Assembly (NCBI RefSeq): GCF_030068605.1
Contig: NZ_JASJOU010000001.1
Span: 434,001 to 498,000, forward strand
Length of the DNA stretch: 64,000 nucleotides
Source of the DNA: Xanthocytophaga agilis
GTDB lineage: Bacteria > Bacteroidota > Bacteroidia > Cytophagales > 172606-1
Direction: 5' to 3'
The notes beneath the pieces were generated by a model. The model saw only the letters and a program-made list of their open reading frames with translations, had not been told where the DNA came from and did no database searches. The stretch's first letter is position 1; each line of letters begins with the position of its first letter. Shown one piece after another: positions 1 through 64,000 of the stretch. The translations under genes were made by a program, and so were the position numbers.

Positions 1-1
1 T

Positions 2-127
2 GTAATCTCATTAATTGTAATGGATGCTTCTATTGCGGCTGTATTTGCGGGAGGGATCTATGGGTTGATTGTACTGGTTTTACTTCCGTTATCACGTTTT
101 TTAGCGAAATATTTTGCTGTAACATAA
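2..127 (+). CDS. C-terminal end of a membrane protein (partial)
   Basis: An open frame enters from the left edge and stops at a TAA at 125-127, giving 41 residues. They are strongly hydrophobic: one long helix around VFAGGIYGLIVLVLLPL followed by a short basic tail (SRFLAKYF). That looks like the last transmembrane segment of an integral membrane protein with a cytoplasmic C-terminus. The start lies outside the window and I do not recognise the family from this fragment. Confidence 0.55.
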   Translation, partial: VISLIVMDASIAAVFAGGIYGLIVLVLLPLSRFLAKYFAVT

Positions 128-198
128 TCGCAGGTACACTTTTTTAGATCTGATTACCCAAATCATACAAATCGGTGATCAGGTCAATGTAACTGCAT

Positions 199-504
199 AT
201 GAAAAAGAACTTTTTTGTAAAAGAATACCTCATTTCTTTTGATCATGAAAAGGCTATTACTGTTGTGCAAACATCCTCTATATCTACTATAGAAGTGGAT
301 TTTGAACAAATAGAAAAACAGCTTCCTATTGGATCAAAGATTAATCAGTCAACGGTACAGACAGTTGTCAAAGGAGATAAATTTATTGTTTATGGAGAAT
401 ATTCCAGGATAGAACCTGAGTTCTCTGAACCTGCTGTTGCTACAGAGACTATTGAATTAAAAGAGGTTTTGGGAGATGAGACCATTCTTCCTTCTGTAAA
501 CTGA
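199..504 (+). CDS. Small hypothetical protein, 101 aa
   Basis: A 101-residue soluble, acidic protein beginning MKKNFFVKEYLISFDHEK. There is no signal peptide or membrane helix. Alternating hydrophobic residues in the middle (STVQTVVKGDKFIVYGEY) suggest a mostly beta fold, and the last 25 residues are Glu- and Thr-rich and probably disordered. It lies 71 bases after the preceding membrane-protein end on the same strand. Codon use resembles the neighbours, so I think it is real, but I recognise no family and assign no function. Confidence 0.55.
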   Translation: MKKNFFVKEYLISFDHEKAITVVQTSSISTIEVDFEQIEKQLPIGSKINQSTVQTVVKGDKFIVYGEYSRIEPEFSEPAVATETIELKEVLGDETILPSVN

Positions 505-612
505 TTATCAGTAGTTAATTATTAACTGGTGATGAATAATTGAGGGAATAAAAGTTAACTGTCTACTAAATGCTTTTATTCCTTTCCTATATAGGATTTG
601 GGAAAAATAGTA

Positions 613-1878
613 TCATCCAGCAATTTCTTGTAGTGCCTTTACAAATGTATCCAGTTCCTGAGTGGATGTATATACGTGAGGCGTTACCCGAATACCTGCT
701 ACTCCCGGACGATCAATGGCTACTGTAAAGATTTTGTATTTACTCATAAGCAGCTTGGCTAATTCGTCTGGTTTTTTGCCTTTGACATGTACATTAGCGA
801 TTGCACACGATCGTTGTGGATCAGCAGGGGTGTTCAGTACGATATTCGGATGGTTACGAACCTGATCTGTCCAATAACGTTGCAGATAACGCAAACGCGC
901 TTCTTTACGCTGAATACCTATTTTTTCGTGGAAGCGTATAGCATCCTGTATAGCCAGATCTGTAGCTACCGGATGAGTGCCTGTGTGATTGAGTTTACGA
1001 ATATCATCGTCTTTGAATCCCATATCGCCAAATAGTTGCCAGATACCTGGAATTTTTTCTTTTCTCACATAGAGAATACCTGCTCCCAGTGGTGTGCCCA
1101 GCCATTTGTGTAAACTACTACCATAATAATCACAACCCAGATCTGAAATCTTGAAGTCAAGGTGTCCAAAGGCATGGGCTCCGTCTACCAGCACCTCTAC
1201 ATTATGATGATGAGCCATATCTGCAATTTTACGAACAGGCAAAATCTGACCAGTAATATTTACAATCTGACATACCATTAACATGCGTGTTTTGCTGGTA
1301 ATCATCTTCTCATACAGGCTTACTATTTCTTCGTCGGATTTGGGATGATTGGGAATGGAAACCAGTTTATTGACAATTCCATATCTACGTGCCTGTAGTG
1401 CAAACATGTCCAGCATGGCGCCATAATCCTGTTCAGCCATAATGACTTCATCTCCTGCCTTCCAGGTAATACCGGAGATAACAGTATCTAGTGATTCCGT
1501 TGTATTGCGGGTAATGATCAACTCTTCAGGTGTACATCCAAGCAAACGCGCTAATTCGTTCCGAGCTACAAGTTTATCGTCCGTCATACGTGTACGCATA
1601 TAATAAGAGGAGACCGCATTGACCTGACGGATATGTTCTATGTATTTTTCCAGTACTTCTGTTGCAGCCAAGGAATAATATCCGTTTTCAAGCTGAATAA
1701 AATCCGGAGTTACTGTATAGCCTTTTCGTATTTGTCCCCAAAACTCTTCCTTCTTTGCCAGTTCTGGAGCAGAAAGATGCGTTACTTGAGCAAACGTATT
1801 TTCCCAGTTTGACAAGGTAAGAGATCCACTGATCCCTGCAACAGACTTTAGGAACTGACGTTTAGAAAGTGATTTCAT
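613..1878 (-). CDS. Exported class V aminotransferase (isopenicillin N epimerase-like)
   Basis: A 421-residue fold-type I PLP enzyme of the aminotransferase class V/cysteine desulfurase superfamily. The core has the PLP aspartate region VDGAHAFGHLDF and the Schiff-base lysine in SSLHKWLGTPLGAG. The N-terminus (KRQFLKSVAGISGSLTLS) looks like a Tat-like or Sec signal: basic KRQF, a small-residue hydrophobic stretch, then a mature region from about residue 32. Members with this leader are usually called isopenicillin-N epimerase-like, but the substrate cannot be read from sequence. The gene stands alone, with a 398-base divergent gap to the csaA-like gene. Family call is firm; substrate unknown. 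Confidence 0.85.
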   Translation of the reverse strand: MKSLSKRQFLKSVAGISGSLTLSNWENTFAQVTHLSAPELAKKEEFWGQIRKGYTVTPDFIQLENGYYSLAATEVLEKYIEHIRQVNAVSSYYMRTRMTDDKLVARNELARLLGCTPEELIITRNTTESLDTVISGITWKAGDEVIMAEQDYGAMLDMFALQARRYGIVNKLVSIPNHPKSDEEIVSLYEKMITSKTRMLMVCQIVNITGQILPVRKIADMAHHHNVEVLVDGAHAFGHLDFKISDLGCDYYGSSLHKWLGTPLGAGILYVRKEKIPGIWQLFGDMGFKDDDIRKLNHTGTHPVATDLAIQDAIRFHEKIGIQRKEARLRYLQRYWTDQVRNHPNIVLNTPADPQRSCAIANVHVKGKKPDELAKLLMSKYKIFTVAIDRPGVAGIRVTPHVYTSTQELDTFVKALQEIAG

Positions 1879-2276
1879 ATAAAGTTTGTCTGGATGACCA
1901 TAAAAGAATTTGTGTAGGTAGAAGGAACGCTAAAAATAGAAAACGTTTTTTATTTCTTAAAATCATTGTCTGTAACAACCTAGTTTTTATCAATACATAC
2001 ATCGGGTTGAGTATCAATTAGCTAGTTTTTATTTGCCTTAAATAAGATTAAGAGACAGTGATTTTATAAGATGTATTATGTAGTATTTTATGAAAAAATA
2101 GAATTTTTCTTTTAAAACTTGAGTTGAATTCTATATTTTGCACAGAGACGGTGGAAATAAAGCCTGAATATCTTGTTTGCTTCAAAAAAATAGTATTTTA
2201 GGTTGAGTGATTAGATCATAAGTAATTGATTAGATCATCTTTTTTTCATAAACCTATATTAATTATTTGAGAAGAA
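1879..2276. other. Divergent intergenic region, no gene
   Basis: This 398-base AT-rich gap separates two divergent genes and should hold both promoters. On the + strand 2132-2140 reads TATATTTTG, one base off the TAnnTTTG spacing seen at better promoters in this window and without a well-placed upstream TTG. I see no open frame, strong hairpin or repeat. Confidence 0.4.
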
Positions 2277-2606
2277 ATGATTTCATGGAATGATTTTGAA
2301 AAGATTGAAATGAGAGTTGGAACTGTGTTGGAAGCAAACGATTTTCCCAAAGCTAAAAATCCGGCCTATCAATTGGTTATTGATTTTGGAGAATATGGAG
2401 TCCGAAAAAGCTCTGCACAAATAACCAAATTATACGAGAAGGAACAGTTAGTGGGCAAGCAGGTAATTGCCGTTGTAAACTTTCCACCCAAGCAGATTGC
2501 CAATTTTATGTCAGAGTGTTTGGTACTGGGAGTAATTGGAGAGAGTAAAGAAGTGGTATTGTTACAACCAGACAGACCTGTGCCTAATGGTCTTCGGATT
2601 GCATAA
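2277..2606 (+). CDS. csaA: CsaA-like tRNA-binding-domain protein
   Basis: A 109-residue stand-alone tRNA-binding (EMAP/CsaA) OB-fold domain. The characteristic opening (WNDFEKIEMRVGTVLEA), the central dimer-interface region (KSSAQITKLYEKEQL), and the C-terminal FMSECLVLGV segment match the CsaA family along its whole length, which is typically 105-115 residues. CsaA proteins are homodimers that bind tRNA and were described as export-related chaperones in Bacillus; the role in Bacteroidota is not established. The gene is monocistronic, starting just after AAGAA at an ATG. Confidence 0.88.
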   Translation: MISWNDFEKIEMRVGTVLEANDFPKAKNPAYQLVIDFGEYGVRKSSAQITKLYEKEQLVGKQVIAVVNFPPKQIANFMSECLVLGVIGESKEVVLLQPDRPVPNGLRIA

Positions 2607-2774
2607 GAATGAATAAAGCTAAGCGGCAGGAGAAGGTAGGATAGTGTATAGTTTCATGCAGGTAAGTCTGAATTAAAAATTGTCTTTGTGATAGATCAAT
2701 AGTATTAGATATAACTATAGCAATACATTGAATTTTTTAATCAGTTCATAATTATCACTTTAACACTCTGTTTC

Positions 2775-4967
2775 ATGAATAGTATTATTTACCTGATTCC
2801 TATTTTTGGTCTGCTTGGACTTCTCTACACATTTATTCGATCAGCCTGGGTTACAAAACAAGAGGCGGGCGATGCCCGAATGACAGAAATTGCTGGTTAT
2901 ATTGCTGAAGGAGCAATGGCATTTCTTCGGGCAGAGTGGAGAATATTGGGAATCTTTGCCATAATCGCTTCTGCTGGTCTGGGTATATTAGGAGCTTTTA
3001 GTGAAAATTCCAGTCCTATTATTGTTGGGGCTTTTTTAATAGGTGCATTTTTATCTGCTTTGGCAGGATATATAGGTATGCGTATTGCAACAAAAGCCAA
3101 TGTACGTACGGCACAGGCTGCAAGGACAAGCTTGTCTAAGGCATTAGCAGTCTCATTTGCCGGTGGATCTGTAATGGGTATGGGTGTGGCTGGGCTTGCT
3201 GTACTGGGGTTGGGTTCATTGTTTATTGTGTTTGTATCTATATTTGGCGGTGTAGGCCCTGATGGAGTGATGAATCCTGAACGCATGAAGCTTGCACTGG
3301 AAGTGTTGACTGGTTTTTCATTAGGTGCGGAAAGTATTGCCTTATTTGCCCGTGTAGGAGGGGGAATTTATACCAAAGCTGCTGATGTTGGCGCTGACTT
3401 AGTAGGTAAAGTCGAGGCAGGTATTCCTGAAGATGATCCAAGAAATCCTGCAACTATTGCAGATAACGTAGGTGATAATGTAGGTGATGTAGCAGGAATG
3501 GGAGCCGATTTGTTCGGTTCATATGTAGCTACGGTGCTTTCTACAATGGTTTTGGGACAGGAAATTGATGTTAGTGATAATTTTGGTGGATTGTCTCCTA
3601 TTCTTCTTCCTATGCTTATTGCTGGTTTGGGAATTGTATTTTCTATTATCGGCACATTTTTCGTTCGTATTTCTGATCAATCGCTAAAACCGGATGCTGT
3701 ACAGAATGCTCTGAACTTAGGTAACTGGGGTTCTATCGTATTAACAGCAATTTCTTCGTATTTTCTGATTACCTGGTTATTACCCGAACATCTGGAATTA
3801 CGTGGACATCAGTTTACTTCTATGGGCGTATTTGGGGCCGTAATTGTAGGGCTGGCAGTAGGAACACTGATGAGTATGATCACCGAATACTATACTGCAA
3901 TGGGTAAACGTCCTGTTAAGACTATTATTCAGCAGTCTTCTACAGGCCATGCTACTAACATTATTGGGGGATTGTCTGTAGGAATGGAATCTACAACATT
4001 GCCTATGATTGTTTTGGCTGCTGGTATTTGGGGTTCTTATGAACTAGCTGGATTATATGGGGTAGCAATTGCAGCAGCTGGTATGATGGCTACAACTGCT
4101 ATGCAGTTGGCTATTGATGCCTTTGGTCCTATAGCTGACAATGCTGGAGGGATCGCCGAAATGAGTGAATTACCCAAAGAGGTGCGTGAAAAAACAGATA
4201 TTCTGGATGCTGTAGGAAATACAACCGCTGCAACTGGTAAAGGCTTTGCTATTGCTTCTGCTGCACTGACTTCACTGGCTTTATTTGCAGCTTTTGTTGG
4301 GATTGCCGGAATTACAGGTATTGATATTTACAAGGCAGATGTACTGGCATGTTTGTTTGTTGGAGGAATGATTCCTTTTATTTTTTCTTCACTGGCAATA
4401 CGTGCTGTAGGACAAGCTGCTATGTCAATGGTAGAAGAAGTACGTCGGCAGTTTCGTGAAATTCCTGGTATCATGGAAGGGAAAGCTAAGCCTGAATATG
4501 ACAAATGTGTAGCTATTTCTACACAGGCATCTATTCAGAAGATGGTAGCTCCAGGAGCGATTGCTTTAATCTCTCCACTAATAATAGGTTTTATTTTTGG
4601 ACCTGAAGCTTTAGGGGGATTTTTAGCAGGTGCAACTGTAAGTGGTGTATTGATGGGAATGTTTCAGAACAATGCAGGTGGTGCCTGGGATAATGCCAAG
4701 AAATCGTTCGAAAAAGGTGCTGAAATTATAGTAAATGGAAAGCCAGAAATCTTCTACAAAAAGTCTGAACCCCATAAGGCCTCTGTAACTGGTGATACTG
4801 TTGGTGATCCTTTTAAAGATACATCTGGCCCATCCATGAATATTCTGATCAAACTTATGTCTATTGTAGCGCTTGTAATTGCTCCTTACATTGCTAAGGT
4901 TGATACTTCACATTCTGATAATGCAAAAGTGGAAGTTAAGAAAGAAATATCTGTTACGAAGAAATAA
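2775..4967 (+). CDS. hppA: K+-dependent ion-pumping membrane pyrophosphatase
   Basis: A 730-residue, roughly 16-helix membrane pyrophosphatase that couples PPi hydrolysis to Na+ and/or H+ export. The PPi site is intact: [11 protein letters not shown] (Mg-PPi aspartates and lysine), then [18 protein letters not shown], and a second acidic cluster ending in [11 protein letters not shown]. The ion-selectivity signature reads [10 protein letters not shown], with Ala rather than Lys at the position that distinguishes K+-dependent from K+-independent enzymes, so K+ dependence is expected. Whether it pumps Na+, H+ or both cannot be decided here. The last 25 residues are a charged tail. It ends before a strong bidirectional terminator and seems to be transcribed alone. 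Confidence 0.95.
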
Positions 4968-5019
4968 CAGAAAATGAGTTCTACAGGATTTCTTAAATTT
5001 GTATATCATCATACTTCTG

Positions 5020-5065
5020 AAACAGCATACCTACTAACTTTAGAAAGTTAGTAGGTATGCTGTTT
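5020..5065. terminator. Bidirectional terminator hairpin, 22-bp stem
   Basis: A perfect 22-bp inverted repeat with a central AG lies between the convergent hppA and RCC1 genes. T-rich sequence follows on the + side and TTTCA-type sequence on the other. Its length and position fit a shared intrinsic terminator. Confidence 0.8.
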
Positions 5066-5089
5066 ATCTGATTTTCAAGTAATTTATTC

Positions 5090-6199
5090 TTACTTGGCAC
5101 TTATTTGATTTACTACAATTTTAGTATATGTAGTTACATAGTCTGAAGACAATCCTAATTGTCCATCTCCATTGTCACCAGTAGCCCAGAAAGTATTATC
5201 ATTTGTAAGAGCTAAAGTGAAATATGCGCCTGCTGCTACTGATTTTACATCAGTTGCAACTTGCTTAGGTGTTGAAACACCTTCATAAGTTCCATCACCC
5301 AATTGCCCAGATCCATTATCACCAGTAGCCCAAAGCGTATTATCGTTCTTAAGAATCAAGGAATGATATCTACCTGCTGTTACCGATTTTACATTAGTTG
5401 CAACTTGCTTAGGTGTTAAAACACTTTCATAAGTTCCATCACCCAATTGTCCATCTCCATTGTTACCGGTAGCCCAAAGAGTATTATCATTTTTAACGAT
5501 TAAAGAAAAATATCTACCTGCTGCTACTGATTTTACATTAGTTGCAACCTGTTTAGGCGTTGAAGTACTAGTAGTAGTTCCATCTCCTAATTGCCCAGAT
5601 CCATTATCACCAGTAACCCAAAGCGTATTATCATTTTTAACGATTAAAGAAAAATATCTACCTGCTGCTACTGATTTTATATCAGTTGCAACTTGTTTAG
5701 GTGTTGAAGTACTAGTAGTAGTCCCATCTCCTAATTGGCCATAGTCGTTGTAGCCAGTAGCCCAAAGCGTATTATCGTTCTTAAGAATCAAGGAATGATA
5801 TCTACCTGCTGTTACCGATTTTACATTAGTTGCAACTTGTTTAGGCGTTGAAGTACTAGTAGTAGTCCCATCTCCTAATTGGCCATAGTCGTTGTAGCCA
5901 GTAGCCCAAAGCGTATTATCGTTCTTAAGAATCAAGGAATGATATATGCCCGCTGCTACTGATTTTACATTGGTCATTACTAATTTAGGTGTTGAAGTAC
6001 TAGTAGTAGTCCCATCTCCCAATTGGCCATATCCATTGTAGCCAGTAGCCCATAAAGAATCATTTCTTATAAGAAATGAGTGATATTCACCTGCACCAAT
6101 TGAGGCCGTTACTTGAGGTTCTGGATCTTTAGAATCTTTACAGGAAACTCCAAAGAAAAGAATAGATAGTGATAAAAGAGAGAGAATTGTTTTTTTCAT
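5090..6199 (-). CDS. RCC1-repeat lipoprotein (seven-bladed propeller)
   Basis: A predicted surface or periplasmic lipoprotein. I chose the ATG at 6199 because MKKTILSLLSLSILFFGVSC then gives a textbook lipobox; the frame stays open upstream to 6244 and a second ATG lies at 6205, but those extensions (MQKKPVHLSK...) do not look like a signal. After a short acidic linker come seven RCC1/ATS1-type repeats of about 48 residues (NDNTLWATGYNDYGQLGDGT, then a KSVAAGRYHSL unit), consistent with one closed propeller. RCC1-like lipoproteins in bacteria are generally of unknown binding function. The repeats are unusually alike, also at DNA level. Alone on its strand. Confidence 0.85.
   Translation of the reverse strand: MKKTILSLLSLSILFFGVSCKDSKDPEPQVTASIGAGEYHSFLIRNDSLWATGYNGYGQLGDGTTTSTSTPKLVMTNVKSVAAGIYHSLILKNDNTLWATGYNDYGQLGDGTTTSTSTPKQVATNVKSVTAGRYHSLILKNDNTLWATGYNDYGQLGDGTTTSTSTPKQVATDIKSVAAGRYFSLIVKNDNTLWVTGDNGSGQLGDGTTTSTSTPKQVATNVKSVAAGRYFSLIVKNDNTLWATGNNGDGQLGDGTYESVLTPKQVATNVKSVTAGRYHSLILKNDNTLWATGDNGSGQLGDGTYEGVSTPKQVATDVKSVAAGAYFTLALTNDNTFWATGDNGDGQLGLSSDYVTTYTKIVVNQISAK
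5100..6120 (-). repeat. Tandem 144-bp repeats coding RCC1 blades
   Basis: The coding sequence contains about seven tandem units of about 144 bases. Several stretches of 40 bases or more are identical between units (for example around 5325, 5757 and 5900), far more alike than is usual for RCC1 blades. That indicates recent duplication or gene conversion between blades. Confidence 0.75.
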
Positions 6200-7345
6200 A
6201 GACATGTGAGTGTGTTTAGACAAATGAACTGGTTTCTTCTGCAAAATAGATTACAGAAATTAGTTTATCCAATTCTCAATCTGCAATTTGTCTCATTATC
6301 AGGGCTATAGTGTGTAAGTTTTGTGGAAGGAAATTGATTGATATGAATAAATTTTTCACGATAATCGTGAAAAATACCAATGTTGCTTTTAGGCGAAAGA
6401 CGAAACGTTAGATTGGGAAAGCGAATCTTATAATAACGCATTTTTGATCTATACACCTAACTTTGTCGATAAAATCTTATTATAGGTTATTTTACAAACC
6501 TGTATGTATCTTATTGTATTTCTCGCTTATCTCTAAAATTAGTTCCTATACAAGGGCATTTTATTCTACTTTTCTGAAAAACGTACATATAAATGCTATA
6601 AAGTATATTAATATGCTTGGAATCAACATTTTCCTGAACTGTTTTACGATTTAACAGAATGCTAGAATCTATCCTCTCTTAGAGTAAAACTGTCTGATAC
6701 TTTATTTTAAAATAACGTTAGATAGGAGTATAAGTACAGACTGATTCGTAGATAAAGAAGTTGTTTATAATAGCTTCTAAAGAAGTGAAGATGGTATATT
6801 TTATAGTGAGCCTCAATAGGCTATTCGTTGAGAAATAGGAGATGGTACAACAAGAGTTTTAGTTGTTAAAAAACTCCTTTGAATAACAGACTAGTTAGTT
6901 TTTTATTTAGAGATACAAGTTATGAGCATACTTTGATTCAATATTCTATTGAGCGAAATTATGCGCATAGGTAGGTTCATTTCCTATTATAGCTATTTTC
7001 TCTGTGAGGTTGGCCTTTGGTCTTGGGGAAGGTTAGGAGAGAAGGTGTCCTTTTGGGGTTATCACGCCGTGGCGTGACAAAAAAGTGACAAGGCGATAAG
7101 AAGAGAAATGTTCAGGACTATAAACAAACTTTGGATACAAGAAAGCAAAAAATGAAGAAGTCTGTGGAAGGATAATGAAAAGGCCAATAAACAACTTCAG
7201 GAAAATAGATTGCTTAAAAGTTAATCAGCGTCTATACTTTTTTCAAAAGCATAGACGCTGATTTTTTAAAACAAACTCTCATCTAAAATTTGGGATGATT
7301 CAGGTTTATTCACGAATAAATTATGCAGAAAAAGTAATATACTTC
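6200..7345. other. 1.1-kb gene-poor region
   Basis: No convincing gene is visible. Two 63-codon frames (6265-6456 minus, 6463-6654 plus) have composition unlike neighbouring genes and no recognisable domain. There is a short perfect hairpin (CACGCC-GT-GGCGTG, 7063-7076) and, at the right end, a strong plus-strand terminator at 7223 with no coding gene before it. The stretch 7000-7220 is less AT-rich than the rest. It could hold a noncoding RNA or the remains of a decayed gene. Confidence 0.4.
7223..7268 (+). terminator. Intrinsic terminator without an upstream gene
   Basis: A 13-bp perfect stem (7223-7235 with 7251-7263) with a 15-base loop is followed by a run of T, so it is oriented to stop plus-strand transcription. 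No plus-strand coding gene precedes it for more than 2 kb. Confidence 0.65.
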
Positions 7346-7789
7346 TTATACTGCTTTTTCTGCAACAAGAGATGCAGTCAATGTAATAGGTACACTTAAA
7401 GCTTTGGATACAGGGCAATTAGCTTTTGCATTCTGAGCAATTTCCTGAAACTTTGTATTATCAATACCTGGAACATTCCCCGTTAATTCCAGATGAATAC
7501 CTTTTATCACGTATCCTCCATTTTCAAATACTAAATCCAGAGTAGCCTCAGTTGAGAGCTCTTCCGGAATATAGCCTTCTCCATTGAGTGTGGCTCCAGT
7601 TGCCATTGTAAAGCATCCGGCATGGGCTGCTGCAATCAATTCTTCTGGGTTGGTGCCAACGGTACCATCTTCTCCAAATCGAGTATTGAATGAATACATT
7701 TGTTGTTTTAAGGCACCACTTTGTGTGGTCAAATTACCTTTACCTTCTTTTAAAGATCCGTTCCAAACGGCAGATGCTTTTCTTTTCAT
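7346..7789 (-). CDS. OsmC-family peroxidase
   Basis: A 147-residue OsmC-type thiol peroxidase that reduces organic hydroperoxides in the cytoplasm. The two redox cysteines are present: Cys59 in HAAHAGCF-like context (AAAHAGCFTM) and Cys125 in NCPVSKAL, with the conserved glutamate just before the first (NPEELIAAAH). Length and motif spacing fit the OsmC subgroup rather than Ohr. The dimeric family is usually stress-induced. It is a single gene on the minus strand, 157 bases after a convergent terminator and divergent from the next gene. Confidence 0.92.
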   Translation of the reverse strand: MKRKASAVWNGSLKEGKGNLTTQSGALKQQMYSFNTRFGEDGTVGTNPEELIAAAHAGCFTMATGATLNGEGYIPEELSTEATLDLVFENGGYVIKGIHLELTGNVPGIDNTKFQEIAQNAKANCPVSKALSVPITLTASLVAEKAV

Positions 7790-7958
7790 AAGAATGGGTA
7801 TTTAAAGGTGAGAAAAAATGAAGTGCTAAAATAAGCGTATAAAGCTGAATGTCAAGGGAAATAATGATAGAATACGAAGAGTTGACAAAAGAAGTCAAAT
7901 TTAATTGGGTAATATTGTATCTTTTGCGAAAACACTGAGATCTAAAAACTAATTTCCA

Positions 7959-9191
7959 TTGAAGCAACTCTTTAAAATTCTATTTTCTTTATTCCTGATA
8001 CTCTGGATAGCCTTATTACTATACGTAAACATTCGATTGGGTTTTCTTCCTGAATTAGAGATAACACCAGATGGTGTGGTAAATCAGGATGTGTTGCACC
8101 AGCTTTATTTTTTAAAAAAAGAATTGCACAAGAATCAAGCCGGTGAGCAAATGCAACAATTGTATCCGGAAGGACTTCTCTTTATCAATTCCCTGTATGC
8201 ACTTACCTGGTATGATCTGGTGAAAGATCTGAAGTATTCCTCACCATATTATAAAGAAGCAATACAGGAAATAGATTGGGTATTGCAACGTGTTCAGTCT
8301 GATGAGGCAAGATCTATCTTCAGTGAATCTCTGGAAATTGAGTATGGTGCTTTTTATACAGGATGGAGCAATCTTATATTGGGCAGAAAGTTGTTATTAC
8401 TAAAGCCAGTAGACAGAAGTGCAGATGATATTCGATTATTCAAGTCCAAATGTGAACATATAGCTGGATTTATAAAAGATAGTGATACCCCTTTTGCCAC
8501 ATCCTACGCGAACCAGGCTTGGCCTGCAGATATGGTTATTTGTGTTACCTCACTGCCAATGTATGATCATCTATTCGAACCTAAATACCAATATGTGACC
8601 CGACAATGGATTAAGAAAGTACAGCAGCGGCTTGATACAGTAACAGGACTTATACCTCATTCTGTACATGCTCAAACAGGATATCCAGAAGAAGGAGCCA
8701 GAGGTTCTTCACAGAGTTTGATAAACTGTTTTTTGCCAGAGATTGATCCTGTATTCGCGAATAATCAATTTTTACATTATAAACAGTTTTTCCTTGATCG
8801 CCGACTAGGGTTGCCAGGTATTCGTGAATATCCTGAAGGAGAGTTTGGTATTGGTGATATTGATTCTGGTCCTGTGATTTGGGGAATTGGTGGGGCTGCT
8901 TCTGTTGTTGGACTACGTGTTATGTCTATTCACAATGAAAGTGATGTTGCAGTTGGTTTACGCAATAGTATAGAAGGATTTGGTGCGGGATGGACATCTG
9001 GCGATCAGAAAAAATATCTTTTTGGTGTTCTGCCTATCGCTGATGCTTTTATAGCTTGGGCTAATTCAGGTCCTGCTATAAAAGCATCTATGCTACCTGA
9101 TTGGCGGAGGGATTTTTTGATCTATTCTACATTAACAAGTTTAGCGATTTATCCTTTGTTATATTGGATGTGGCGAAAAAGTACTAGATAG
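7959..9191 (+). CDS. Membrane-anchored protein, possible LinD-like (alpha/alpha)6 fold
   Basis: A 410-residue protein with an N-terminal membrane helix (residues 5-25, ILFSLFLILWIALLLYVNI), a large extracytoplasmic region and a second helix near the C-terminus (LIYSTLTSLAIYPLLYWMW) followed by a basic end. The soluble part is rich in Trp, Tyr and Gly with helix-loop motifs (SYANQAWPADMVICVTSLPM; GIREYPEGEFGIGDIDSGPV) that recall alpha/alpha-barrel proteins such as the linalool dehydratase-isomerase family. That is a fold-level guess. The start is TTG at 7959; no ATG in a sensible place exists. It is convergent with the acyltransferase, one base apart. Confidence 0.65.
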   Translation: MKQLFKILFSLFLILWIALLLYVNIRLGFLPELEITPDGVVNQDVLHQLYFLKKELHKNQAGEQMQQLYPEGLLFINSLYALTWYDLVKDLKYSSPYYKEAIQEIDWVLQRVQSDEARSIFSESLEIEYGAFYTGWSNLILGRKLLLLKPVDRSADDIRLFKSKCEHIAGFIKDSDTPFATSYANQAWPADMVICVTSLPMYDHLFEPKYQYVTRQWIKKVQQRLDTVTGLIPHSVHAQTGYPEEGARGSSQSLINCFLPEIDPVFANNQFLHYKQFFLDRRLGLPGIREYPEGEFGIGDIDSGPVIWGIGGAASVVGLRVMSIHNESDVAVGLRNSIEGFGAGWTSGDQKKYLFGVLPIADAFIAWANSGPAIKASMLPDWRRDFLIYSTLTSLAIYPLLYWMWRKSTR

Positions 9192-9192
9192 T

Positions 9193-10215
9193 TTATACTG
9201 TAACTGAGTTGCTTTTATTGGTGAATCTGATTTTTGAAGACAGTTTTTGTGAAGGCTGTTCAACAAATCTATATAGAAGATAAGACATTGTAACTGATAT
9301 TGAAACAGCAAAGACTAAGGCAAAAAACTCAATATAGATATTATCTGTACGTTTTTTTACAATGCTGATGACAACAGAACCTGTCATTACATGCATTAGA
9401 TACAAAGAATAGGATATATCACCTAGAAAAGTAAGCCATTTATTTTCAATTGTAAAATAGAATAAAAGCAACACAGAAATGATGCTGACAAAAAGGATTT
9501 CAATTGAACTAGTATAGATAAACAAAATGCAGACAAACGTCCAAACAATATATTCCCATTTGGGAATAATACGAGTATACCATTGAAATGTCAGAATTCC
9601 CATTAGAAATACAGGGATATGCGCAAAAAAGAAATCACGTGGAATGTCATGAAATAGTATTGAGAGTGCAAGCAATGAAATAACAGTAATAGATCTGATC
9701 CATTGGTTACCTATTAATAATGGATAAATAAGACCCAATAATACATAATATTGAAATTCAACACTTAAGGTCCAGAAAACAACATTTAGCCATTTTTCAT
9801 GGAAAAAAGCGTTAAGATATCCCAGATGTAAAAGTAGTTGTTTCCAGGTGATTGTAAATTGGGCACTCGAAACTTTACTTAGTACGTAACTCAGGCAAAT
9901 AATGAATAAAATATTGGCCAAATAAGGGGGATCAAGACGTATTATTCTTTTCAAAACAAATTTACCATAATAGTGGATCTTATACTTGGATTTATATAAA
10001 GAGAATGGAATTACAAATCCGGATATAACAAAAAACATTTGTACACCATATTGACCATATACAGAGATATATTTTAAAATAGTCCAGTTAGTGAGAAATT
10101 GTTCTGTGCCAATGAAATGGAATAAGACAACTGCCATAGAGGCAATAGCCCGCATGTTGTTTATAGAAAATAAATAATCGCTTTGCTTAGTCAACTTCGT
10201 ATATAGATGAATCAA
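9193..10215 (-). CDS. Acyltransferase-3 family membrane protein
   Basis: A 340-residue polytopic membrane acyltransferase of the OafA/YrhL type, which O-acylates surface sugars. The conserved N-terminal region is present (NNMRAIASMAVVLFHFIG with the catalytic-type histidine), then FVISGFVIPFSLYK, the Arg-rich FVLKRIIRLDPPY, and FWTLSVEFQYY; about ten helices follow. The 340-residue start is a TTG at 10215, eight bases after a hairpin; an in-frame ATG at 10155 would give 320 residues and still keep the whole domain, so the start is uncertain. It follows the actin-like gene by 48 bases on the same strand, which suggests surface-glycan modification linked to that cluster, unless the hairpin separates them. 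Confidence 0.88.
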   Translation of the reverse strand: MIHLYTKLTKQSDYLFSINNMRAIASMAVVLFHFIGTEQFLTNWTILKYISVYGQYGVQMFFVISGFVIPFSLYKSKYKIHYYGKFVLKRIIRLDPPYLANILFIICLSYVLSKVSSAQFTITWKQLLLHLGYLNAFFHEKWLNVVFWTLSVEFQYYVLLGLIYPLLIGNQWIRSITVISLLALSILFHDIPRDFFFAHIPVFLMGILTFQWYTRIIPKWEYIVWTFVCILFIYTSSIEILFVSIISVLLLFYFTIENKWLTFLGDISYSLYLMHVMTGSVVISIVKKRTDNIYIEFFALVFAVSISVTMSYLLYRFVEQPSQKLSSKIRFTNKSNSVTV

Positions 10216-10222
10216 TACAAAA

Positions 10223-10248
10223 GTAGCTCTGATTATACTCAGAGCTAC
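10223..10248 (-). terminator. Hairpin terminator after the actin-like gene
   Basis: A perfect 10-bp stem (GTAGCTCTGA) with a 6-base loop is followed on the minus strand by TTTTG. It lies just after the actin-like gene and just before the acyltransferase start, so it may terminate or attenuate read-through between them. Confidence 0.6.
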
Positions 10249-10263
10249 AAAAAAGATAAAAAA

Positions 10264-13200
10264 TTAACCTTTGAATAAATCAGGAATTAAAATACGGTCC
10301 AGGAAGCACATTGCTATAAGTACAAGGATAGAGTGTTTATAGTCGAATTGACCAGAGGTACGCGCATTGATATACTCAGGATCATAAGTGACATAGTTCA
10401 GCAGCATTCTTCGAATTTCAGGAAGTTTACTTTTTAAAACTTGCGTGTTTTCAATAATGCCAGCATCGTTAGGGCCTGCCAGATTTAAGAAGACATTCAA
10501 AAATTTCTCAAAGTTAGCAAAGTTGGCTGGTATCTGGTCAAATTGTTCAATCTTTTCCAGGTATTGAGTTGTTACAGAATCACTTGCTTTCAATGTTTGA
10601 CCATTGAATACAAATCCTTCTTCACCTACAATGTCAGCTGTTTCTCTGCTATTTTCATCTACAACTACTTTCCGTTCTGCTGACAGTCCAAATGAAACTT
10701 CTGATTTATTATCCTGACGTATTTCATCTCGTTTTACCAGACGAATAGTATCGGAACCTTCTCCAAAACCAGCTTTAAAGCAATTATTATAATAAGACAA
10801 TGTATCTTGTTTGCCAATAAAGCTTTCAAGCCAGTCAAACATACGACCTCCTTTTCCAAATGGAAAGAATTCGAAGGTATTGATACCTGTAAGATTACGA
10901 TCCTGGATTGTTTTCTTTGCCAACATACCAGAATAGAACAATACAGTGCCGCAGATAAAGGTTGGAATTGCAAAGATAGCTCGTGCTTCTGTTTTGTTTA
11001 CATAAGGAGATCCTGACTGGGCAAGTGATTTATAGAATTTGTCAAAGTCCTCTCCACGCAGTCGATCCAGAATCGTATTTAGATAATAGGGTGATACTTC
11101 TGGTTTATTACGCATTTCCTCAATTCCCATTACTTTGATATTAGCAATGCCTGAGGTAGCAAAATAATAGATAGCCTCACGTACCTGAGAGGATTTTAAG
11201 GTTACTTCCGCCAGTTTACCGGCTGACATTCGTAGAGAGCTTTGTTTGACCAGTCGCGGTGCATAACTTCCATCCTGTCCTCTTTCACGAGCTACCAGAA
11301 GCACATTGCAGGTACTACCTCCCACATCCGCACCAATCATCATATTGTCACCATAAAATGCTAATCCTCCTTTGCTGAGAGCATAGTTACAAACAGCTTC
11401 TGCTTCAGTGAGAGGCTGCTCAAGATTAGCTGTAGGTACATTGCGTATGGGTGTAATCTGAGCAATGTTTCCATACATAGTGTTATACAAACGCTGATCT
11501 TTTTTCGATAGGGCTCCTGGATATGACCAACGCATAACAGAAGGTGCATATTGATTCTCATATAACTCTGCACACATTGTTAGCCACAAGGTTTTCAAAA
11601 ATCCTTCCTTACGATGCATACCTGCGTCATCATTTTCCCATTTCAGGCTATAGTACAGTTCGCCGGCATTGGTTCGCATAAAGGATTTTTCCATTGCCAG
11701 AACCCGTATATTAGGTTCGAAAATAGGTACTCCACCAGAAATTTCAATGGTTTCTTTACCCGGAACAACACTCAGACGATTATGTTGCTGAACCCAGGTC
11801 TTGAGTTGTCCATTCATGATGCTTTCATTCTGAAAGAAATACATTTCATGAAGGGATGCAAACTTGCTGTCTCCATTGAATGTTTCTGCTCCCATCAAAA
11901 ACACACGTCTGTTTTTAAACGTAAAAGGTTTAACTACTCCATCTGTAGAATAGCTAAGACAAGAATTGTTTGATCCAAAATCAATACCAATTGTAGCCCG
12001 ACGATTACGAATATATTCAGGTGTATGGGTGCCAGATAAGTCTTTAAATGTTTCTGTTGCATTTTTAACCATCAGATAACCGATTACCTGATCCGCTCCT
12101 CCAATATTTTTCCGGATTTCCAGACCTGCTAAAGGTTGGTTAAAACGGTATATTTCATATTTATGAAGATCTCCTGACTTGCCAATTGGATAATATACTA
12201 GTTTATCTCCCTCCAGACGTTTTTCTGGTAAACCATTGTCATTGATAAATTTGAATTCATCGGTTGTAATCCCTTCTCCATAGACAAATTGTTTTTTGTC
12301 ATTGGTGATGATCTTCCAGGGATTTTCCCAGCGCTTAAAGAATGGGACTATCTTAATTGATGTATCATTGGCAGGGATTTCATTATATAAATAATATTGT
12401 TGCCAATGTTCAGAAATGAAATTAGGCCAGAGAATTACATGCTTCCCTGTATCCATTGGTTCAATCTTGTATTCACGTTCAATAGGGGTCATATGTTTAT
12501 CACCTACATATAACCTGAAACGAACTTTGAGACGATACTCATTGGGTTTCAATTCAGCATAGATCTGATGAAAGTCTTTTTTGCCTTGTAGCAGATCTGC
12601 AAGATTATTCTGAAACAATAGAATAGCTGAACGACTCAGTGGTAATGGGAAGTATAAGTCTTCATTTCGGCTTAGATCCCTTGCTTTCAGATAGTGTACT
12701 GCTGCATTATCTAAAGGTTGAGTTTCATCTTCCAGAAAGAACTGAGACAGAGTTTCTGAATCCAGAAGTAATGATTTTGGATCAATTTCTACAGCTCCAC
12801 TACCAGGATCATTCAGATAAAATACTCCATTAAGGAAATAATACCCTGATTTTACTGCAAATAGTTCCTGATAAGGCGCTGCAAAGTTTAATTCGCCATC
12901 AAGTGTTCCACTTTCTTCAATATTAGGAGCCTTAGCTTTTATATCCTGAGCAAATTTTTCCGTAAATTCCCGGAGACCTAGTAACGAAAGTGCTACTTTC
13001 CCCTGTCTGTTTTGATTAATTTTTTGCTCAAAAGAAGGAATCTTCGCAGCCATTGTCTTAACCAAAAGAAACAGTTTCTTCAGGTCATCTGCTCCAAGAT
13101 TACCATATACCAAGGGATCATCAAACTTTCCATTTCTATACCAACCTATATCTCCCGAGTCAGGTAAATTAGTATAAGAGGCCGCTGGAAAAGCCAAAGA

Positions 13201-13725
13201 GTAAGGAGACGTTCCACCAATGAGCTTGCCATTGTAATAAATAAGCTGGACAGCAGGTTTTGCATTGGGATCATTTCTTGACAAAGAATCCGGTTCTGTC
13301 CACAGATCTGTATCATCAAAAAGCATCCTTCCCAGAGACGTTGGGATTGAGTACAGATCGTTAATGTTCTGTACATCCATAGGTAAAGGAGAGGCAATCT
13401 TGATTCGATTGGGAAATAATGCCATGCAGGCAATCAGACCTTTCCATTCTGCAATCAGGGAGTTATAAAATTTGATTAGCCCTGTTGTTTTTATATTGGG
13501 ATCTTCCTGGGTGTATTTTAATGCAAACCCAAACAATCTGGCTCTAGCCCAGGGAGTAGGGACTCCCGATATCATAGTATTAAGTGTAACCGCATCAATT
13601 TCCTGAGTGGCTACATCCCCTGTTTGAATGCCTTGTATATACGGTTTTTGCTGGTCAAATTTATTCCATTTACCGCGATCTCCATTACGGACTTGGGAAC
13701 TTTGAATTAATAACGATTTAGGCAT
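10264..13725 (-). CDS. Large protein with actin/Hsp70-type ATPase core
   Basis: A 1153-residue soluble protein. Residues 1 to about 570 have no recognised domain and are rich in aromatic and charged residues. From about 575 an actin-superfamily ATPase starts: phosphate-1 loop TIGIDFGSNNSCLSYS (about 577-592), and phosphate-2 loop IGADVGGSTCNVLLVA (about 797-812). The region after that continues to the C-terminus with alpha-helical segments. There is no signal peptide or membrane helix, so it should be cytoplasmic. The nearest known type I can name is the large SrfB-like actin-fold proteins, without being able to confirm it. It shares a gene string with a tubulin-like GTPase, which argues for a filament-related or membrane-organising role. 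Nucleotide binding is well supported; function is inferred. Confidence 0.7.
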   Translation of the reverse strand: MPKSLLIQSSQVRNGDRGKWNKFDQQKPYIQGIQTGDVATQEIDAVTLNTMISGVPTPWARARLFGFALKYTQEDPNIKTTGLIKFYNSLIAEWKGLIACMALFPNRIKIASPLPMDVQNINDLYSIPTSLGRMLFDDTDLWTEPDSLSRNDPNAKPAVQLIYYNGKLIGGTSPYSLAFPAASYTNLPDSGDIGWYRNGKFDDPLVYGNLGADDLKKLFLLVKTMAAKIPSFEQKINQNRQGKVALSLLGLREFTEKFAQDIKAKAPNIEESGTLDGELNFAAPYQELFAVKSGYYFLNGVFYLNDPGSGAVEIDPKSLLLDSETLSQFFLEDETQPLDNAAVHYLKARDLSRNEDLYFPLPLSRSAILLFQNNLADLLQGKKDFHQIYAELKPNEYRLKVRFRLYVGDKHMTPIEREYKIEPMDTGKHVILWPNFISEHWQQYYLYNEIPANDTSIKIVPFFKRWENPWKIITNDKKQFVYGEGITTDEFKFINDNGLPEKRLEGDKLVYYPIGKSGDLHKYEIYRFNQPLAGLEIRKNIGGADQVIGYLMVKNATETFKDLSGTHTPEYIRNRRATIGIDFGSNNSCLSYSTDGVVKPFTFKNRRVFLMGAETFNGDSKFASLHEMYFFQNESIMNGQLKTWVQQHNRLSVVPGKETIEISGGVPIFEPNIRVLAMEKSFMRTNAGELYYSLKWENDDAGMHRKEGFLKTLWLTMCAELYENQYAPSVMRWSYPGALSKKDQRLYNTMYGNIAQITPIRNVPTANLEQPLTEAEAVCNYALSKGGLAFYGDNMMIGADVGGSTCNVLLVARERGQDGSYAPRLVKQSSLRMSAGKLAEVTLKSSQVREAIYYFATSGIANIKVMGIEEMRNKPEVSPYYLNTILDRLRGEDFDKFYKSLAQSGSPYVNKTEARAIFAIPTFICGTVLFYSGMLAKKTIQDRNLTGINTFEFFPFGKGGRMFDWLESFIGKQDTLSYYNNCFKAGFGEGSDTIRLVKRDEIRQDNKSEVSFGLSAERKVVVDENSRETADIVGEEGFVFNGQTLKASDSVTTQYLEKIEQFDQIPANFANFEKFLNVFLNLAGPNDAGIIENTQVLKSKLPEIRRMLLNYVTYDPEYINARTSGQFDYKHSILVLIAMCFLDRILIPDLFKG

Positions 13726-13730
13726 AATGG

Positions 13731-15350
13731 CTATTGTTGATTTAATTCGTAAAGAAATACTGAACAGTTATTTTTCTCAACATACATATCTATACATTTT
13801 CCTTCGTGATTCAGAACATCTGCTATTAGATTTACTTCTTTTATATTTAATTTCTGGTTTTTATCATTTATTTTTAGTTGGACCTTTGGTGCTCCATATA
13901 CTATAAACCATACCCTTTTCTGAGTTTTTAACGGTGCCAATGCACTAGAAATATTTTTCTTTAACTCAGCTATACTACTACCCTGTGGGTAAAAAAAAGG
14001 AATAAACTTATTAGGCATTTTCCATATATGTGAATAATAAGTTGTTTGGCCTTCCCATACCATACTATAAATTGTATCATTAGGTTGTGCTTTATCTTTA
14101 ATAAATGCTAATCCTTTTTTTATATCATAAACTGCATTTACTAGTTTCAAAGGATGAAACAATTGGTCAAAGGAGTAATATACACTTGGGAAGCAAATCA
14201 GAAAGCTAATAACTAAAATGGTGAATCGATGCATCTGAAATTTCAAAATTTGTGTATTAATCCATTCTATTCCATAGCTTATAATTATAAAGAGTAATGG
14301 TGCCAAAAAGACTAAAAGACGCCCATGAAATGGATACTTATGCATTGACGATGCTACTAATGTCAAACAAAGTGATAAGATAATAATTGAAAATAAAGCT
14401 TTGTTTTTTTTTAGCAAGTGCTTTAATCCTATAAGTAAGATGATAAGAATAATTGTATGTTTTATAACAACATAAATACTTATAAATGACCAATTTATGC
14501 CAAGAGGGTATTCTAAGAAGTTATCAAGTCTGAAGAAGAACCATAAGATATCTTGCTTTGAAGTAATAGGCCAAGGCATAAAATATTCTTCCCAAAAACC
14601 AATCAGCCACGGTATCTTTGTCCCTTTGTTAATAAATAAAAGAAAGTTAATCAGAAAGCTAACTCCCCATAATGAACCCTGCAATAATAAGCCTAAAGCA
14701 TTTTTTTTATTCCAATTGCGAAATATCCAGAAAGACTGAGTTATACCTATACTTGTTAAAATGAAAATAGCAGGATATGAAAACCACATACTTAAAGCTC
14801 CAATAATACCCAAAGCTAAATAAGAAGCTGTTTTATCTTGAAATGCATAACGAGAGACACTACTAATAAGAACAATTGTAGTAAGTAATTCAATAATATA
14901 TTGTTTGACTTCAACAGAATGATAAATGACAGGATAGGCAAATGCTAATAAAAATAGACCTATTACGCTTGCCTTAAATTCTACCAGCTTTTTCAGAAGA
15001 TTCCAGAATAACGGTAATGCTATAATTCCACATACTAAAGGAATAAAGCGTAATGAGAGTTCACTATATCCAAAAAGTTGACAGAATCCTTTTTCTAACC
15101 ACCAAAAAAAGAGAGGCGCCTGCTGATCATAAATTAAAGGTGGTGAGGCTAGAGCCAAATAGTTTTTTGATAATAAGTTAACTGCTACACTTGTTTCATC
15201 AAGATACAGACCTCTGTTATAAAAGTAATGAAATAAACGAAAGAAAATCCCAGATAAGATAATGAACGCTGGTAAGTAACAGAACAGATTAAGCTTACTC
15301 TCTTTTTTAGTAAGTGAATAGTCTAGTGATGCTTGATGGTGTAACGTCAA
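13731..15350 (-). CDS. GT-C (family 39-like) membrane glycosyltransferase
   Basis: A 539-residue membrane protein with about 11 helices and the layout of ArnT/PMT-type GT-C enzymes, which use polyprenyl-phosphate sugars on the periplasmic side. The first outer loop carries the acidic catalytic pair (YNRGLYLDETSVAVNLL), followed by the QQAPLFFWWLEK segment conserved in its paralogue at 15969-17579. The last 140 residues form a soluble periplasmic domain. It starts five bases before the actin-like gene, which implies co-transcription. The acceptor and sugar cannot be predicted. Confidence 0.82.
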   Translation of the reverse strand: MTLHHQASLDYSLTKKESKLNLFCYLPAFIILSGIFFRLFHYFYNRGLYLDETSVAVNLLSKNYLALASPPLIYDQQAPLFFWWLEKGFCQLFGYSELSLRFIPLVCGIIALPLFWNLLKKLVEFKASVIGLFLLAFAYPVIYHSVEVKQYIIELLTTIVLISSVSRYAFQDKTASYLALGIIGALSMWFSYPAIFILTSIGITQSFWIFRNWNKKNALGLLLQGSLWGVSFLINFLLFINKGTKIPWLIGFWEEYFMPWPITSKQDILWFFFRLDNFLEYPLGINWSFISIYVVIKHTIILIILLIGLKHLLKKNKALFSIIILSLCLTLVASSMHKYPFHGRLLVFLAPLLFIIISYGIEWINTQILKFQMHRFTILVISFLICFPSVYYSFDQLFHPLKLVNAVYDIKKGLAFIKDKAQPNDTIYSMVWEGQTTYYSHIWKMPNKFIPFFYPQGSSIAELKKNISSALAPLKTQKRVWFIVYGAPKVQLKINDKNQKLNIKEVNLIADVLNHEGKCIDMYVEKNNCSVFLYELNQQ

Positions 15351-15408
15351 GGTGTTAATTAATTAAATGATTAATATCAGGTAAATATACAGTTTGATTT
15401 TTTAGATC

Positions 15409-15912
15409 TTAGTCATGATTAGCATTATAACGTTTCATTATTATTGCATCTGGAGTATTAATCAGCATTTCTTCATTTGAATCCAACTCAAGCTCCTGTA
15501 TTAACTTATCTTTTGAAGGACGAAGGAAGATAAACAGAATGATAACAAGGCCAAATACTGAGAGGAATGTATAGTTTCCAGTAAGGAAAAAAGCAATGAT
15601 ACTCAATAGTGAAGGGGCTTCCAGTAGTGCATAGCGAACAATCATTGCGGTTCCATAAGCTGATATTTTTTGGCTAAGACTGGCTTTTTCTTTTGCTTTT
15701 TTTAATAGAATAGTAAACAATAGAAATGCTGCTGCTAAACATGTCAACGCTACTAATGGTATAAGATATGTGAAAGTTTGCTTTAATTCCTCATTACCTG
15801 GCAAAGGCGAAGTCTGACCTATGTAAAAAGTCACAATTGCAAATAAAATCTGCCCCATCATTAATGCCAGATGGATAATAGATTGTGTCAGAAAATATTG
15901 TTTGGAGGTCAT
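15409..15912 (-). CDS. Small four-helix membrane protein
   Basis: A 167-residue membrane protein with four predicted helices (about 10-30, 47-70, 90-110 and 113-132) and a charged cytoplasmic tail ending MKRYNANHD. There is no recognisable enzymatic motif. Similar proteins are common in Bacteroidota genomes without assigned function. It sits between the two GT-C enzymes, 58 bases before the second and 56 after the first, so it is probably part of the same transcript. Confidence 0.7.
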   Translation of the reverse strand: MTSKQYFLTQSIIHLALMMGQILFAIVTFYIGQTSPLPGNEELKQTFTYLIPLVALTCLAAAFLLFTILLKKAKEKASLSQKISAYGTAMIVRYALLEAPSLLSIIAFFLTGNYTFLSVFGLVIILFIFLRPSKDKLIQELELDSNEEMLINTPDAIIMKRYNANHD

Positions 15913-15968
15913 TTGTTGATTGGTCGTTATAAAACAAAGATTTATTTGAAAATACTATATTGTTTTAG

Positions 15969-17579
15969 TCATATGGGCTTACCAAATTGTATATGGTAGG
16001 CAGCAATCGTTTTCCCTCTCATGTACTTATCTATTTTTCCCCCATTATTTTGTATTGCTTTCAAAATAACATCTGTTTCACTTATATATGTATGAGTTAC
16101 CTTACTTGATTCGATTTTTGCCGAAATAGTTGGGTTGGTTACAATCCATATAGATGACTGATTTTTCAATGTTGAAATAACATGCATATATTGTACTAAT
16201 AGTTCTTCTTCATTTTTTGCAACTTGGGTTTCTTTTGTTAAAAAGTGATAGCTAAATTGATAATTATTAGCTTTGTCATAATAATTTAACCCGGCTTCTA
16301 CACTGGATATACCCCATATTGCTGGAATATAAATATTTTCTTTTTTGTAATTCTTAGCTACAAATGATGCTCCTGCACGGTAATCTGCATAAATGGGGTA
16401 GGTTTCCGGATAAATAATATGTTGAATTGTGTTGAAAATAGGAGGGATAAGAAGTATAAATCCGATCAAGTAGATATACAAAGGTTTTCTATTTAAAAAA
16501 AGTGATATTCGATCAAAGCCACAACCTATTAATAGTAGAAAAGATGGTAGACTAAAAAGTATAAATCTTTCGTAAAATGGATATTTATGCAAAGCAGATG
16601 CTACCAGAGCTCCGAATAAAGGAAGTAGCAGAACTATAATAGCTTCCTTATCTCCTTTAATTAAGGAAATCGCTCCTATTAGAAAAAGTACAAATCCAAT
16701 AAAGGATCCTAGACAAATAATAATGAGCTTACCATGACTCCAACTTATTCCTACAGGATCTTGCATGATAGATATACTAGTACGTACAAGCCAGATAAAG
16801 ATTTGTTTAGACAATGGTAAAAAGCTACCCTGCCACATACCTACTAACCATGGAATAGCTGATCCGGGTTTTATAAAAAAGATATAGTTAGGTATAAAAC
16901 TAATTATCCATAAAAAAAAAGCAGGTAGATGAGCCAATAGTAGTTTCCATTTTCTCTGAAAGATTAATTTTATACAAATAAGGTTGGCAATGCCTAATAA
17001 TATGAAAAGAGAAGAATACGAGAACCATGTAACAAAAGCACCAATCAGTCCAAACCTTAGAATAGTGATAGTCCCCTCTTTTTTATAATAGTAGAGATAT
17101 GATACATATAAGAGTACAGAAACAAACAGTTCTGTACTATATTGTTTAGCTTCTACTGAATGATAAATAGCGGGATAACTGAGAGCAAAAAGGAAAAGTG
17201 CTATCACTTTTCCTGGAAAGTATAAAAAATAATTTGTTAAATATTTAAAAAGAAAAATAGCACTTATTCCAAAAATCAGCGAAACTGCTCTTAGTGTATA
17301 TTCACTTGGACCAAATAGTGATACAAGTGTCTTTTCCAATAATAAAAAACCTAGGGGAGCCTGCTGAAAATAGAGGAGTGGTGGTTGAAATAAATTTTTC
17401 CAGCCATCAGCAAGAAAGTTTATTCCTAAAAAAGCTTCATCACCCCATAAACTTCTATTATAAATGTAATGTATAATTCGTATGATTGATCCTAGTATAC
17501 ATATTGCAACCAGAAGACTTTGCTGTTGCTCTTGTATAGAGTTTTTAGAAATATGAGATTTTGTTTTGGTTAACAACAT
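15969..17579 (-). CDS. GT-C (family 39-like) membrane glycosyltransferase, paralogue
   Basis: A 536-residue paralogue of the 13731-15350 product, with the same order of features: a basic N-terminus, a first helix, the acidic loop NRSLWGDEAFLGINFL with the DE pair, then FQQAPLGFLLLEK, about ten more helices and a C-terminal soluble domain. The two clearly arose by duplication but have diverged over most of their length. Both should be inner-membrane enzymes transferring sugar from a lipid carrier. It begins 75 bases after the tubulin-like gene on the same strand. Confidence 0.82.
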   Translation of the reverse strand: MLLTKTKSHISKNSIQEQQQSLLVAICILGSIIRIIHYIYNRSLWGDEAFLGINFLADGWKNLFQPPLLYFQQAPLGFLLLEKTLVSLFGPSEYTLRAVSLIFGISAIFLFKYLTNYFLYFPGKVIALFLFALSYPAIYHSVEAKQYSTELFVSVLLYVSYLYYYKKEGTITILRFGLIGAFVTWFSYSSLFILLGIANLICIKLIFQRKWKLLLAHLPAFFLWIISFIPNYIFFIKPGSAIPWLVGMWQGSFLPLSKQIFIWLVRTSISIMQDPVGISWSHGKLIIICLGSFIGFVLFLIGAISLIKGDKEAIIVLLLPLFGALVASALHKYPFYERFILFSLPSFLLLIGCGFDRISLFLNRKPLYIYLIGFILLIPPIFNTIQHIIYPETYPIYADYRAGASFVAKNYKKENIYIPAIWGISSVEAGLNYYDKANNYQFSYHFLTKETQVAKNEEELLVQYMHVISTLKNQSSIWIVTNPTISAKIESSKVTHTYISETDVILKAIQNNGGKIDKYMRGKTIAAYHIQFGKPI

Positions 17580-17653
17580 GTATTAAAGAAATTAGCATTT
17601 TGAAAAGAATCTCAAGATGTTATATCTACACTAATGCTCTTAGTAATGAAAAA

Positions 17654-19228
17654 TTAAAAACTATATAGCTTAACAAGTGTATCATACATCCTTTTAATTA
17701 GCTTTTCACTTTTATTCGCAAATGCACCATCAGATGTTTCTTTGACAAATGTCTCTTTAAAACGGTCAAATGGACTGGTTAGGAAATTGACACTGAAATT
17801 GTGTCTCTGATACTCGCTACTCTTGGAGAATAACTTATTAAATTCAAATTTTCGCAGATCACGTACAGTCGTTGCACCAAACATTTCAGGATTATACATA
17901 AAACGCTCTCCTCCACCTGATGAACGCCATACCTGTCGTAACCAGCCTTCACGAAGTTCATCGTTAGAGAAACGGAAATGAAATAATCCCATATATTTTA
18001 ATAGCGCATCTAATTCAACTTTTGTTATATCTTCATATCCGGTTATATTCTTGAGATCACCTCTTTGTGCTGATGCAAAGAAATCGGTATTATCTAAACC
18101 TACAAGGAAGGAAAAAGCAGTAAAGAGTGTTAATTTTTTAAGAAAAATATTGGATGCTTCATTTTCTGGCAGAAAGTCTTTGAAGTCCAGTTTCTGACTG
18201 TCATCAATAGAGCGGAAATAGTATTGTACACCACTTGCCTTATCATCTTTAATTTTTTGTAAATCCGCATCTGGATTTTTAAAGAAGTCATAGGCTGCAA
18301 AAGCACAGAAAAGTTCAATATAGTGAGAGTCGTTGCGTTGACGATTGCCACCTGTGATAGTATCTGGTTCTGCCTGTGGTGTAGTAAAATCATTGGTTGG
18401 GGTACCCAACATATAGAACTTCTGATAGGTACGGCGTACACTCAGGTCATCTTCATAAAACATCATAGCTGCCTGTGAATTCATTGAGAAGTTTTTGGAG
18501 TCGGCAACTATTTTCTGAAGTTCACGTGAATTCTGAGTAGGAGATATAAATGAGAAGTAGCTAGTTAACAAAGTTGCTCCAACAAAGAGTTTGTCCAGCG
18601 TTTTTCCCTGATGTCGTTTTCTGACAGCGGTATCCAGCGCAGCAGGCATAACAGGAATAGAGGATGCACCTGTACCTCCAAAAACAGATCCCATGATAAA
18701 TAATTTCACACTGCCTGCTGTGTTAGCATTATATAACTCATCAATAAATGCAGACATGTTGCCACCTGGGTTTTTATTGACTTCATCAATAATAGCATGA
18801 TACATTAACATAGAACCCAGATGGGTCTGAGCACGATAACCATGTTTAAGATCGAAAGCCTGAACATTATCAGTAAATAATAAGTTGGCCAGATCTCTCT
18901 CTGTTTCTGTTGCATAACTAGTCTTCGCTATACGTTGAAAACTGCTGGTTTCAGTGCGGGAATAGTCAGGTGAGAACTTATAAAAATTAATTTTTGCTGA
19001 AAAAAATGTATCAGCATGTGGGGTTTGAGTTTTGTTTTCTCCTTTTGTTTTTAAGTAAGCATCCACAAGTTCCTGTAAACGCGCAAAATTACCATTTTCC
19101 AGATCTGTATCCAGAGCCAGAAGGTTAATTTCGCTATTGTCAAACATGCCCATTGCACAAGTGTGAATGAATGCTTCCAGACAACGCATGCCTGTACCGC
19201 CAATGCCGATAATAAAGTATTTGTTCAT
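17654..19228 (-). CDS. Tubulin/FtsZ-superfamily GTPase-like protein
   Basis: A 524-residue cytoplasmic protein of the tubulin-like (Tubulin_2) type. Residues 4-20 form the opening strand and T1 loop (YFIIGIGGTGMRCLEAF), 36-41 a strand ending in the T2-type aspartates (LLALDTD), and 180-190 the tubulin signature loop (GSVFGGTGASS), the diagnostic nucleotide-phosphate motif of tubulin and FtsZ. The rest has no recognised domain. It is not the cell-division FtsZ, which has a different N-terminus and length. It is the first gene of the leftward string that ends with the actin-like protein. GTP binding is well supported; polymerisation and role are inferred. Confidence 0.78.
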   Translation of the reverse strand: MNKYFIIGIGGTGMRCLEAFIHTCAMGMFDNSEINLLALDTDLENGNFARLQELVDAYLKTKGENKTQTPHADTFFSAKINFYKFSPDYSRTETSSFQRIAKTSYATETERDLANLLFTDNVQAFDLKHGYRAQTHLGSMLMYHAIIDEVNKNPGGNMSAFIDELYNANTAGSVKLFIMGSVFGGTGASSIPVMPAALDTAVRKRHQGKTLDKLFVGATLLTSYFSFISPTQNSRELQKIVADSKNFSMNSQAAMMFYEDDLSVRRTYQKFYMLGTPTNDFTTPQAEPDTITGGNRQRNDSHYIELFCAFAAYDFFKNPDADLQKIKDDKASGVQYYFRSIDDSQKLDFKDFLPENEASNIFLKKLTLFTAFSFLVGLDNTDFFASAQRGDLKNITGYEDITKVELDALLKYMGLFHFRFSNDELREGWLRQVWRSSGGGERFMYNPEMFGATTVRDLRKFEFNKLFSKSSEYQRHNFSVNFLTSPFDRFKETFVKETSDGAFANKSEKLIKRMYDTLVKLYSF

Positions 19229-19677
19229 AGAATGAATTAGGCGTTAGTGCTAAGTCGTTAATATTTTATATGATGTAATCTATAAATTCAATATGTTCTC
19301 TTTTTTACCTTACCTCCATAATTTTGCTAGTTGCTAGAAATAGATAAGAGTAGATAATCCTAGTTATATTATTTTTTTGAGTAATTTTGACTATCAAACT
19401 TTAAGCGGAATCCGTATGCTTCCTGATTCTGAATTTTTTTGTAAATATATTGTTTTGCTGATATAAGTGAATGTTTACGAAAAAACACTTTTACAGGTTT
19501 GGTTTGCACTTCTCCCGAGAATGAGAGAAATTGCCACTTGATTGGAAATCATACACTAAATGGAGTTTTTATCTTGAATAGATACTATTTTATTTTAGAA
19601 TTATATAAAAAGTTAATTTATACATACCTCTTTTGCTGAATTAATACTTGGATTCCAATACATAACCAAAAACAATC
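19229..19677. other. Divergent intergenic region, no gene
   Basis: A 449-base AT-rich gap between the tubulin-like gene and the serine-synthesis fusion gene, which are transcribed apart. It must contain promoters for both, but I found no clear TAnnTTTG element, hairpin with a T-run, or open frame. Confidence 0.4.
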
Positions 19678-21585
19678 ATGGTTGAAATACCTACAAAAGA
19701 ACAAAAGTACTTTATCATTGACTTTGACAGTACATTTACAAAAGTGGAAGCAATGGATGAGTTGGGAAAGATTTCACTGCAGGGAAATCCAAAGCGTGAA
19801 GATATTCTGCGTGAAATTCATCAGGTAACTGAATTGGCTATGAATGGGGATATTTCCTTTAGTGAGGCACTTCAACGCCGGGTTGACTTGCTAAAGGCAC
19901 ACAAAGATCATCTTCCTGAGTTAATTGCCGTTCTTAGTGGTAAAGTATCTGATTCTTTTGAAAGAAACCGTGATTTTTTAAATGAATTTGCTGATAGCAT
20001 TCTGATTATTTCAAGTGGATTTCGTGAGTTCATCGTTCCCATTGTTACAGCTTTAGGTATCAAACCTGAGAATGTATATGCCAATACCTTTTTATTCGAT
20101 GACAATGGAAATATTATTGGCTTTGATGCAGAAAACCCTCTGGCTAAAGATAAAGGCAAGCCAGAGTTAATGCGTAAACTTAATTTACAAGGTGATGTAT
20201 ATGTGATAGGAGATGGGTATACAGATTACGAAATCAAAGAAGCTGGACTAGCCAATCGTTTTTATGCATTCACCGAAAATGTAGAACGTGGCAAAGTAAT
20301 TGCTAATGCAGACCATATTACACCAAGTCTGGATGAGTTTTTGTTTGTAAATAAGCTTCCTGCCAGTTTATCTTATCCTAAAAACCGTATTAAGGTTCTG
20401 CTGTTGGAAAATATTCATCCTAAAGCAAAAGAATTATTTCAGGAACAAGGTTTTACAGTTGAGATGGTAAAAGGTGCTCTGGACGAGGATGAATTAGCCG
20501 AACGTATTCGGGATGTAAGTGTATTGGGTATCCGAAGCAAAACTCAGGTTACCAAAAAGGTTTTAGAGAATGCCAATAAACTGATGTGTGTAGGAGCGTT
20601 TTGTATCGGGACCAATCAAATTGATTTGAAAGCTTGCCAGGAGAGAGGAATTGTTGCCTTTAATGCACCTTATAGCAATACCAGGTCTGTGGTAGAACTT
20701 GCGATAGGAGAAATGATTATTCTGATGCGTCAGATTGTTGAGAAAAGCAATAAGATGCATAGAGGGGAGTGGGATAAGTCTGCTATTGGAAGCTATGAAA
20801 TCAGAGGAAAAAAATTGGGACTGGTAGGGTATGGAAATATAGGTACACAACTATCTGTTGTTGCAGAAGCATTAGGAATGAAAGTATATTATTATGACTT
20901 GGTTGAGAAACTTGCTTTAGGAAATGCACAACGTTGTAAGACATTGCATGAGCTATTGGAAATATGTGATGTGATTACCTTGCATACGGATGGTCGAAAA
21001 GAAAATGCCAATCTTATAGGAGCGAAAGAATTTGAACGCATGAAAGATGGCGTAATCTTCCTGAATCTGTCTCGTGGACATATTGTAGATGTACCGGCAT
21101 TGGTGAATGCTGTAAAAAGTGGCAAAGTAGCAGGGGCCGCTGTAGATGTGTTTCCTTATGAGCCTAAAACCAATAATGAAGAATTTGTTAATGAACTAAG
21201 AGGTTTACCAAATGTGTTGCTGACTCCACATATTGGAGGTAGTACAGAAGAAGCTCAGGAGAACATTGCTAACTTTGTTCCTGGTAAACTACTGGATTTC
21301 ATTAATAAAGGAAATACTTTTGGTAGTGTTAACTTCCCGAATATTCAATTACCAGATTTGAATGATGCACATCGAATGATTCATATCCATAGAAATGTAC
21401 CAGGTATTCTAGCTCAGATCAATAGCATTTTGGCTAACTATCAGATTAATATCCGCGGACAATATTTGAATACACGTGAAGATGTTGGATATGTGATTAC
21501 GGATATAGATAAAGCTTATAATAAAGAGGTAATTACTGAGCTTAAGAATATACCTCATACTATTAAGTTTAGAATGCTATACTAG
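19678..21585 (+). CDS. serA: Phosphoserine phosphatase-phosphoglycerate dehydrogenase fusion
   Basis: A 635-residue fusion of the first and last steps of serine synthesis. Residues 1 to about 225 are an HAD phosphatase of the SerB type (motif I IIDFDSTFTK, then SSGFREFI, and the late acidic motif VIGDGYTDYE). Residues 235-535 are D-3-phosphoglycerate dehydrogenase: NAD-binding GLVGYGNIGTQL, and the catalytic Arg, Glu and His in LSRGHIVD, DVFPYEP and TPHIGGSTEEAQ. The last 75 residues form an ACT domain (RNVPGILAQINSILANYQIN), usually the serine-feedback site. All key residues are present in both halves. A serC-like gene lies 1.1 kb downstream on the same strand. Confidence 0.92.
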   Translation: MVEIPTKEQKYFIIDFDSTFTKVEAMDELGKISLQGNPKREDILREIHQVTELAMNGDISFSEALQRRVDLLKAHKDHLPELIAVLSGKVSDSFERNRDFLNEFADSILIISSGFREFIVPIVTALGIKPENVYANTFLFDDNGNIIGFDAENPLAKDKGKPELMRKLNLQGDVYVIGDGYTDYEIKEAGLANRFYAFTENVERGKVIANADHITPSLDEFLFVNKLPASLSYPKNRIKVLLLENIHPKAKELFQEQGFTVEMVKGALDEDELAERIRDVSVLGIRSKTQVTKKVLENANKLMCVGAFCIGTNQIDLKACQERGIVAFNAPYSNTRSVVELAIGEMIILMRQIVEKSNKMHRGEWDKSAIGSYEIRGKKLGLVGYGNIGTQLSVVAEALGMKVYYYDLVEKLALGNAQRCKTLHELLEICDVITLHTDGRKENANLIGAKEFERMKDGVIFLNLSRGHIVDVPALVNAVKSGKVAGAAVDVFPYEPKTNNEEFVNELRGLPNVLLTPHIGGSTEEAQENIANFVPGKLLDFINKGNTFGSVNFPNIQLPDLNDAHRMIHIHRNVPGILAQINSILANYQINIRGQYLNTREDVGYVITDIDKAYNKEVITELKNIPHTIKFRMLY

Positions 21586-21593
21586 GAGGTTTA

Positions 21594-21624
21594 GTCTCCT
21601 TCTCTCAAAATGACGGAAGGAGAC
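21594..21624. terminator. Hairpin after the serB-serA fusion gene
   Basis: A 9-bp perfect stem (GTCTCCTTC with GAAGGAGAC, loop of 13) begins eight bases after the stop. No T-run follows, so it is either a weak terminator or a transcript-end stabiliser. Confidence 0.4.
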
Positions 21625-21707
21625 AATTACTTTCTTGACTCGGTACTCTGTATCAGAAGATTTTTTAGGCTGAGATCAATCCGATTTTACCATACAAAAG
21701 TTTCTAC

Positions 21708-22649
21708 ATGACTGTTATTACAGCTCCTCAACCTACACGTATGCAAATCGTGTTGGCGTTGCTGGCGGTTTATATTATCTGGGGAAGTACTTATCTATTT
21801 ATCCACTTCATGACAGAAATAATGCCTCCTCTGCTGATGTCTGGTATACGAAATGTAATTGCGGGAGGATTATTATATTTGTTTGCCAGATTTCGTTCGG
21901 GTGGTTCTGCTCCTGAATTTAAACATTGGCGTTCTGCCTCTTTATTAGGTTTTATGTTGCTGGCTGTGGCCAATGGAGGATTAGCCATTGCTTTGCGATT
22001 GATTCCTTCCGGAATAGGAGCTTTATTAACAGCTATGTTGCCTCTATGGATCGTTATACTCAACTGGCTTGCCTTTAACAAACAAAAACCTAGCATTTCT
22101 ACCATTGTAGGTTTAGGCATTGGCTTGGTCGGATTCCTTGTATTGATAGGACCAACCAGTTTATCCTCAGGTTTGTCGCTCAATTGGATAGGGGTAGTTA
22201 TTGTTATGATAGGTGTAGCTTCCTGGGGTACTGCTACTTTGCTTGCTCCACGACTGCCTTTACACCCATCGCAGCTACAAGCTACATCTATGCAAATGTT
22301 TGCTGGTGGGGTACTCTTATTGATCTTTAGCTTTGTCTATGAACAGCCAACACTAGCTATGTGGAATGATCTTACATCAAAGGCTGGCTGGTCTCTGGTT
22401 TATCTGATTGTATTTGGTTCTTGGATTGGATTTACTGCTTATGCCTGGCTTGCACAAAATGCACCCCCTCATATTACTTCCACCTATGCTTATGTGAATC
22501 CTGTTGTGGCGATGTTGTTGGGATGGACATTTGCTGGGGAAAAGTTGACTGATAAGTCATTAATTGCTGCTGCAATTATTATTTGTGCTGTTATTATAAT
22601 TACCAGCCAGCGAAAGGCAAAAAAAGTTGTTGTTGAGCAACATAGATGA
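21708..22649 (+). CDS. DMT-family (EamA) transporter
   Basis: A 313-residue ten-helix transporter of the drug/metabolite superfamily, with two EamA halves. The first half has YIIWGSTYLFIHFMTE and SGIRNVIAGGLLYLF, the second VASWGTATLLAPRL and the Pro-containing VNPVVAMLLGW motif near the end. Such proteins export amino acids and related metabolites across the inner membrane. It lies between the serB-serA fusion and the serC-like gene, so export of serine-family amino acids is a reasonable guess, no more than that. Confidence 0.9.
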   Translation: MTVITAPQPTRMQIVLALLAVYIIWGSTYLFIHFMTEIMPPLLMSGIRNVIAGGLLYLFARFRSGGSAPEFKHWRSASLLGFMLLAVANGGLAIALRLIPSGIGALLTAMLPLWIVILNWLAFNKQKPSISTIVGLGIGLVGFLVLIGPTSLSSGLSLNWIGVVIVMIGVASWGTATLLAPRLPLHPSQLQATSMQMFAGGVLLLIFSFVYEQPTLAMWNDLTSKAGWSLVYLIVFGSWIGFTAYAWLAQNAPPHITSTYAYVNPVVAMLLGWTFAGEKLTDKSLIAAAIIICAVIIITSQRKAKKVVVEQHR

Positions 22650-22732
22650 TATTTTTTATTTCCTGGCCTCGAACTTATCTCATTTCTATTGCCAATATTT
22701 GTAATTTTATTATTATACACACTTACTGATCA

Positions 22733-23797
22733 ATGCAAGTATTCTTCACTCCCGGTCCTGCTCAACTGTATCCTACATTCGAATCTCATGTACAACAAGC
22801 CATTCGTGAGCAGATTGGTTCTATTTCACACCGGAGCAAACAATTTCGTGGTATATACCAGTTTGCTGTAGAGCAACTTCGGGAACTGTTGAACATTCCT
22901 GCAGACAGAGCTATATTATTCTCAGGATCTGCAACTGAAATCTGGGAAAGAATTATTCAGAACTGTGCAGAGAAGGAAACTACTCATTTTGTAAATGGAT
23001 CTTTCTCAAAGCGTTTTTATGAGTTTTCTGTTGAACTAGGTAAGAAAGCACAGAAATTTGAAGCTCCTTTTGGACAGGGTTTTGATATCACACGACATAC
23101 AGTATCTGACTCCTCCGAATTGATCTGTCTGACACATAATGAAACAAGTTCCGGTGTTTCTATGCCATTAGCTGATATTCATTATTTTAAGAAAACATAC
23201 CCAGGTAAGATTGTTGCTGTGGATGTCGTTTCTTCTGCTCCTTATCCAGATCTTGACTGGAGTCTTGTAGATACAGCATTCTTTTCTGTGCAAAAAGCTT
23301 TTGGCTTGCCAGCGGGGTTGGGTGTATGGATTGTGAATGAAACTTGTTTGCAGAAAGCCGAGCAGATGAAACAGCAAGGACAATATATTGGTACACATCA
23401 TAGCTTGCCTTCTTTATGGAAAAACTATCTGAACTATGAAACTCCTGCCACTCCAAATGTTTTCGGAATGTATCTTTTGGGAAAGGTTGTGAAAGATATG
23501 AATGCTATAGGAGTACGGAAAATCAGGCAGGAAACAGAAGAAAAGGCTACTTTGTTGTATCAGTTCCTTGAACAAAGTGAAAAGTTTCGTCCTGCTGTTG
23601 AAAATCCCGCTCACAGATCTCAAACTGTGATTGTCGCAGAAGTAGAGAATCCGGCTGAAAAAATAGCTTCTTTGAAGGAAAAAGGATTAGTGATAGGAAG
23701 CGGGTATGGCGCCTACAAGGACAAACAAGTCCGTATTGCAAACTTTCCAGCTACTTCATTTGAAAATATACAGAAACTAATCAAAGAATTAGAATAA
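22733..23797 (+). CDS. serC: Class V aminotransferase, probable phosphoserine aminotransferase
   Basis: A 354-residue PLP enzyme of the aminotransferase class V family. It opens with FFTPGPAQLYP, typical of serine-glyoxylate and phosphoserine aminotransferases; the substrate-binding HRSKQF follows, and the PLP lysine is in FFSVQKAFGLPAGLG. It is somewhat short and lacks clear E. coli-type SerC motifs, as is common for the Bacteroidota form. The position 1.1 kb after serB-serA supports phosphoserine aminotransferase, the missing middle step of the pathway. Serine-pyruvate or similar specificity is the main alternative. Confidence 0.75.
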   Translation: MQVFFTPGPAQLYPTFESHVQQAIREQIGSISHRSKQFRGIYQFAVEQLRELLNIPADRAILFSGSATEIWERIIQNCAEKETTHFVNGSFSKRFYEFSVELGKKAQKFEAPFGQGFDITRHTVSDSSELICLTHNETSSGVSMPLADIHYFKKTYPGKIVAVDVVSSAPYPDLDWSLVDTAFFSVQKAFGLPAGLGVWIVNETCLQKAEQMKQQGQYIGTHHSLPSLWKNYLNYETPATPNVFGMYLLGKVVKDMNAIGVRKIRQETEEKATLLYQFLEQSEKFRPAVENPAHRSQTVIVAEVENPAEKIASLKEKGLVIGSGYGAYKDKQVRIANFPATSFENIQKLIKELE

Positions 23798-24014
23798 TTA
23801 ATTGCAGAGAAGTAACCAAAATATATTTACAGAAACGTATTTGTAGTGTAATTTTTGCCATATAATTGTATTTTTTGACTGCAATTATGAATAGGAACTG
23901 TGATTGTTAAACTTTTTGATTGTAATAAAAGTATAATCAAATTTTGAATTTAACAGAAATTTCTTGTAATTATGCGTCTGAATATCAGTTCGTTCTAAAT
24001 TTAAATACATAGCG

Positions 24015-24728
24015 ATGCTACCAGATCAAGAGTATAACCGGGATTCTGAACAAAACGAAGAAGCAAAAGAATATAGATTATATAATTATGATTATCCTTC
24101 TGAGAGTGATACAAGTTCATCGTATCAATCCGAAGAAGAAGAAGATTTTGTTTCCACTCAGGATTATTCTACTAAGTCTTCTAGTGAATTAGAGGATGAG
24201 AATGAGGATTTGCGGAAGGAAAATGATAATCTAAAATCATCTGCCGGAACATTAAAGACATTAGCTATTATTTTTGGTGTGCTGGCATTTGCAGGAATCG
24301 GTTACATATTATTTTCACACTTCAAGGCTCCGTTATTTGGCCCTATAGCTAAAGAACACAAAGAATTTGCAGCTCAGTCTGAAGAGTTGAAAAAAGCAAA
24401 ATCCAAGGTAGATACTCTACAGAAAGCAAATGACATATTGGTTGAACAACAACCTGAAATAGAAGAAGGTGTATTTTTTGAGGTACAATTAGGTGCTTTT
24501 CAAGATTTTAGTTTAGATGACTATCAGGCTGAATTAGCTGCACTACGTCAGGAAGGTGATGCTACTCGTAAATTTACATTTGCGAAATTTCGTGATTATA
24601 GAAAAGCTGAAAAGTTAAAGAATGATTTACAGCGTATGGGAGTTACAGGCGCATTTGTTGTCGGAAGAATTAATGGGCAACGTGTAGAGGATATTAATGA
24701 GGCTATCAAAGCAAGTAAAAATCGATAG
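24015..24728 (+). CDS. Membrane-anchored SPOR-domain-like protein
   Basis: A 237-residue bitopic protein. Residues 1-75 are very acidic and Ser-rich (cytoplasmic, disordered), ending in a short coiled coil (LEDENEDLRKENDNL). One helix follows at about 82-103 (LAIIFGVLAFAGIGYILF), then a second coiled coil (KKAKSKVDTLQKANDILV), and a C-terminal SPOR-like domain (FFEVQLGAFQDF ... FRDYRKAEKLKNDLQ ... GAFVVGRINGQRV). SPOR domains bind denuded peptidoglycan at division sites; a link with septation is therefore likely. The gene stands alone with its own terminator. Confidence 0.75.
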   Translation: MLPDQEYNRDSEQNEEAKEYRLYNYDYPSESDTSSSYQSEEEEDFVSTQDYSTKSSSELEDENEDLRKENDNLKSSAGTLKTLAIIFGVLAFAGIGYILFSHFKAPLFGPIAKEHKEFAAQSEELKKAKSKVDTLQKANDILVEQQPEIEEGVFFEVQLGAFQDFSLDDYQAELAALRQEGDATRKFTFAKFRDYRKAEKLKNDLQRMGVTGAFVVGRINGQRVEDINEAIKASKNR

Positions 24729-24771
24729 AGACATTCTAGATTGCTTAATTCAGTATACATATTTTTTTAGG

Positions 24772-24796
24772 AAGCCTGGTAAAGCCAGGTTTTTTT
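24772..24796 (+). terminator. Intrinsic terminator
   Basis: The hairpin AAGCCTGG/CCAGGTTT (one G-U pair) with a 5-base loop, followed by a run of seven T, lies 44 bases after the SPOR-domain gene stop. Confidence 0.8.
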
Positions 24797-25290
24797 ATGA
24801 CCAAAAAGATTCATTTATTTTCTTATAAAAAAATAGAGAGTGTAGTGTGTCTATGTTTAAAAAGGATTTGATTACTGTTGAAATTATATATTTTTATTTT
24901 AGTGAAATATATTAAATATGGTAATTTTATCTATTTTTTTGCATGTCTTATTGAATAGTGCTGCCATTTGTTAGTTTTATAAAGATTCTTCAGTCTTGTG
25001 CAAGTATGTGGTTGTTACTTTAGTGGTTTTCTGAAAAGTATGGAAGACCCAATAAGAAAGATTTAAAAATATTTTCTTGTTGTGTGTGTGTTAATTTGAA
25101 ATTTATTTTTTATAAAATGTGTCTTAATGTGTTGTTTTTCAGTTATGATAAGAAATTTGTATTAAAAAAAACTTTTTTTTGAGTTTTCTATAAATAAGTA
25201 TTATTATTGGTTTGAAAGAGTAAGTTTTAGCCCGGAAGGCAATACTTTCTATGCTAGACGCTCTTTTAGGTTGCTCGTATTTAACTAATT
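24797..25290. other. AT-rich gap with possible small RNA at its right end
   Basis: This gene-free stretch is very AT-rich with no convincing frame until about 25200. From 25211 to 25270 the sequence can fold into a nested hairpin: AAAGAG (25215) with CTCTTT (25261), TTAGC with GCTAG, and GGAAG with CTTTC. That structure is followed by the strong terminator at 25291, so a short structured transcript is plausible. I do not recognise a known RNA family. Confidence 0.35.
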
Positions 25291-25330
25291 AAAAAAGGTT
25301 ATGGTTATACCATAACCTTTTTTGATTTTT
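25291..25330 (+). terminator. Strong intrinsic terminator upstream of the phosphoesterase gene
   Basis: A 15-bp perfect stem (25291-25305 with 25309-25323) with a 3-base loop and a T-rich tail. The nearest plus-strand gene start (25409) is downstream, so this ends either a small RNA or an attenuated leader. Confidence 0.75.
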
Positions 25331-25408
25331 ATACATTCACAGAATGGTGAGGAATACATTTTGTGAATGTATTTGTTATTCTACCATGTCAATTCAATAA
25401 AATATATT

Positions 25409-26551
25409 ATGCCTTTTGCTTTTTTACGGGATCGGGATTATTGGTATAGCAGACTGCCTTATTACAGTGAAACAGAACATAGATGGCAGCAACAAGAACC
25501 TCCTCAAAAAGATTTGTTAAGCCATTCTATATTGCTGATAGGAGATGCAGGGCATCCCAGTCTGGATGGAAAGGATCCTATACTTCATCTGATTCATGAA
25601 CAACTCAGCATATACAAACAAGATCTTACCGTGATTTTTTTGGGAGATAATGTTTATCCTAAAGGACTACCAGATAAACATAGTGCATTGCGTAAAATCT
25701 CGGAAGACAGACTGACCGCTCAACTGGATCTGTTTAAAAATTTTGATGGAAGACTCATTTTTCTTTCCGGAAATCATGACTGGAATCGAGGTAGAGCAAA
25801 TGGGTTTGAATACGTAACCAGGCAGGAAAAATATATAGAGAACTATACCAATAGAATAGATGTTTTTTTGCCTTCAAATGGATGTCCGGGACCGAAAACA
25901 ATTAAGCTACATGAGAATTTGTATTTGATAGTGATCAATACCCAATGGTGGGTACAAAGAGGTTATAAGCCGATTGGGATTTCTGCAGGGTGTGAAGCCC
26001 AAAGTGAAATGCACTTTTATGAGTTATTAGAACAAGCACTAGAGTCGCTTGCTGAAAAACAGGTAATTATAGCTGGACACCATCCTTTGTTTAGTAATGC
26101 CTTGCATGGAGGTAGATTTACATTAAAGCATCATTTGTTTCCACTAACTGCTCTACATGGCAAATTGTATTTTCCGCTTCCGGTTGCAGGATCACTTTAC
26201 CCTCTCTACAGACGCTTTTTTGGTGCATACGAAGATATGTCATTTCCTCCTTACAAACGAATGCGTCGTAAATTACTAAGTATAGTAAAGAAATACAGAA
26301 ATATTGTTTATGCAGCAGGCCATGACCATAACCTGCAATATTTTCATCAGCATGATAATCACTTCATTGTAAGTGGGTCCGGGAGCAAAACATCCTTTGT
26401 GCACAAGGGTGGCAAAGCTTCATTTACCCATGCGCAAAAAGGATGTTTTCGTCTAGATTATTATAAGAACCAGGAATTATGGTTGCATGTCCTGGAACCT
26501 GCAAATAGCTATGCAGGCCATCAGGAGGTATTTAGAAAAAAGCTAAATTAA
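25409..26551 (+). CDS. Calcineurin-like metallophosphoesterase
   Basis: A 380-residue metallophosphoesterase. The di-metal motifs appear in order: ILLIGDAGHP (D-x-G), VIFLGDNVYPKG (GD), LSGNHDWNRGR (GNHD), AGHHPLF (GHHP), and AAGHDHNLQYF (GHxH). I chose the ATG at 25409 (MPFAFLRDRDYWYSRLPYY) because the 14 residues encoded upstream overlap an inverted repeat and do not look like a signal. There is no signal peptide, so the enzyme may act in the cytoplasm or be anchored by other means. The physiological substrate is unknown. It overlaps the convergent lipid kinase by four bases. Confidence 0.9.
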   Translation: MPFAFLRDRDYWYSRLPYYSETEHRWQQQEPPQKDLLSHSILLIGDAGHPSLDGKDPILHLIHEQLSIYKQDLTVIFLGDNVYPKGLPDKHSALRKISEDRLTAQLDLFKNFDGRLIFLSGNHDWNRGRANGFEYVTRQEKYIENYTNRIDVFLPSNGCPGPKTIKLHENLYLIVINTQWWVQRGYKPIGISAGCEAQSEMHFYELLEQALESLAEKQVIIAGHHPLFSNALHGGRFTLKHHLFPLTALHGKLYFPLPVAGSLYPLYRRFFGAYEDMSFPPYKRMRRKLLSIVKKYRNIVYAAGHDHNLQYFHQHDNHFIVSGSGSKTSFVHKGGKASFTHAQKGCFRLDYYKNQELWLHVLEPANSYAGHQEVFRKKLN

Positions 26552-27435
26552 GGCACAATGATATGTAGACTGCTTGGATTAATATATACATCTACAGTTT
26601 CTGTAGTATCAATTGGTTCACCATCAATCTGAACTAATTCTAAATTCGGGTTGCTGATGGATGCTTTAGTACATTGAATAATTTCATAGTGCATAGACTG
26701 GTCTATATCACCTACTAGGAGACGATATAAGATTCCAACTCCTTCCAGCTTTGGAAATTCTTTGATAATGCATATTTCAAATAGTCCATCGTTGATAATT
26801 CCAGTAGGATTGATAGTTGCATTACTTCCAAAAGCATTAGCATTGGTAAATGCGATCATAAAGGCAGTACCTTCAAATTCACCATTATCAGTGACTACTT
26901 TGTATTGTTTAGGCTGGTAGTCAGTAAATTCTTTTACAGTATTCCAGGCATACGTTGTAAGACCTCTTCCTTCGTCTTTTGTAAACCTGTCTACAATGAC
27001 TGCATTAAAACCTATATCTCCAATGTGTACACAAGGGAGTCCATTGATAGTAAGTGTATCAATGGTTTGAATCTGAAAGTTTTGGATTATGTGTAAGGCT
27101 TCTGTTATTTCCTGAGGAATCTTCAGGTCTTTAGATAATCCATTGCCTGACCCCAATGGTAAAATACCCATAGGAATAGTCTTCCCAATAAGTAGGTTTG
27201 CTACCAGGCTTACAGTCCCATCTCCTCCAACGGCGACCACTGCATCAGGATGTTCGTCTTCTATATATTTTAAGATGGCTTTTTGATCAGCTTTTTGATC
27301 ACCTGTAGTTTTGTAGATGGAAAAGTCTATGTGTTCTTCATCACAAAAGACTTTAATAAGTAATTCGATTTCGTCCTTATCGATATTATCTCCTGAGATA
27401 GGATTAAATACCATAAGTAGTTTTTGAGGTTGCAT
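26548..27435 (-). CDS. YegS/DAGK-type lipid kinase
   Basis: A 295-residue member of the diacylglycerol/sphingosine kinase family. The N-terminal ATP-binding domain has the signature VAVGGDGTVSLVANLL and the GSGNGLSKDL nucleotide motif, and the C-terminal beta-sandwich ends with VQIDGEPIDTTETVDVYI. These enzymes phosphorylate membrane diacylglycerol or related lipids in the cytoplasm. It is six bases downstream of the thioesterase gene and very likely co-transcribed with it. Confidence 0.9.
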   Translation of the reverse strand: MQPQKLLMVFNPISGDNIDKDEIELLIKVFCDEEHIDFSIYKTTGDQKADQKAILKYIEDEHPDAVVAVGGDGTVSLVANLLIGKTIPMGILPLGSGNGLSKDLKIPQEITEALHIIQNFQIQTIDTLTINGLPCVHIGDIGFNAVIVDRFTKDEGRGLTTYAWNTVKEFTDYQPKQYKVVTDNGEFEGTAFMIAFTNANAFGSNATINPTGIINDGLFEICIIKEFPKLEGVGILYRLLVGDIDQSMHYEIIQCTKASISNPNLELVQIDGEPIDTTETVDVYINPSSLHIIVP

Positions 27436-27441
27436 GTAGAA

Positions 27442-27903
27442 TTATTTGGTTTCGATAAACTTCTCGTGTTGTAAAAATTGCTCACGCCAGCTATCTGGTA
27501 TAGCTACTGATTGATTGAGTTTATAGTTGTATGTAACCATAACTGTGCCACCCTTAGCTATGAGTTTTTTCTGTCCATCTTTTTCATTGACTATTACTTG
27601 TTCCAGTTCAAAACTTTTAGTACCTATATGGGTACAGCGAATATACAAATACGGCTCGTCTAAAAAGAAAAGCGGCAGAATATAGTCTACTGTATTACGT
27701 GCGATGATAACACGCGTATCGACATCCCGATAGGGAATCTGAAGTGTTTCATGCAAATACCGTAAACGAGCTTCTTCAAAATAAGTCAGATAGACAGCAT
27801 TGTTTACATGCTTCATTTCATCCATGTCTGACCAACGCATTTGTATTTTCCAGCGAAAGCGAAAAGATGTCAGATAGTTTTCAAGCTCTATTTGTTGTGG
27901 CAT
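27442..27903 (-). CDS. 4HBT-family acyl-CoA thioesterase
   Basis: A 153-residue hot-dog-fold thioesterase of the YbgC/FadM type. The active-site segment is present (MRWSDMDEMKHVNNAVYLTYFEEAR, with Asp and Asn in the usual places). These cytoplasmic enzymes hydrolyse acyl-CoAs, and the Tol-linked members act on lipids. The six-base gap to the lipid kinase suggests a two-gene unit in lipid turnover. Substrate length cannot be inferred. Confidence 0.9.
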   Translation of the reverse strand: MPQQIELENYLTSFRFRWKIQMRWSDMDEMKHVNNAVYLTYFEEARLRYLHETLQIPYRDVDTRVIIARNTVDYILPLFFLDEPYLYIRCTHIGTKSFELEQVIVNEKDGQKKLIAKGGTVMVTYNYKLNQSVAIPDSWREQFLQHEKFIETK

Positions 27904-28136
27904 AGTATTAAATTGGTGTCTGAAATATTGTTTGCTTTTGGATGGTTTTGATAGGGTTTTTATTTTATTTTTTGATTAATGACTTGGATATTGTTTCGAA
28001 TAGTTGACTTAAATCAAAATTTCAATTATTATTCGCCAAGAAATCAGGTAGAGTATCTACTAGCTTACTTATAAGCAAAAAAGGTAATTTGGCCTGTCTA
28101 TGATTAAAAATTCTAACCTTATTAATAATCAGTTAT

Positions 28137-29567
28137 ATGGCTTTTATATTTGATAACTACCATACAGAAGGTTTTTTTGATGAGATGTTTGAAGTAGATG
28201 GCAAGGTAAGACCCCACTATGAATATTTCAAACAACAGATTGAAAATTTGCCAAAAGGAGAACTGCTTCAACGTCAGCATGCTGCTGAGAGAACGCTGAT
28301 GCAAATGGGGATTACTTTCAATGTGTACCATAATGGAGAAGGTACCGAACGTATAATGCCTTTTGACATTGTGCCACGCATGATACGGGCTGATGAATGG
28401 GCTCGATTAGAGAGAGGGTTGAAGCAACGTATTACTGCATTGAATTTATTTTTAGATGATGTATATAATGATCAAAAAATTCTTAAAGATGGAATAGTAC
28501 CTCGTGAACTTGTAGAATCGTGTAAAGGCTATTTAAAGCCATGTGAAGGAATAAATCCTCCCAAAGGTGTGTGGTGCCATATTACAGGTACTGATCTGAT
28601 TCGTGGAGATGATGGTACATTTATGGTGCTTGAAGACAACCTAAGATGTCCATCTGGTGTGTCATATATGTTGGAAAATCGTGAAATTTCGAAGCATTCA
28701 TTCCCTGAAATTTTTGAAAGACTACGTGTACAACCTGTATCCAATTATCCAACACAATTATTGCAGATGCTGCAATACATCTCTAATAATCCCTCTCCGA
28801 CAGTAGTTGTACTAACTCCAGGACGTTACAATTCCGCTTATTTTGAACACTCATACCTGGCACAGCAAATGGGAGTAGAATTAGTGGAAAACAATGATCT
28901 TGTTGTCCATGATGGTTATGTGAAAATGCGTACTACCAAAGGTTTTCAGATTGTAGATGTGATTTACCGCCGTATTGACGATAGTTTTTTAGATCCGAAT
29001 GTATTTAATCCAGAATCATTACTGGGTATACCTGGAATATTTGAAGTATATAAAAAGGGTAGAGTTGCATTAGCCAATGCACCAGGGACAGGGGTGGCGG
29101 ATGATAAAGTAATCTATGCTTACGTTCCACGTATTATTAAGTATTATTTGAATGAAGACCCCATAATCCCTAACGTTCAGACATATATTTGTGGGGAAGA
29201 TAATGATATACAATATGTTCTGGAGAATATTGACAAATTAGTAGTGAAGGAAGCCAATGAAGCAGGAGGATATGGAATGTTGATTGGACCAAAATCAACA
29301 AAAGCCCAACAACGGTTGTTTCGGATGAAGATCAAACAGAACCCGCGTAACTATATTGCACAGCCGACTATATCTTTGTCTCGTGTACCTTCTATGGTTG
29401 AGAATCATTTTGAAGGCCGGCATGTAGATTTGAGACCTTATATTTTATATGGGGAAAATATTGAGGTGATTCCTGGTGGATTAACACGGGTTGCATTACG
29501 CAAAGGTTCGTTAGTTGTAAATTCCTCCCAGGGAGGTGGAAGCAAAGACACTTGGGTTTTGTACTAA
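28137..29567 (+). CDS. Circularly permuted ATP-grasp protein (Anbu cassette)
   Basis: A 476-residue circularly permuted ATP-grasp enzyme (COG2308 type). It has the family's N-terminal region (AAERTLMQMGITFNVYHNGE), DGTFMVLEDNLRCPSGVSYM, and the ATP-binding KLVVKEANEAGGYGMLIGP, with the metal-binding RHVDLRPYILY toward the C-terminus. Such proteins are predicted amide or peptide ligases. It is first of four genes on the plus strand, with alpha-E, Anbu and transglutaminase-like proteins following, which is a known conserved association. Reaction product unknown. Confidence 0.92.
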   Translation: MAFIFDNYHTEGFFDEMFEVDGKVRPHYEYFKQQIENLPKGELLQRQHAAERTLMQMGITFNVYHNGEGTERIMPFDIVPRMIRADEWARLERGLKQRITALNLFLDDVYNDQKILKDGIVPRELVESCKGYLKPCEGINPPKGVWCHITGTDLIRGDDGTFMVLEDNLRCPSGVSYMLENREISKHSFPEIFERLRVQPVSNYPTQLLQMLQYISNNPSPTVVVLTPGRYNSAYFEHSYLAQQMGVELVENNDLVVHDGYVKMRTTKGFQIVDVIYRRIDDSFLDPNVFNPESLLGIPGIFEVYKKGRVALANAPGTGVADDKVIYAYVPRIIKYYLNEDPIIPNVQTYICGEDNDIQYVLENIDKLVVKEANEAGGYGMLIGPKSTKAQQRLFRMKIKQNPRNYIAQPTISLSRVPSMVENHFEGRHVDLRPYILYGENIEVIPGGLTRVALRKGSLVVNSSQGGGSKDTWVLY

Positions 29568-29658
29568 TCATGTCAGTTTCCGTTACTAACCATGGGCTGG
29601 AATAGATAGTCCATAGTTGTTTTATCATCTATACATTTTTTAACTGTACTTCTAATCA

Positions 29659-30612
29659 ATGCTTTCAAGAGTCGCAAATTCTATCTACTGGATCAATCGT
29701 TATATTGAACGGGCTGAAAATTATGCCCGTTTTATAGATGTTAATTTTCATTTGATGTTTGATCTGCCACCGGAGATATCTGAGCAGTGGGCTCCTCTGG
29801 TTATAACAATGGCAGATGATAAGCTCTTTAAAGAATATTTTGATGTTCCTTCGCGTGATAATGTGTTGAGGTTTATGACATTTGATATGCGAAATCCCAA
29901 TTCGATCATATCTAACCTGTATAATGCAAGGGAAAATGCCCGTACCATTCGGGAGACATTGTCAAAGGAGATGTGGGAACATATCAATAAATCCTATTTG
30001 CGTGTAAAGGAGGCTTCTCATCACCAGATGGATTTGCTGGCATTGCAAGAGTTTTACAAAGAAATAAAGATGGGAAGCCAGCTGTTTTTTGGTATTGTAG
30101 ACTCTACTGTAACACGTGGTGAAGGTTGGCATTTCGGAAGAGCTGGGCGTTTTCTGGAAAGGGCTGACAAAATATCCCGTTTTGTAGATGTCAAGTATTT
30201 CATTTTGTTGCCAGATACAAATCTGGTAGGCTCTCCTTTAGATATTTTGCAATGGTCATCTGTGTTAAAATCTGCCAGTGCTTACAATATGTTTCGACAA
30301 CAATACAAAGAGATAACACCTGCAAATATTGTTGAGTTTCTGGTTTTGGATAAATTGTTTCCTCGTTCTGTTTTGCATTCGTTATTGTATGCAGAGAGTT
30401 CCTTACGGGAGATTTCTGGAACTCCTTCCAGTATGCGTTACAGTAATGAAGCTGAGAAGAAACTGAGTCGTTTGCGTTCTGAAATTGAGTTTACTTCTGT
30501 TGACGAAGTTTTTGATAAGGGACTCCATGAGTTTATTGATACATTTCAAATGAAAAACAATGAGGTAGGAGAGGAGATATTTAACACGTTTTTTGCTATT
30601 AAACCCATTTAA
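29659..30612 (+). CDS. Alpha-E domain protein (DUF403)
   Basis: A 317-residue all-helical protein of the alpha-E family (COG2307), starting MLSRVANSIYWINRYIERAE, the family's signature. The conserved arginine-glutamate helices recur later (NARENARTIRETLSKEMWE; GRFLERADKISRF). It has no known enzymatic activity and nearly always accompanies the permuted ATP-grasp protein, probably as partner or scaffold. The gene starts 91 bases after the ATP-grasp stop. Confidence 0.92.
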   Translation: MLSRVANSIYWINRYIERAENYARFIDVNFHLMFDLPPEISEQWAPLVITMADDKLFKEYFDVPSRDNVLRFMTFDMRNPNSIISNLYNARENARTIRETLSKEMWEHINKSYLRVKEASHHQMDLLALQEFYKEIKMGSQLFFGIVDSTVTRGEGWHFGRAGRFLERADKISRFVDVKYFILLPDTNLVGSPLDILQWSSVLKSASAYNMFRQQYKEITPANIVEFLVLDKLFPRSVLHSLLYAESSLREISGTPSSMRYSNEAEKKLSRLRSEIEFTSVDEVFDKGLHEFIDTFQMKNNEVGEEIFNTFFAIKPI

Positions 30613-30647
30613 AGGAAGTAATATAGTAATAACCACTTCTATTTTAG

Positions 30648-30655
30648 TAGTTTTG
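30648..30655 (+). promoter_or_regulatory. Candidate TAnnTTTG promoter for the Anbu gene
   Basis: TAGTTTTG matches the Bacteroidota -7 element exactly. Initiation a few bases beyond would fall at about 30662, so translation should begin at the ATG at 30715 rather than the TTG at 30664. No upstream TTG at the usual distance, so moderate support only. Confidence 0.4.
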
Positions 30656-30714
30656 ACAAGTAATTGTTTGAATATCAAACGTCTGGTACTAAGACAGATT
30701 TAATATTGAATTTT

Positions 30715-31455
30715 ATGACTTTTTGTTTAGGTATAAAGGTAGAATCTGGATTAGTAGCAATTGCTGATACTCGTTTAACATCAGGAGCTGAATATTCTAC
30801 AGGTAAAAAGGTCTCAGTACATCAGTTTGGCAAGCATTCTATGTTTATTATGACTTCTGGTCTCAGATCTGTACGAGATAAAGCTATCACCTATTTTGAT
30901 GAAGTAATTAAAGAACAGGATCGGAAATTTAATAGACTATATAAGGCAGTAAATGCTTTTGGAGAACAGGTAAAGCGTGTTGCGGGTGAAGATAAAGATT
31001 CATTATATCAATCTGGGTTGTATTTTAATTTACATGCTATTGTTGGTGGACAATTAGAAGATGATGATGAACATAGGCTATTTTTATTATATCCGGAAGG
31101 AAATTGGGTAGAAGTTGGACCTGGAACCCCATTTGTAATCATCGGGAATACCAATTATGGAAAACCATTATTACATAGACAATTGCGGTATGAAACTTCA
31201 ATGAGAGATGCTATGATGGTTGGCTTTCTTGCTTTTGATGCTACAAAAGTTAGTGTAAATGATGTAGATTATCCTCTGGATATTATTCTATACGAAAAAG
31301 GTAGCTTTCAGATAAAGGACTGCCGGCTTGAAAGAGAGGAATTAAAAGAAACATCAAAAACATGGAGCGAATTATTAAAACATGCAATAGGCCAGTTGCC
31401 AGACCAATGGGTAGATAGAGTTTTTGATATATGTGAACTACCCAAAGAAGAGTAA
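30715..31455 (+). CDS. Anbu proteasome-like protease
   Basis: A 246-residue Anbu (ancestral beta-subunit) protease of the Ntn-hydrolase fold. I chose the ATG at 30715 because it places Thr second (MTFCLGIKVESGLV), giving the catalytic N-terminal threonine after Met removal; an upstream in-frame TTG at 30664 would bury it. The following IADTRLTSG and KKVSVHQFGK supply the conserved Asp and Lys. Anbu forms open helical rings rather than closed proteasomes; its activity is poorly defined. It lies 102 bases after alpha-E and 67 before the transglutaminase-like gene. Confidence 0.88.
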   Translation: MTFCLGIKVESGLVAIADTRLTSGAEYSTGKKVSVHQFGKHSMFIMTSGLRSVRDKAITYFDEVIKEQDRKFNRLYKAVNAFGEQVKRVAGEDKDSLYQSGLYFNLHAIVGGQLEDDDEHRLFLLYPEGNWVEVGPGTPFVIIGNTNYGKPLLHRQLRYETSMRDAMMVGFLAFDATKVSVNDVDYPLDIILYEKGSFQIKDCRLEREELKETSKTWSELLKHAIGQLPDQWVDRVFDICELPKEE

Positions 31456-31522
31456 TTGCTGGCACCTGATTCAAGTGGCTATTCTTTTTTTGTTGATCCG
31501 AAATTCCTGAACTGATCCTCTC

Positions 31523-32365
31523 ATGCATTTTAAAGTTAACCACCAAACCTATTATACCTATTCAAAGATGGTTTACCTGGAGCCTCATATCTTATGTGTG
31601 CATCCTCCTACCTATCCTTATCAGGCAATTTTCAATTTTACCTTAAAAATAAATCCGGAGCCAGTTGTTTTCTCCCGGTCAAATGATATTGAAGGAAACT
31701 CTATTTATCTGGCTTGCTTTCAGGATCTGACAGATCATTTGTTGATTGAGACAGAGTTTGAGGTACAAACGCTTAGATCAAATCCCTTTGATTATGTATT
31801 ATACCCCTTTGAAACCTGTAACTTGCCTTTTCATTATCCCGTTGACCTTCATCCTTTGTTAAAACCTTATTTAAAGCCTGAAACCAGAAATTCTAAAATA
31901 GAAAATTTTGCACTGGAATGTGTGGGAAAATCTCAACAAAGCACTTTGCGTTTATTAATGTATTTGACTGAGATTATCAATCAGGAGTTTGTGTACGAAT
32001 ATAACGAATTTGGACCTCCACGTAGTTCTGATGAAACATTACGACTAAAAAAAGGTTCTTGTCGGGATCTGGCGATTCTGATGATTGATATTTGTCGTGT
32101 ATTAGGCATTGCCGCTCGATTTGCTAGTGGATATTATCTGGGTAATGGCACAGAAGAATCATATTTGCATGCATGGGTTGAAGTTTATCTTCCTGGAGCT
32201 GGATGGAGGGGATACGATCCTACAGAAGGCTTGGTTGTGGCTGATCAGCATATTTTGTTAGCTTCTTCCTCCTATCCCAATCTGATTGCTCCTGTTCAGG
32301 GAGTATTTCGTGGAGATGCCCGTTCCTTATTAAGGACTAAGGTTTCTATTCAACACCTCAGCTGA
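31523..32365 (+). CDS. Transglutaminase-like cysteine protease
   Basis: A 280-residue protein with an N-terminal bacterial transglutaminase-associated beta domain (about 1-150) and a papain-fold transglutaminase-like domain. The catalytic triad is visible: Cys in KKGSCRDLAILM, His in YLHAWVEVYLPG, Asp in GYDPTEG. No signal peptide is present, so it is presumably cytoplasmic. As fourth gene in the Anbu cassette it is expected to cleave or crosslink peptide-like bonds made by the ATP-grasp partner. Confidence 0.92.
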   Translation: MHFKVNHQTYYTYSKMVYLEPHILCVHPPTYPYQAIFNFTLKINPEPVVFSRSNDIEGNSIYLACFQDLTDHLLIETEFEVQTLRSNPFDYVLYPFETCNLPFHYPVDLHPLLKPYLKPETRNSKIENFALECVGKSQQSTLRLLMYLTEIINQEFVYEYNEFGPPRSSDETLRLKKGSCRDLAILMIDICRVLGIAARFASGYYLGNGTEESYLHAWVEVYLPGAGWRGYDPTEGLVVADQHILLASSSYPNLIAPVQGVFRGDARSLLRTKVSIQHLS

Positions 32366-32848
32366 ATGCAGTATAAATAAGCTTACATGTACTTAACCAC
32401 TCTTTCTCGTATTTGTTTCTCACTACGAAATAAAAGTTAGTATGTTTTTACCAAGTAGCATTTAGTTCTATTGTATATGTAATATATCTGTACAAGTAAA
32501 TGACCTAAGTATACTAATATTATTGTGTATATAGAGGTGATGATAATCTCTTTTCTTCCATACTTCCCAAAAAAATAATTTAAGGGTTACAAACTTGCCT
32601 GTTTAGAGAATAAAATATGATTTTATTTCTTTTATGTAAGAAATTTGTGATTTTTGCGATAATATGTTTTTTTGAAAGGAACTGCCTATATTTTATAAGG
32701 CAAGGACCCGGTTATCATGACAAAAAGCTATTTATAGGGAGTTTTCAATAAGTTGATTCTTGATTTAATTCTTTTACCCTCAGACTGAACTCTATTCAAA
32801 AGAATAAATGCTTTATTTGTTCTTTGATCTTTTATTATATTATTATAC
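32366..32848. other. Intergenic region, no gene seen
   Basis: A 483-base AT-rich gap between the transglutaminase-like gene and the OmpA-family gene, both on the plus strand. I see no open frame of note, no terminator-like hairpin, and no exact TAnnTTTG element close to the downstream start. Confidence 0.4.
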
Positions 32849-35173
32849 ATGAAAAATCAATACTCGCTCAAACTTACTTCACTGCTTTTTTTGCTTTCCT
32901 TTTTAGGTTTTCAGGCTTTTGCTCAAAGTGCAAAGTCACTGGTTAAGAAAGGCGATAAAGCTCTTGACAAAGAAAATTACCACAAAGCTTTAGAGTATTA
33001 CAAACAAGCTAATACAAGTAATGGAGAAAATGCTGATGCATACTTTGGGCTTGGTGTAACCAATCTGCTACTATTTAATAATAAAGAATCTCTTGATTAT
33101 TTGCGAAAAGCAAGAGAATTGGACCCTGATGTTGATAAGCATTATTACTATTGGTTGGGAAGGGCCTTTCATGCTAATCTGCAGTTTGATTCTGCGGTTG
33201 CTTCTTACCGAGTATATCTGAACGATGAAATTGGAAAAAACGATAGTCGTCAGGATGCTGTAAAGACTCTTATTCTTCAGGCTGAATTTGGAAAGACATA
33301 CCTTAGCAGTCCTGTTGATTATCAAATTGTCAACCTGGGTACTGAAGTTAATTCTGAATATTCAGAACATAGCCCTATGTTGACTAAGGATAAACAGACA
33401 TTGTATTTTACATCTCGTCGTCCTGCTAATCCTTCTGAAATAACTCCCCGTGGTGATGGATGGGAAAATATATATACTACCAGCGGAAAAGGTAGTCACT
33501 GGAGTGGTGCTTCTTTGTTAACCGGACAGGTAAATGAAAGAAAGACACATACGTCCAATGTTCAGCTATATGATAATGATGAGAAAATGCTGGTTTATAA
33601 GTCGTCAAAATTTGGATCATTGTATGAGTCTGTATTAAATGGAGGAACCTGGTCAAAACCTAAACCTTTTGCCAAGTTCACCAATACACAGAAATTTGAG
33701 CCAGACGGATTTGTCATTAAAGATGGTAGTGTGGTATACTTTGCATCAAGTCTGGATAACAAAAATGGTAATCTTGATTTATGGATTTCCCGTCGCAAAG
33801 AAGAAGATACAACAAAATGGAGTGAACCTGAACGTTTACCTAGTATAGTAAATACAGATGCTGATGAAGATGCTCCATTTCTGTCTGAGGATGGGTTAAC
33901 TTTATTTTTCTCCTCAAGAGGCCATGACAGTATGGGAGGGTATGATGTATATAAAACTACCTATGAGCCATTTACCCGTACATGGAGTAAACCAGTAAAT
34001 ATGGGATATCCAATAAATACTCCTGGAGATGATATCTATTTTATGACAGATAGCACAGGAAAAAATGGATATATTACCTCCAATCGTCAGGGGACTATGG
34101 GCCAGGAAGATATATATATGGTCAAAATGTATGATGATGTTGTAGTAAAAGGACAAGTTGTTATTAAAACTACAAAACGTCCTTTAGGTGATTATATTCT
34201 TAACTTTGATTCCCAACGAAAATTAGGTGTAAAAGGTAGTGCATTATCTGGTGCAGATGGTAACTATTCTTTGAAACTTCGTTCCGGACATACTTATACT
34301 GTAGAAGTAAGAAAACAAAATGGAGAAGTAGTATTGACAGATGATGTTGAGATTCCAATGGCAGAAGGTGAAGGTGCTGAAATAGTGAAAAATTTTGAGA
34401 TAGATATTCCTGATACCATTCGTACTGCTGCCGGCCAGCGTATTGTACTGCAGAATTTAAACCTTGTTCGTGTTAAATATGTAGAGACAGATTCTCTTCT
34501 TATCAACGGAGAAGTAAGAGATAATGCTGGTATCCTGGCAGGGGTTCTTGTGGAGATCAGAGAGGAAAGTAGTAACAAACCTTTCCTGTCGACAAAAACA
34601 GATGCTAATGGAGTATATCACTTCGGATTTATACCAGGAAAACAAACAAACTATGTAATTGAGATTACTCAGAAGAATTACTTCCCATATTTGGTTGTAT
34701 TAAATTATCCAAGTCCTGGCAATACGAATAAGTTTGTAACAGATCAGGATTTAACTTCTGTGGCATTGAATCAGGTGGATGTACGTTCTGTACTTACGTA
34801 TGCATTCCCTATTGATATCAAAGAAGGAGCAAAAGCTGTATTGGGTGGAGTTTACTTTGATTTTAATAGTGCTGACCTGCGACCTGAAAGTAACTTTGCC
34901 TTGGATAAGCTATATGAGTTTTTAAAGCGTAACCCACGAATTATCATGGAGATAGGTGGTCACACAGATAATTTAGGTACAGCATATGTGAATAAATTTT
35001 TATCTCAGAAACGTGCTCAGGCAGTAGTTAATTATCTGATTAAAAAAGGTATAGATAAGAAGCGCTTGACTGCTGTCGGCTATGGATTTACACAACCTAT
35101 CACTACAAACGATCACGAGTTGAATGGTCGGGATGTAAATCGTCGTGTAGAAGTGAAAATCCTGAGAAAATAA
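32849..35173 (+). CDS. OmpA-family protein with TPR, propeller and CarboxypepD-like domains (PorE-like)
   Basis: A 774-residue exported protein. A Sec signal (LTSLLFLLSFLGFQAFAQ) is followed by two to three TPRs (about 25-140), a PD40/WD40-type propeller with repeated TLYFTSRRP and LFFSSRGHDSMGGYD units (about 165-430), a CarboxypepD-regulatory-like beta-sandwich (NDNAGILAGVLVEIREE region, about 545-640), and a C-terminal OmpA peptidoglycan-binding domain (YFDFNSADLRPES ... IGGHTDN ... RRVEVKIL). This order is that of PorE, which links the type IX secretion system to peptidoglycan; many Bacteroidota have several such proteins, so I do not assign the name. Own terminator. Confidence 0.85.
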   Translation: MKNQYSLKLTSLLFLLSFLGFQAFAQSAKSLVKKGDKALDKENYHKALEYYKQANTSNGENADAYFGLGVTNLLLFNNKESLDYLRKARELDPDVDKHYYYWLGRAFHANLQFDSAVASYRVYLNDEIGKNDSRQDAVKTLILQAEFGKTYLSSPVDYQIVNLGTEVNSEYSEHSPMLTKDKQTLYFTSRRPANPSEITPRGDGWENIYTTSGKGSHWSGASLLTGQVNERKTHTSNVQLYDNDEKMLVYKSSKFGSLYESVLNGGTWSKPKPFAKFTNTQKFEPDGFVIKDGSVVYFASSLDNKNGNLDLWISRRKEEDTTKWSEPERLPSIVNTDADEDAPFLSEDGLTLFFSSRGHDSMGGYDVYKTTYEPFTRTWSKPVNMGYPINTPGDDIYFMTDSTGKNGYITSNRQGTMGQEDIYMVKMYDDVVVKGQVVIKTTKRPLGDYILNFDSQRKLGVKGSALSGADGNYSLKLRSGHTYTVEVRKQNGEVVLTDDVEIPMAEGEGAEIVKNFEIDIPDTIRTAAGQRIVLQNLNLVRVKYVETDSLLINGEVRDNAGILAGVLVEIREESSNKPFLSTKTDANGVYHFGFIPGKQTNYVIEITQKNYFPYLVVLNYPSPGNTNKFVTDQDLTSVALNQVDVRSVLTYAFPIDIKEGAKAVLGGVYFDFNSADLRPESNFALDKLYEFLKRNPRIIMEIGGHTDNLGTAYVNKFLSQKRAQAVVNYLIKKGIDKKRLTAVGYGFTQPITTNDHELNGRDVNRRVEVKILRK

Positions 35174-35192
35174 ATAATAGTATTGGACATTG

Positions 35193-35232
35193 AATAAAAG
35201 TACCACTCAAAAGGTGGTACTTTTATTTTTGC
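35193..35232 (+). terminator. Intrinsic terminator
   Basis: A 14-bp perfect stem (35193-35206 with 35214-35227), loop of seven, then TTTTTG, 20 bases after the PorE-like gene. Confidence 0.85.
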
Positions 35233-35282
35233 CAGTAATGTATTTTAGTGGTATACTTATAAATTGATTAATTGAAATTTTA

Positions 35283-35681
35283 ATGAAAGATTTATCATCT
35301 GAATTTGAGTTTGCTGCTGTACGTAGTAGCGGCCCGGGAGGACAGAATGTTAATAAAACTGCATCTAAGGTCGAGATTCGTTTTAATGTAGATAACTCCT
35401 CACTACTAACAGAGGTGGAAAAGCAGAAGATCAAAGAGAAGTTAGCCAATCATATTACCAATGATAGTGAGATCATTATTACGGCTCAGACAGATCGTAG
35501 TCAGCTAAAAAATAAAGAGACTGCTATTAAAAAGTTTTATAGACTTTTGGAGAAAGCTTTTGTGACTCCAAAGCCAAGAAAAGCTACCCAACCAAGTGCT
35601 GCATCTAAAGAAGTTCGTCGTGAAAAAAAGCGTCGCCAGGCAGATAAAAAAGCCCAGCGACAGAAAAGAGAATGGGAGTAA
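35283..35681 (+). CDS. arfB: Peptidyl-tRNA hydrolase ArfB (YaeJ)
   Basis: A 132-residue release-factor-like hydrolase. The catalytic GGQ loop is at RSSGPGGQNVNKTASKVE, and the C-terminal tail is long and basic (EVRREKKRRQADKKAQRQK), as ArfB needs to reach the empty mRNA channel of stalled ribosomes. The lack of an anticodon-mimicking domain excludes RF1/RF2. It is monocistronic, starting 51 bases after the preceding terminator, and convergent with the TPR gene. Confidence 0.93.
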   Translation: MKDLSSEFEFAAVRSSGPGGQNVNKTASKVEIRFNVDNSSLLTEVEKQKIKEKLANHITNDSEIIITAQTDRSQLKNKETAIKKFYRLLEKAFVTPKPRKATQPSAASKEVRREKKRRQADKKAQRQKREWE

Positions 35682-35696
35682 AAGGTATGTAACTAC

Positions 35697-36746
35697 TTAT
35701 TTTAAAGTTGGCCAGGTATAGTTTTTATTCCATGAATAGAAATCTTCAATTTCTTTGCCGTGTGAGCTGAGCCAGTCCTGAACTTCTTTACTTTGGTTAC
35801 TTGCTTGTATGATATACATGAATGTAGTGACCATTGATTTTTTTTGCATCTCTGCAAAATAAGGAACATAGTATTGCCAGTAAAAACCTGTTTTTTTATC
35901 CTGATTAGACCCTAGCATAGAGAAAAAAGTATCCAGCTGAAAATTAAGTTTTTCAAGACCTGTAAGTTGTTTTTCTTCAACTTTTACTTCGCTACCCATA
36001 GTACCTAGTATAAATTCTGCAGCAAAAAAATCATTTTCTTTGGGTTTATCGCTGGATAGGTTTTTGAGTGCATCTACTGTAATGGTTATTTTTCTATTTT
36101 CATTTGATGCCGGTGTTAGAATTTCCTGCAATATCTGCCAGTTTTGTGCTGCTCTTTTGCTTTCAGGTTCCAGAATCAGCATTCGCATCAAAGCCAGCAT
36201 GGCAGGGACTTTATTGGTTCTTAATAAGGTCCGGCCTATGATATTATGAGAGCCAGGATGGCTAGGTTCTAATACAATGGCTTTTTGAAAGTTTTCGAGT
36301 GCTTCTTCCTGTTTTTCTTGCTGAGCTAATGAAATTCCCTTATTAAAATACAGCAGATAATGATCTGGAAATTTTTTAATACCTTGATCATAGATCTTTA
36401 TGGCTTCTTTTCCTTTGTCTAATTGATCAAGCGTATTGCCATACAAAACATATGTGAGTTGAAGCGTTGACTCATTCTGGCAGATTTTGATCAGTTTTTT
36501 AGCTATTTCTATTGCTTCTTTGCTTCGATTAAGTGAAGATAAGGAAAACGCTTTTTCATATAGAGCTGTGTAATTATCGGGTTCTTCTGTTAATGCCGCA
36601 TCATACTTTTTAATAGCTTCTTCGTATCTTCCTTCATCATGTAAGGCAATCCCTTCTTTTAGAAATTGTGAGGCTTTCTGTGGATTCTGAGCTTTCAATG
36701 AAAAAATACTCAAAACAGATAAGAAAAGTATATAAGTATACTTCAT
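35697..36746 (-). CDS. Exported TPR-repeat protein
   Basis: A 349-residue periplasmic or outer-membrane-associated protein. I chose the ATG at 36746 because MKYTYILFLSVLSIFSLKAQ is a clean Sec signal; the 36 residues encoded upstream are basic and lack signal character. Mature residues 20-210 hold about five TPRs (EGRYEEAIKKYDAALTEEPD is the clearest); the last 140 residues form a non-repeat domain. TPR proteins of this kind bind partners rather than catalyse. It is divergent from waaA. Confidence 0.8.
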   Translation of the reverse strand: MKYTYILFLSVLSIFSLKAQNPQKASQFLKEGIALHDEGRYEEAIKKYDAALTEEPDNYTALYEKAFSLSSLNRSKEAIEIAKKLIKICQNESTLQLTYVLYGNTLDQLDKGKEAIKIYDQGIKKFPDHYLLYFNKGISLAQQEKQEEALENFQKAIVLEPSHPGSHNIIGRTLLRTNKVPAMLALMRMLILEPESKRAAQNWQILQEILTPASNENRKITITVDALKNLSSDKPKENDFFAAEFILGTMGSEVKVEEKQLTGLEKLNFQLDTFFSMLGSNQDKKTGFYWQYYVPYFAEMQKKSMVTTFMYIIQASNQSKEVQDWLSSHGKEIEDFYSWNKNYTWPTLK

Positions 36747-36856
36747 ATAGTATGCTTGATGTTTTTTACATGATGAAAAAGATGAGACTTTTCCATAAGC
36801 TATCTTTCTGTTTTTAGCTTTTAATTCTTCTGTAGATAAAGATTCAGAGAACATAG

Positions 36857-36864
36857 TATTTTTG
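36857..36864 (+). promoter_or_regulatory. TAnnTTTG promoter of waaA
   Basis: TATTTTTG is an exact -7 element. It overlaps a possible TTG start at 36862, so the true start of the downstream gene must be the ATG at 36892, leaving a leader of about 20 bases. Confidence 0.55.
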
Positions 36865-36891
36865 CAGGCTAATTTGACTTCTTATTCAGTT

Positions 36892-38133
36892 ATGATGCTT
36901 GTTTTCTATACTATAGGTATTTACTTAATGGGTGCACTTATCCGTATTGCTGCTTTGTGGAATAAGAAGGCTAGACAATGGGTAACGGGACGAAAAGACA
37001 TTTTTTCAAGTTTACATGCATCTTTTGATGAAAACATCTATCCTATAGCCTGGTTTCATTGTGCTTCGCTGGGAGAGTTTGAACAAGCCCGACCTGTAAT
37101 TGAAGGATTTCGAACTAAACATCCACACTATCGTATTTTATTAACCTTCTACTCACCCTCTGGATATGAAATACGAAAAAACTATGAGTATGCTGACTGG
37201 GTATTTTATCTTCCTTTAGACACAGGCAGTAATGCTAAACGATTTATTGAAACTGTCCGGCCTGCAATCGTATTCTTTGCAAAATATGAATTTTGGCATT
37301 ATTATCTAGCAGAGCTGCGGAATCAAGCTATTCCAACTATACTTTTCTCTGCAATATTTCGTCAGGATCAGGCATTTTTTAAATTTTATGGTCAGTTTTT
37401 CAGGAATATGCTTACATGCTTTACTCATATCTTTGTTCAGAACACAAGCTCGCTGGCTTTATTAAAAGATATTGATTTAGAAAATGTTTCAGTGGCAGGT
37501 GATACTCGCATTGATCGAGTAAGTAAAATTGCAGAAACGAAGAAAGATATTCCATTGGCTGCAACATTCAAAGCAGACCAGCCGTTGCTGATTGTGGGAA
37601 GCGCCTGGCAGGGTGATCTGGATCTTTTAACAGGCTATCTGAATCAATATACTAAGCCACTTAAGATACTAATAGCTCCACACGAGATAAAAGAGGAAAC
37701 TTTACAAAGTATTGAATCTGCCTTTACAAAAAAAACTATACGTTTATCAAAAGCTGTAGATAATTCTATTGCTACCTATGATGTTCTTTTAATTGATAGT
37801 ATTGGCCTTTTGTCTTCTTTGTATCAGTATGGAGATTTTGCGTTTATAGGTGGAGGATTCTATGATGGGATTCACAGCATACTAGAACCTGCTGTTTTTG
37901 GAATGCCGATCTTTTTTGGACCTAATTATAAGAAGTTTCAGGAAGCATTTGATTTGATTGAAGAAGGTGGTGCATTTTCTGTTAAGAACACAGCTGAGTT
38001 TATTCCTATTTTTGAAAAGCTGTATTCAGATGCTACCTTACGAAAAGAGGTAAGTGATAGAGTACAGATGTATATTCGAAAAAAATTAGGAGCAACAGAG
38101 AAAATTCTTAAAGAAATAGATTTACTGTATTGA
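36892..38133 (+). CDS. waaA: 3-deoxy-D-manno-octulosonic acid (Kdo) transferase
   Basis: A 413-residue Kdo transferase, which adds Kdo to lipid IVA at the inner membrane and is essential for lipopolysaccharide. It has an N-terminal anchor helix (MMLVFYTIGIYLMGALI), the GT-B N-domain motif WFHCASLGEFEQARPVIEG, and the donor-binding C-domain GGGFYDGIHSILEPAVFGMP with the catalytic-type glutamate. The start is ATG 36892, because an in-frame TTG at 36862 lies inside the promoter element. Length is typical of the family. Confidence 0.93.
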   Translation: MMLVFYTIGIYLMGALIRIAALWNKKARQWVTGRKDIFSSLHASFDENIYPIAWFHCASLGEFEQARPVIEGFRTKHPHYRILLTFYSPSGYEIRKNYEYADWVFYLPLDTGSNAKRFIETVRPAIVFFAKYEFWHYYLAELRNQAIPTILFSAIFRQDQAFFKFYGQFFRNMLTCFTHIFVQNTSSLALLKDIDLENVSVAGDTRIDRVSKIAETKKDIPLAATFKADQPLLIVGSAWQGDLDLLTGYLNQYTKPLKILIAPHEIKEETLQSIESAFTKKTIRLSKAVDNSIATYDVLLIDSIGLLSSLYQYGDFAFIGGGFYDGIHSILEPAVFGMPIFFGPNYKKFQEAFDLIEEGGAFSVKNTAEFIPIFEKLYSDATLRKEVSDRVQMYIRKKLGATEKILKEIDLLY

Positions 38134-38291
38134 AGTATGATAAACCATTTAGATAAGTTATATATTTGTTTGTGAGGATATGTGCTGAATGTCAGGTTAA
38201 TATATTGTGTTTCTATGTGTTATACCTTACAAGTTGATAATGCCAGCTGTAGTTTATTGTGAATTTTACAATAGTTAGAGACTGTTAACTA

Positions 38292-39479
38292 ATGGTAAAA
38301 AAGTTGCTAAACACCACTACTTCAAATTCTGTCTCTACTCCGGTTGCTGTTTTTTTTCCAAATCTGAATGGTATTCGTTGTATTGCATCCCTATTAGTAT
38401 TGTTCCATCATATGGAAATACTTAAGGCATTTTTTGGAATGAAAAACTTTTCCGAGAATATATTTATTGCCAGAATAGGAGGATTAGGAGTAGTTCTTTT
38501 CTTTGTATTAAGTGGTTTCTTAATTACATATCTTTTATTGGCTGAAAAACAGAAGCATTCCCATATAGCTATCAAGTCATTTTACATGCGTCGTATACTA
38601 CGTATCTGGCCATTGTATTACTTGGTCGTTATAATTGCTTTTCTGGTTTTACCACGCTTCGAGTTTTTTTATATCCCATATTTATCTGATAATCTGTTAA
38701 CCGATTTCTCTCTCAAACTTACCTTATATCTGCTTATTCTTCCTAATGTAGCTTCAGTAGTGACAAGTACTGTACCCTATGCCGGGCAGGCATGGTCTGT
38801 TGGTGTTGAGGAACAGTTTTATCTTCTATGGCCAATCATTCTAAGCAAAACACAGCACTACCTTGAGGTTTTATGTGCGATTATTGTAGTAATTGTAATG
38901 TTCTCCAATGGCTTTCTTGGAGATGGACTTATTACACTGGGACATTATCTACATATTTCGAATCCAGATTGGTATACTTTGGCTACTATTGTTACAAAAT
39001 TTTTTAAGGACTTGAGAATTAGCTGTATGGCGATTGGAGGGATTGGAGCTTACCTATTATTTTTTAACAAAGAAGAGATTTTGAAAATTTTGTTTTCAAG
39101 AAGTGTTCAACTATTTATATATGTAGTCCTTATTCTTTTGTTACTACGAGGAACTTCAGTAAGCCAGGAGTTCTATGCTGTGTTATTTATTATTTTTATT
39201 ATGAATATGGCTGCTAATACCAATCGTTTATTTAGTTTGGAAAACCCTATAATTAATTATTTGGGGAAAATATCTTTTGGGTTATATATGTGTCATAATA
39301 TTGCAATTGTCATAGCAATTCGTGTTTTTCTGTACTTTTTCTCGACAGTGGATAATTTATGGCATCATCTGATCCTTACAGGGATGGTATTTAGCATCGC
39401 CATTATTATTGCGGCCTTATCATATCATTGCTTAGAAATACGATTTATGAAATTGAAGTTGTATTTTAGCCGAAGTTAG
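38292..39479 (+). CDS. Acyltransferase-3 family membrane protein
   Basis: A 395-residue OafA-type O-acyltransferase with about ten helices. It shows the family's landmarks: NLNGIRCIASLLVLFHHMEI with the catalytic-type His, LFFVLSGFLITYLLL, YMRRILRIWPLYYL, and AWSVGVEEQFYLLWPI. It modifies surface glycans or other envelope sugars. It is a second member, only distantly like that at 9193-10215. Transcription unit unclear; it lies 158 bases after waaA. Confidence 0.92.
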   Translation: MVKKLLNTTTSNSVSTPVAVFFPNLNGIRCIASLLVLFHHMEILKAFFGMKNFSENIFIARIGGLGVVLFFVLSGFLITYLLLAEKQKHSHIAIKSFYMRRILRIWPLYYLVVIIAFLVLPRFEFFYIPYLSDNLLTDFSLKLTLYLLILPNVASVVTSTVPYAGQAWSVGVEEQFYLLWPIILSKTQHYLEVLCAIIVVIVMFSNGFLGDGLITLGHYLHISNPDWYTLATIVTKFFKDLRISCMAIGGIGAYLLFFNKEEILKILFSRSVQLFIYVVLILLLLRGTSVSQEFYAVLFIIFIMNMAANTNRLFSLENPIINYLGKISFGLYMCHNIAIVIAIRVFLYFFSTVDNLWHHLILTGMVFSIAIIIAALSYHCLEIRFMKLKLYFSRS

Positions 39480-39573
39480 TCTTACTGCATTGTAAATGCT
39501 TACTGACAAAATCAGATACTTATTTCGCTTCCTTACTAGAATTCCCGACATTTGTGGCAAAAAAGAATAGCTA

Positions 39574-40497
39574 ATGCCTCAAGGAATTGTAATGCGCTCA
39601 ACCGGATCATGGTATGAAGTTCGTACGGATGACCATCAATTGTTAAAATGCCGTTTACGGGGAAAAATAAAGCTTAAGGATATTAAGATAAATAATCCTA
39701 TTGCTGTGGGCGATAAAGTAGTATATGAGTATGAGCCAGGTCTTGCTACAGGGATCATTACTGAAATTTTACCAAGAGAAAACTATATTATTCGTCAATC
39801 AGTACACAAATCGGCATTTAGTCATATTCTTGCCGCCAATATAGATCAGGCTATTCTTATAGTTACTCTTACATTTCCTCGAACCTCGCTTGGATTTATT
39901 GACCGTTTTTTGGTCACAGCAGAGAGTTTTAGGATACCTACTATTTTGATCTTTAACAAAATAGACTTGCTTGAAGAGGAGGCCAGAGTAAACCAGAAAG
40001 AATTGATTGCTTTATATGAAGAATTAGGCTACAAATGTATTGAAACCTCAACCTTAGATAATATCAATCTTGATGAATTTCATGCAACAATCCGCCATAA
40101 GAAAAGTTTATTGTCTGGACATTCTGGAGTAGGAAAGTCGTCTTTAGTCAATAGTGTTAATCCCAATCTGAAACTGAAGACTAATGAAGTATCTACTTTT
40201 GCCAATAAGGGAGTACATACTACTACCTTTGCAGAAATGTTTGAGATAGAACCTGATACTTTTATTATAGATACTCCGGGTATTAAAGAATTGGGTTTGG
40301 CGGATATAGAATCATGGGAAGTCAGTCATTATTTTCCTGAGATGCGTGATTTACTTGGTGAATGCAAATACCATAATTGTACCCATACTCATGAGCCAGG
40401 TTGTGCAGTACTTGAAGCTGTAGAAGCAGGCAAGATTGCTGAAAGCAGATATATCAGCTATTTGAGCATGCTTCAGGGAGACGATAATCGTAAATAA
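39574..40497 (+). CDS. rsgA: Ribosome small-subunit GTPase RsgA
   Basis: A 307-residue circularly permuted GTPase needed for late 30S maturation. The N-terminal OB domain (about 1-70) precedes the GTPase in the permuted order: G4 IFNKIDLLEE, then G1 GHSGVGKSSLVNS, and G3 DTPGIKELGL. The zinc knuckle is intact (CKYHNCTHTHEPGC near the end). All catalytic features and the family length are normal. It seems to be transcribed alone. Confidence 0.96.
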   Translation: MPQGIVMRSTGSWYEVRTDDHQLLKCRLRGKIKLKDIKINNPIAVGDKVVYEYEPGLATGIITEILPRENYIIRQSVHKSAFSHILAANIDQAILIVTLTFPRTSLGFIDRFLVTAESFRIPTILIFNKIDLLEEEARVNQKELIALYEELGYKCIETSTLDNINLDEFHATIRHKKSLLSGHSGVGKSSLVNSVNPNLKLKTNEVSTFANKGVHTTTFAEMFEIEPDTFIIDTPGIKELGLADIESWEVSHYFPEMRDLLGECKYHNCTHTHEPGCAVLEAVEAGKIAESRYISYLSMLQGDDNRK

Positions 40498-40503
40498 TCG
40501 CTT

Positions 40504-40528
40504 ATTTCCTGTTATTTTTACAGGAAAT
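40504..40528 (+). terminator. Hairpin after rsgA
   Basis: A 9-bp perfect stem ATTTCCTGT/ACAGGAAAT with a 7-base T-rich loop, six bases after the stop. The lack of a following T-run makes its role as a terminator doubtful. Confidence 0.35.
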
Positions 40529-40626
40529 TCATAAACTTTGTGTACAATGATAGTGGAAAGTAACTTTTGGTAAGGATTTTCGTAGTATAGAATACCTGTC
40601 TATTTAAAATCTCGCTCTTTTATCTT

Positions 40627-41589
40627 ATGGAGCAGCCCCTGGTAACTGTAATCTGTCTGTGCTACAATCAGGAATGTTTTGTAGGAGATACTCTATTATC
40701 TGTATATCAGCAAACCTACTCTGCCATTGAACTGATAATTGTTGACAATGGAAGTACGGATGATAGTATATCCAAGATTGAAACTTTCCTGGAAATATGT
40801 CCTCATGCTATATTCATTCGGTTGAATACAAACCAGAATACAGCTATTGCTTTCAATCAGGCACTCAGTCACTCCTCTGGCAAGTATATCATTCACATTA
40901 GCGGAAATCATATTCTGGTCCCTCACAGAGTAGAAAGGCAATTAAATGCTTTTTCTAAATTGGATAAACGATATGGAATAGTCTATTCAGATGCTGAGTT
41001 ATTAAATGAACAGCTTGATCATATTGGGTTCTGGTATGAAAGGAATAGTGAAAGCAAGCAACTCAATGAAGGAAATTCTGGAAATGTATATGCCTCATTA
41101 TTCAGGAAAAAATATATTTGTAGTGCCTCTATGATGGTTGCCCGGGTAGTTTATGAAACCCTGAATGGCTATGATGAATCATTGGAGCATGAAGAGTTTG
41201 ATTTCCAGGTTCGTTCTGCTAAAAAGTATTATTACTATTATCAGAACGAAGCCCTTACCAAAATAAGAATTTGTGGAGATATCCTGAATGACCGAAACTA
41301 CATTCACGCTCATCTGCTATCTATATTAAAGGGATGCCAGCATGCCTATCGTCTGAATTCTTTTGATAAAGAAAATCAGGCACTAGCGATTTGCATACGT
41401 CGTTATTTACTTCAGGCCTTATTTACCGATAATCGGGAGCTTGTACATAAATTTGGACAACTTCTCTCAAAAATTACTGAACTCACCCGTTTAGACCACC
41501 TTTGGCTTGGTTTGGCCAAAAGCAGATTCCCTTTGTTTATTTTTTATCGTCAATATCTGCGGTTAAAAAAGCCTGTAGTTGTGTTTTAG
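40627..41589 (+). CDS. Family 2 glycosyltransferase
   Basis: A 320-residue GT-A glycosyltransferase. The N-terminal Rossmann-like half has VTVICLCYNQECFVGDTLLS, ELIIVDNGSTDDSI (DNGSTD metal/nucleotide motif) and a later acidic pair (GIVYSDAELLNE). The C-terminal half holds ESLEHEEFDFQVR, the usual acceptor-site acidic motif. It lacks membrane helices, so it acts on the cytoplasmic face. The sugar is unknown. It is convergent with the TonB receptor, five bases apart. Confidence 0.9.
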   Translation: MEQPLVTVICLCYNQECFVGDTLLSVYQQTYSAIELIIVDNGSTDDSISKIETFLEICPHAIFIRLNTNQNTAIAFNQALSHSSGKYIIHISGNHILVPHRVERQLNAFSKLDKRYGIVYSDAELLNEQLDHIGFWYERNSESKQLNEGNSGNVYASLFRKKYICSASMMVARVVYETLNGYDESLEHEEFDFQVRSAKKYYYYYQNEALTKIRICGDILNDRNYIHAHLLSILKGCQHAYRLNSFDKENQALAICIRRYLLQALFTDNRELVHKFGQLLSKITELTRLDHLWLGLAKSRFPLFIFYRQYLRLKKPVVVF

Positions 41590-41594
41590 CTCTA

Positions 41595-44018
41595 CTAGTT
41601 GGATGTAAAAGGAATAACAACCTTGAAACTAATGTTTCTGCCCATATTATATACCCCTGTTCTCCCTGTAGCCATATTTGTATCCAGGTATTTCAGACGA
41701 CTTTGATGTGACTGATAGGCTATATCAAATACATTATTTACAGATAAATAAATGGAACACAACGTTTGTCGTCTTTTTGTTGTTAAATCGCCACCAATAC
41801 CTATATTGACGATTTGATATCCTGGGGTGCGTGTTTCTGTATTATATGCCTTCAAATAGTTATTCTGTGCCTGATATAATTCAAAATCAATGGTTGCATA
41901 TAGATTTTGAAAGTATGAATGCCAACGATCTTTACTTACTTTTAACTGAGTAATCCATCGTGGTGCAGGCATAAAAGGTAAGTTTCTCCCATCTTCATTA
42001 CTGGCAGATAGATTTTCTCCAAATACACTGGAGAAATTTTGGGTAATACTAAACCATCTAGCAGACTGAGGATTAAAAGTGGCAGTTGCTTCAATTCCTC
42101 GTAAGCGGGCATTGCCTTGAGTGTATCTGAATACAGGAATTGAACCTTGTACCAGTGAGTCAGTTCCATTCTGTGTTTGAACTCGTTCAGAAAATGTATA
42201 GTTGCGAATAGAGTTTTGGAAAAGGTTTACATCCACATACAAATTTTTGTTTTCATAGGTGAAGCCAATATCACCTTGATAGGCTACCTCTGGTATCGCT
42301 TTCAGATTACCTATTTCATAACGAAACGTTCCGGCATGAACACCATTAGAGGAAAGTTCCGGAACTGTTGGTGCACGAAATCCTCTGGATATATTGGTTC
42401 GTATCAGGAGTTGATCATTGATAGTGTAGACACCACCCAGACTGGCAGATATGTTTTGATATCTTTTCTCCAATCCACTGAATCTTTCAGAGTTTACTCC
42501 TTGTGGAGTAACCTGGAAGTTACCTGTAGAGTCGATATATAATTTGCCAATAGTAAGTGTCCTTGAATCATATCTTATTCCTCCACTGATTTTCAGTTTT
42601 TCAAAGTTGCGCTTACCAAATACAAAAAGGCCATTGTCAAATAGATTATAGTTTGGATATAATACCTGAAATCCATGGTTGTCTAATTGTTGATACATAC
42701 CATTAGAACCTACATTTACTTCCCAAAGTGTAGTAGGAGCTAAATTGTATCGAATGTCATAATAATAAGTATGCAGATAAAGACTTAATTGAGACTGCCA
42801 GGGGCGGGTTACATCCCCATATTCATTTCGGCGATTTTGAGCATAACTGATAGTTGCAGAAAGCGAAGATTTATCGTTGAGATTGAATAGGCTGCTCCAT
42901 GCGAGTTTACTATTTATAAGTTGCTGGGAATTATAGGGAATAAAACGTCTGCTCTTTAATTCTTCCTGAGTTACGGCTCTTGTACCTGTACTATCGTCTG
43001 GTAGAATAGTCGCTGTAGTAAAATGGCCGTTACTATCACGTGTGCCATTTATAATATTAAATTTTTGGAATGATCGTAGAAAGTAGATTCTGGAATAACC
43101 CCATTTTTTATTTAAACCTATAGATCCGTTAATATTGAAAGGCTCTGCAAAGTTAGAAGCATATACAATGCCATCATAACGGTTTCTATAGTTTTGAGAA
43201 GATTTTGTTGATGTATGCAAATGCCAGGTGACACCATTTTTATTTCCTGAAATTTGTACGGATGTTCCTATCAATCTATGATTGGTTTGATAATTGGTTA
43301 GTAAACGTCCTGTGATTTTTCCTTCTTCAACAGGACGTGGTGATAGCATAGATACAACGCCCCCTAATCCATCTGATCCATACATAAGCGAACCTGCTCC
43401 CCGAATGATTTCATAACGATCAATTGAATACTCGTCTATCTGAATACTATGTTCCTCTCCCCATTGATTATCTTCCTGGCGTACTCCATCATGCATAGTG
43501 ATAACCCGATTAAATCCCAGGCCTCTGATAATAGGTTTGCTTAATCCTATACCTGTAGATACTTGTGACATGCCGGGTAGTTTAGCAACCGCATCTACTA
43601 AGTTGGTTGAGGATTGTTGCAGGAGCTTTGCTTGGCCAATAGCTACAATTGGGATAGGACTTTCTTTTATGATGGTTTTAGTAGATGATCCTGTTACAAT
43701 CACTTCTTCTAGTGTTTGAGAGGTGCTTTCTATAACAAAGTTGATATTTTGATCACTTTGTATGTCTGCTTTGGCTAGAATAGTCTTATAGGATACACTA
43801 CTGATCTGGATCGTGTAATAGCCTTTCGGAAGCCTGTTTATTCGATATTTTCCATTGGCATCCGTTGTTGCTCCAATCTGTAACTGTGGTATATAGATAG
43901 TAGCACCCACCACAGCTGTGCTATCATTCTGATGAATAATTGTTCCTTGTAGCGAATATTGTGCCCATGTGGTACAATAGCATAACGAAAGGATAAGGAT
44001 AGTATATATTTTTTGCAT
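41595..44018 (-). CDS. TonB-dependent outer-membrane receptor
   Basis: An 807-residue outer-membrane receptor. A Sec signal (MQKIYTILILSLCYCTTWAQ) is followed by a CarboxypepD-regulatory-like domain (about 20-105), a plug (about 115-230, IIRGLGFNRVITMHDGVRQE; RGAGSLMYGSDGLGGVV), and a 22-strand barrel to the C-terminus. The plug resembles receptors for metals such as zinc or copper more than SusC-type glycan receptors, but that is a weak inference. The DUF3299-like gene is 135 bases upstream on the same strand, and may serve the same substrate. Confidence 0.92.
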   Translation of the reverse strand: MQKIYTILILSLCYCTTWAQYSLQGTIIHQNDSTAVVGATIYIPQLQIGATTDANGKYRINRLPKGYYTIQISSVSYKTILAKADIQSDQNINFVIESTSQTLEEVIVTGSSTKTIIKESPIPIVAIGQAKLLQQSSTNLVDAVAKLPGMSQVSTGIGLSKPIIRGLGFNRVITMHDGVRQEDNQWGEEHSIQIDEYSIDRYEIIRGAGSLMYGSDGLGGVVSMLSPRPVEEGKITGRLLTNYQTNHRLIGTSVQISGNKNGVTWHLHTSTKSSQNYRNRYDGIVYASNFAEPFNINGSIGLNKKWGYSRIYFLRSFQKFNIINGTRDSNGHFTTATILPDDSTGTRAVTQEELKSRRFIPYNSQQLINSKLAWSSLFNLNDKSSLSATISYAQNRRNEYGDVTRPWQSQLSLYLHTYYYDIRYNLAPTTLWEVNVGSNGMYQQLDNHGFQVLYPNYNLFDNGLFVFGKRNFEKLKISGGIRYDSRTLTIGKLYIDSTGNFQVTPQGVNSERFSGLEKRYQNISASLGGVYTINDQLLIRTNISRGFRAPTVPELSSNGVHAGTFRYEIGNLKAIPEVAYQGDIGFTYENKNLYVDVNLFQNSIRNYTFSERVQTQNGTDSLVQGSIPVFRYTQGNARLRGIEATATFNPQSARWFSITQNFSSVFGENLSASNEDGRNLPFMPAPRWITQLKVSKDRWHSYFQNLYATIDFELYQAQNNYLKAYNTETRTPGYQIVNIGIGGDLTTKRRQTLCSIYLSVNNVFDIAYQSHQSRLKYLDTNMATGRTGVYNMGRNISFKVVIPFTSN

Positions 44019-44153
44019 AGATACGACAGATTGTTTTGTGGTATTCTGTTTAGTAGGGTGAATTTATTTCAGACAATGCTACTATTTTATCTTATGCAAA
44101 TGTATATATTATTTTAATTAATTGAAAAATAATTTTAGGTGAGGCTAAATTTT

Positions 44154-44594
44154 TTATTCTGTGACTACTGCATTACGGATAATATAAATCATCTTTTCTG
44201 GGTCTTGGCTGTTAAGTATCAGTATACCACGGATTTTAGCAGGGCTTTCTGATTGTTTAACAGGGGATTGAGCTTCAACTTCAACTACTGTTTCGGGACC
44301 TCCTACACCACAGAAGAAACAAGCATTCAGTGGGAGAGAGGAGAGTGCAAAATGTTTTGACCAACGTGTTTGCTCAAATGGATAGATGTAGCCTGTTATT
44401 TCTACAGACTTTCCCTGTAATGCTTTAACACGGTCACCAAATTGTGGTGTGTAGTAATCATCCCGTAATCTGAATTTTACATCTGATAATATCTTCCACG
44501 TTTCTGAAGAAATAGAAGTATTATTCTGCTTGTTCTGGGCTTGTAACAAAGAGCAAATGCTAATAAAGATCAGAAGTAAGATTGATTTATGCAT
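44154..44594 (-). CDS. Exported DUF3299-like protein
   Basis: A 146-residue periplasmic protein. I chose the ATG at 44594, because MHKSILLLIFISICSLLQAQ is a good Sec signal, while the 11 residues encoded upstream do not add one. The mature part has the family's conserved YTPQFGDRVKALQGKSVEIT and the cysteine pair LNACFFCGVGGPE, a possible metal or redox site. The function of this family is unknown. It precedes the TonB receptor gene. Confidence 0.75.
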   Translation of the reverse strand: MHKSILLLIFISICSLLQAQNKQNNTSISSETWKILSDVKFRLRDDYYTPQFGDRVKALQGKSVEITGYIYPFEQTRWSKHFALSSLPLNACFFCGVGGPETVVEVEAQSPVKQSESPAKIRGILILNSQDPEKMIYIIRNAVVTE

Positions 44595-44731
44595 GTCTAA
44601 ATTGTCAGAAGGGTTGATGAATGACAAATTTAGATATTATTTGCAATGATGTTGCAAATTTATTGATGCAAACAATTAACCAGATTTAAAAAATAGTAGA
44701 TCGGGCAAAGAAAAAACATATGGCTTTTCAT

Positions 44732-44739
44732 TACCTTTG
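44732..44739 (+). promoter_or_regulatory. TAnnTTTG promoter of dcd
   Basis: TACCTTTG is an exact -7 element, about 68 bases before the ATG at 44807. Confidence 0.45.
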
Positions 44740-44806
44740 ACTGTTTTTTACAACCCATTTGATTACAGGTGGGTTTATTCTATATAATCTGCAATTTTAC
44801 TTAATT

Positions 44807-45331
44807 ATGATCCTTTCAGGGCTGGAAATCCGTAAGCAATTAAATAAAACCATCTTTATTGAGCCTTACAGTGAAACCCAACTTAATCCAAATAGTTATA
44901 ATTTAAAATTACATCATGAGTTGTTGGTATACGATGGACCTGAGCTGGATATGCGGAAGCCTAATCCTGCAAGTAAATTGGTAATACCTGAAGATGGATT
45001 ACTATTGGAGCCCGGAAAGCTTTATCTGGGGCGTACTATAGAACACACAAGAACAGATGCCTATGTTCCTATGCTGGAAGGACGTTCTTCCATTGGTAGA
45101 CTTGGCTTATTTGTACATGTTACAGCAGGATTTGGGGATGTTGGTTTTAATGGCTTCTGGACATTAGAGATGTTTTGTATTCACCCATTGCGCATTTATG
45201 CAGGTGTTGAGATATGTCAGATTTTCTACCATGCTGTAGAGGGTGAATATGAAGTCTACTCTAGTGGGAAGTATCAGAATAATCAGGGGATACAACCCAG
45301 TTTGCTTTATAAAGATTTTGAAAAGAAATAA
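44807..45331 (+). CDS. dcd: dCTP deaminase
   Basis: A 174-residue trimeric deaminase producing dUTP from dCTP for thymidylate synthesis. The family motifs are present: LNPNSYNLKLHHEL, the phosphate-binding EGRSSIGRLGLFVH, and the catalytic glutamate in GFWTLEMFCIHPLRIY. I chose the ATG at 44807 (MILSGLEIRKQL), which matches the usual Dcd N-terminus; an upstream in-frame start at 44759 would add 16 hydrophobic residues not found in the family. Bifunctional deaminase/dUTPase activity cannot be excluded. Confidence 0.92.
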   Translation: MILSGLEIRKQLNKTIFIEPYSETQLNPNSYNLKLHHELLVYDGPELDMRKPNPASKLVIPEDGLLLEPGKLYLGRTIEHTRTDAYVPMLEGRSSIGRLGLFVHVTAGFGDVGFNGFWTLEMFCIHPLRIYAGVEICQIFYHAVEGEYEVYSSGKYQNNQGIQPSLLYKDFEKK

Positions 45332-45334
45332 AAT

Positions 45335-45373
45335 AAAAAAGCCTGTGACAATTCGATTATCACAGGCTTTTTT
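45335..45373. terminator. Bidirectional intrinsic terminator
   Basis: A 14-bp stem AAAAAAGCCTGTGA/TCACAGGCTTTTTT with an 11-base loop, between convergent dcd and FKBP genes. A/T runs on both sides let it work in both directions. Confidence 0.88.
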
Positions 45374-45393
45374 ATAGCTATAGCAAAAGGTTA

Positions 45394-46161
45394 TTATTTT
45401 TCTATTCCAAGTAATTCAACTTCAAATATAAGCAGGCTATTAGGAGGCATTTCTGCACCTCTTCCCTGATCTCCATAGCCAAGCTCTGGGGAAATGAAGA
45501 CTTTCCATTTGGAACCTACTTTCATCATTTGCAGTGCTTCAGTCCAGCCTTTAATTACTTGTTGGACACCAAAAACAGCAGGTTCTCCTCTGTCTATAGA
45601 ACTGTCAAATTTTTTTCCATCCAGAAATGTGCCTGTGTAGTGCACTTTTACCCGATCAGTTGGTTTTGGATAAGGGCCAGTCCCTTCTTTAAGAACCAGA
45701 TATTGAAGGCCAGTTCCTGTTGTCACTACTCCTGGTTTTGTTTTATTTGCAGCTAAAAATTCATCTGCCATTTTTTTGTTTTCTACAGCTTTTTGTTTGT
45801 TTTTCTCTTCCATTTTCTGTCTCATAGATTGAAAATAGTTTTGAAGTATACCTACCGATTGCATTTCACTTAATAATAAAGTGTCTTTCTTTTCCAGTAC
45901 GGAACGCAATCCCTGCAGTAATAATTCGGTATTTAATGAATCTATCGGTTGAGAGTTTACACTACTTCCTATGTTTACTCCAATCGAATAGCTTACTGAA
46001 TCAAGATAATTTTTTAGTTGAGGCTTAGGTGGTGCTACAGGCAATGTTGCTTCTGTTTCTCCTTTGCCCTTTTTCTTCTTCTTGTCTTTTTTCTCTTTCT
46101 GGGCGTATGCAATTCCCGAAATCAGACTTAGTAATAATAACAGAATTGAAATTCTTCTCAT
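45394..46161 (-). CDS. Exported FKBP-type peptidyl-prolyl isomerase
   Basis: A 255-residue periplasmic FKBP. The start is ATG 46161, because MRRISILLLLLSLISGIAYA is a clear Sec signal and the upstream extension to 46188 falls inside a hairpin. A Lys-rich linker follows (KEKKDKKKKKGKGE), then the helical dimerisation domain typical of FkpA/Mip (about 55-145), and a C-terminal FKBP domain (GTGPYPKPTDRVKVHYTGTF ... ELGYGDQGRGAEMPPNSLLIFEVEL). These chaperones help outer-membrane protein folding. It is a paralogue of the next gene upstream. Confidence 0.93.
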   Translation of the reverse strand: MRRISILLLLLSLISGIAYAQKEKKDKKKKKGKGETEATLPVAPPKPQLKNYLDSVSYSIGVNIGSSVNSQPIDSLNTELLLQGLRSVLEKKDTLLLSEMQSVGILQNYFQSMRQKMEEKNKQKAVENKKMADEFLAANKTKPGVVTTGTGLQYLVLKEGTGPYPKPTDRVKVHYTGTFLDGKKFDSSIDRGEPAVFGVQQVIKGWTEALQMMKVGSKWKVFISPELGYGDQGRGAEMPPNSLLIFEVELLGIEK

Positions 46162-46171
46162 AGCAGTAAAA

Positions 46172-46203
46172 GCAAAGTAGCACGACATTGCGTGCTACTT
46201 TGC
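46172..46203 (-). terminator. Terminator-like hairpin between two FKBP genes
   Basis: A 13-bp perfect stem GCAAAGTAGCACG/CGTGCTACTTTGC with a 6-base loop, followed on the minus strand by TTTTAC, ends only ten bases before the ATG of the downstream FKBP gene at 46161. It can act as terminator for the upstream gene and as attenuator or translation block for the downstream one. Confidence 0.7.
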
Positions 46204-46220
46204 ATTAGTTTGTTTTAAAA

Positions 46221-46937
46221 TTATTTTTTCCCTTTATATACTTTTAAAAGCTCAACTTCAAATACCAATACTGAATTTGGTTCGATACCACTTCCTGGAG
46301 GTGGCTGCATGCCATATCCTAATGAAGAAGGTACAAATAATTTATATTTAGAGCCTTCAGTCATCAGTTGTAAACCTTCAGTCCATGCAGGAATTACACC
46401 ATTCAATGGGAATTTAGCAGCTTTGCCATGATCATAGGAACTGTCAAATTTCTTACCATTAGTCAACGTTCCTGTATAGTGTACTTCTACTGTATCTGTA
46501 GCAACTGGTTTTACGCCAGTACCTTCTTTGATTACCTCATATTGTAATCCGGAAGCAGTTGTTTTTACACCAGACTTGGCTTTATTGTCTGCCAGGAATT
46601 TCTCACCTGCCTTTGCGTTTGCTTCAAACTTTTTGTTTTGCTCTTTTTCTATATATGAGTTAATCATCATTTGCATTTGCATATCACTCATTTTTACACT
46701 GTCACCTTTCAATGCACTTAACATAGCACTTTGAAGTACTTCAAGGTTAAAAAGAGTATCGGCTCCATTGTCTTTAAAGCGTTTTCCCTGCATTATGCCT
46801 AGTGCGTAGCTAGCTGAGTCTTTGGCATTTTTCAATGAAACAGATCCAGAGCCGAATCCGGCTTTGTTGTTGTTACATGAAGAAAAGAACACACCACCCG
46901 CTAGCAGCATAATGGCGATCATATTATTTTTTTTCAT
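46221..46937 (-). CDS. FKBP-type peptidyl-prolyl isomerase lipoprotein
   Basis: A 238-residue FKBP lipoprotein. The signal MIAIMLLAGGVFFSSCNNN has a lipobox ending at Cys21, so it is anchored in a membrane. The dimerisation domain (about 30-125) and FKBP domain (GTGVKPVATDTVEVHYTGTL ... SSLGYGMQPPPGSGIEPNS) follow the same plan as the adjacent paralogue, from which it probably arose by tandem duplication. Catalysis of prolyl isomerisation in envelope protein folding is expected. Confidence 0.93.
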   Translation of the reverse strand: MKKNNMIAIMLLAGGVFFSSCNNNKAGFGSGSVSLKNAKDSASYALGIMQGKRFKDNGADTLFNLEVLQSAMLSALKGDSVKMSDMQMQMMINSYIEKEQNKKFEANAKAGEKFLADNKAKSGVKTTASGLQYEVIKEGTGVKPVATDTVEVHYTGTLTNGKKFDSSYDHGKAAKFPLNGVIPAWTEGLQLMTEGSKYKLFVPSSLGYGMQPPPGSGIEPNSVLVFEVELLKVYKGKK

Positions 46938-47146
46938 TTAAAAGAAAGATAAAAGATATGGATTGATAATAGTCTTGATTTCTGTATAATATTTTCCCCG
47001 TAGCTATGAAGATGCCGCGAAATTACAGGATTTTTTCGATTATCCTCACATACGTGATGTTTTATCGGATATTTTGTAGCACTCTAAACGCATAGAAGGA
47101 GTGTTCTCATTCTATTTATGTGTTTATTAGAATGCAAATATCCTGT

Positions 47147-48073
47147 TTATTGATTCATTTGTGCCAGTAGGAATAACACTGCCATACGGACAGACACTCC
47201 GTTCTCTACTTGTTGCAGAATAATTGAATGTTGGGAGTCTGCAGCATCACTGGTAAGTTCTACACCCCGATTGATAGGGCCTGGGTGCATAAGAATAATC
47301 TCTTTATTTAGTGAATCAAGCAGTGCTTTATCTATGCCATAATAGAGACTATATTCCCGTAAGGAGGGAAAATATTTGATCTGCTGACGTTCTAGTTGTA
47401 TACGAAGCACATTTGCCACATCACACCATTGCAAGGCTTTACGAACATCATATTCTACTTTAACACCTAATTCCTGAATATATTTAGGTATAAGCGTAAT
47501 AGGTCCACAAACCATTACTTCTGCTCCTAATTTTTGCAGACAGAATATATTAGAGAGAGCAACTCGTGAATGGAGAATATCACCAATAATAGCTATTTTC
47601 TTTCCTTCCAGACTTCCAAGTTTTTCACGAATAGAGAATGCATCTAATAAAGCTTGAGTAGGATGTTCATGTGTCCCGTCTCCCGCATTGACTACATTAG
47701 CTTTGATGTGTTTGGATAAGTAATGAGGAGCTCCTGGACTAGAGTGGCGCATTACTATCATATCTACCTTCATTGCCAGGATATTATTAACTGTATCCAG
47801 TAGTGTTTCTCCCTTTTTTACAGAACTTCCTGAAGATGAAAAATTGACTACATCCGCAGATAATCGTTTTTCAGCTAATTCAAATGACAGGCGGGTTCTT
47901 GTCGAGTTTTCAAAAAAGACATTGGCAATAGTTATATCTCGCAAAGAAGGTACTTTTTTGATAGGGCGGTTGATTACTTCTTTAAAGGTATCAGCCGTTT
48001 CAAAAATCAGTTCTATATCCTCACGTGTGAGGTCTTTGATTCCAAGTAAGTGTCTGACACTCAGTGAAGGCAT
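47147..48073 (-). CDS. pyrB: Aspartate carbamoyltransferase catalytic subunit
   Basis: A 308-residue enzyme of pyrimidine synthesis, condensing carbamoyl phosphate and aspartate. The carbamoyl-phosphate site is FFENSTRTRLSFELAEKRL, the second is GDGTHEHPTQALLDAFSI, and the C-terminal motif is MHPGPINRGVEL. Length and motifs are normal. It follows pyrR by 74 bases on the same strand, so the two are likely one pyrimidine operon. No pyrI regulatory-subunit gene is adjacent. Confidence 0.96.
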   Translation of the reverse strand: MPSLSVRHLLGIKDLTREDIELIFETADTFKEVINRPIKKVPSLRDITIANVFFENSTRTRLSFELAEKRLSADVVNFSSSGSSVKKGETLLDTVNNILAMKVDMIVMRHSSPGAPHYLSKHIKANVVNAGDGTHEHPTQALLDAFSIREKLGSLEGKKIAIIGDILHSRVALSNIFCLQKLGAEVMVCGPITLIPKYIQELGVKVEYDVRKALQWCDVANVLRIQLERQQIKYFPSLREYSLYYGIDKALLDSLNKEIILMHPGPINRGVELTSDAADSQHSIILQQVENGVSVRMAVLFLLAQMNQ

Positions 48074-48147
48074 TGCGTTAATTATAAAGTTGTAATAAGA
48101 ATTTATAAAGCAAACTATCTATTTTAAGACAAAGGACTGCGGATAGT

Positions 48148-48702
48148 TTATCCAGTTGTATCCTGAGTATCTACTAACCAGATGGCATTTTCTGTTGCCC
48201 CTTTCTCTGTCCATTCCACTAAAACACGTTGAGATAGAATGGTATTTACGTGTTGACCAACATAATGTGGCTCGATAGGCAAATCTCTGCTGTATTTTCT
48301 ATCAATCAAGACCAGTAATTCCACCTTATGGGGTCTTCCAAATGCAATCATTGCATCTAGTGCTGCCCGTATTGATCTGCCAGTGAATAATACATCATCG
48401 ATTAAAATGACCTTTTTGTTTTCAATAATAAAAGGTACATGTGTTGTATTGGCAAGAAGGGGTGTTTCCCGTCTGCGAAAATCGTCTCTATAAAAAGTGG
48501 TATCCAGATATCCGGTTGGAACGTTTTTACCTGTTAATTCCTGCAACTTGCTCTGAATGTGTTTGGCTAGAAAAACGCCTTTGGGTTGTAAACCAAGAAT
48601 GACTGACTGCTCGAAAGTGTCATGATTTTCAATGAGCTGCTGGCACAAACGTGTGATAGTAATGTCCAGCAAACGACTATCTAAAATTAGTCTTTTAGGC
48701 AT
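48148..48702 (-). CDS. pyrR: PyrR-type phosphoribosyltransferase regulator
   Basis: A 184-residue PyrR. The PRPP-binding loop VILIDDVLFTGRSIRAALD is intact, as are the N-terminal RLILDSRLLDITITRLCQQL and the flexible YLDTTFYRDDFRRRET segment. PyrR proteins are UMP-dependent RNA-binding attenuation regulators in Firmicutes and can have uracil phosphoribosyltransferase activity. No binding loop or attenuator precedes this operon, and the leader from its promoter is only about 15 bases, so here enzymatic function may dominate. Confidence 0.92.
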   Translation of the reverse strand: MPKRLILDSRLLDITITRLCQQLIENHDTFEQSVILGLQPKGVFLAKHIQSKLQELTGKNVPTGYLDTTFYRDDFRRRETPLLANTTHVPFIIENKKVILIDDVLFTGRSIRAALDAMIAFGRPHKVELLVLIDRKYSRDLPIEPHYVGQHVNTILSQRVLVEWTEKGATENAIWLVDTQDTTG

Positions 48703-48722
48703 GGGGGTTGTAAATATGCCTG

Positions 48723-48730
48723 CAAAGATA
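48723..48730 (-). promoter_or_regulatory. TAnnTTTG promoter of pyrR-pyrB
   Basis: Reading leftward, TATCTTTG is an exact -7 element. It lies 20 bases upstream of the pyrR ATG, so the leader is too short for an attenuator. Confidence 0.6.
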
Positions 48731-48865
48731 AAAACGATTTCGGATTTCAGTTTCGCACATCGGAATTTTTTACATATTTTATGAAATGTATCTCATGGAG
48801 AATATGTTATGATTTTATCAAATATTAATCTTTATTCTCATAAATCTTTAATGTCTGAATAAACA

Positions 48866-48894
48866 AAAACCCCGTCTCAAAGAGCGGGGCTTTT
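48866..48894 (-). terminator. Intrinsic terminator after the CI-like regulator gene
   Basis: A GC-rich hairpin (GCCCCG and CGGGG core with a 10-base loop) is followed on the minus strand by TTTTTGTTT, 30 bases after the regulator's stop. Confidence 0.8.
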
Positions 48895-48923
48895 GCGATT
48901 ATTAGGTCATTCTCAGCAGATTT

Positions 48924-49946
48924 TTATCCAATTCGACGTTGTAATTCCTGTAATTGATCTTTCATTTTCGCTAGTTCCAACTCTACTTCATACAAGAATC
49001 CTTTAACTGGTTGCATATTCATATGAGCTTTTACCTTCCATATTTCCTTAACATCTTTGGTGGCAATAGAATATGTTGGGTAAATTGAATTATCTGATTG
49101 CAGGTAAAGCTTTTGTGAATCTTCTACATACTCAACTCGTTTCACTACTACACTTTCTTTAGTATCAGATACGACTACATACATTTCTCCACTTCTGATA
49201 TCTCTCAATTTTTCTGTAAATTCACAAACCAGCCAATCACCCGTGTGTAGAGTAGGTTCCATACTTTGCCCTGTTACCTGAAAGGCTCGAAATGTGCCAT
49301 TTCTAAACTCTACGCTAGGAATAGAAAAGGCTGGCAGATTACGAATGTATTCTGGTTCAACACATCCTTGCATATATCCGGCGGCAGCTTTAGTACTAAC
49401 CATCAGTATATTATCAGTACCTTCCTGGTTGACTGTAACTGCAAATGGCTGAATAATACGCTCCGTTTGAGTGATAACACGTTCTACCACATTGCCTTTG
49501 CTTGTGTCTTTGTCCAGGCGTAATTTTTCATTTTCTCTTTCGAGTTCTTTCCGTTTGCGATATAGATCATCATTGGTTTCTTCAATTAACTCAATACGAG
49601 CCTTTAGCATATCATTTTCAGCCTGAATGCGTTGCCAGTCGCGATTAGTAGATTCGCCTGTTCCCAGAAAAGAGTTGGTTGACAGAATACGTTGTGCTGC
49701 TGGTGTAGGAGGGGTAGTATTTAGAAACATTTCACCTTCACCATGATATAACCATTGTTTATTAAGGTTAGGAAAAATTTCTACCAGCTTTTCCAATACT
49801 GCTGTGCTGGGCAGATTCTTTCCACTTTCAATCTGAGAAATACTGGATTGGGTAATCTCCAGCTTCTCTCCAAACTCTTGCTGATTTAAGCCTGCTGCTT
49901 TGCGCAATTGTTTAAAACGTTGCGCATATGTTGAAAAAGGTGTCAT
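48924..49946 (-). CDS. CI/LexA-like XRE regulator with S24 protease domain
   Basis: A 340-residue phage-repressor-type protein. Residues 5-65 are an XRE helix-turn-helix (LRKAAGLNQQEFGEKLEITQSSISQIESG). A coiled coil follows (about 105-150, NDDLYRKRKELERENEKLRL), and then a LexA/CI-like S24 domain: catalytic Ser in VTGQSMEPTLHTGDWLV and Lys in SVVVKRVEYV. An Ala-Gly pair before it (TKAAAGYMQG) could be the self-cleavage site. The long coiled coil is unusual for CI. It is divergent from the nuclease-recombinase genes, whose expression it probably represses until DNA damage. Confidence 0.85.
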   Translation of the reverse strand: MTPFSTYAQRFKQLRKAAGLNQQEFGEKLEITQSSISQIESGKNLPSTAVLEKLVEIFPNLNKQWLYHGEGEMFLNTTPPTPAAQRILSTNSFLGTGESTNRDWQRIQAENDMLKARIELIEETNDDLYRKRKELERENEKLRLDKDTSKGNVVERVITQTERIIQPFAVTVNQEGTDNILMVSTKAAAGYMQGCVEPEYIRNLPAFSIPSVEFRNGTFRAFQVTGQSMEPTLHTGDWLVCEFTEKLRDIRSGEMYVVVSDTKESVVVKRVEYVEDSQKLYLQSDNSIYPTYSIATKDVKEIWKVKAHMNMQPVKGFLYEVELELAKMKDQLQELQRRIG

Positions 49947-50070
49947 GTTATTATAATAAGAAGAAAGTTACAATGATATTTCTTTCGCTGTAGTAATAAT
50001 TTTCGAATGCAATAATAATTAAAATAAATTATTTATTCCTATTTTTTAGTGATAAAAATTATTTTACCTC

Positions 50071-50119
50071 AAAAATAAGAAATTTTATTTTTGATTTTTA
50101 TCTGTTTTAATTATATTTG
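50071..50119 (+). promoter_or_regulatory. Promoter and candidate operator of the nuclease gene
   Basis: TATATTTG (50112-50119) is an exact -7 element, and TTG (50091-50093) lies 18 bases upstream as the -33. An inverted repeat AAAAATAA / TTATTTTT (50071-50078 and 50085-50092, six bases apart) overlaps the -33, so a bound repressor would block the promoter. AT-rich sequence makes chance repeats likely, so the operator is tentative. Confidence 0.55.
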
Positions 50120-50159
50120 CAACGGTTTAAATGGTTTGATTATAATAAAGCGAGATAAT

Positions 50160-50957
50160 ATGTTTATACCTGCTATTGCATCCAGACCTTCTGTATCTCA
50201 GTCCCTGGTGAAAGAATTGCGTAATGATGTATGTCCCAGACGTATATATGGTGCTTATGTTTTAGGATTGCCTACAGTGCCTACAGATAGTCAGTTGAGA
50301 GGTATTTACTTTGAGTATAAACTCACTGGTTCATGTGGTAAATCGGGGATTCCGCCTATAGAACCTCTGCAGAAAACAGGTAAGCGATATGTGGATTTTG
50401 AGCGGCTGGATGGACAGGCTCAATTTATACGAGAAGAACTGTTTCCTTATTATGGTATAGAAATACTGGATACGGATGTTGTGATCGCAACTGAGTTTAC
50501 TCATCCTGACACAGACGAGATTGTTACTGTAAAATGCCGTCTGGATGTTTTGGCACGGGTAAATAATAAACTGGCAGTGATTGATATCAAGGCAACTGGA
50601 GACGTAGCAAACGGTGGATGGCGGAATCCGATAGGACTGGATCATACACAGGCTTATTTCTATATGTGGGCTTTATATCAGTCGAAGGAACTTAATAGCG
50701 AGGGTGTTATGCCTGAGTTTTATTATATAGTAGCAGACTGGTCTCCACGAAGTGATTATGAAGTAATTAAAGTAGAATGGAATAATGGAAGTTTCTGGGA
50801 AGTGCGTCATGCTGCAACAGAAGCATTTGATAAAATGAAGAGTATGGAAGAGCAGGGGTTTCCTGCCAGACCATCTTATCAACAGTGTCAATCTTGTCCA
50901 TTCCAACATTCCTGTACAGATAAAAAACAGTTCAAAGAAGTAAAAGTAATCTGGTAA
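50160..50957 (+). CDS. Cas4/RecB-like PD-(D/E)XK Fe-S nuclease
   Basis: A 265-residue single-domain nuclease of the RecB/Cas4 type. The start is ATG 50160; the 23 residues encoded upstream (MIFICFNYICNG...) overlap the promoter. The active site reads RGIYFE (Glu52), RLDV (Asp129), IDIKATGD (Asp142, Lys144) and HTQAYFY (Gln164, Tyr168). Four cysteines match the Cas4 layout for a [4Fe-4S] cluster: Cys25 (DVCPRR) and Cys243, Cys246 and Cys252 (QCQSCPFQHSCTD). No CRISPR or other cas gene is nearby, so it is a phage-type 5'-3' or 3'-5' exonuclease that makes single strands for the recombinase downstream. Confidence 0.85.
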   Translation: MFIPAIASRPSVSQSLVKELRNDVCPRRIYGAYVLGLPTVPTDSQLRGIYFEYKLTGSCGKSGIPPIEPLQKTGKRYVDFERLDGQAQFIREELFPYYGIEILDTDVVIATEFTHPDTDEIVTVKCRLDVLARVNNKLAVIDIKATGDVANGGWRNPIGLDHTQAYFYMWALYQSKELNSEGVMPEFYYIVADWSPRSDYEVIKVEWNNGSFWEVRHAATEAFDKMKSMEEQGFPARPSYQQCQSCPFQHSCTDKKQFKEVKVIW

Positions 50958-51029
50958 AAAATAGACACTTTATTTCTGAGCAGAAAATAGTTGACAACCT
51001 TCTCTTTTGTTATTTTTCATCCTTGTTTG

Positions 51030-51063
51030 AAAACTCCGTTAACTCTGTTGACGGAGTTTTTTT
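51030..51063 (+). terminator. Intrinsic terminator
   Basis: A 10-bp stem AAAACTCCGT/ACGGAGTTTT with an 11-base loop and a T-run, 70 bases after the nuclease gene. The ATPase gene downstream therefore needs its own promoter. Confidence 0.85.
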
Positions 51064-51133
51064 ATTGTTATATATCATGTCTTATCACCTTATTTTATAA
51101 AGACCTGAAGTTGAGATGATAATAAATATCTTG

Positions 51134-51183
51134 AAAATAATTTTAATAATTATTTTGGATAATATAATATTTGATTATATTTG
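51134..51183 (+). promoter_or_regulatory. Promoter and candidate operator of the Sak4-like gene
   Basis: TATATTTG (51176-51183) is the same -7 octamer as at the nuclease promoter, with TTTTG (51153-51157) 18 bases upstream. An inverted repeat AAAATAATT / AATTATTTT (51134-51142 and 51148-51156) overlaps the -33. The shared layout suggests both are controlled by the same regulator. Confidence 0.55.
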
Positions 51184-51218
51184 TACTGTAAATAATATCG
51201 CATATAACGAATAAAACT

Positions 51219-51887
51219 ATGAATCTTATCACAATCATTGGCGGTGGTTCAGGTACAGGCAAGAGCTACTCACTACATAATTTAGGCAAAGATGCGGTTG
51301 TATTAAATGTTGAACGCAAAATGTTGCCCTTTCAATCCAAGGGATTGGTAAACGTACCAATCAATTCTACTTTCAAACTGTTTGAAGCAATTAACCGGTT
51401 ACGTGATAATGATGAGTTTAGAATAATAATACTGGATTCATTCTCTGAATTCTGTGATATTCTTCTGGCTGAATGTAAAAATAAAGCTAAGGGGTTTGAT
51501 GTATGGAACTTATATAACACAGAAATATTCAATTTGTTTCAGGCGTTGAAAAGCCTAAAAAACAAATATGTGTTTGTTGTAGGCCATACAGAAACTTTAA
51601 TGGACTCAGATGGAGAAAGAATTCAGCGGTTGAAAGTAAAAGGAAAAGAGAATGAAGGGATGATTGAAAAGAACGCAACGTGTGTGTTCTATTCCAAAAC
51701 TGTACGCAGACAGGATGGAAATGGAGTAGACTACAAGTTCATAACAAATACAGACGGGTATTTACCTGCTAAAACGCCATTTGGCATGTTTAAAGATTTT
51801 CTGGTTGAAAATGACCTTGCTGCAATTGTAAAGGTATACGACGCTTTCTATCATGAAAGTGCAATGAAACTGGCAGAAGCTGCCTGA
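51219..51887 (+). CDS. Sak4-like RecA-fold single-strand recombinase ATPase
   Basis: A 222-residue P-loop ATPase. Walker A is at residues 9-16 (IIGGGSGTGKSYSLHNLG), Walker B is FRIIILDSFSEF, and VVGHTETLMDSDGERI is the sensor-like segment. The length and N-terminal P-loop match phage Sak4-type annealing proteins (an AAA-like branch of the RecA fold) rather than full RecA, which is longer and has DNA-binding loops not seen here. Situated between a Cas4-like nuclease and an SSB-like protein, it is best read as the strand-annealing recombinase of a phage-type module. Confidence 0.78.
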   Translation: MNLITIIGGGSGTGKSYSLHNLGKDAVVLNVERKMLPFQSKGLVNVPINSTFKLFEAINRLRDNDEFRIIILDSFSEFCDILLAECKNKAKGFDVWNLYNTEIFNLFQALKSLKNKYVFVVGHTETLMDSDGERIQRLKVKGKENEGMIEKNATCVFYSKTVRRQDGNGVDYKFITNTDGYLPAKTPFGMFKDFLVENDLAAIVKVYDAFYHESAMKLAEAA

Positions 51888-51975
51888 TTTGTGGTTGCGA
51901 ATAGAGAGAAGTTTCAATAAGAAAACCAGAATATTTACTTCAAAAGATGTTTAACTTCCTTAATTTTTAAATTCT

Positions 51976-52863
51976 ATGTTAGCAACTTCCATTCCAACTA
52001 TGCCCCAAGAATCAGTACGTAGAGAACACTATGTAGGTATTTTGTTGGCGTATGTTGAAGCAATTAACCCAACCGATGCAGAACGTATTGAAATGGGTAT
52101 TGTCACTCAGGAGTCACTGGATAGTGGTAGAACCAAACCTGTAAACTATCGTGAAGAAGATGGTCGATATCGAATTGACTTCTGGTTAAAAGGTAAAGAT
52201 GAATCTGGGAAAGATGTACGGGTACGCCACTCTGTTTTTGTGAAAAATGAAGATGCTCGTCCATCGACAGTGGGTAATATCCAGGTAATTAATCAACAAG
52301 GGAAAACCGCTTACATCCCTCAGGTATTTTTCGAAAAAGGAAAATCTCCTTATGAAGATTGGTTTAGTGCTCCTTTTCAACGTGCACGTGTAGGAGAAGC
52401 AGAATTACTACACTTTGTAAATGCCTGGATGAACAAGAAAACAGAAGACAAAGCAGTTGTACTGGATTTTGCATCCATTTCTAAAGGAAACCTGAAACAA
52501 TTGCACCAGATTCTGCAAAGTGATAAAGCTTCTTATGTGAAAATAATGCTGGGCGTACGTATTGCAGATGACGGACGTCGTTTTCAGACTGTATTTCCTC
52601 GTTTGGTTATGCCTTCATGGACAATAAACTATGAACGTTTGCATAAAGAATTGGTGAATTATTTGTCAAATGCCCAATCTCGTAATGATTATGGTGTTAC
52701 TCCGGATATGGCGTATGACCGCAAATTATATCGCCTTCGTGTGTATGATGAAGTAGTGACGACAAGTAATTCATCTAACATGATGCATTCCAATATGCAG
52801 GAACCTATTTCACAGCTAGACCTGCCTATTACATCCATGCATGATGAAGACCTGCCTTTTTAA
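51976..52863 (+). CDS. SSB-like protein with DEDLPF tail (recombination module)
   Basis: A 295-residue protein of unknown family. The N-terminal 130 residues are beta-rich (YRIDFWLKGKDESGKDVRVR; TVGNIQVINQQGKTAYIPQV) and could be an OB fold; a helical middle follows (about 165-220). The C-terminus, after a disordered Ser/Asn/Met stretch, is SMHDEDLPF: acidic residues ending in Leu-Pro-Phe, as in the C-terminal tip of bacterial SSB that recruits repair proteins. With the nuclease and recombinase upstream, I infer a single-strand DNA-binding or mediator role. That is from context and the tail only. Confidence 0.55.
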   Translation: MLATSIPTMPQESVRREHYVGILLAYVEAINPTDAERIEMGIVTQESLDSGRTKPVNYREEDGRYRIDFWLKGKDESGKDVRVRHSVFVKNEDARPSTVGNIQVINQQGKTAYIPQVFFEKGKSPYEDWFSAPFQRARVGEAELLHFVNAWMNKKTEDKAVVLDFASISKGNLKQLHQILQSDKASYVKIMLGVRIADDGRRFQTVFPRLVMPSWTINYERLHKELVNYLSNAQSRNDYGVTPDMAYDRKLYRLRVYDEVVTTSNSSNMMHSNMQEPISQLDLPITSMHDEDLPF

Positions 52864-52964
52864 GTAAGATCTGATGAGAGGGTGAAATCTGGCAGGAAAT
52901 TTATCAATAGATTTCCCCTCTCTCAACCAGCTATAGTACCTTATTATATTCATTTACTACAACT

Positions 52965-53273
52965 ATGATTTCGAATAAAGATTTATATCTGGAAGAATAC
53001 TATCAGAACGGCGCAGAGATAGCTATGTATCAGGAATTTGAAGCATGGCAGGCGTGGGAGGCATTGTTGAAATGGGCCGATGATCGTATTCGTCAATCTG
53101 AATCATTTTTTCTGGATTTAAGAGATGATTCTTTAGAACCTGTAGAAATAACGCCGGAAGATGAATTAATCAGTGAGGAAATGAATTGGTTTATGCGTGG
53201 AGACTCTGTTTCACAGGAAGGAAAGTCAATTCGTTTTTTGCCGGAAAATACCGGATGGCGTATACCTGCCTAA
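52965..53273 (+). CDS. Small acidic hypothetical protein
   Basis: A 102-residue acidic, Trp-rich protein (MISNKDLYLEEYYQNGAEIA; EAWQAWEALLKWADDR). It is helical in the first half and poorly ordered after. No family is recognised. It is the fourth gene of the rightward module, 101 bases after the SSB-like gene, and of the kind often seen in phage early regions. Confidence 0.6.
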   Translation: MISNKDLYLEEYYQNGAEIAMYQEFEAWQAWEALLKWADDRIRQSESFFLDLRDDSLEPVEITPEDELISEEMNWFMRGDSVSQEGKSIRFLPENTGWRIPA

Positions 53274-53342
53274 GGAAAGTGGTACTCTTTCAGATTTGAT
53301 CTTTATCTGGTAGAAGGGATTCATTTTAAAAAAACAAACCAT

Positions 53343-53711
53343 ATGAATAGTAAAGTTAAGCAGTTATGGACGGAGGCATTGCTCAGTGGGGAGTATAAAC
53401 AGGGATCTAAACGGCTTAGAGATAAAGAAGATCATTTCTGTGTATTGGGAGTATTATGTGATTTATATGTAAAACACCATACGGATTGCCGATGGAAGCC
53501 TATGGAAACCAAAAGTGGTTTTCGGATTGTCGGTAAACGTGAAATTCATTGGTGTGAAGACTATTTGATTGAGCCTGTAATGGAATGGGCTGGATTGGAA
53601 AAAAATAATCCGTTGGTAGAATATGACGGACAAAATATTTCTCTGGTAGCTTTGAACGATAAGGGATTACCATTCGAACAAATTGCCAGATTAATAAAAC
53701 AACAGCTTTAG
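53343..53711 (+). CDS. Phage-type small hypothetical protein
   Basis: A 122-residue protein whose N-terminus (KVKQLWTEALLSGEYKQGSK ... FCVLGVLCDLYVKHH) matches a common small-protein family of phages and mobile elements of unknown function. The second half has a D-G-Q-N-I-S-L-V-A-L-N-D-K-type segment that is also conserved in that family. It supports a phage origin for the module. Function unknown. Confidence 0.7.
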   Translation: MNSKVKQLWTEALLSGEYKQGSKRLRDKEDHFCVLGVLCDLYVKHHTDCRWKPMETKSGFRIVGKREIHWCEDYLIEPVMEWAGLEKNNPLVEYDGQNISLVALNDKGLPFEQIARLIKQQL

Positions 53712-53782
53712 ACTATAAAAAATGCTGGTTGCAATAGGTGGACCAGGTGTTTTTACAAATTAAAACAAAACTAATAATAGCC

Positions 53783-54046
53783 ATGTACGTTGCTGAAAAG
53801 ATCACTTGCCCTCATTGTGCCGGAAGTCGTACTGTTCAGATACAGGAACGCGAATTTGCTATCTGCGGTGTTTGTAGTGGCAGAGGGTATATTCAAAAGT
53901 ATCAAAAACTTACTGCTGCTCAGATTTTTGGAATGATATGGCAGGAAGATACGAATACGGATGTTAAGTATGCTGTTAACAGTGGAGAAGGGGGAAGTTC
54001 GCAAGATAGAAATGATGATCGGAAAGGCGTTATTAAGAAGTCATAG
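53783..54046 (+). CDS. Small DnaJ-type zinc-finger protein
   Basis: An 87-residue protein with two CxxC pairs separated by about 17 residues (ITCPHCAGSRTVQI and AICGVCSGRGYIQ), a DnaJ central-domain-like zinc ribbon. The start is ATG 53783; an upstream in-frame GTG at 53738 would add 15 residues without clear meaning. The C-terminal half is polar and disordered. In phages such proteins are common and mostly unassigned. It is 71 bases after the preceding gene. Confidence 0.6.
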   Translation: MYVAEKITCPHCAGSRTVQIQEREFAICGVCSGRGYIQKYQKLTAAQIFGMIWQEDTNTDVKYAVNSGEGGSSQDRNDDRKGVIKKS

Positions 54047-54154
54047 GCCAGACAAAGGTGAGTAATAGATCGCTGATAGATTACTCAATAAAGGATGTGG
54101 TTTTATGTATTGATATATCCTGTTTTCAGTGTATTACTTTTCGATTTTTTACTG

Positions 54155-54562
54155 ATGATTGAACTTACAACCCGCTATCCTTGTCAACGCATTACCCTTG
54201 ACCCTGATTTTACAGAGATGGTTTTAGATAAAGTAATCCTCCTTTCACATATTTCTTATTTTGACTGGATTGATGATTTTATAAAAATCTATTTCTGTAT
54301 TAAGATGACTAACCATAATGGACGGACTGAAAGTATCATATGGCATCCATTCAATGAAGTTTCTGTTGCAAATTGTTATCCTATTGCTGAGTATAATGAA
54401 GTAATCGAAATACCTGAATGGGCTATAGAAGCAGAAGTCTCATTGGTGAATACAGATCTTCTGACAGGAGATGAAGTTGTAGGTGTTTTTCTGGATTTTA
54501 CTAAAGCACCACGCTCAGTGCAGGAAACAAACCGAGTTGATGTGAGTGCAGATGTATATTAA
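54155..54562 (+). CDS. Hypothetical protein
   Basis: A 135-residue acidic soluble protein (MIELTTRYPCQRITLDPDF). The frame is open up to an ATG at 54095, whose added 20 residues (MWFYVLIYPVFSVLLFDFLL) are hydrophobic and could be a membrane anchor or merely an AT-rich extension; I prefer 54155. It has no recognised motif. Its composition resembles that of the other small genes of the module. Confidence 0.5.
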   Translation: MIELTTRYPCQRITLDPDFTEMVLDKVILLSHISYFDWIDDFIKIYFCIKMTNHNGRTESIIWHPFNEVSVANCYPIAEYNEVIEIPEWAIEAEVSLVNTDLLTGDEVVGVFLDFTKAPRSVQETNRVDVSADVY

Positions 54563-54652
54563 AATAGAAGTGGAATTGTGCAGGATTACATACACAAATT
54601 TAACCAATCCACTTATTACCCAAATTGAAAATAATTAAAACGTTAGAAAACT

Positions 54653-55021
54653 ATGGCACTTAAGATTAAACGTAGATTAACAACAGAAACTATTGATAAT
54701 CTGGCAACGACATTGCCGTTATATCTGACAGACGAGTTTAATATATGGTACTATGCTGTTTTGGATGAAAATACTGTGTTGGTAGTTTCATGTGATTCAT
54801 GCCAGGTACAGACTTTTGATGAGACTTTTAATAGCAAATATTCCATAGATTTTGATGAATTGAAAAAATGTGATGCAGCTTCTTTTAATGAGGTATACTC
54901 ACATACCAGAGAAAGATTAGTGGATGCTGACAGAAAGCTTCAGTCTTCTTTGGCTGTATCAAAGTCTACCTTTACAGAACTTTTCATTGAGAGTGCCGAT
55001 CATTTACGTGCTGCCAGCTAA
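54653..55021 (+). CDS. Hypothetical protein
   Basis: A 122-residue acidic protein with a basic start (MALKIKRRLTTETIDNLATT), a beta-rich central part (YYAVLDENTVLVVSCDSCQV), and a helical end (RERLVDADRKLQSSLAVSK). No family is recognised. It is the last gene of the module: a strong terminator follows 29 bases after the stop. Confidence 0.55.
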   Translation: MALKIKRRLTTETIDNLATTLPLYLTDEFNIWYYAVLDENTVLVVSCDSCQVQTFDETFNSKYSIDFDELKKCDAASFNEVYSHTRERLVDADRKLQSSLAVSKSTFTELFIESADHLRAAS

Positions 55022-55050
55022 TAATCAGATAGATTATTAATATAATACAC

Positions 55051-55095
55051 AGTCCCATTGTATGTAGTCAGAGTAACATACAATGGGACTTTTTC
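55051..55095 (+). terminator. Intrinsic terminator closing the recombination module
   Basis: A 15-bp perfect stem (55051-55065 with 55076-55090), 10-base loop and a run of five T. Confidence 0.88.
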
Positions 55096-55228
55096 TGTTT
55101 GTAAGCTTGGGAAGTGATAGCGATTGACTATGATTGTTTAAATGCTTATTGTTTTAGAATTTCAATAACCTTTTCCTAGACATTATCTGTACTTGTCTGA
55201 ATACCTTCTATATTGTTGTTAATCATAG

Positions 55229-56677
55229 TTAATTACCATTTGATGAAAGCGAAGATTGTTTAATCAAATCCTGAGTAAATTGTAGTTCCCTGTCAGTATG
55301 ATTAAGTATATCCTGAATAGAGGGTTCAATCGTATGATCTGGAATCACACCATGATCAGGATATGGATATCCTGAAACAGCCATATAATAAGCTAACATG
55401 GGAATCCCTACAATAAACTTACTGTGAGGTAATTTAACAATAATGAAGGTGCCACTGTTGTTTCCATAATAGCCTCCGCCTACTTCTTGTCCAATAAATG
55501 TAGCTCTCTGATGAGAGTGGGCTATTGTAGCAAACTCTGACGTTACCGAAAAGCTCCATCCATTCGTAAGGATATATAATTTACCCAAATAGGCATTTTG
55601 CTGGGGCTTCTGAACCTTCAGGTTTTTGTGATGTGTCCATAAATGTGGTCCATTTTTAGGTTTTTTGATTAGCATTTTTAGAATGCCGTAAAACTTAGGC
55701 ATATCTGCATATTGTGCAAAGCTATATGAATGGGTTGGGGTCATTTCCAGACGGTCATAGTAAGGAAATTTTTCATCTGTCAGATAAGAATACAGTTGAG
55801 CTCCCCATCGGTCCAGGCCTCCTTCATTATCCCGCAAGTCAAGAATCAAATGTTGAATATTACGGGTTTTGAGTTGAGCAAAAGATTCCTTTAGAAATTG
55901 TTCATAATCATCTCCTTTTTGAGCTGGATAGAATACCTTGATACGTATAAGAGCCGTTTGATTGTCCAGAAATTTCAGCTGAAAGGTAGGTTCTTCTGGT
56001 TTGGGATGCTGTTTCTCAAATGCTTCAATCTGAGATACTGTTACTGCTGGAACTTCAAGAGATGAAGTAGTACTATCTGTTTTACGGCAAGTAATCTGAA
56101 AGGATGGGGACGAACCTATAAGGTTAGCATAATAAGCTGAAAAGCCTTGGTTTAATTCCAGATATCGGGTAGACCGATTGTTTCCATCTACGAAAATTTT
56201 TGTGAGTAATGAAGAAACAACTTCTGAAACAGGTTTGCCATTGATTGCAATAATTTCTGTTCCTTTAGCGACTGGAAGATTGCCTGCATAACTTTCCAGT
56301 ACATATACCTTCTGCTGAGTAAAATAAAGCTGCCAAGGGAACAATTGATCTGTCGCGTAAAAATAACGAGTCGTCCACTTGCCATCCGGATGAAATTTTG
56401 TGTGACCACATTTGATCTGCGCAATAGCTGGAGTAAGAGTTTGATAGAATTCCTGATCAGTCATCTCTCGTTTAAAAGAATGTGACAGACTATCAAACAT
56501 CTTTGTAAATGTTGTTGTATCTGTATAACGATACAAACCAGGATGTGCTTCTTTTAATGCTCTCTGGAAGACATCAAAATCTTCCTGCATCTGAGTGGGA
56601 GTTAGCTTTACCGTCTGAGCAAAGCTGGACAGGCATATGATTAGACCTATCCAGAAACAAAGGACCTTTTTTTGCAT
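55229..56677 (-). CDS. Exported S41-family (C-terminal processing-type) peptidase
   Basis: A 482-residue exported protease. A Sec signal (LCFWIGLIICLSSFAQ) leads to a helical N-terminal domain (about 25-110), a PDZ-like part (about 115-215, VAKGTEIIAINGKPVSEVVS), and the S41 core with the strand LILDLRDNEGGLDRWGAQL and catalytic Ser in NGWSFSVTSEFATIA. The lysine partner, four residues later in typical CTPs, is not clear, so it may use the tricorn-like triad arrangement. It lies 77 bases downstream of the AraC-type gene on the same strand, with its own promoter. Confidence 0.85.
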   Translation of the reverse strand: MQKKVLCFWIGLIICLSSFAQTVKLTPTQMQEDFDVFQRALKEAHPGLYRYTDTTTFTKMFDSLSHSFKREMTDQEFYQTLTPAIAQIKCGHTKFHPDGKWTTRYFYATDQLFPWQLYFTQQKVYVLESYAGNLPVAKGTEIIAINGKPVSEVVSSLLTKIFVDGNNRSTRYLELNQGFSAYYANLIGSSPSFQITCRKTDSTTSSLEVPAVTVSQIEAFEKQHPKPEEPTFQLKFLDNQTALIRIKVFYPAQKGDDYEQFLKESFAQLKTRNIQHLILDLRDNEGGLDRWGAQLYSYLTDEKFPYYDRLEMTPTHSYSFAQYADMPKFYGILKMLIKKPKNGPHLWTHHKNLKVQKPQQNAYLGKLYILTNGWSFSVTSEFATIAHSHQRATFIGQEVGGGYYGNNSGTFIIVKLPHSKFIVGIPMLAYYMAVSGYPYPDHGVIPDHTIEPSIQDILNHTDRELQFTQDLIKQSSLSSNGN

Positions 56678-56709
56678 AGTTGTAAATAAGATTGTAGTAA
56701 AATGTGGTG

Positions 56710-56717
56710 CAAAAGTA
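56710..56717 (-). promoter_or_regulatory. TAnnTTTG promoter of the S41 peptidase gene
   Basis: Reading leftward, TACTTTTG is an exact -7 element, 32 bases upstream of the ATG at 56677. It indicates separate transcription from the upstream regulator gene. Confidence 0.5.
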
Positions 56718-56754
56718 TATCCCCACTTAGTATTGATCGTCTGATCCGATAAAT

Positions 56755-57942
56755 TCAGACAACTTCTTTGTATGATTTGATGTATTCAGACGGAGTTTGT
56801 CCGGTTATTTTTTTGAAAACAGCATTGAATGTGGCTTTGGAGTTAAATCCTGCTTCTCCTGAAATAGCTAATGTCGTCAAGTGTTTATACTTGGGATCAA
56901 CAAGCATACGCTGTGCTTCTTTTACACGATATTCGTTTACAAAATCATAAAAGTTCTTTTCCAGGCGCTCATTGATAAGTTGAGACAATTGATGCCTGGA
57001 AATACCTGTTCGTTCCGCTAAATCCTGAATGGTGAGTTCTTGCCGCAGGTACAGTTTCTCGTTTTCCATCAAATGAGTTAACTGCTTAAGATAGGTATCC
57101 ACTACATCATTAGTCAATGTCGATTTCTGGTATTTGTTTTTAGGTATTTCTTCTTCTGCTACAACAGAAATAGACACATCTTTTTTGGGTTCAGGCACAT
57201 GGGTGACTGGCAATTCAAACTGGTTAAAAATGCGAGGCTGTGAGAGTGCTTTATAGCCAATCCAGTAAATTAAGGCTACAACACCAAGATAATGATAGCG
57301 ATAGAGCTGGGTTAGCCAACCAATATTCCATTTTTTTGCATAAAAAATAATAACAGAGATAAGCATTACTGTTAAGACAAAAAGCAGAAGCTGACGAAGC
57401 CAGCGGAGGCGGATTTGAGTAATATCAGAGAATGAATTCAGAATACCCTGCTGGTATTTCTTTACTATAAATAAAGACAACGTTACATAAAACAGATGCA
57501 GGAAGTTGGTTAGTTGATTCAAAAAACCAAAATCGTCCTGTAGAGCTGCCTCAAAGTTATTCAGATAGGCACTTTTTTCTGCTGCCGATTTTGCATAATA
57601 AGGCAAGAGATAAAAGAAATAAACGATAAAGGGAACCAGATGAATACAGTCTGCTCTTTTCCAGATTGGTTTCTCTGAAGTTATTTTTCGGGTAAACAAG
57701 AAGAGTAATGGACCAAACAAAGAGGGTAGTAGCCAGGATATCTTACTCAGATGAGGAAAGCGAAGAAAAAATTCCCGATTGTCAAAGCCGACTAATAACG
57801 TTTGAATGGAAATTAGAAAAATTAATAACCCTAATAAACGACTTGCCAAAGGATTAACTCTTCGGGTTACCAGCAAAAAGGCTAACAGAAATCCTTGAGC
57901 AGCACCGGCAACAAGTAGTAACTGCAAGATTGTAAAAGGCAT
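56755..57942 (-). CDS. AraC-family regulator with seven-helix membrane domain
   Basis: A 395-residue regulator. Residues 1-240 contain about seven membrane helices (LQLLLVAGAAQGFLLAFLL; LLGLLIFLISIQTLLVG ...), and residues 290-390 form an AraC-type double helix-turn-helix (LTIQDLAERTGISRHQLSQL; FNSKATFNAVFKKITGQTPSEYIKSY). This type is common in Bacteroidota and acts as a membrane-bound one-component sensor. The signal it senses is unknown; the adjacent protease gene is the obvious candidate target. Confidence 0.92.
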   Translation of the reverse strand: MPFTILQLLLVAGAAQGFLLAFLLVTRRVNPLASRLLGLLIFLISIQTLLVGFDNREFFLRFPHLSKISWLLPSLFGPLLFLFTRKITSEKPIWKRADCIHLVPFIVYFFYLLPYYAKSAAEKSAYLNNFEAALQDDFGFLNQLTNFLHLFYVTLSLFIVKKYQQGILNSFSDITQIRLRWLRQLLLFVLTVMLISVIIFYAKKWNIGWLTQLYRYHYLGVVALIYWIGYKALSQPRIFNQFELPVTHVPEPKKDVSISVVAEEEIPKNKYQKSTLTNDVVDTYLKQLTHLMENEKLYLRQELTIQDLAERTGISRHQLSQLINERLEKNFYDFVNEYRVKEAQRMLVDPKYKHLTTLAISGEAGFNSKATFNAVFKKITGQTPSEYIKSYKEVV

Positions 57943-58119
57943 GCATACTATAGTTTTGTAGTGTAAAGGTAAAGAAAACTCTTTACTAAAAAAGAATAGC
58001 TGTTCCAGCTTGATTCAGCTAAAACAGCTATGTAATTAATCTGCTAAGAATGACCTATGTGAAAATCAATGAAATACTATGTGATTTATGAGATGATCCG
58101 CCTATACAAAATATATCAA

Positions 58120-59661
58120 TTACTCTTGTCGGGTAGTCAGATTGGCATCGTAGGTTATTTTATTAAGATAAAATACTCTGCGTTTGCTGGAGCCTACCGT
58201 TCTTGCACCCTGGATCTCCTGTGTGCCCCAACTGATAAAGTATTTGTTATACCAGAAATCAATATTCACATCATCAGAGTCAATCACTTTATCTTCTTCA
58301 AAATTAGTCGCGATCTTAAATTTCTCTTTTTCTTTTAATACATCATTACCACGAATCACTTTGGTATGGATTTCTCCTTCTTCCGGATAGGTGAGAATAA
58401 TTTTGTCCTGGTCAAAGGCAACTTCAACCATTTCCCGCAGATTATAATTAACTATATTCTGGATTTCAAAAGAGTTGTCCCAAAGTAGATTGCCTGATTT
58501 GTCAAAACCACATATCACAGCATGAGTATAGTGATACCCTTCAAATACACGGTCTCCATAACTTCTTCCTAAGTTTCCTATTGGAGCATAGGCATAGCCA
58601 TACGAAGTACCTGAACGATACTGCGGGTAAAATGCTTCTGCAACAAGTATATACTGATCTGAAGTTTCGATAATATCATGCATTAGCAATTTATAATGCA
58701 ATAACATTTCTTTTCCTTTCTGGCGTTTCTTTAAAATCCTTTCTTTGATTTTTTCCTGTCGGCGCGGCTTCATGAAATTAAAGAAGTTCTTAAAGTCATT
58801 AAATTGAAAGTATTTGATGTATTCCTGGTTATTCCCATTGAGTTTAGCCATGAATAACCCCTGAGAGTAAGGAAGGTTTTTATAGGCATAGTGTCCCATA
58901 ATTAGCTTTTCCTGTTCGTTGAGGGATGTAATACGTCCTGTAATAAGACCTTTCTCTTTAGGACTTTCCAATGTCACATTCTGTACTACTTTACCTGAAT
59001 AATCAAACGAGCGAACAGATAACTTACCATGATTACGTTCCTGCGTATAGATGAGTACATTACTGATACGTTGGTATGGATCAATCTGAATATGATTAAG
59101 CTCTGTACGGGGTTCATATAAAGCCGGTAATACACGCGTTCGTTTATCAAAGAAGTTGAATGTTAGCACAACAGGGCGATAATTCACTATTCCACCAATA
59201 AAAGCTGTATTACTTAATACCTTGAACTCTGTCATATAAATATAAGTCAGGGTATTACCATCCATCCATTCATGATCACCCGTTATCAGATCCAGTCGAA
59301 ATATTTTAAACTTCTTCGAGTCTGGCTGAGCTAGTAAGACATAATAATAACTGGAATCCAGATAGGTGTTGACAGGTTCGAACAGGTGATCTACTTTGTA
59401 TTGATTAGCCCATATCTGATGCAGTGTAGTATCATAACGAGTAATATTCCATACATTCCCATCTCTTCCCGACGGAAAGCGTGGTTGAGTAGATACAAGT
59501 AGTCCTTGTTTTTCTAAAGGTGTTACATCATAAATCAGATCTTCGTAATCGTCTTCTTTTAAGGGTAATTCTAATCGTAAGACCTGATTGAGCTGTGCTC
59601 TGGTAAGTATTGGATTAATCCAGGCTAGTAAAACAGCAAGGATAAGTATGCGTTTTTTCAT
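58120..59661 (-). CDS. Exported protein of unknown function
   Basis: A 513-residue secreted or envelope protein with a Sec signal (MKKRILILAVLLAWINPILT, cleavage near RAQ). The mature part is rich in beta strands and aromatic residues with repeated turn motifs (LSVRSFDYSGKVVQ; VICGFDKSGNLLWDN) that suggest a beta-propeller. There is no lipobox or membrane helix. It stands alone; related proteins are found across Bacteroidota with no assigned role. Confidence 0.7.
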   Translation of the reverse strand: MKKRILILAVLLAWINPILTRAQLNQVLRLELPLKEDDYEDLIYDVTPLEKQGLLVSTQPRFPSGRDGNVWNITRYDTTLHQIWANQYKVDHLFEPVNTYLDSSYYYVLLAQPDSKKFKIFRLDLITGDHEWMDGNTLTYIYMTEFKVLSNTAFIGGIVNYRPVVLTFNFFDKRTRVLPALYEPRTELNHIQIDPYQRISNVLIYTQERNHGKLSVRSFDYSGKVVQNVTLESPKEKGLITGRITSLNEQEKLIMGHYAYKNLPYSQGLFMAKLNGNNQEYIKYFQFNDFKNFFNFMKPRRQEKIKERILKKRQKGKEMLLHYKLLMHDIIETSDQYILVAEAFYPQYRSGTSYGYAYAPIGNLGRSYGDRVFEGYHYTHAVICGFDKSGNLLWDNSFEIQNIVNYNLREMVEVAFDQDKIILTYPEEGEIHTKVIRGNDVLKEKEKFKIATNFEEDKVIDSDDVNIDFWYNKYFISWGTQEIQGARTVGSSKRRVFYLNKITYDANLTTRQE

Positions 59662-59853
59662 CGGGAGTCTGGTGTATATGATTATAGATCATGTAAGCTG
59701 GTACTGTAAATGGATTTCTCCAGTGTTTTTATTACACTTAGTTAAGATACAAATAAGTTGTAAATTCCATATAAAAAATGGAAATATTTTACTGGAAAAA
59801 CAGATGACCCCCGATGCAAAACTCTTTTATTGAAGCATTTATATAGTGTTAAT

Positions 59854-61170
59854 TCAGATAGGTTGCCATAGCCATGCCGGACTGCTGGTGCGAACTACTG
59901 CCTTCAGTTGATTCAGCATGGAATACAATCCATAATACGTCCGGTTAATATATAAAGAATCTTTTGAACCACGTGCTACTTTTGATTCTCTTAATTCTTT
60001 TAGATTGGAAAGATATTCTGCATAATCATAAATAGACTGGAAATAAGCATCATCTCCAAAGTCAAACTCTTGGGTATGAAAAGGTTTGCCCAACAAGCCA
60101 ATCATAGTAATAAATAAATCACTATAAAATTTTCGTTCCTGAGGCGTGTCTTGTTCGTGTAAAAATTCCAGATTAACAAAAACTTTATCACAGATAGCCG
60201 GGTCTTTCAGATTATCAGGATTGATCAGCGTGAAATAATTGCGGTAATAGTTTTCCGGAATCTCTTTGACACAACCAAAGTCGATAACACCCATCGTTCC
60301 ATCCGGACGCATCAGAAAGTTTCCCGGATGGGGATCTGCATGTACTTTCCGTAGTATATGGACCTGAAAGTCATAGAAATCCCATAAGGCCTGACCTATT
60401 TTATTACGTACTTCCTGAGAAGGATTGGTTTTAAGAAAGTCGTCCAGGTGGAAACCTTCCAGCCAGTCCATAGTAAGTACCCTTTCGCTGGAAAATTCAG
60501 GATAGTAGGTCGGAAATACCAGACCGTTAATGTGGCCACAGGCTGTTGATATTTCTTGAGAACGTTGAAGTTCAAGTTGATAGTCTGTCTCTTCCAGAAG
60601 TTTCGTCTCAACTTCGTCCATATACTTATCTACATCTTTTTCATTCAGATTCATCAAACGGACAGCAAAGGGCTTAACCATTTTCAGATCTGACTTAACG
60701 CTTTGAGCTACCCCCGGATACTGGATCTTCACGGCCAGCTTTTTGCCATTTTTTGTAGCCTGATGTACCTGACCAATAGATGCTGCATTGGATGCGTCCA
60801 TCGCAAACGTATCAAACAATGCTTGAGGCGCTTTGCCGAAGTAGCGGGTAAAGGTTTTGATTACTAATGGACCAGATAGAGGAGGTGCACTGTATTGTGC
60901 CATTTGAAATCGTTCAGAGTAGGCTTTCGGTAACAGATTGCGGTCCATACTCATCATCTGTGCTACTTTTAGTGCGCTGCCTTTTAATTCACTTAGAGTT
61001 TCATAAATATCAGCTGCATTGCTTTCATGGAGCTCATCACGGGATAGGTCCGGATTGATGGCTTTCTTTGCATAGTGCTTAATGTAGTTTCCTCCAACTT
61101 TAATACCTGTGGTAACAAACCGGGTTGCTCTTTCAACTTTGGTTGCTGGAATATTATTCTGCGATTTCAT
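59854..61170 (-). CDS. UbiB/AarF-type atypical kinase
   Basis: A 438-residue ABC1/AarF kinase-like protein. It has the family's KGxxQ-like motif as LKGSALKVAQMMSMD, the lysine in LAVKIQYPGVAQSV, and the metal-binding DPHPGNFL and IDFGCVKEI motifs. Unlike many homologues it has no evident C-terminal membrane helix. In quinone-lacking contexts such proteins are linked to lipid metabolism; the role here is unknown. It starts 51 bases after the TetR-type gene on the same strand, suggesting a regulator-target pair. Confidence 0.9.
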   Translation of the reverse strand: MKSQNNIPATKVERATRFVTTGIKVGGNYIKHYAKKAINPDLSRDELHESNAADIYETLSELKGSALKVAQMMSMDRNLLPKAYSERFQMAQYSAPPLSGPLVIKTFTRYFGKAPQALFDTFAMDASNAASIGQVHQATKNGKKLAVKIQYPGVAQSVKSDLKMVKPFAVRLMNLNEKDVDKYMDEVETKLLEETDYQLELQRSQEISTACGHINGLVFPTYYPEFSSERVLTMDWLEGFHLDDFLKTNPSQEVRNKIGQALWDFYDFQVHILRKVHADPHPGNFLMRPDGTMGVIDFGCVKEIPENYYRNYFTLINPDNLKDPAICDKVFVNLEFLHEQDTPQERKFYSDLFITMIGLLGKPFHTQEFDFGDDAYFQSIYDYAEYLSNLKELRESKVARGSKDSLYINRTYYGLYSMLNQLKAVVRTSSPAWLWQPI

Positions 61171-61221
61171 AGTGTAGGTTTGATTAATGACAAATGCCTG
61201 TTTTTACTACGTAGTCCGATC

Positions 61222-61866
61222 TTATAGTCCGTATCCTGCTCGCTGAGTCTGATAAAGGAATTTGCCAAAGTCAAACAATGTATCCAGTGCTGACTTACCA
61301 ATAAAGTCAAACGATGTATTTACTGCTTTTTCTATAGCGGCATCTGTCAATTCATAACCAGCACTATTGTCTTTTACCCAAAAACGTAGTACAAATAAGG
61401 CTTGAACCCAGAATCCATCAGCATATCTTTCAGTCACAAATGGTCTGTTTACAACCTCTCCTGTATTACGACCTTCAGTAATTAGTTCATTTGCATATTC
61501 GGTAAATGCTCTCTTGAAAGGACTTAGCAGGGCTGTTTCCTGGTGTAGATGTCTGGTCCCTGCAGCAAACAGTACAAAACTCCGATGATTTTTCAATACC
61601 TCCACCCAGGTATAATAAAAGGAAAGAAGTTTTTCACGGACAGAATATCGTTCATACACTTCCTGGGAAATAGTTTGTTGTTTGGCTTCCTGAAAAAACT
61701 GGAGCCAGATATCTGCCTCTACTGCCTGTAGCGAATTGTAGATGGCATAAAAATCTTTTTCATCAATTCCGGCTAGTTTAGCTAAAAGATAGGGAGAAGG
61801 AGGGACCTTGCCATTTTCAAGAAGGTACTCGATATAGGTTTTTTGAATAAGTTCTTGGTTGTTCAT
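61222..61866 (-). CDS. TetR-family-like regulator
   Basis: A 214-residue helical protein whose N-terminal 60 residues have the TetR helix-turn-helix layout (IQKTYIEYLLENGKVPPSPY LLAKLAGIDEKDFYAIYNS), followed by a helical ligand-binding half. The HTH is more divergent than usual. It precedes the AarF-type kinase gene, and this pairing is recurrent in Bacteroidota. It probably represses its own operon. Confidence 0.75.
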   Translation of the reverse strand: MNNQELIQKTYIEYLLENGKVPPSPYLLAKLAGIDEKDFYAIYNSLQAVEADIWLQFFQEAKQQTISQEVYERYSVREKLLSFYYTWVEVLKNHRSFVLFAAGTRHLHQETALLSPFKRAFTEYANELITEGRNTGEVVNRPFVTERYADGFWVQALFVLRFWVKDNSAGYELTDAAIEKAVNTSFDFIGKSALDTLFDFGKFLYQTQRAGYGL

Positions 61867-62382
61867 AGAAGTAATGAGTCAGGTTTACAAAATAACCCAA
61901 AAGTCAGGTAAATGGTTTTGATTTAGGATGATAAATAGTTGAGTAACTATAGGTCACTCATCCTATCTGGTAGACGTATGGGTGTTGGATTTATTTTATT
62001 TCAACAACCTTCTTATTTGTTTGATATCTGACATTTCTACCTGTCTGTGTATTTTATTGCGATACATATTATTTTGTGTATAACTATGTTCATACAGACG
62101 TGTTGAACTGGTTTCAGTACATGATAAGTTCTGCGGTGAAGTCACCGCAGCGGAGATGTAGAAGTGTGGATCATGGTTGATTGAGTCAAAACAATTTTTG
62201 CCCAGAGTTTACCGCAAAATTGCTGATGAGTTGAATTCACCGCAAAAAAGTTTTTGCATAGAATTAACCACAAAATTGGTGTTTAAACGGAATTCACCAC
62301 AAAAAATTTCATGCGCATAGTTCTGGTCAAAACAAAGATCCATAAAACTATGCGCATGTAGGGCTATGTTATGCTATACATG
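61867..62382. other. Intergenic region with hairpins and short tandem repeats
   Basis: No gene is visible in these 516 bases. It holds a perfect 9-bp hairpin CTGCGGTGA/TCACCGCAG (62131-62150), four direct repeats (62205-62306) and a 13-bp inverted repeat (62310-62322 and 62346-62358). The last could end transcription of the LytTR gene. See the separate repeat entry. Confidence 0.5.
62205..62306. repeat. Four ~28-bp spaced direct repeats
   Basis: Four copies of a 12-16-base unit GAATTCACCGCAAAA and variants (GAGTTTACCGCAAAA, GAATTAACCACAAAA, GAATTCACCACAAAA) start at 62205, 62233, 62261 and 62290, spaced 28-29 bases. The same ACCGCA word is in the hairpin at 62131. Regular spacing suggests a regulator-binding array, a degenerating small repeat, or a spacer-like element; copies are too few and too divergent to be CRISPR. 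Confidence 0.6.
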
Positions 62383-63180
62383 TTATTTTCCCATCCATTT
62401 CTTAAAATCCTGTACTTTTTCGCGGCTTACCAATATTTCTTTGTCAAGAATAGGTTTTAATACCAGTGATAACCTGTTACCGAAATAGGGTTGAATCTGG
62501 TCAACAGACTTATGGGTAACAAGCATTGCCCGATTAATTCGGAAGAAATGGGCTGGATCGAGTGACTGGGATATTTCATCAAGTGTATAATCTACCAGAA
62601 ACTTCTGATTGGTGTGGGTTACAAAAAAGCTGTATCGTTCATCTGTAAAGAAATAGGCGATCTCGTTGGTTTCAATAGACAGATACCGTTGCCCTTGCCG
62701 TACCAGAAAACGTTTGCGGTAATCTTTAGCAGATTGCAGCTGTAGTTCGCGTAATAGTTTATCTACATTTAAAGTAACATTGGTTTCAGTACCTGCCTGA
62801 GTCATTGATGTTTTCAGATCCTGAAATTTTTTGAGGCTGCGCTGCAAATCTTCTTTCTGAATCGGTTTGAGCAGATAATCAATGCTATTTACCTTAAAAG
62901 CTTGTAAGGCATATTCATCATAGGACGTAGTAAAGATGACCGTACTATATACTTCTACCTGATCAAAGATTTCAAAACTTTGCCCGTCTGCCAGTTCAAT
63001 ATCCATAAATATCAGATCTGGCTTGGATGGATGGGTACTGTCATATTCTCCAAGCCAGGCAACCGTATCTTCAATGCTGTTGGTGACGCCAACAATGGTT
63101 AAAGAAGGATCAACCTCTGTCAGTAACTTTTGTAATTTGCGGACGGCTAGTTCTTCGTCCTCTACGATTAAGATATTCAT
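62383..63180 (-). CDS. LytTR-family response regulator
   Basis: A 265-residue LytR/AlgR-type response regulator. The receiver domain (1-125) has the acidic pocket VEDEELAVRKL, phosphoacceptor Asp60 in DLIFMDIELADGQ, and the lysine at YLLKPIQKEDL. The LytTR DNA-binding domain (about 155-265) includes YFFTDERYSFFVTHTNQ and FFRINRAMLVTHKSVDQIQ. It is three bases after the histidine kinase gene on the same strand, so they form one two-component operon. Confidence 0.95.
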   Translation of the reverse strand: MNILIVEDEELAVRKLQKLLTEVDPSLTIVGVTNSIEDTVAWLGEYDSTHPSKPDLIFMDIELADGQSFEIFDQVEVYSTVIFTTSYDEYALQAFKVNSIDYLLKPIQKEDLQRSLKKFQDLKTSMTQAGTETNVTLNVDKLLRELQLQSAKDYRKRFLVRQGQRYLSIETNEIAYFFTDERYSFFVTHTNQKFLVDYTLDEISQSLDPAHFFRINRAMLVTHKSVDQIQPYFGNRLSLVLKPILDKEILVSREKVQDFKKWMGK

Positions 63181-63183
63181 AAT

Positions 63184-63999
63184 TTATGGGAGAAAAAGCG
63201 GTAAAACAACAGTAAAGTAATGATCGTCACAAAGGATGGCAGGCTCGGTTATACCCGGTTTTCCTGCTCCTGCTTTGTTTCGGTTTAGCAATCGGTATTT
63301 GGCTGTAATATTGGTTAAGCCAACACCATTGGACGTATCCCTGTTTGAATCCGGTAAATGGATGGTTGCGCCGATTTTGCGCTGAAGGTTATTGCGTATC
63401 AACAGATTTGTTGCAGCTTGATCCTGCTGAATAAATAGTTCCAGCAGAAGAGGCTTTCTGTTTGAAATTACATTGTGCTTAACAGCATTTTCAACCAGCA
63501 TTTGTAATGCCAGAGGAGGTAACCGATAGGTCATATATTCTCTATCTATCTCAATTTGCAGCTCAATACCAGCACGGTAACGGGTTTTAAGCAAATGGAA
63601 GTAGGATTCAATAAAATCCAGCTCAGTTGCTAGAGTTGTGAGTTCACCATTGCCTTCCTGGCCATTGTTTGTTTGCAGAAGATAGCGATATACTTTGGCC
63701 ATTTCGTCTACAAAATGTTCCGCTTGTTGGGGTTCATCAGCGATCAATGATGACAGTGAATTGAGACTGTTAAATAGAAAATGGGGATTTACCTGATGCT
63801 TTAAGCTTTCATACTGACTTTGAAGAGTTACTTTTTCCAGCTCTTCACGTTCTAACGCATTTTCTCTCCACTTACGAAGCGAATAGACTGTTTCATCAAT
63901 ACCTACAGACAATATATTGAACCCCACATTATAGAGTAGAATCCGTGTGGTTAATCCTGGGGTATGTTGAAATCCAAACAGGTGAAAATAACTATAGAT
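63184..63999 (-). CDS. LytS-type sensor histidine kinase, C-terminal part
   Basis: A sensor kinase of the LytS/YehU type, truncated by the window edge: the frame stays open to 63999, upstream of the GTG at 63927, so that GTG is not the true start. The visible 272 residues begin with a last membrane segment (HTPGLTTRILLYNVGFNIL), then the H-box HQVNPHFLFNSLNSLSSLI, the N-box ALQMLVENAVKHNV, and the G-box NGVGLTNITAKYRLL. It pairs with the LytTR regulator three bases downstream. The sensed signal is unknown. Confidence 0.93.
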   Translation of the reverse strand: MYSYFHLFGFQHTPGLTTRILLYNVGFNILSVGIDETVYSLRKWRENALEREELEKVTLQSQYESLKHQVNPHFLFNSLNSLSSLIADEPQQAEHFVDEMAKVYRYLLQTNNGQEGNGELTTLATELDFIESYFHLLKTRYRAGIELQIEIDREYMTYRLPPLALQMLVENAVKHNVISNRKPLLLELFIQQDQAATNLLIRNNLQRKIGATIHLPDSNRDTSNGVGLTNITAKYRLLNRNKAGAGKPGITEPAILCDDHYFTVVLPLFLP

Positions 64000-64000
64000 A

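Follow-up and report, generated by a model that had tools for sequence, protein, structure and literature searches.

A putative domesticated recombination module with phage-type genes beside an S24-family repressor in Xanthocytophaga

Gene content and setting of the locus

The stretch of Xanthocytophaga agilis DNA that was analysed (64 kb, the window) contains at 48924-55095 nine open reading frames, all confirmed in the ORF listing of the window, which encode an S24 repressor, a PD-(D/E)XK nuclease, Sak4, an SSB-like protein and five small proteins (Table 1). The start of the nuclease was taken as the ATG at 50160, the ORF listing beginning at TTG 50091. Two other genomes of the genus were compared, that of the sister species Xanthocytophaga flavus (YF14B1) and a third genome that is 72% complete (G002). 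Hairpins were found on both sides of the island, in agreement with the sequence-only reading, which had placed these genes between terminators. Given the further strong terminator between the nuclease gene and sak4, the rightward genes probably form two units, nuclease and sak4-ssb, a separation that this reading had missed.

The G+C content was 0.366 for the island and 0.369 and 0.378 for the flanks, no tRNA gene was found in the window and the longest repeat common to both island ends was 10 nt. Ten flanking proteins were scanned, of which eight belonged to non-phage Pfam families and two to no family. Profile searches of the nine island proteins found no integrase, structural or replication genes and no excisionase, primase or packaging families, and no integrase or structural families were found by Pfam in the ten flanking proteins, which confirmed the earlier claim that integrase and structural genes are absent. 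An intact prophage was rejected given that the island has no integrase or structural family and the flanks are housekeeping. These flanks, and an arrangement that is intact in X. flavus YF14B1, agree with the earlier description of a free-standing phage-type recombination island; in the regions and genomes examined, no phage structural genes adjoin it and the gene set is not confined to intact prophages. The nearest relatives of four island genes are nevertheless in a probable temperate phage.

Table 1. Features of the island and its borders (window coordinates).
Feature	Position	Strand	Basis
Terminator hairpin, regulator 3' end	48863..48896	-	RNA fold -21.5 kcal/mol, z -6.1
S24-family repressor, 340 aa	48924..49946	-	Pfam, residues, same-site homologue in G002
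Divergent promoter region with inverted 17-mer pair	49947..50159	.	Motif count, partial conservation
PD-(D/E)XK exonuclease-like, Fe-S-type cysteines, 265 aa	50160..50957	+	Pfam, alignments, model/Foldseek, phage homologue 40%
Internal terminator, between nuclease and sak4	51029..51061	+	RNA fold -18.6 kcal/mol, z -5.9
Probable sak4 promoter	51153..51183	+	71% like nuclease promoter stretch 50089-50119 (repeat)
Sak4, core-only RecA-like annealase, 222 aa	51219..51887	+	PHROG, phage contig 63%, motifs
SSB-like, crAss-like phage type, 295 aa	51976..52863	+	Phage matches, neighbourhood, model, Foldseek
Small gene o1, 102 aa, relatives not found	52965..53273	+	Pfam, PHROG, named-phage searches
Small gene o2, 122 aa, phage family phrog_18067	53343..53711	+	PHROG, phage contig
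Small gene o3, 87 aa, two CxxC pairs, zinc ribbon-like	53783..54046	+	Pfam, PHROG, residues
Small gene o4, 134 aa (155 aa if ATG 54095), relatives not found	54158..54562	+	Pfam, PHROG, phage searches
Small gene o5, 122 aa, relatives not found	54653..55021	+	Pfam, PHROG, named-phage searches
Terminator hairpin, right end	55051..55090	+	Inverted repeat; RNA fold -22.9 kcal/mol, z -4.9

Nuclease, Sak4, SSB-like protein and small genes

The nuclease matched PDDEXK_1 in Pfam (E 4e-12) and contains the catalytic residues D129, D142-x-K144 and QAYFY (Q164, Y168) as well as cysteines in a Cys...CxxCx5C pattern (Cys25, 243, 246 and 252). All of these residues are kept in G002 and in the related phage described below, and Cys252, the third cluster cysteine, was unaligned in two more distant phage nucleases. 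Foldseek searches with the structure model returned a putative exonuclease (E 1.5e-7), RecE (2.4e-7) and SSO0001 (2.7e-7). The motifs and the Fe-S-type cysteines agree with the previous assignment as a Cas4/RecB-like Fe-S nuclease. CRISPR Cas4 was rejected (24.5 bits against an NCBIfam cut-off of 65) and no other CRISPR-type family was present among the nine proteins. Relatives of the nuclease were not found in named phages or, with the single window protein as query, in IMG/VR, where a profile query found three contigs. Sequence searches of solved structures with SSB, nuclease and Sak4 profiles gave nothing useful.

The identification of a Sak4-like recombinase was upheld by matches to the Sak4 profiles phrog_2872 (E 3e-33) and phrog_124 (E 3.2e-24) and by Walker A (GGGSGTGKS) and Walker B (IIILD) motifs of the core-only RecA ATPase type, and the protein would be expected to carry out ATP-dependent single-strand annealing. 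In the order, phrog_2872 matched in 181 of 291 genomes; apart from those of X. agilis and X. flavus YF14B1, the matches listed scored at most 31.1 bits and for the most part fell in reading frames of about 440-550 aa, taken here to be RadA. Among the matches listed, only the two Xanthocytophaga proteins look like Sak4. A search of the genome contigs for close Sak4 relatives found one locus, and no Sak4 was found in plasmids.

Neither Pfam, DUF669 included, nor PHROG gave a match to the SSB-like protein at E up to 1, and with the single window protein as query none was found in IMG/VR. It matched proteins of crAss-like phages at E values down to 1e-13 (20 records, some in duplicate), and its C-terminus is DEDLPF, in a low-confidence tail of the structure model. 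In BFVD, five of the 50 model matches shown were named DUF669 (best E 5.9e-3, low TM) and three of unnamed function reached E 0.001 or better; a fold search of PDB gave none at E 0.001. The association of such a tip with Sak4 was counted in phage Sak4 loci, of which 96 were given, 87 had a Sak4 match and 66 were kept after leaving out five duplicates, loci with fewer than 1300 bases after Sak4 and loci without a plus-strand match. An SSB-type tip was present in 34 of 121 ORFs starting at most 1.3 kb after Sak4 compared with 11 of 693 other ORFs, and 33 of the 66 loci had such an ORF, several loci being near copies and therefore not independent. The crAss-like phage matches, the tip and the place after sak4 are all in line with the reading as an SSB-like protein, and suggest that a crAss-like phage protein annotated as hypothetical functions as an SSB. 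A comparable module is described for phage HK620, where the product of an SSB gene beside sak4 stimulates annealing and depends on its six C-terminal residues (PMC5928155). By that description the likeness lies in the adjoining sak4 and SSB genes and in the SSB-like tip; unlike the HK620 module, the island has an SSB without Pfam DUF669, has a nuclease gene rather than a RecBCD modifier beside it and is not in a phage.

The small genes had all been read as orphans. This holds for four of them, o3 having weak zinc-ribbon-type matches (best phrog_9961, E 4e-5), but not for o2, which belongs to the phage family phrog_18067 (E 2.8e-22). For o1, o4 and o5 no Pfam or PHROG matches of weight were obtained, and searches of named phages up to E 1 returned none; o4 was not found in IMG/VR either.

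Phage relatives and conservation in the genus

Of the eight island proteins other than the regulator, four have homologues in one IMG/VR contig of 104.6 kb (IMGVR_UViG_3300038556_000043): the nuclease (39.6% over 260 aa, E 1e-63), Sak4 (63%), the SSB-like protein (28%), whose gene directly follows that of Sak4, and o2 (35%, E 4e-15). Given that all four are present in a single phage contig, the machinery of the island appears phage-derived. The contig encodes an integrase, a terminase (E 5.6e-45) and, by PHROG, a portal (E 1.9e-55), a P22-type portal profile giving no match, and has DnaB and primase in one gene run with the nuclease. Terminase and portal matches among the annotated records listed were crAss-like by name, and by its genes the contig is a probable temperate crAss-like phage. 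The core genes of the island thus most likely once belonged to the replication and recombination gene set of such a phage. In crAss-like phages (Crassvirales) the replication block is described as containing PDDEXK_b, an AAA ATPase, DnaB and primase (PMC7886860), and in the crAss-like phages cr85_1 and DAC15 Sak4 is followed, two small genes later, by the same SSB type as in the island. Only the nuclease, Sak4, SSB and o2 have such relatives here and, unlike in the phage block, their genes are grouped together on a chromosome, with DnaB, primase and structural genes missing. No relative of the regulator was detectable in the contig.

The island is colinear and intact in X. flavus YF14B1. In G002 the regulator (75-76% identity) and the nuclease are at the same site, at pyrR, after which the contig ends, and sak4, ssb and o2 were not found in this 72% complete genome. 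The proposed search for the same gene order elsewhere therefore succeeded fully in one genome and partly in another, the full set being seen in only two close species; the order in the phage contig differs, with nuclease and sak4-ssb at least 9 kb apart. Between X. agilis and X. flavus the dN/dS ratios were 0.012 for S24, 0.000 for Sak4 (21 synonymous and no non-synonymous changes) and 0.047 for SSB, and in o1-o5 the changes were too few for a selection test. Between X. agilis and G002 pS was 0.95-0.96 and pN 0.16-0.17 for S24 and nuclease. Purifying selection on the regulator, nuclease and Sak4 is clear from these sequence comparisons, and the earlier suggestion of domestication fits with it.

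These data bear directly on whether the island is a passive remnant, in which only the early genes of a former prophage have escaped deletion and are now drifting. The phage origin of the core genes and the lack of clear relatives for four of the five small genes would fit such a history. It is unlikely, however, given that the reading frames are intact in two species, that dN/dS is below 0.05 for S24, Sak4 and SSB and that S24 and nuclease are still under constraint in G002 at 75% identity, and no att-like repeat longer than 10 nt, tRNA, integrase or structural relic was found. Furthermore, the distance between nuclease and sak4-ssb in the related phage indicates that the island order did not arise by simple trimming of such a phage.

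Regulation and proposed working of the module

The regulator consists of an HTH domain (HTH_19, E 3.9e-14), a long linker and an S24 domain (Peptidase_S24, E 9.1e-14) with Ala189-Gly190, Ser228 and Lys269, so that the Ser-Lys dyad reported from the sequence alone is present. This type of regulator is common in the order (matches in 168 of 194 genomes). To judge from the sequence, it resembles in its HTH and S24 domains and its Ala-Gly and Ser-Lys residues both the non-canonical LexA described for Bacteroidetes (PMC8565304) and FddR of Francisella, which is described as regulating divergently transcribed genes, as proposed for the island regulator (PMC13148647). Unlike these, it has 340 aa with a long linker and adjoins a nuclease gene, and the published operator motifs are absent from the island promoters.

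The 17-mer TTTTAATTATNNTTGCA occurs twice in the divergent region, the copies at 50008-50024(-) and 50105-50121(+) being inverted relative to each other. These are its only exact matches in the 64 kb (with at most two mismatches, 5 found and 1.43 expected), and parts of the region are conserved in X. flavus YF14B1 and G002. The TATATTTG box of the probable sak4 promoter is presumably a Bacteroidota -7 element. The published Bacteroidetes SOS boxes (GGA-N5-TCC and CTAA-N5-TTAG) were found neither in the divergent regions of the two other genomes nor in the four window intergenic regions scanned; in the island each occurs once, inside a gene (52339 and 53407, respectively). The number of 4-N5-4 dyads in the divergent region was near chance (4 found, 2.9 expected). 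TAAT-N5-ATTA precedes both the sak4 -7 box and the nuclease gene of G002 but is missing at the X. agilis nuclease promoter, and was therefore not taken for an operator. CI-like control, first read for the whole island, would apply most directly to the nuclease, which alone shares the divergent promoter region; sak4-ssb is behind a terminator and has its own promoter-like stretch. Repressor control may perhaps reach sak4-ssb as well, and DNA damage might be the inducer.

On balance we favour, with some reserve, a domesticated recombination module with its core from a temperate crAss-like phage, which would work in a RecET-like manner under the S24 repressor and probably serves the bacterium in mending or recombining broken DNA. 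The Fe-S-type PD-(D/E)XK exonuclease would resect a broken DNA end, the exposed strand would be coated by the phage-type SSB, and the DEDLPF tip of the SSB would load Sak4. Like RecE-RecT or lambda Red, Sak4 would then anneal this strand to its complement with no need for RecA. The divergent S24 repressor would keep the nuclease off, and perhaps sak4-ssb too via the similar promoter, until released by self-cleavage at Ala189-Gly190 after DNA damage. RecE-RecT and lambda Red follow the logic of an exonuclease plus an annealase, and the likeness would lie in this pairing and in the resemblance of the nuclease model to RecE; unlike in those systems, the annealase is a Sak4 with an SSB and not RecT or Red beta. 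Several observations count against this working: sak4-ssb and the nuclease are uncoupled by the terminator between them, the full set was seen in only two close species, the published SOS boxes are absent from the promoters and the phage contig has no relative of the regulator.

Alternatively, the module or the repressor itself could hinder the recombination of incoming phages. The repressor Stl2 of SaPI2, which is described as inhibiting Sak and Sak4 and binding Sak4 filaments (PMC11846896), would by analogy be a precedent, and phage-derived parts might compete with a related phage. PADLOC, however, gave only partial single-gene matches of Cas4, DruK and HTH type and no match to the genes of one known defence system, so the anti-phage role offered in the sequence-only reading received no direct support and seems improbable. 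Even less credible is a phage satellite or mobile island moving with a helper phage: the island is compact, repressor-led and divergently transcribed with phage-like genes, but it lacks the integrase and longer end repeats of PICI-like elements as well as excisionase, primase and packaging families, has the same chromosomal site in all three Xanthocytophaga genomes compared and is the one locus found with close Sak4.

Returning to the domesticated module, we tentatively suggest that the genus captured a crAss-like end-processing and annealing machine, uncoupled it from phage replication and placed it under a damage-sensing S24 repressor, which would give an inducible, RecA-independent and chromosomally inherited pathway. 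Among the titles listed for open-licence PMC papers, none indicated a captured module of this kind. If true, this would be an example of a bacterium retaining the DNA machinery of a crAss-like phage. Recombineering relies mainly on phage recombinases and, to our knowledge, tools for Bacteroidota are few; a nuclease, an annealase and a matching SSB already present in a Cytophagales chromosome could be tried for this purpose.

Gene layout and probable transcription units

The island consists of nine ORFs within window positions 48924-55021 and is closed at both ends by hairpin terminators, with pyrR and pyrB as its left neighbours and genes for an S41 peptidase, an AraC-type regulator and an ABC1 kinase on its right. 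Because of the terminators, including a third one within the island, the nuclease and the sak4-ssb-o1-to-o5 genes are probably transcribed separately: the nuclease probably on its own, divergently from its repressor, and the other genes (intergenic gaps downstream of sak4, 69-111 bases) probably together, as a unit that has a promoter-like stretch of its own, 71% like that of the nuclease (repeat D2). A TAAT-N5-ATTA dyad is found just upstream of the sak4 -7 box and also just upstream of the nuclease -7 box in the third genome of the genus (G002, locus L024).

Features of the recombination island (window positions)
Feature	Position	Direction	Remark
S24 repressor		leftward	340 aa
PD-(D/E)XK nuclease	start ATG 50160	rightward
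Third hairpin terminator	51029-51061		between nuclease and sak4
TAAT-N5-ATTA dyad	51165-51177		upstream of sak4
Sak4, SSB-like protein, o1-o5		rightward	after nuclease
o2	53343-53711	rightward

The sequence-only reading had recognised this gene set correctly, and its main line of a phage-type, free-standing and probably domesticated module was upheld; its account of transcription was incomplete in that the separate units were missed, and the proposed anti-phage function was unsupported. The analysis adds four points: the crAss-like origin (as argued below), the recognition of the SSB, the division into separate transcription units and the finding that the locus is conserved within the genus.

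The repressor carries self-cleavage residues. In Bacteroidetes, related S24 proteins are described as running the SOS response (PMC8565304); in Francisella that role is reported for a co-opted phage repressor (PMC13148647). Given that the published Bacteroidetes operators were not found in the island promoters, damage control of the island is considered only likely. One 17-base sequence has exactly two copies in the window, in inverted orientation, one at each divergent promoter; it may be an operator or only shared promoter sequence.

Distribution and conservation

In Xanthocytophaga flavus YF14B1 (G001) the whole locus is colinear with that of the 9.77 Mb window genome (96.2% identity over 19.9 kb). 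G002, which is 72% complete, keeps the order of pyrR, repressor and nuclease (the latter two each 75% identical) up to the point where its contig ends; searches of this assembly gave no sak4, ssb or o2. The start of the G002 contig (L024:1-400) holds an inverted partial copy of the nuclease C-terminal end together with repeated sequence, either a real duplication or an assembly fault.

Elsewhere the gene set is nearly absent. Of 59 relatives, 3 gave a Sak4 match, one of these being a weak 33% piece, as did 2 of 395 genomes sampled from the phylum (one weak), and a pattern scan with two short Sak4 peptides against an 84,980-species collection gave one Sak4 locus, that of X. flavus. SSB matches were obtained in 2/19 relatives and 1/395 genomes of the class, o2 matches in 2/39 relatives and nuclease matches in 3/291 genomes of the order; the nuclease profile hit 5/296 genomes of the phylum, four being weak partial matches. 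In family member G006, pyrR is the immediate neighbour of a gene whose window homologue, at 58120, is 53% identical; in the window these two genes are thus separated by about 9.4 kb, made up of the island and the S41 and AraC genes.

Between the window genome and X. flavus, 46 synonymous and 2 non-synonymous changes were counted in S24, 21 and 0 in Sak4, and 24 and 4 in SSB, while o1-o5, with at most 4 changes each, give little information on selection. An alignment gap kept the nuclease out of this count; at the protein level the two nucleases are 98% identical. Against G002, synonymous differences in S24 and the nuclease are near saturation (0.95-0.96) and non-synonymous differences are 0.161 and 0.170, and therefore both genes are under long-term constraint, looser than that on their housekeeping neighbours pyrB (0.063) and pyrR (0.117). 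Identity to X. flavus (window 42289-62195 against locus L004) rises stepwise, from 86-94% at 45.3-49.3 kb to 94-96% at 49.3-52.3 kb and 98.6-99.8% from 52.3 kb on, and synonymous divergence drops from 0.44-0.50 (pyrB, pyrR) to 0.02 (S41 gene), a pattern that resembles a recombination boundary crossing the island.

Phage relatives and proposed function

Homologues of four island proteins, out of the eight other than the regulator, are encoded by a single IMG/VR contig of 104.6 kb, IMGVR_UViG_3300038556_000043: Sak4 (63%), SSB (28%, encoded as the next gene after Sak4), the nuclease (39.6% over 260 aa) and o2 (35%). The contig, a probable temperate crAss-like phage, also encodes an integrase (PHROG match), terminase, portal, DnaB and primase, and has a DNA polymerase clamp of its own as well as a ParB-like protein. 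Its terminase matched 78 phage records and its portal 16, and among the matches listed (15 of 78 and 8 of 16) all were crAss-like by name or unannotated. Named crAss-like phages have an SSB of the island's type, two small genes after Sak4. A 2021 analysis (PMC7886860) reports PD-(D/E)XK nucleases in the crAss-like replication block and raises integrated crAss-like prophages as a possibility. In the contig the nuclease and sak4-ssb lie at least 9 kb apart, and the island is therefore a selection of phage genes, not one trimmed piece of such a phage; the contig yielded no relative of the repressor. Relatives of o2 occur in Synechococcus, Alteromonas and Bradyrhizobium phages, at five places in Synechococcus phage B23.

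For the nuclease model (pLDDT 74, pTM 0.75) the best structural matches are a putative exonuclease, ACE1 (an Argonaute-associated Cas4 protein), RecE and SSO0001, followed by DinG, AdnAB and others including AddAB. The SSB model (pLDDT 78, pTM 0.74; residues 264-295 of low confidence) is weakly like DUF669 phage proteins and had no match in the PDB at E 0.001. One study (PMC5928155) reports that binding of HK620 Sak4 to SSB-covered DNA requires the last six SSB residues and that up to 80% of sak4 genes adjoin an ssb gene. Among 66 phage Sak4 loci, 34/121 ORFs whose start lies no more than 1.3 kb beyond Sak4 end in an SSB-type tip, compared with 11/693 other ORFs, and the profile of the island SSB matches 23 of these loci. 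The simplest reading of the module would be resection, then coating, then annealing, as in RecET. In the crAss-like phages cr85_1 and DAC15, the "hypothetical protein" encoded between Sak4 and primase (L074:5977-6927, L075:5929-6912) belongs to the island SSB family and is probably their SSB.
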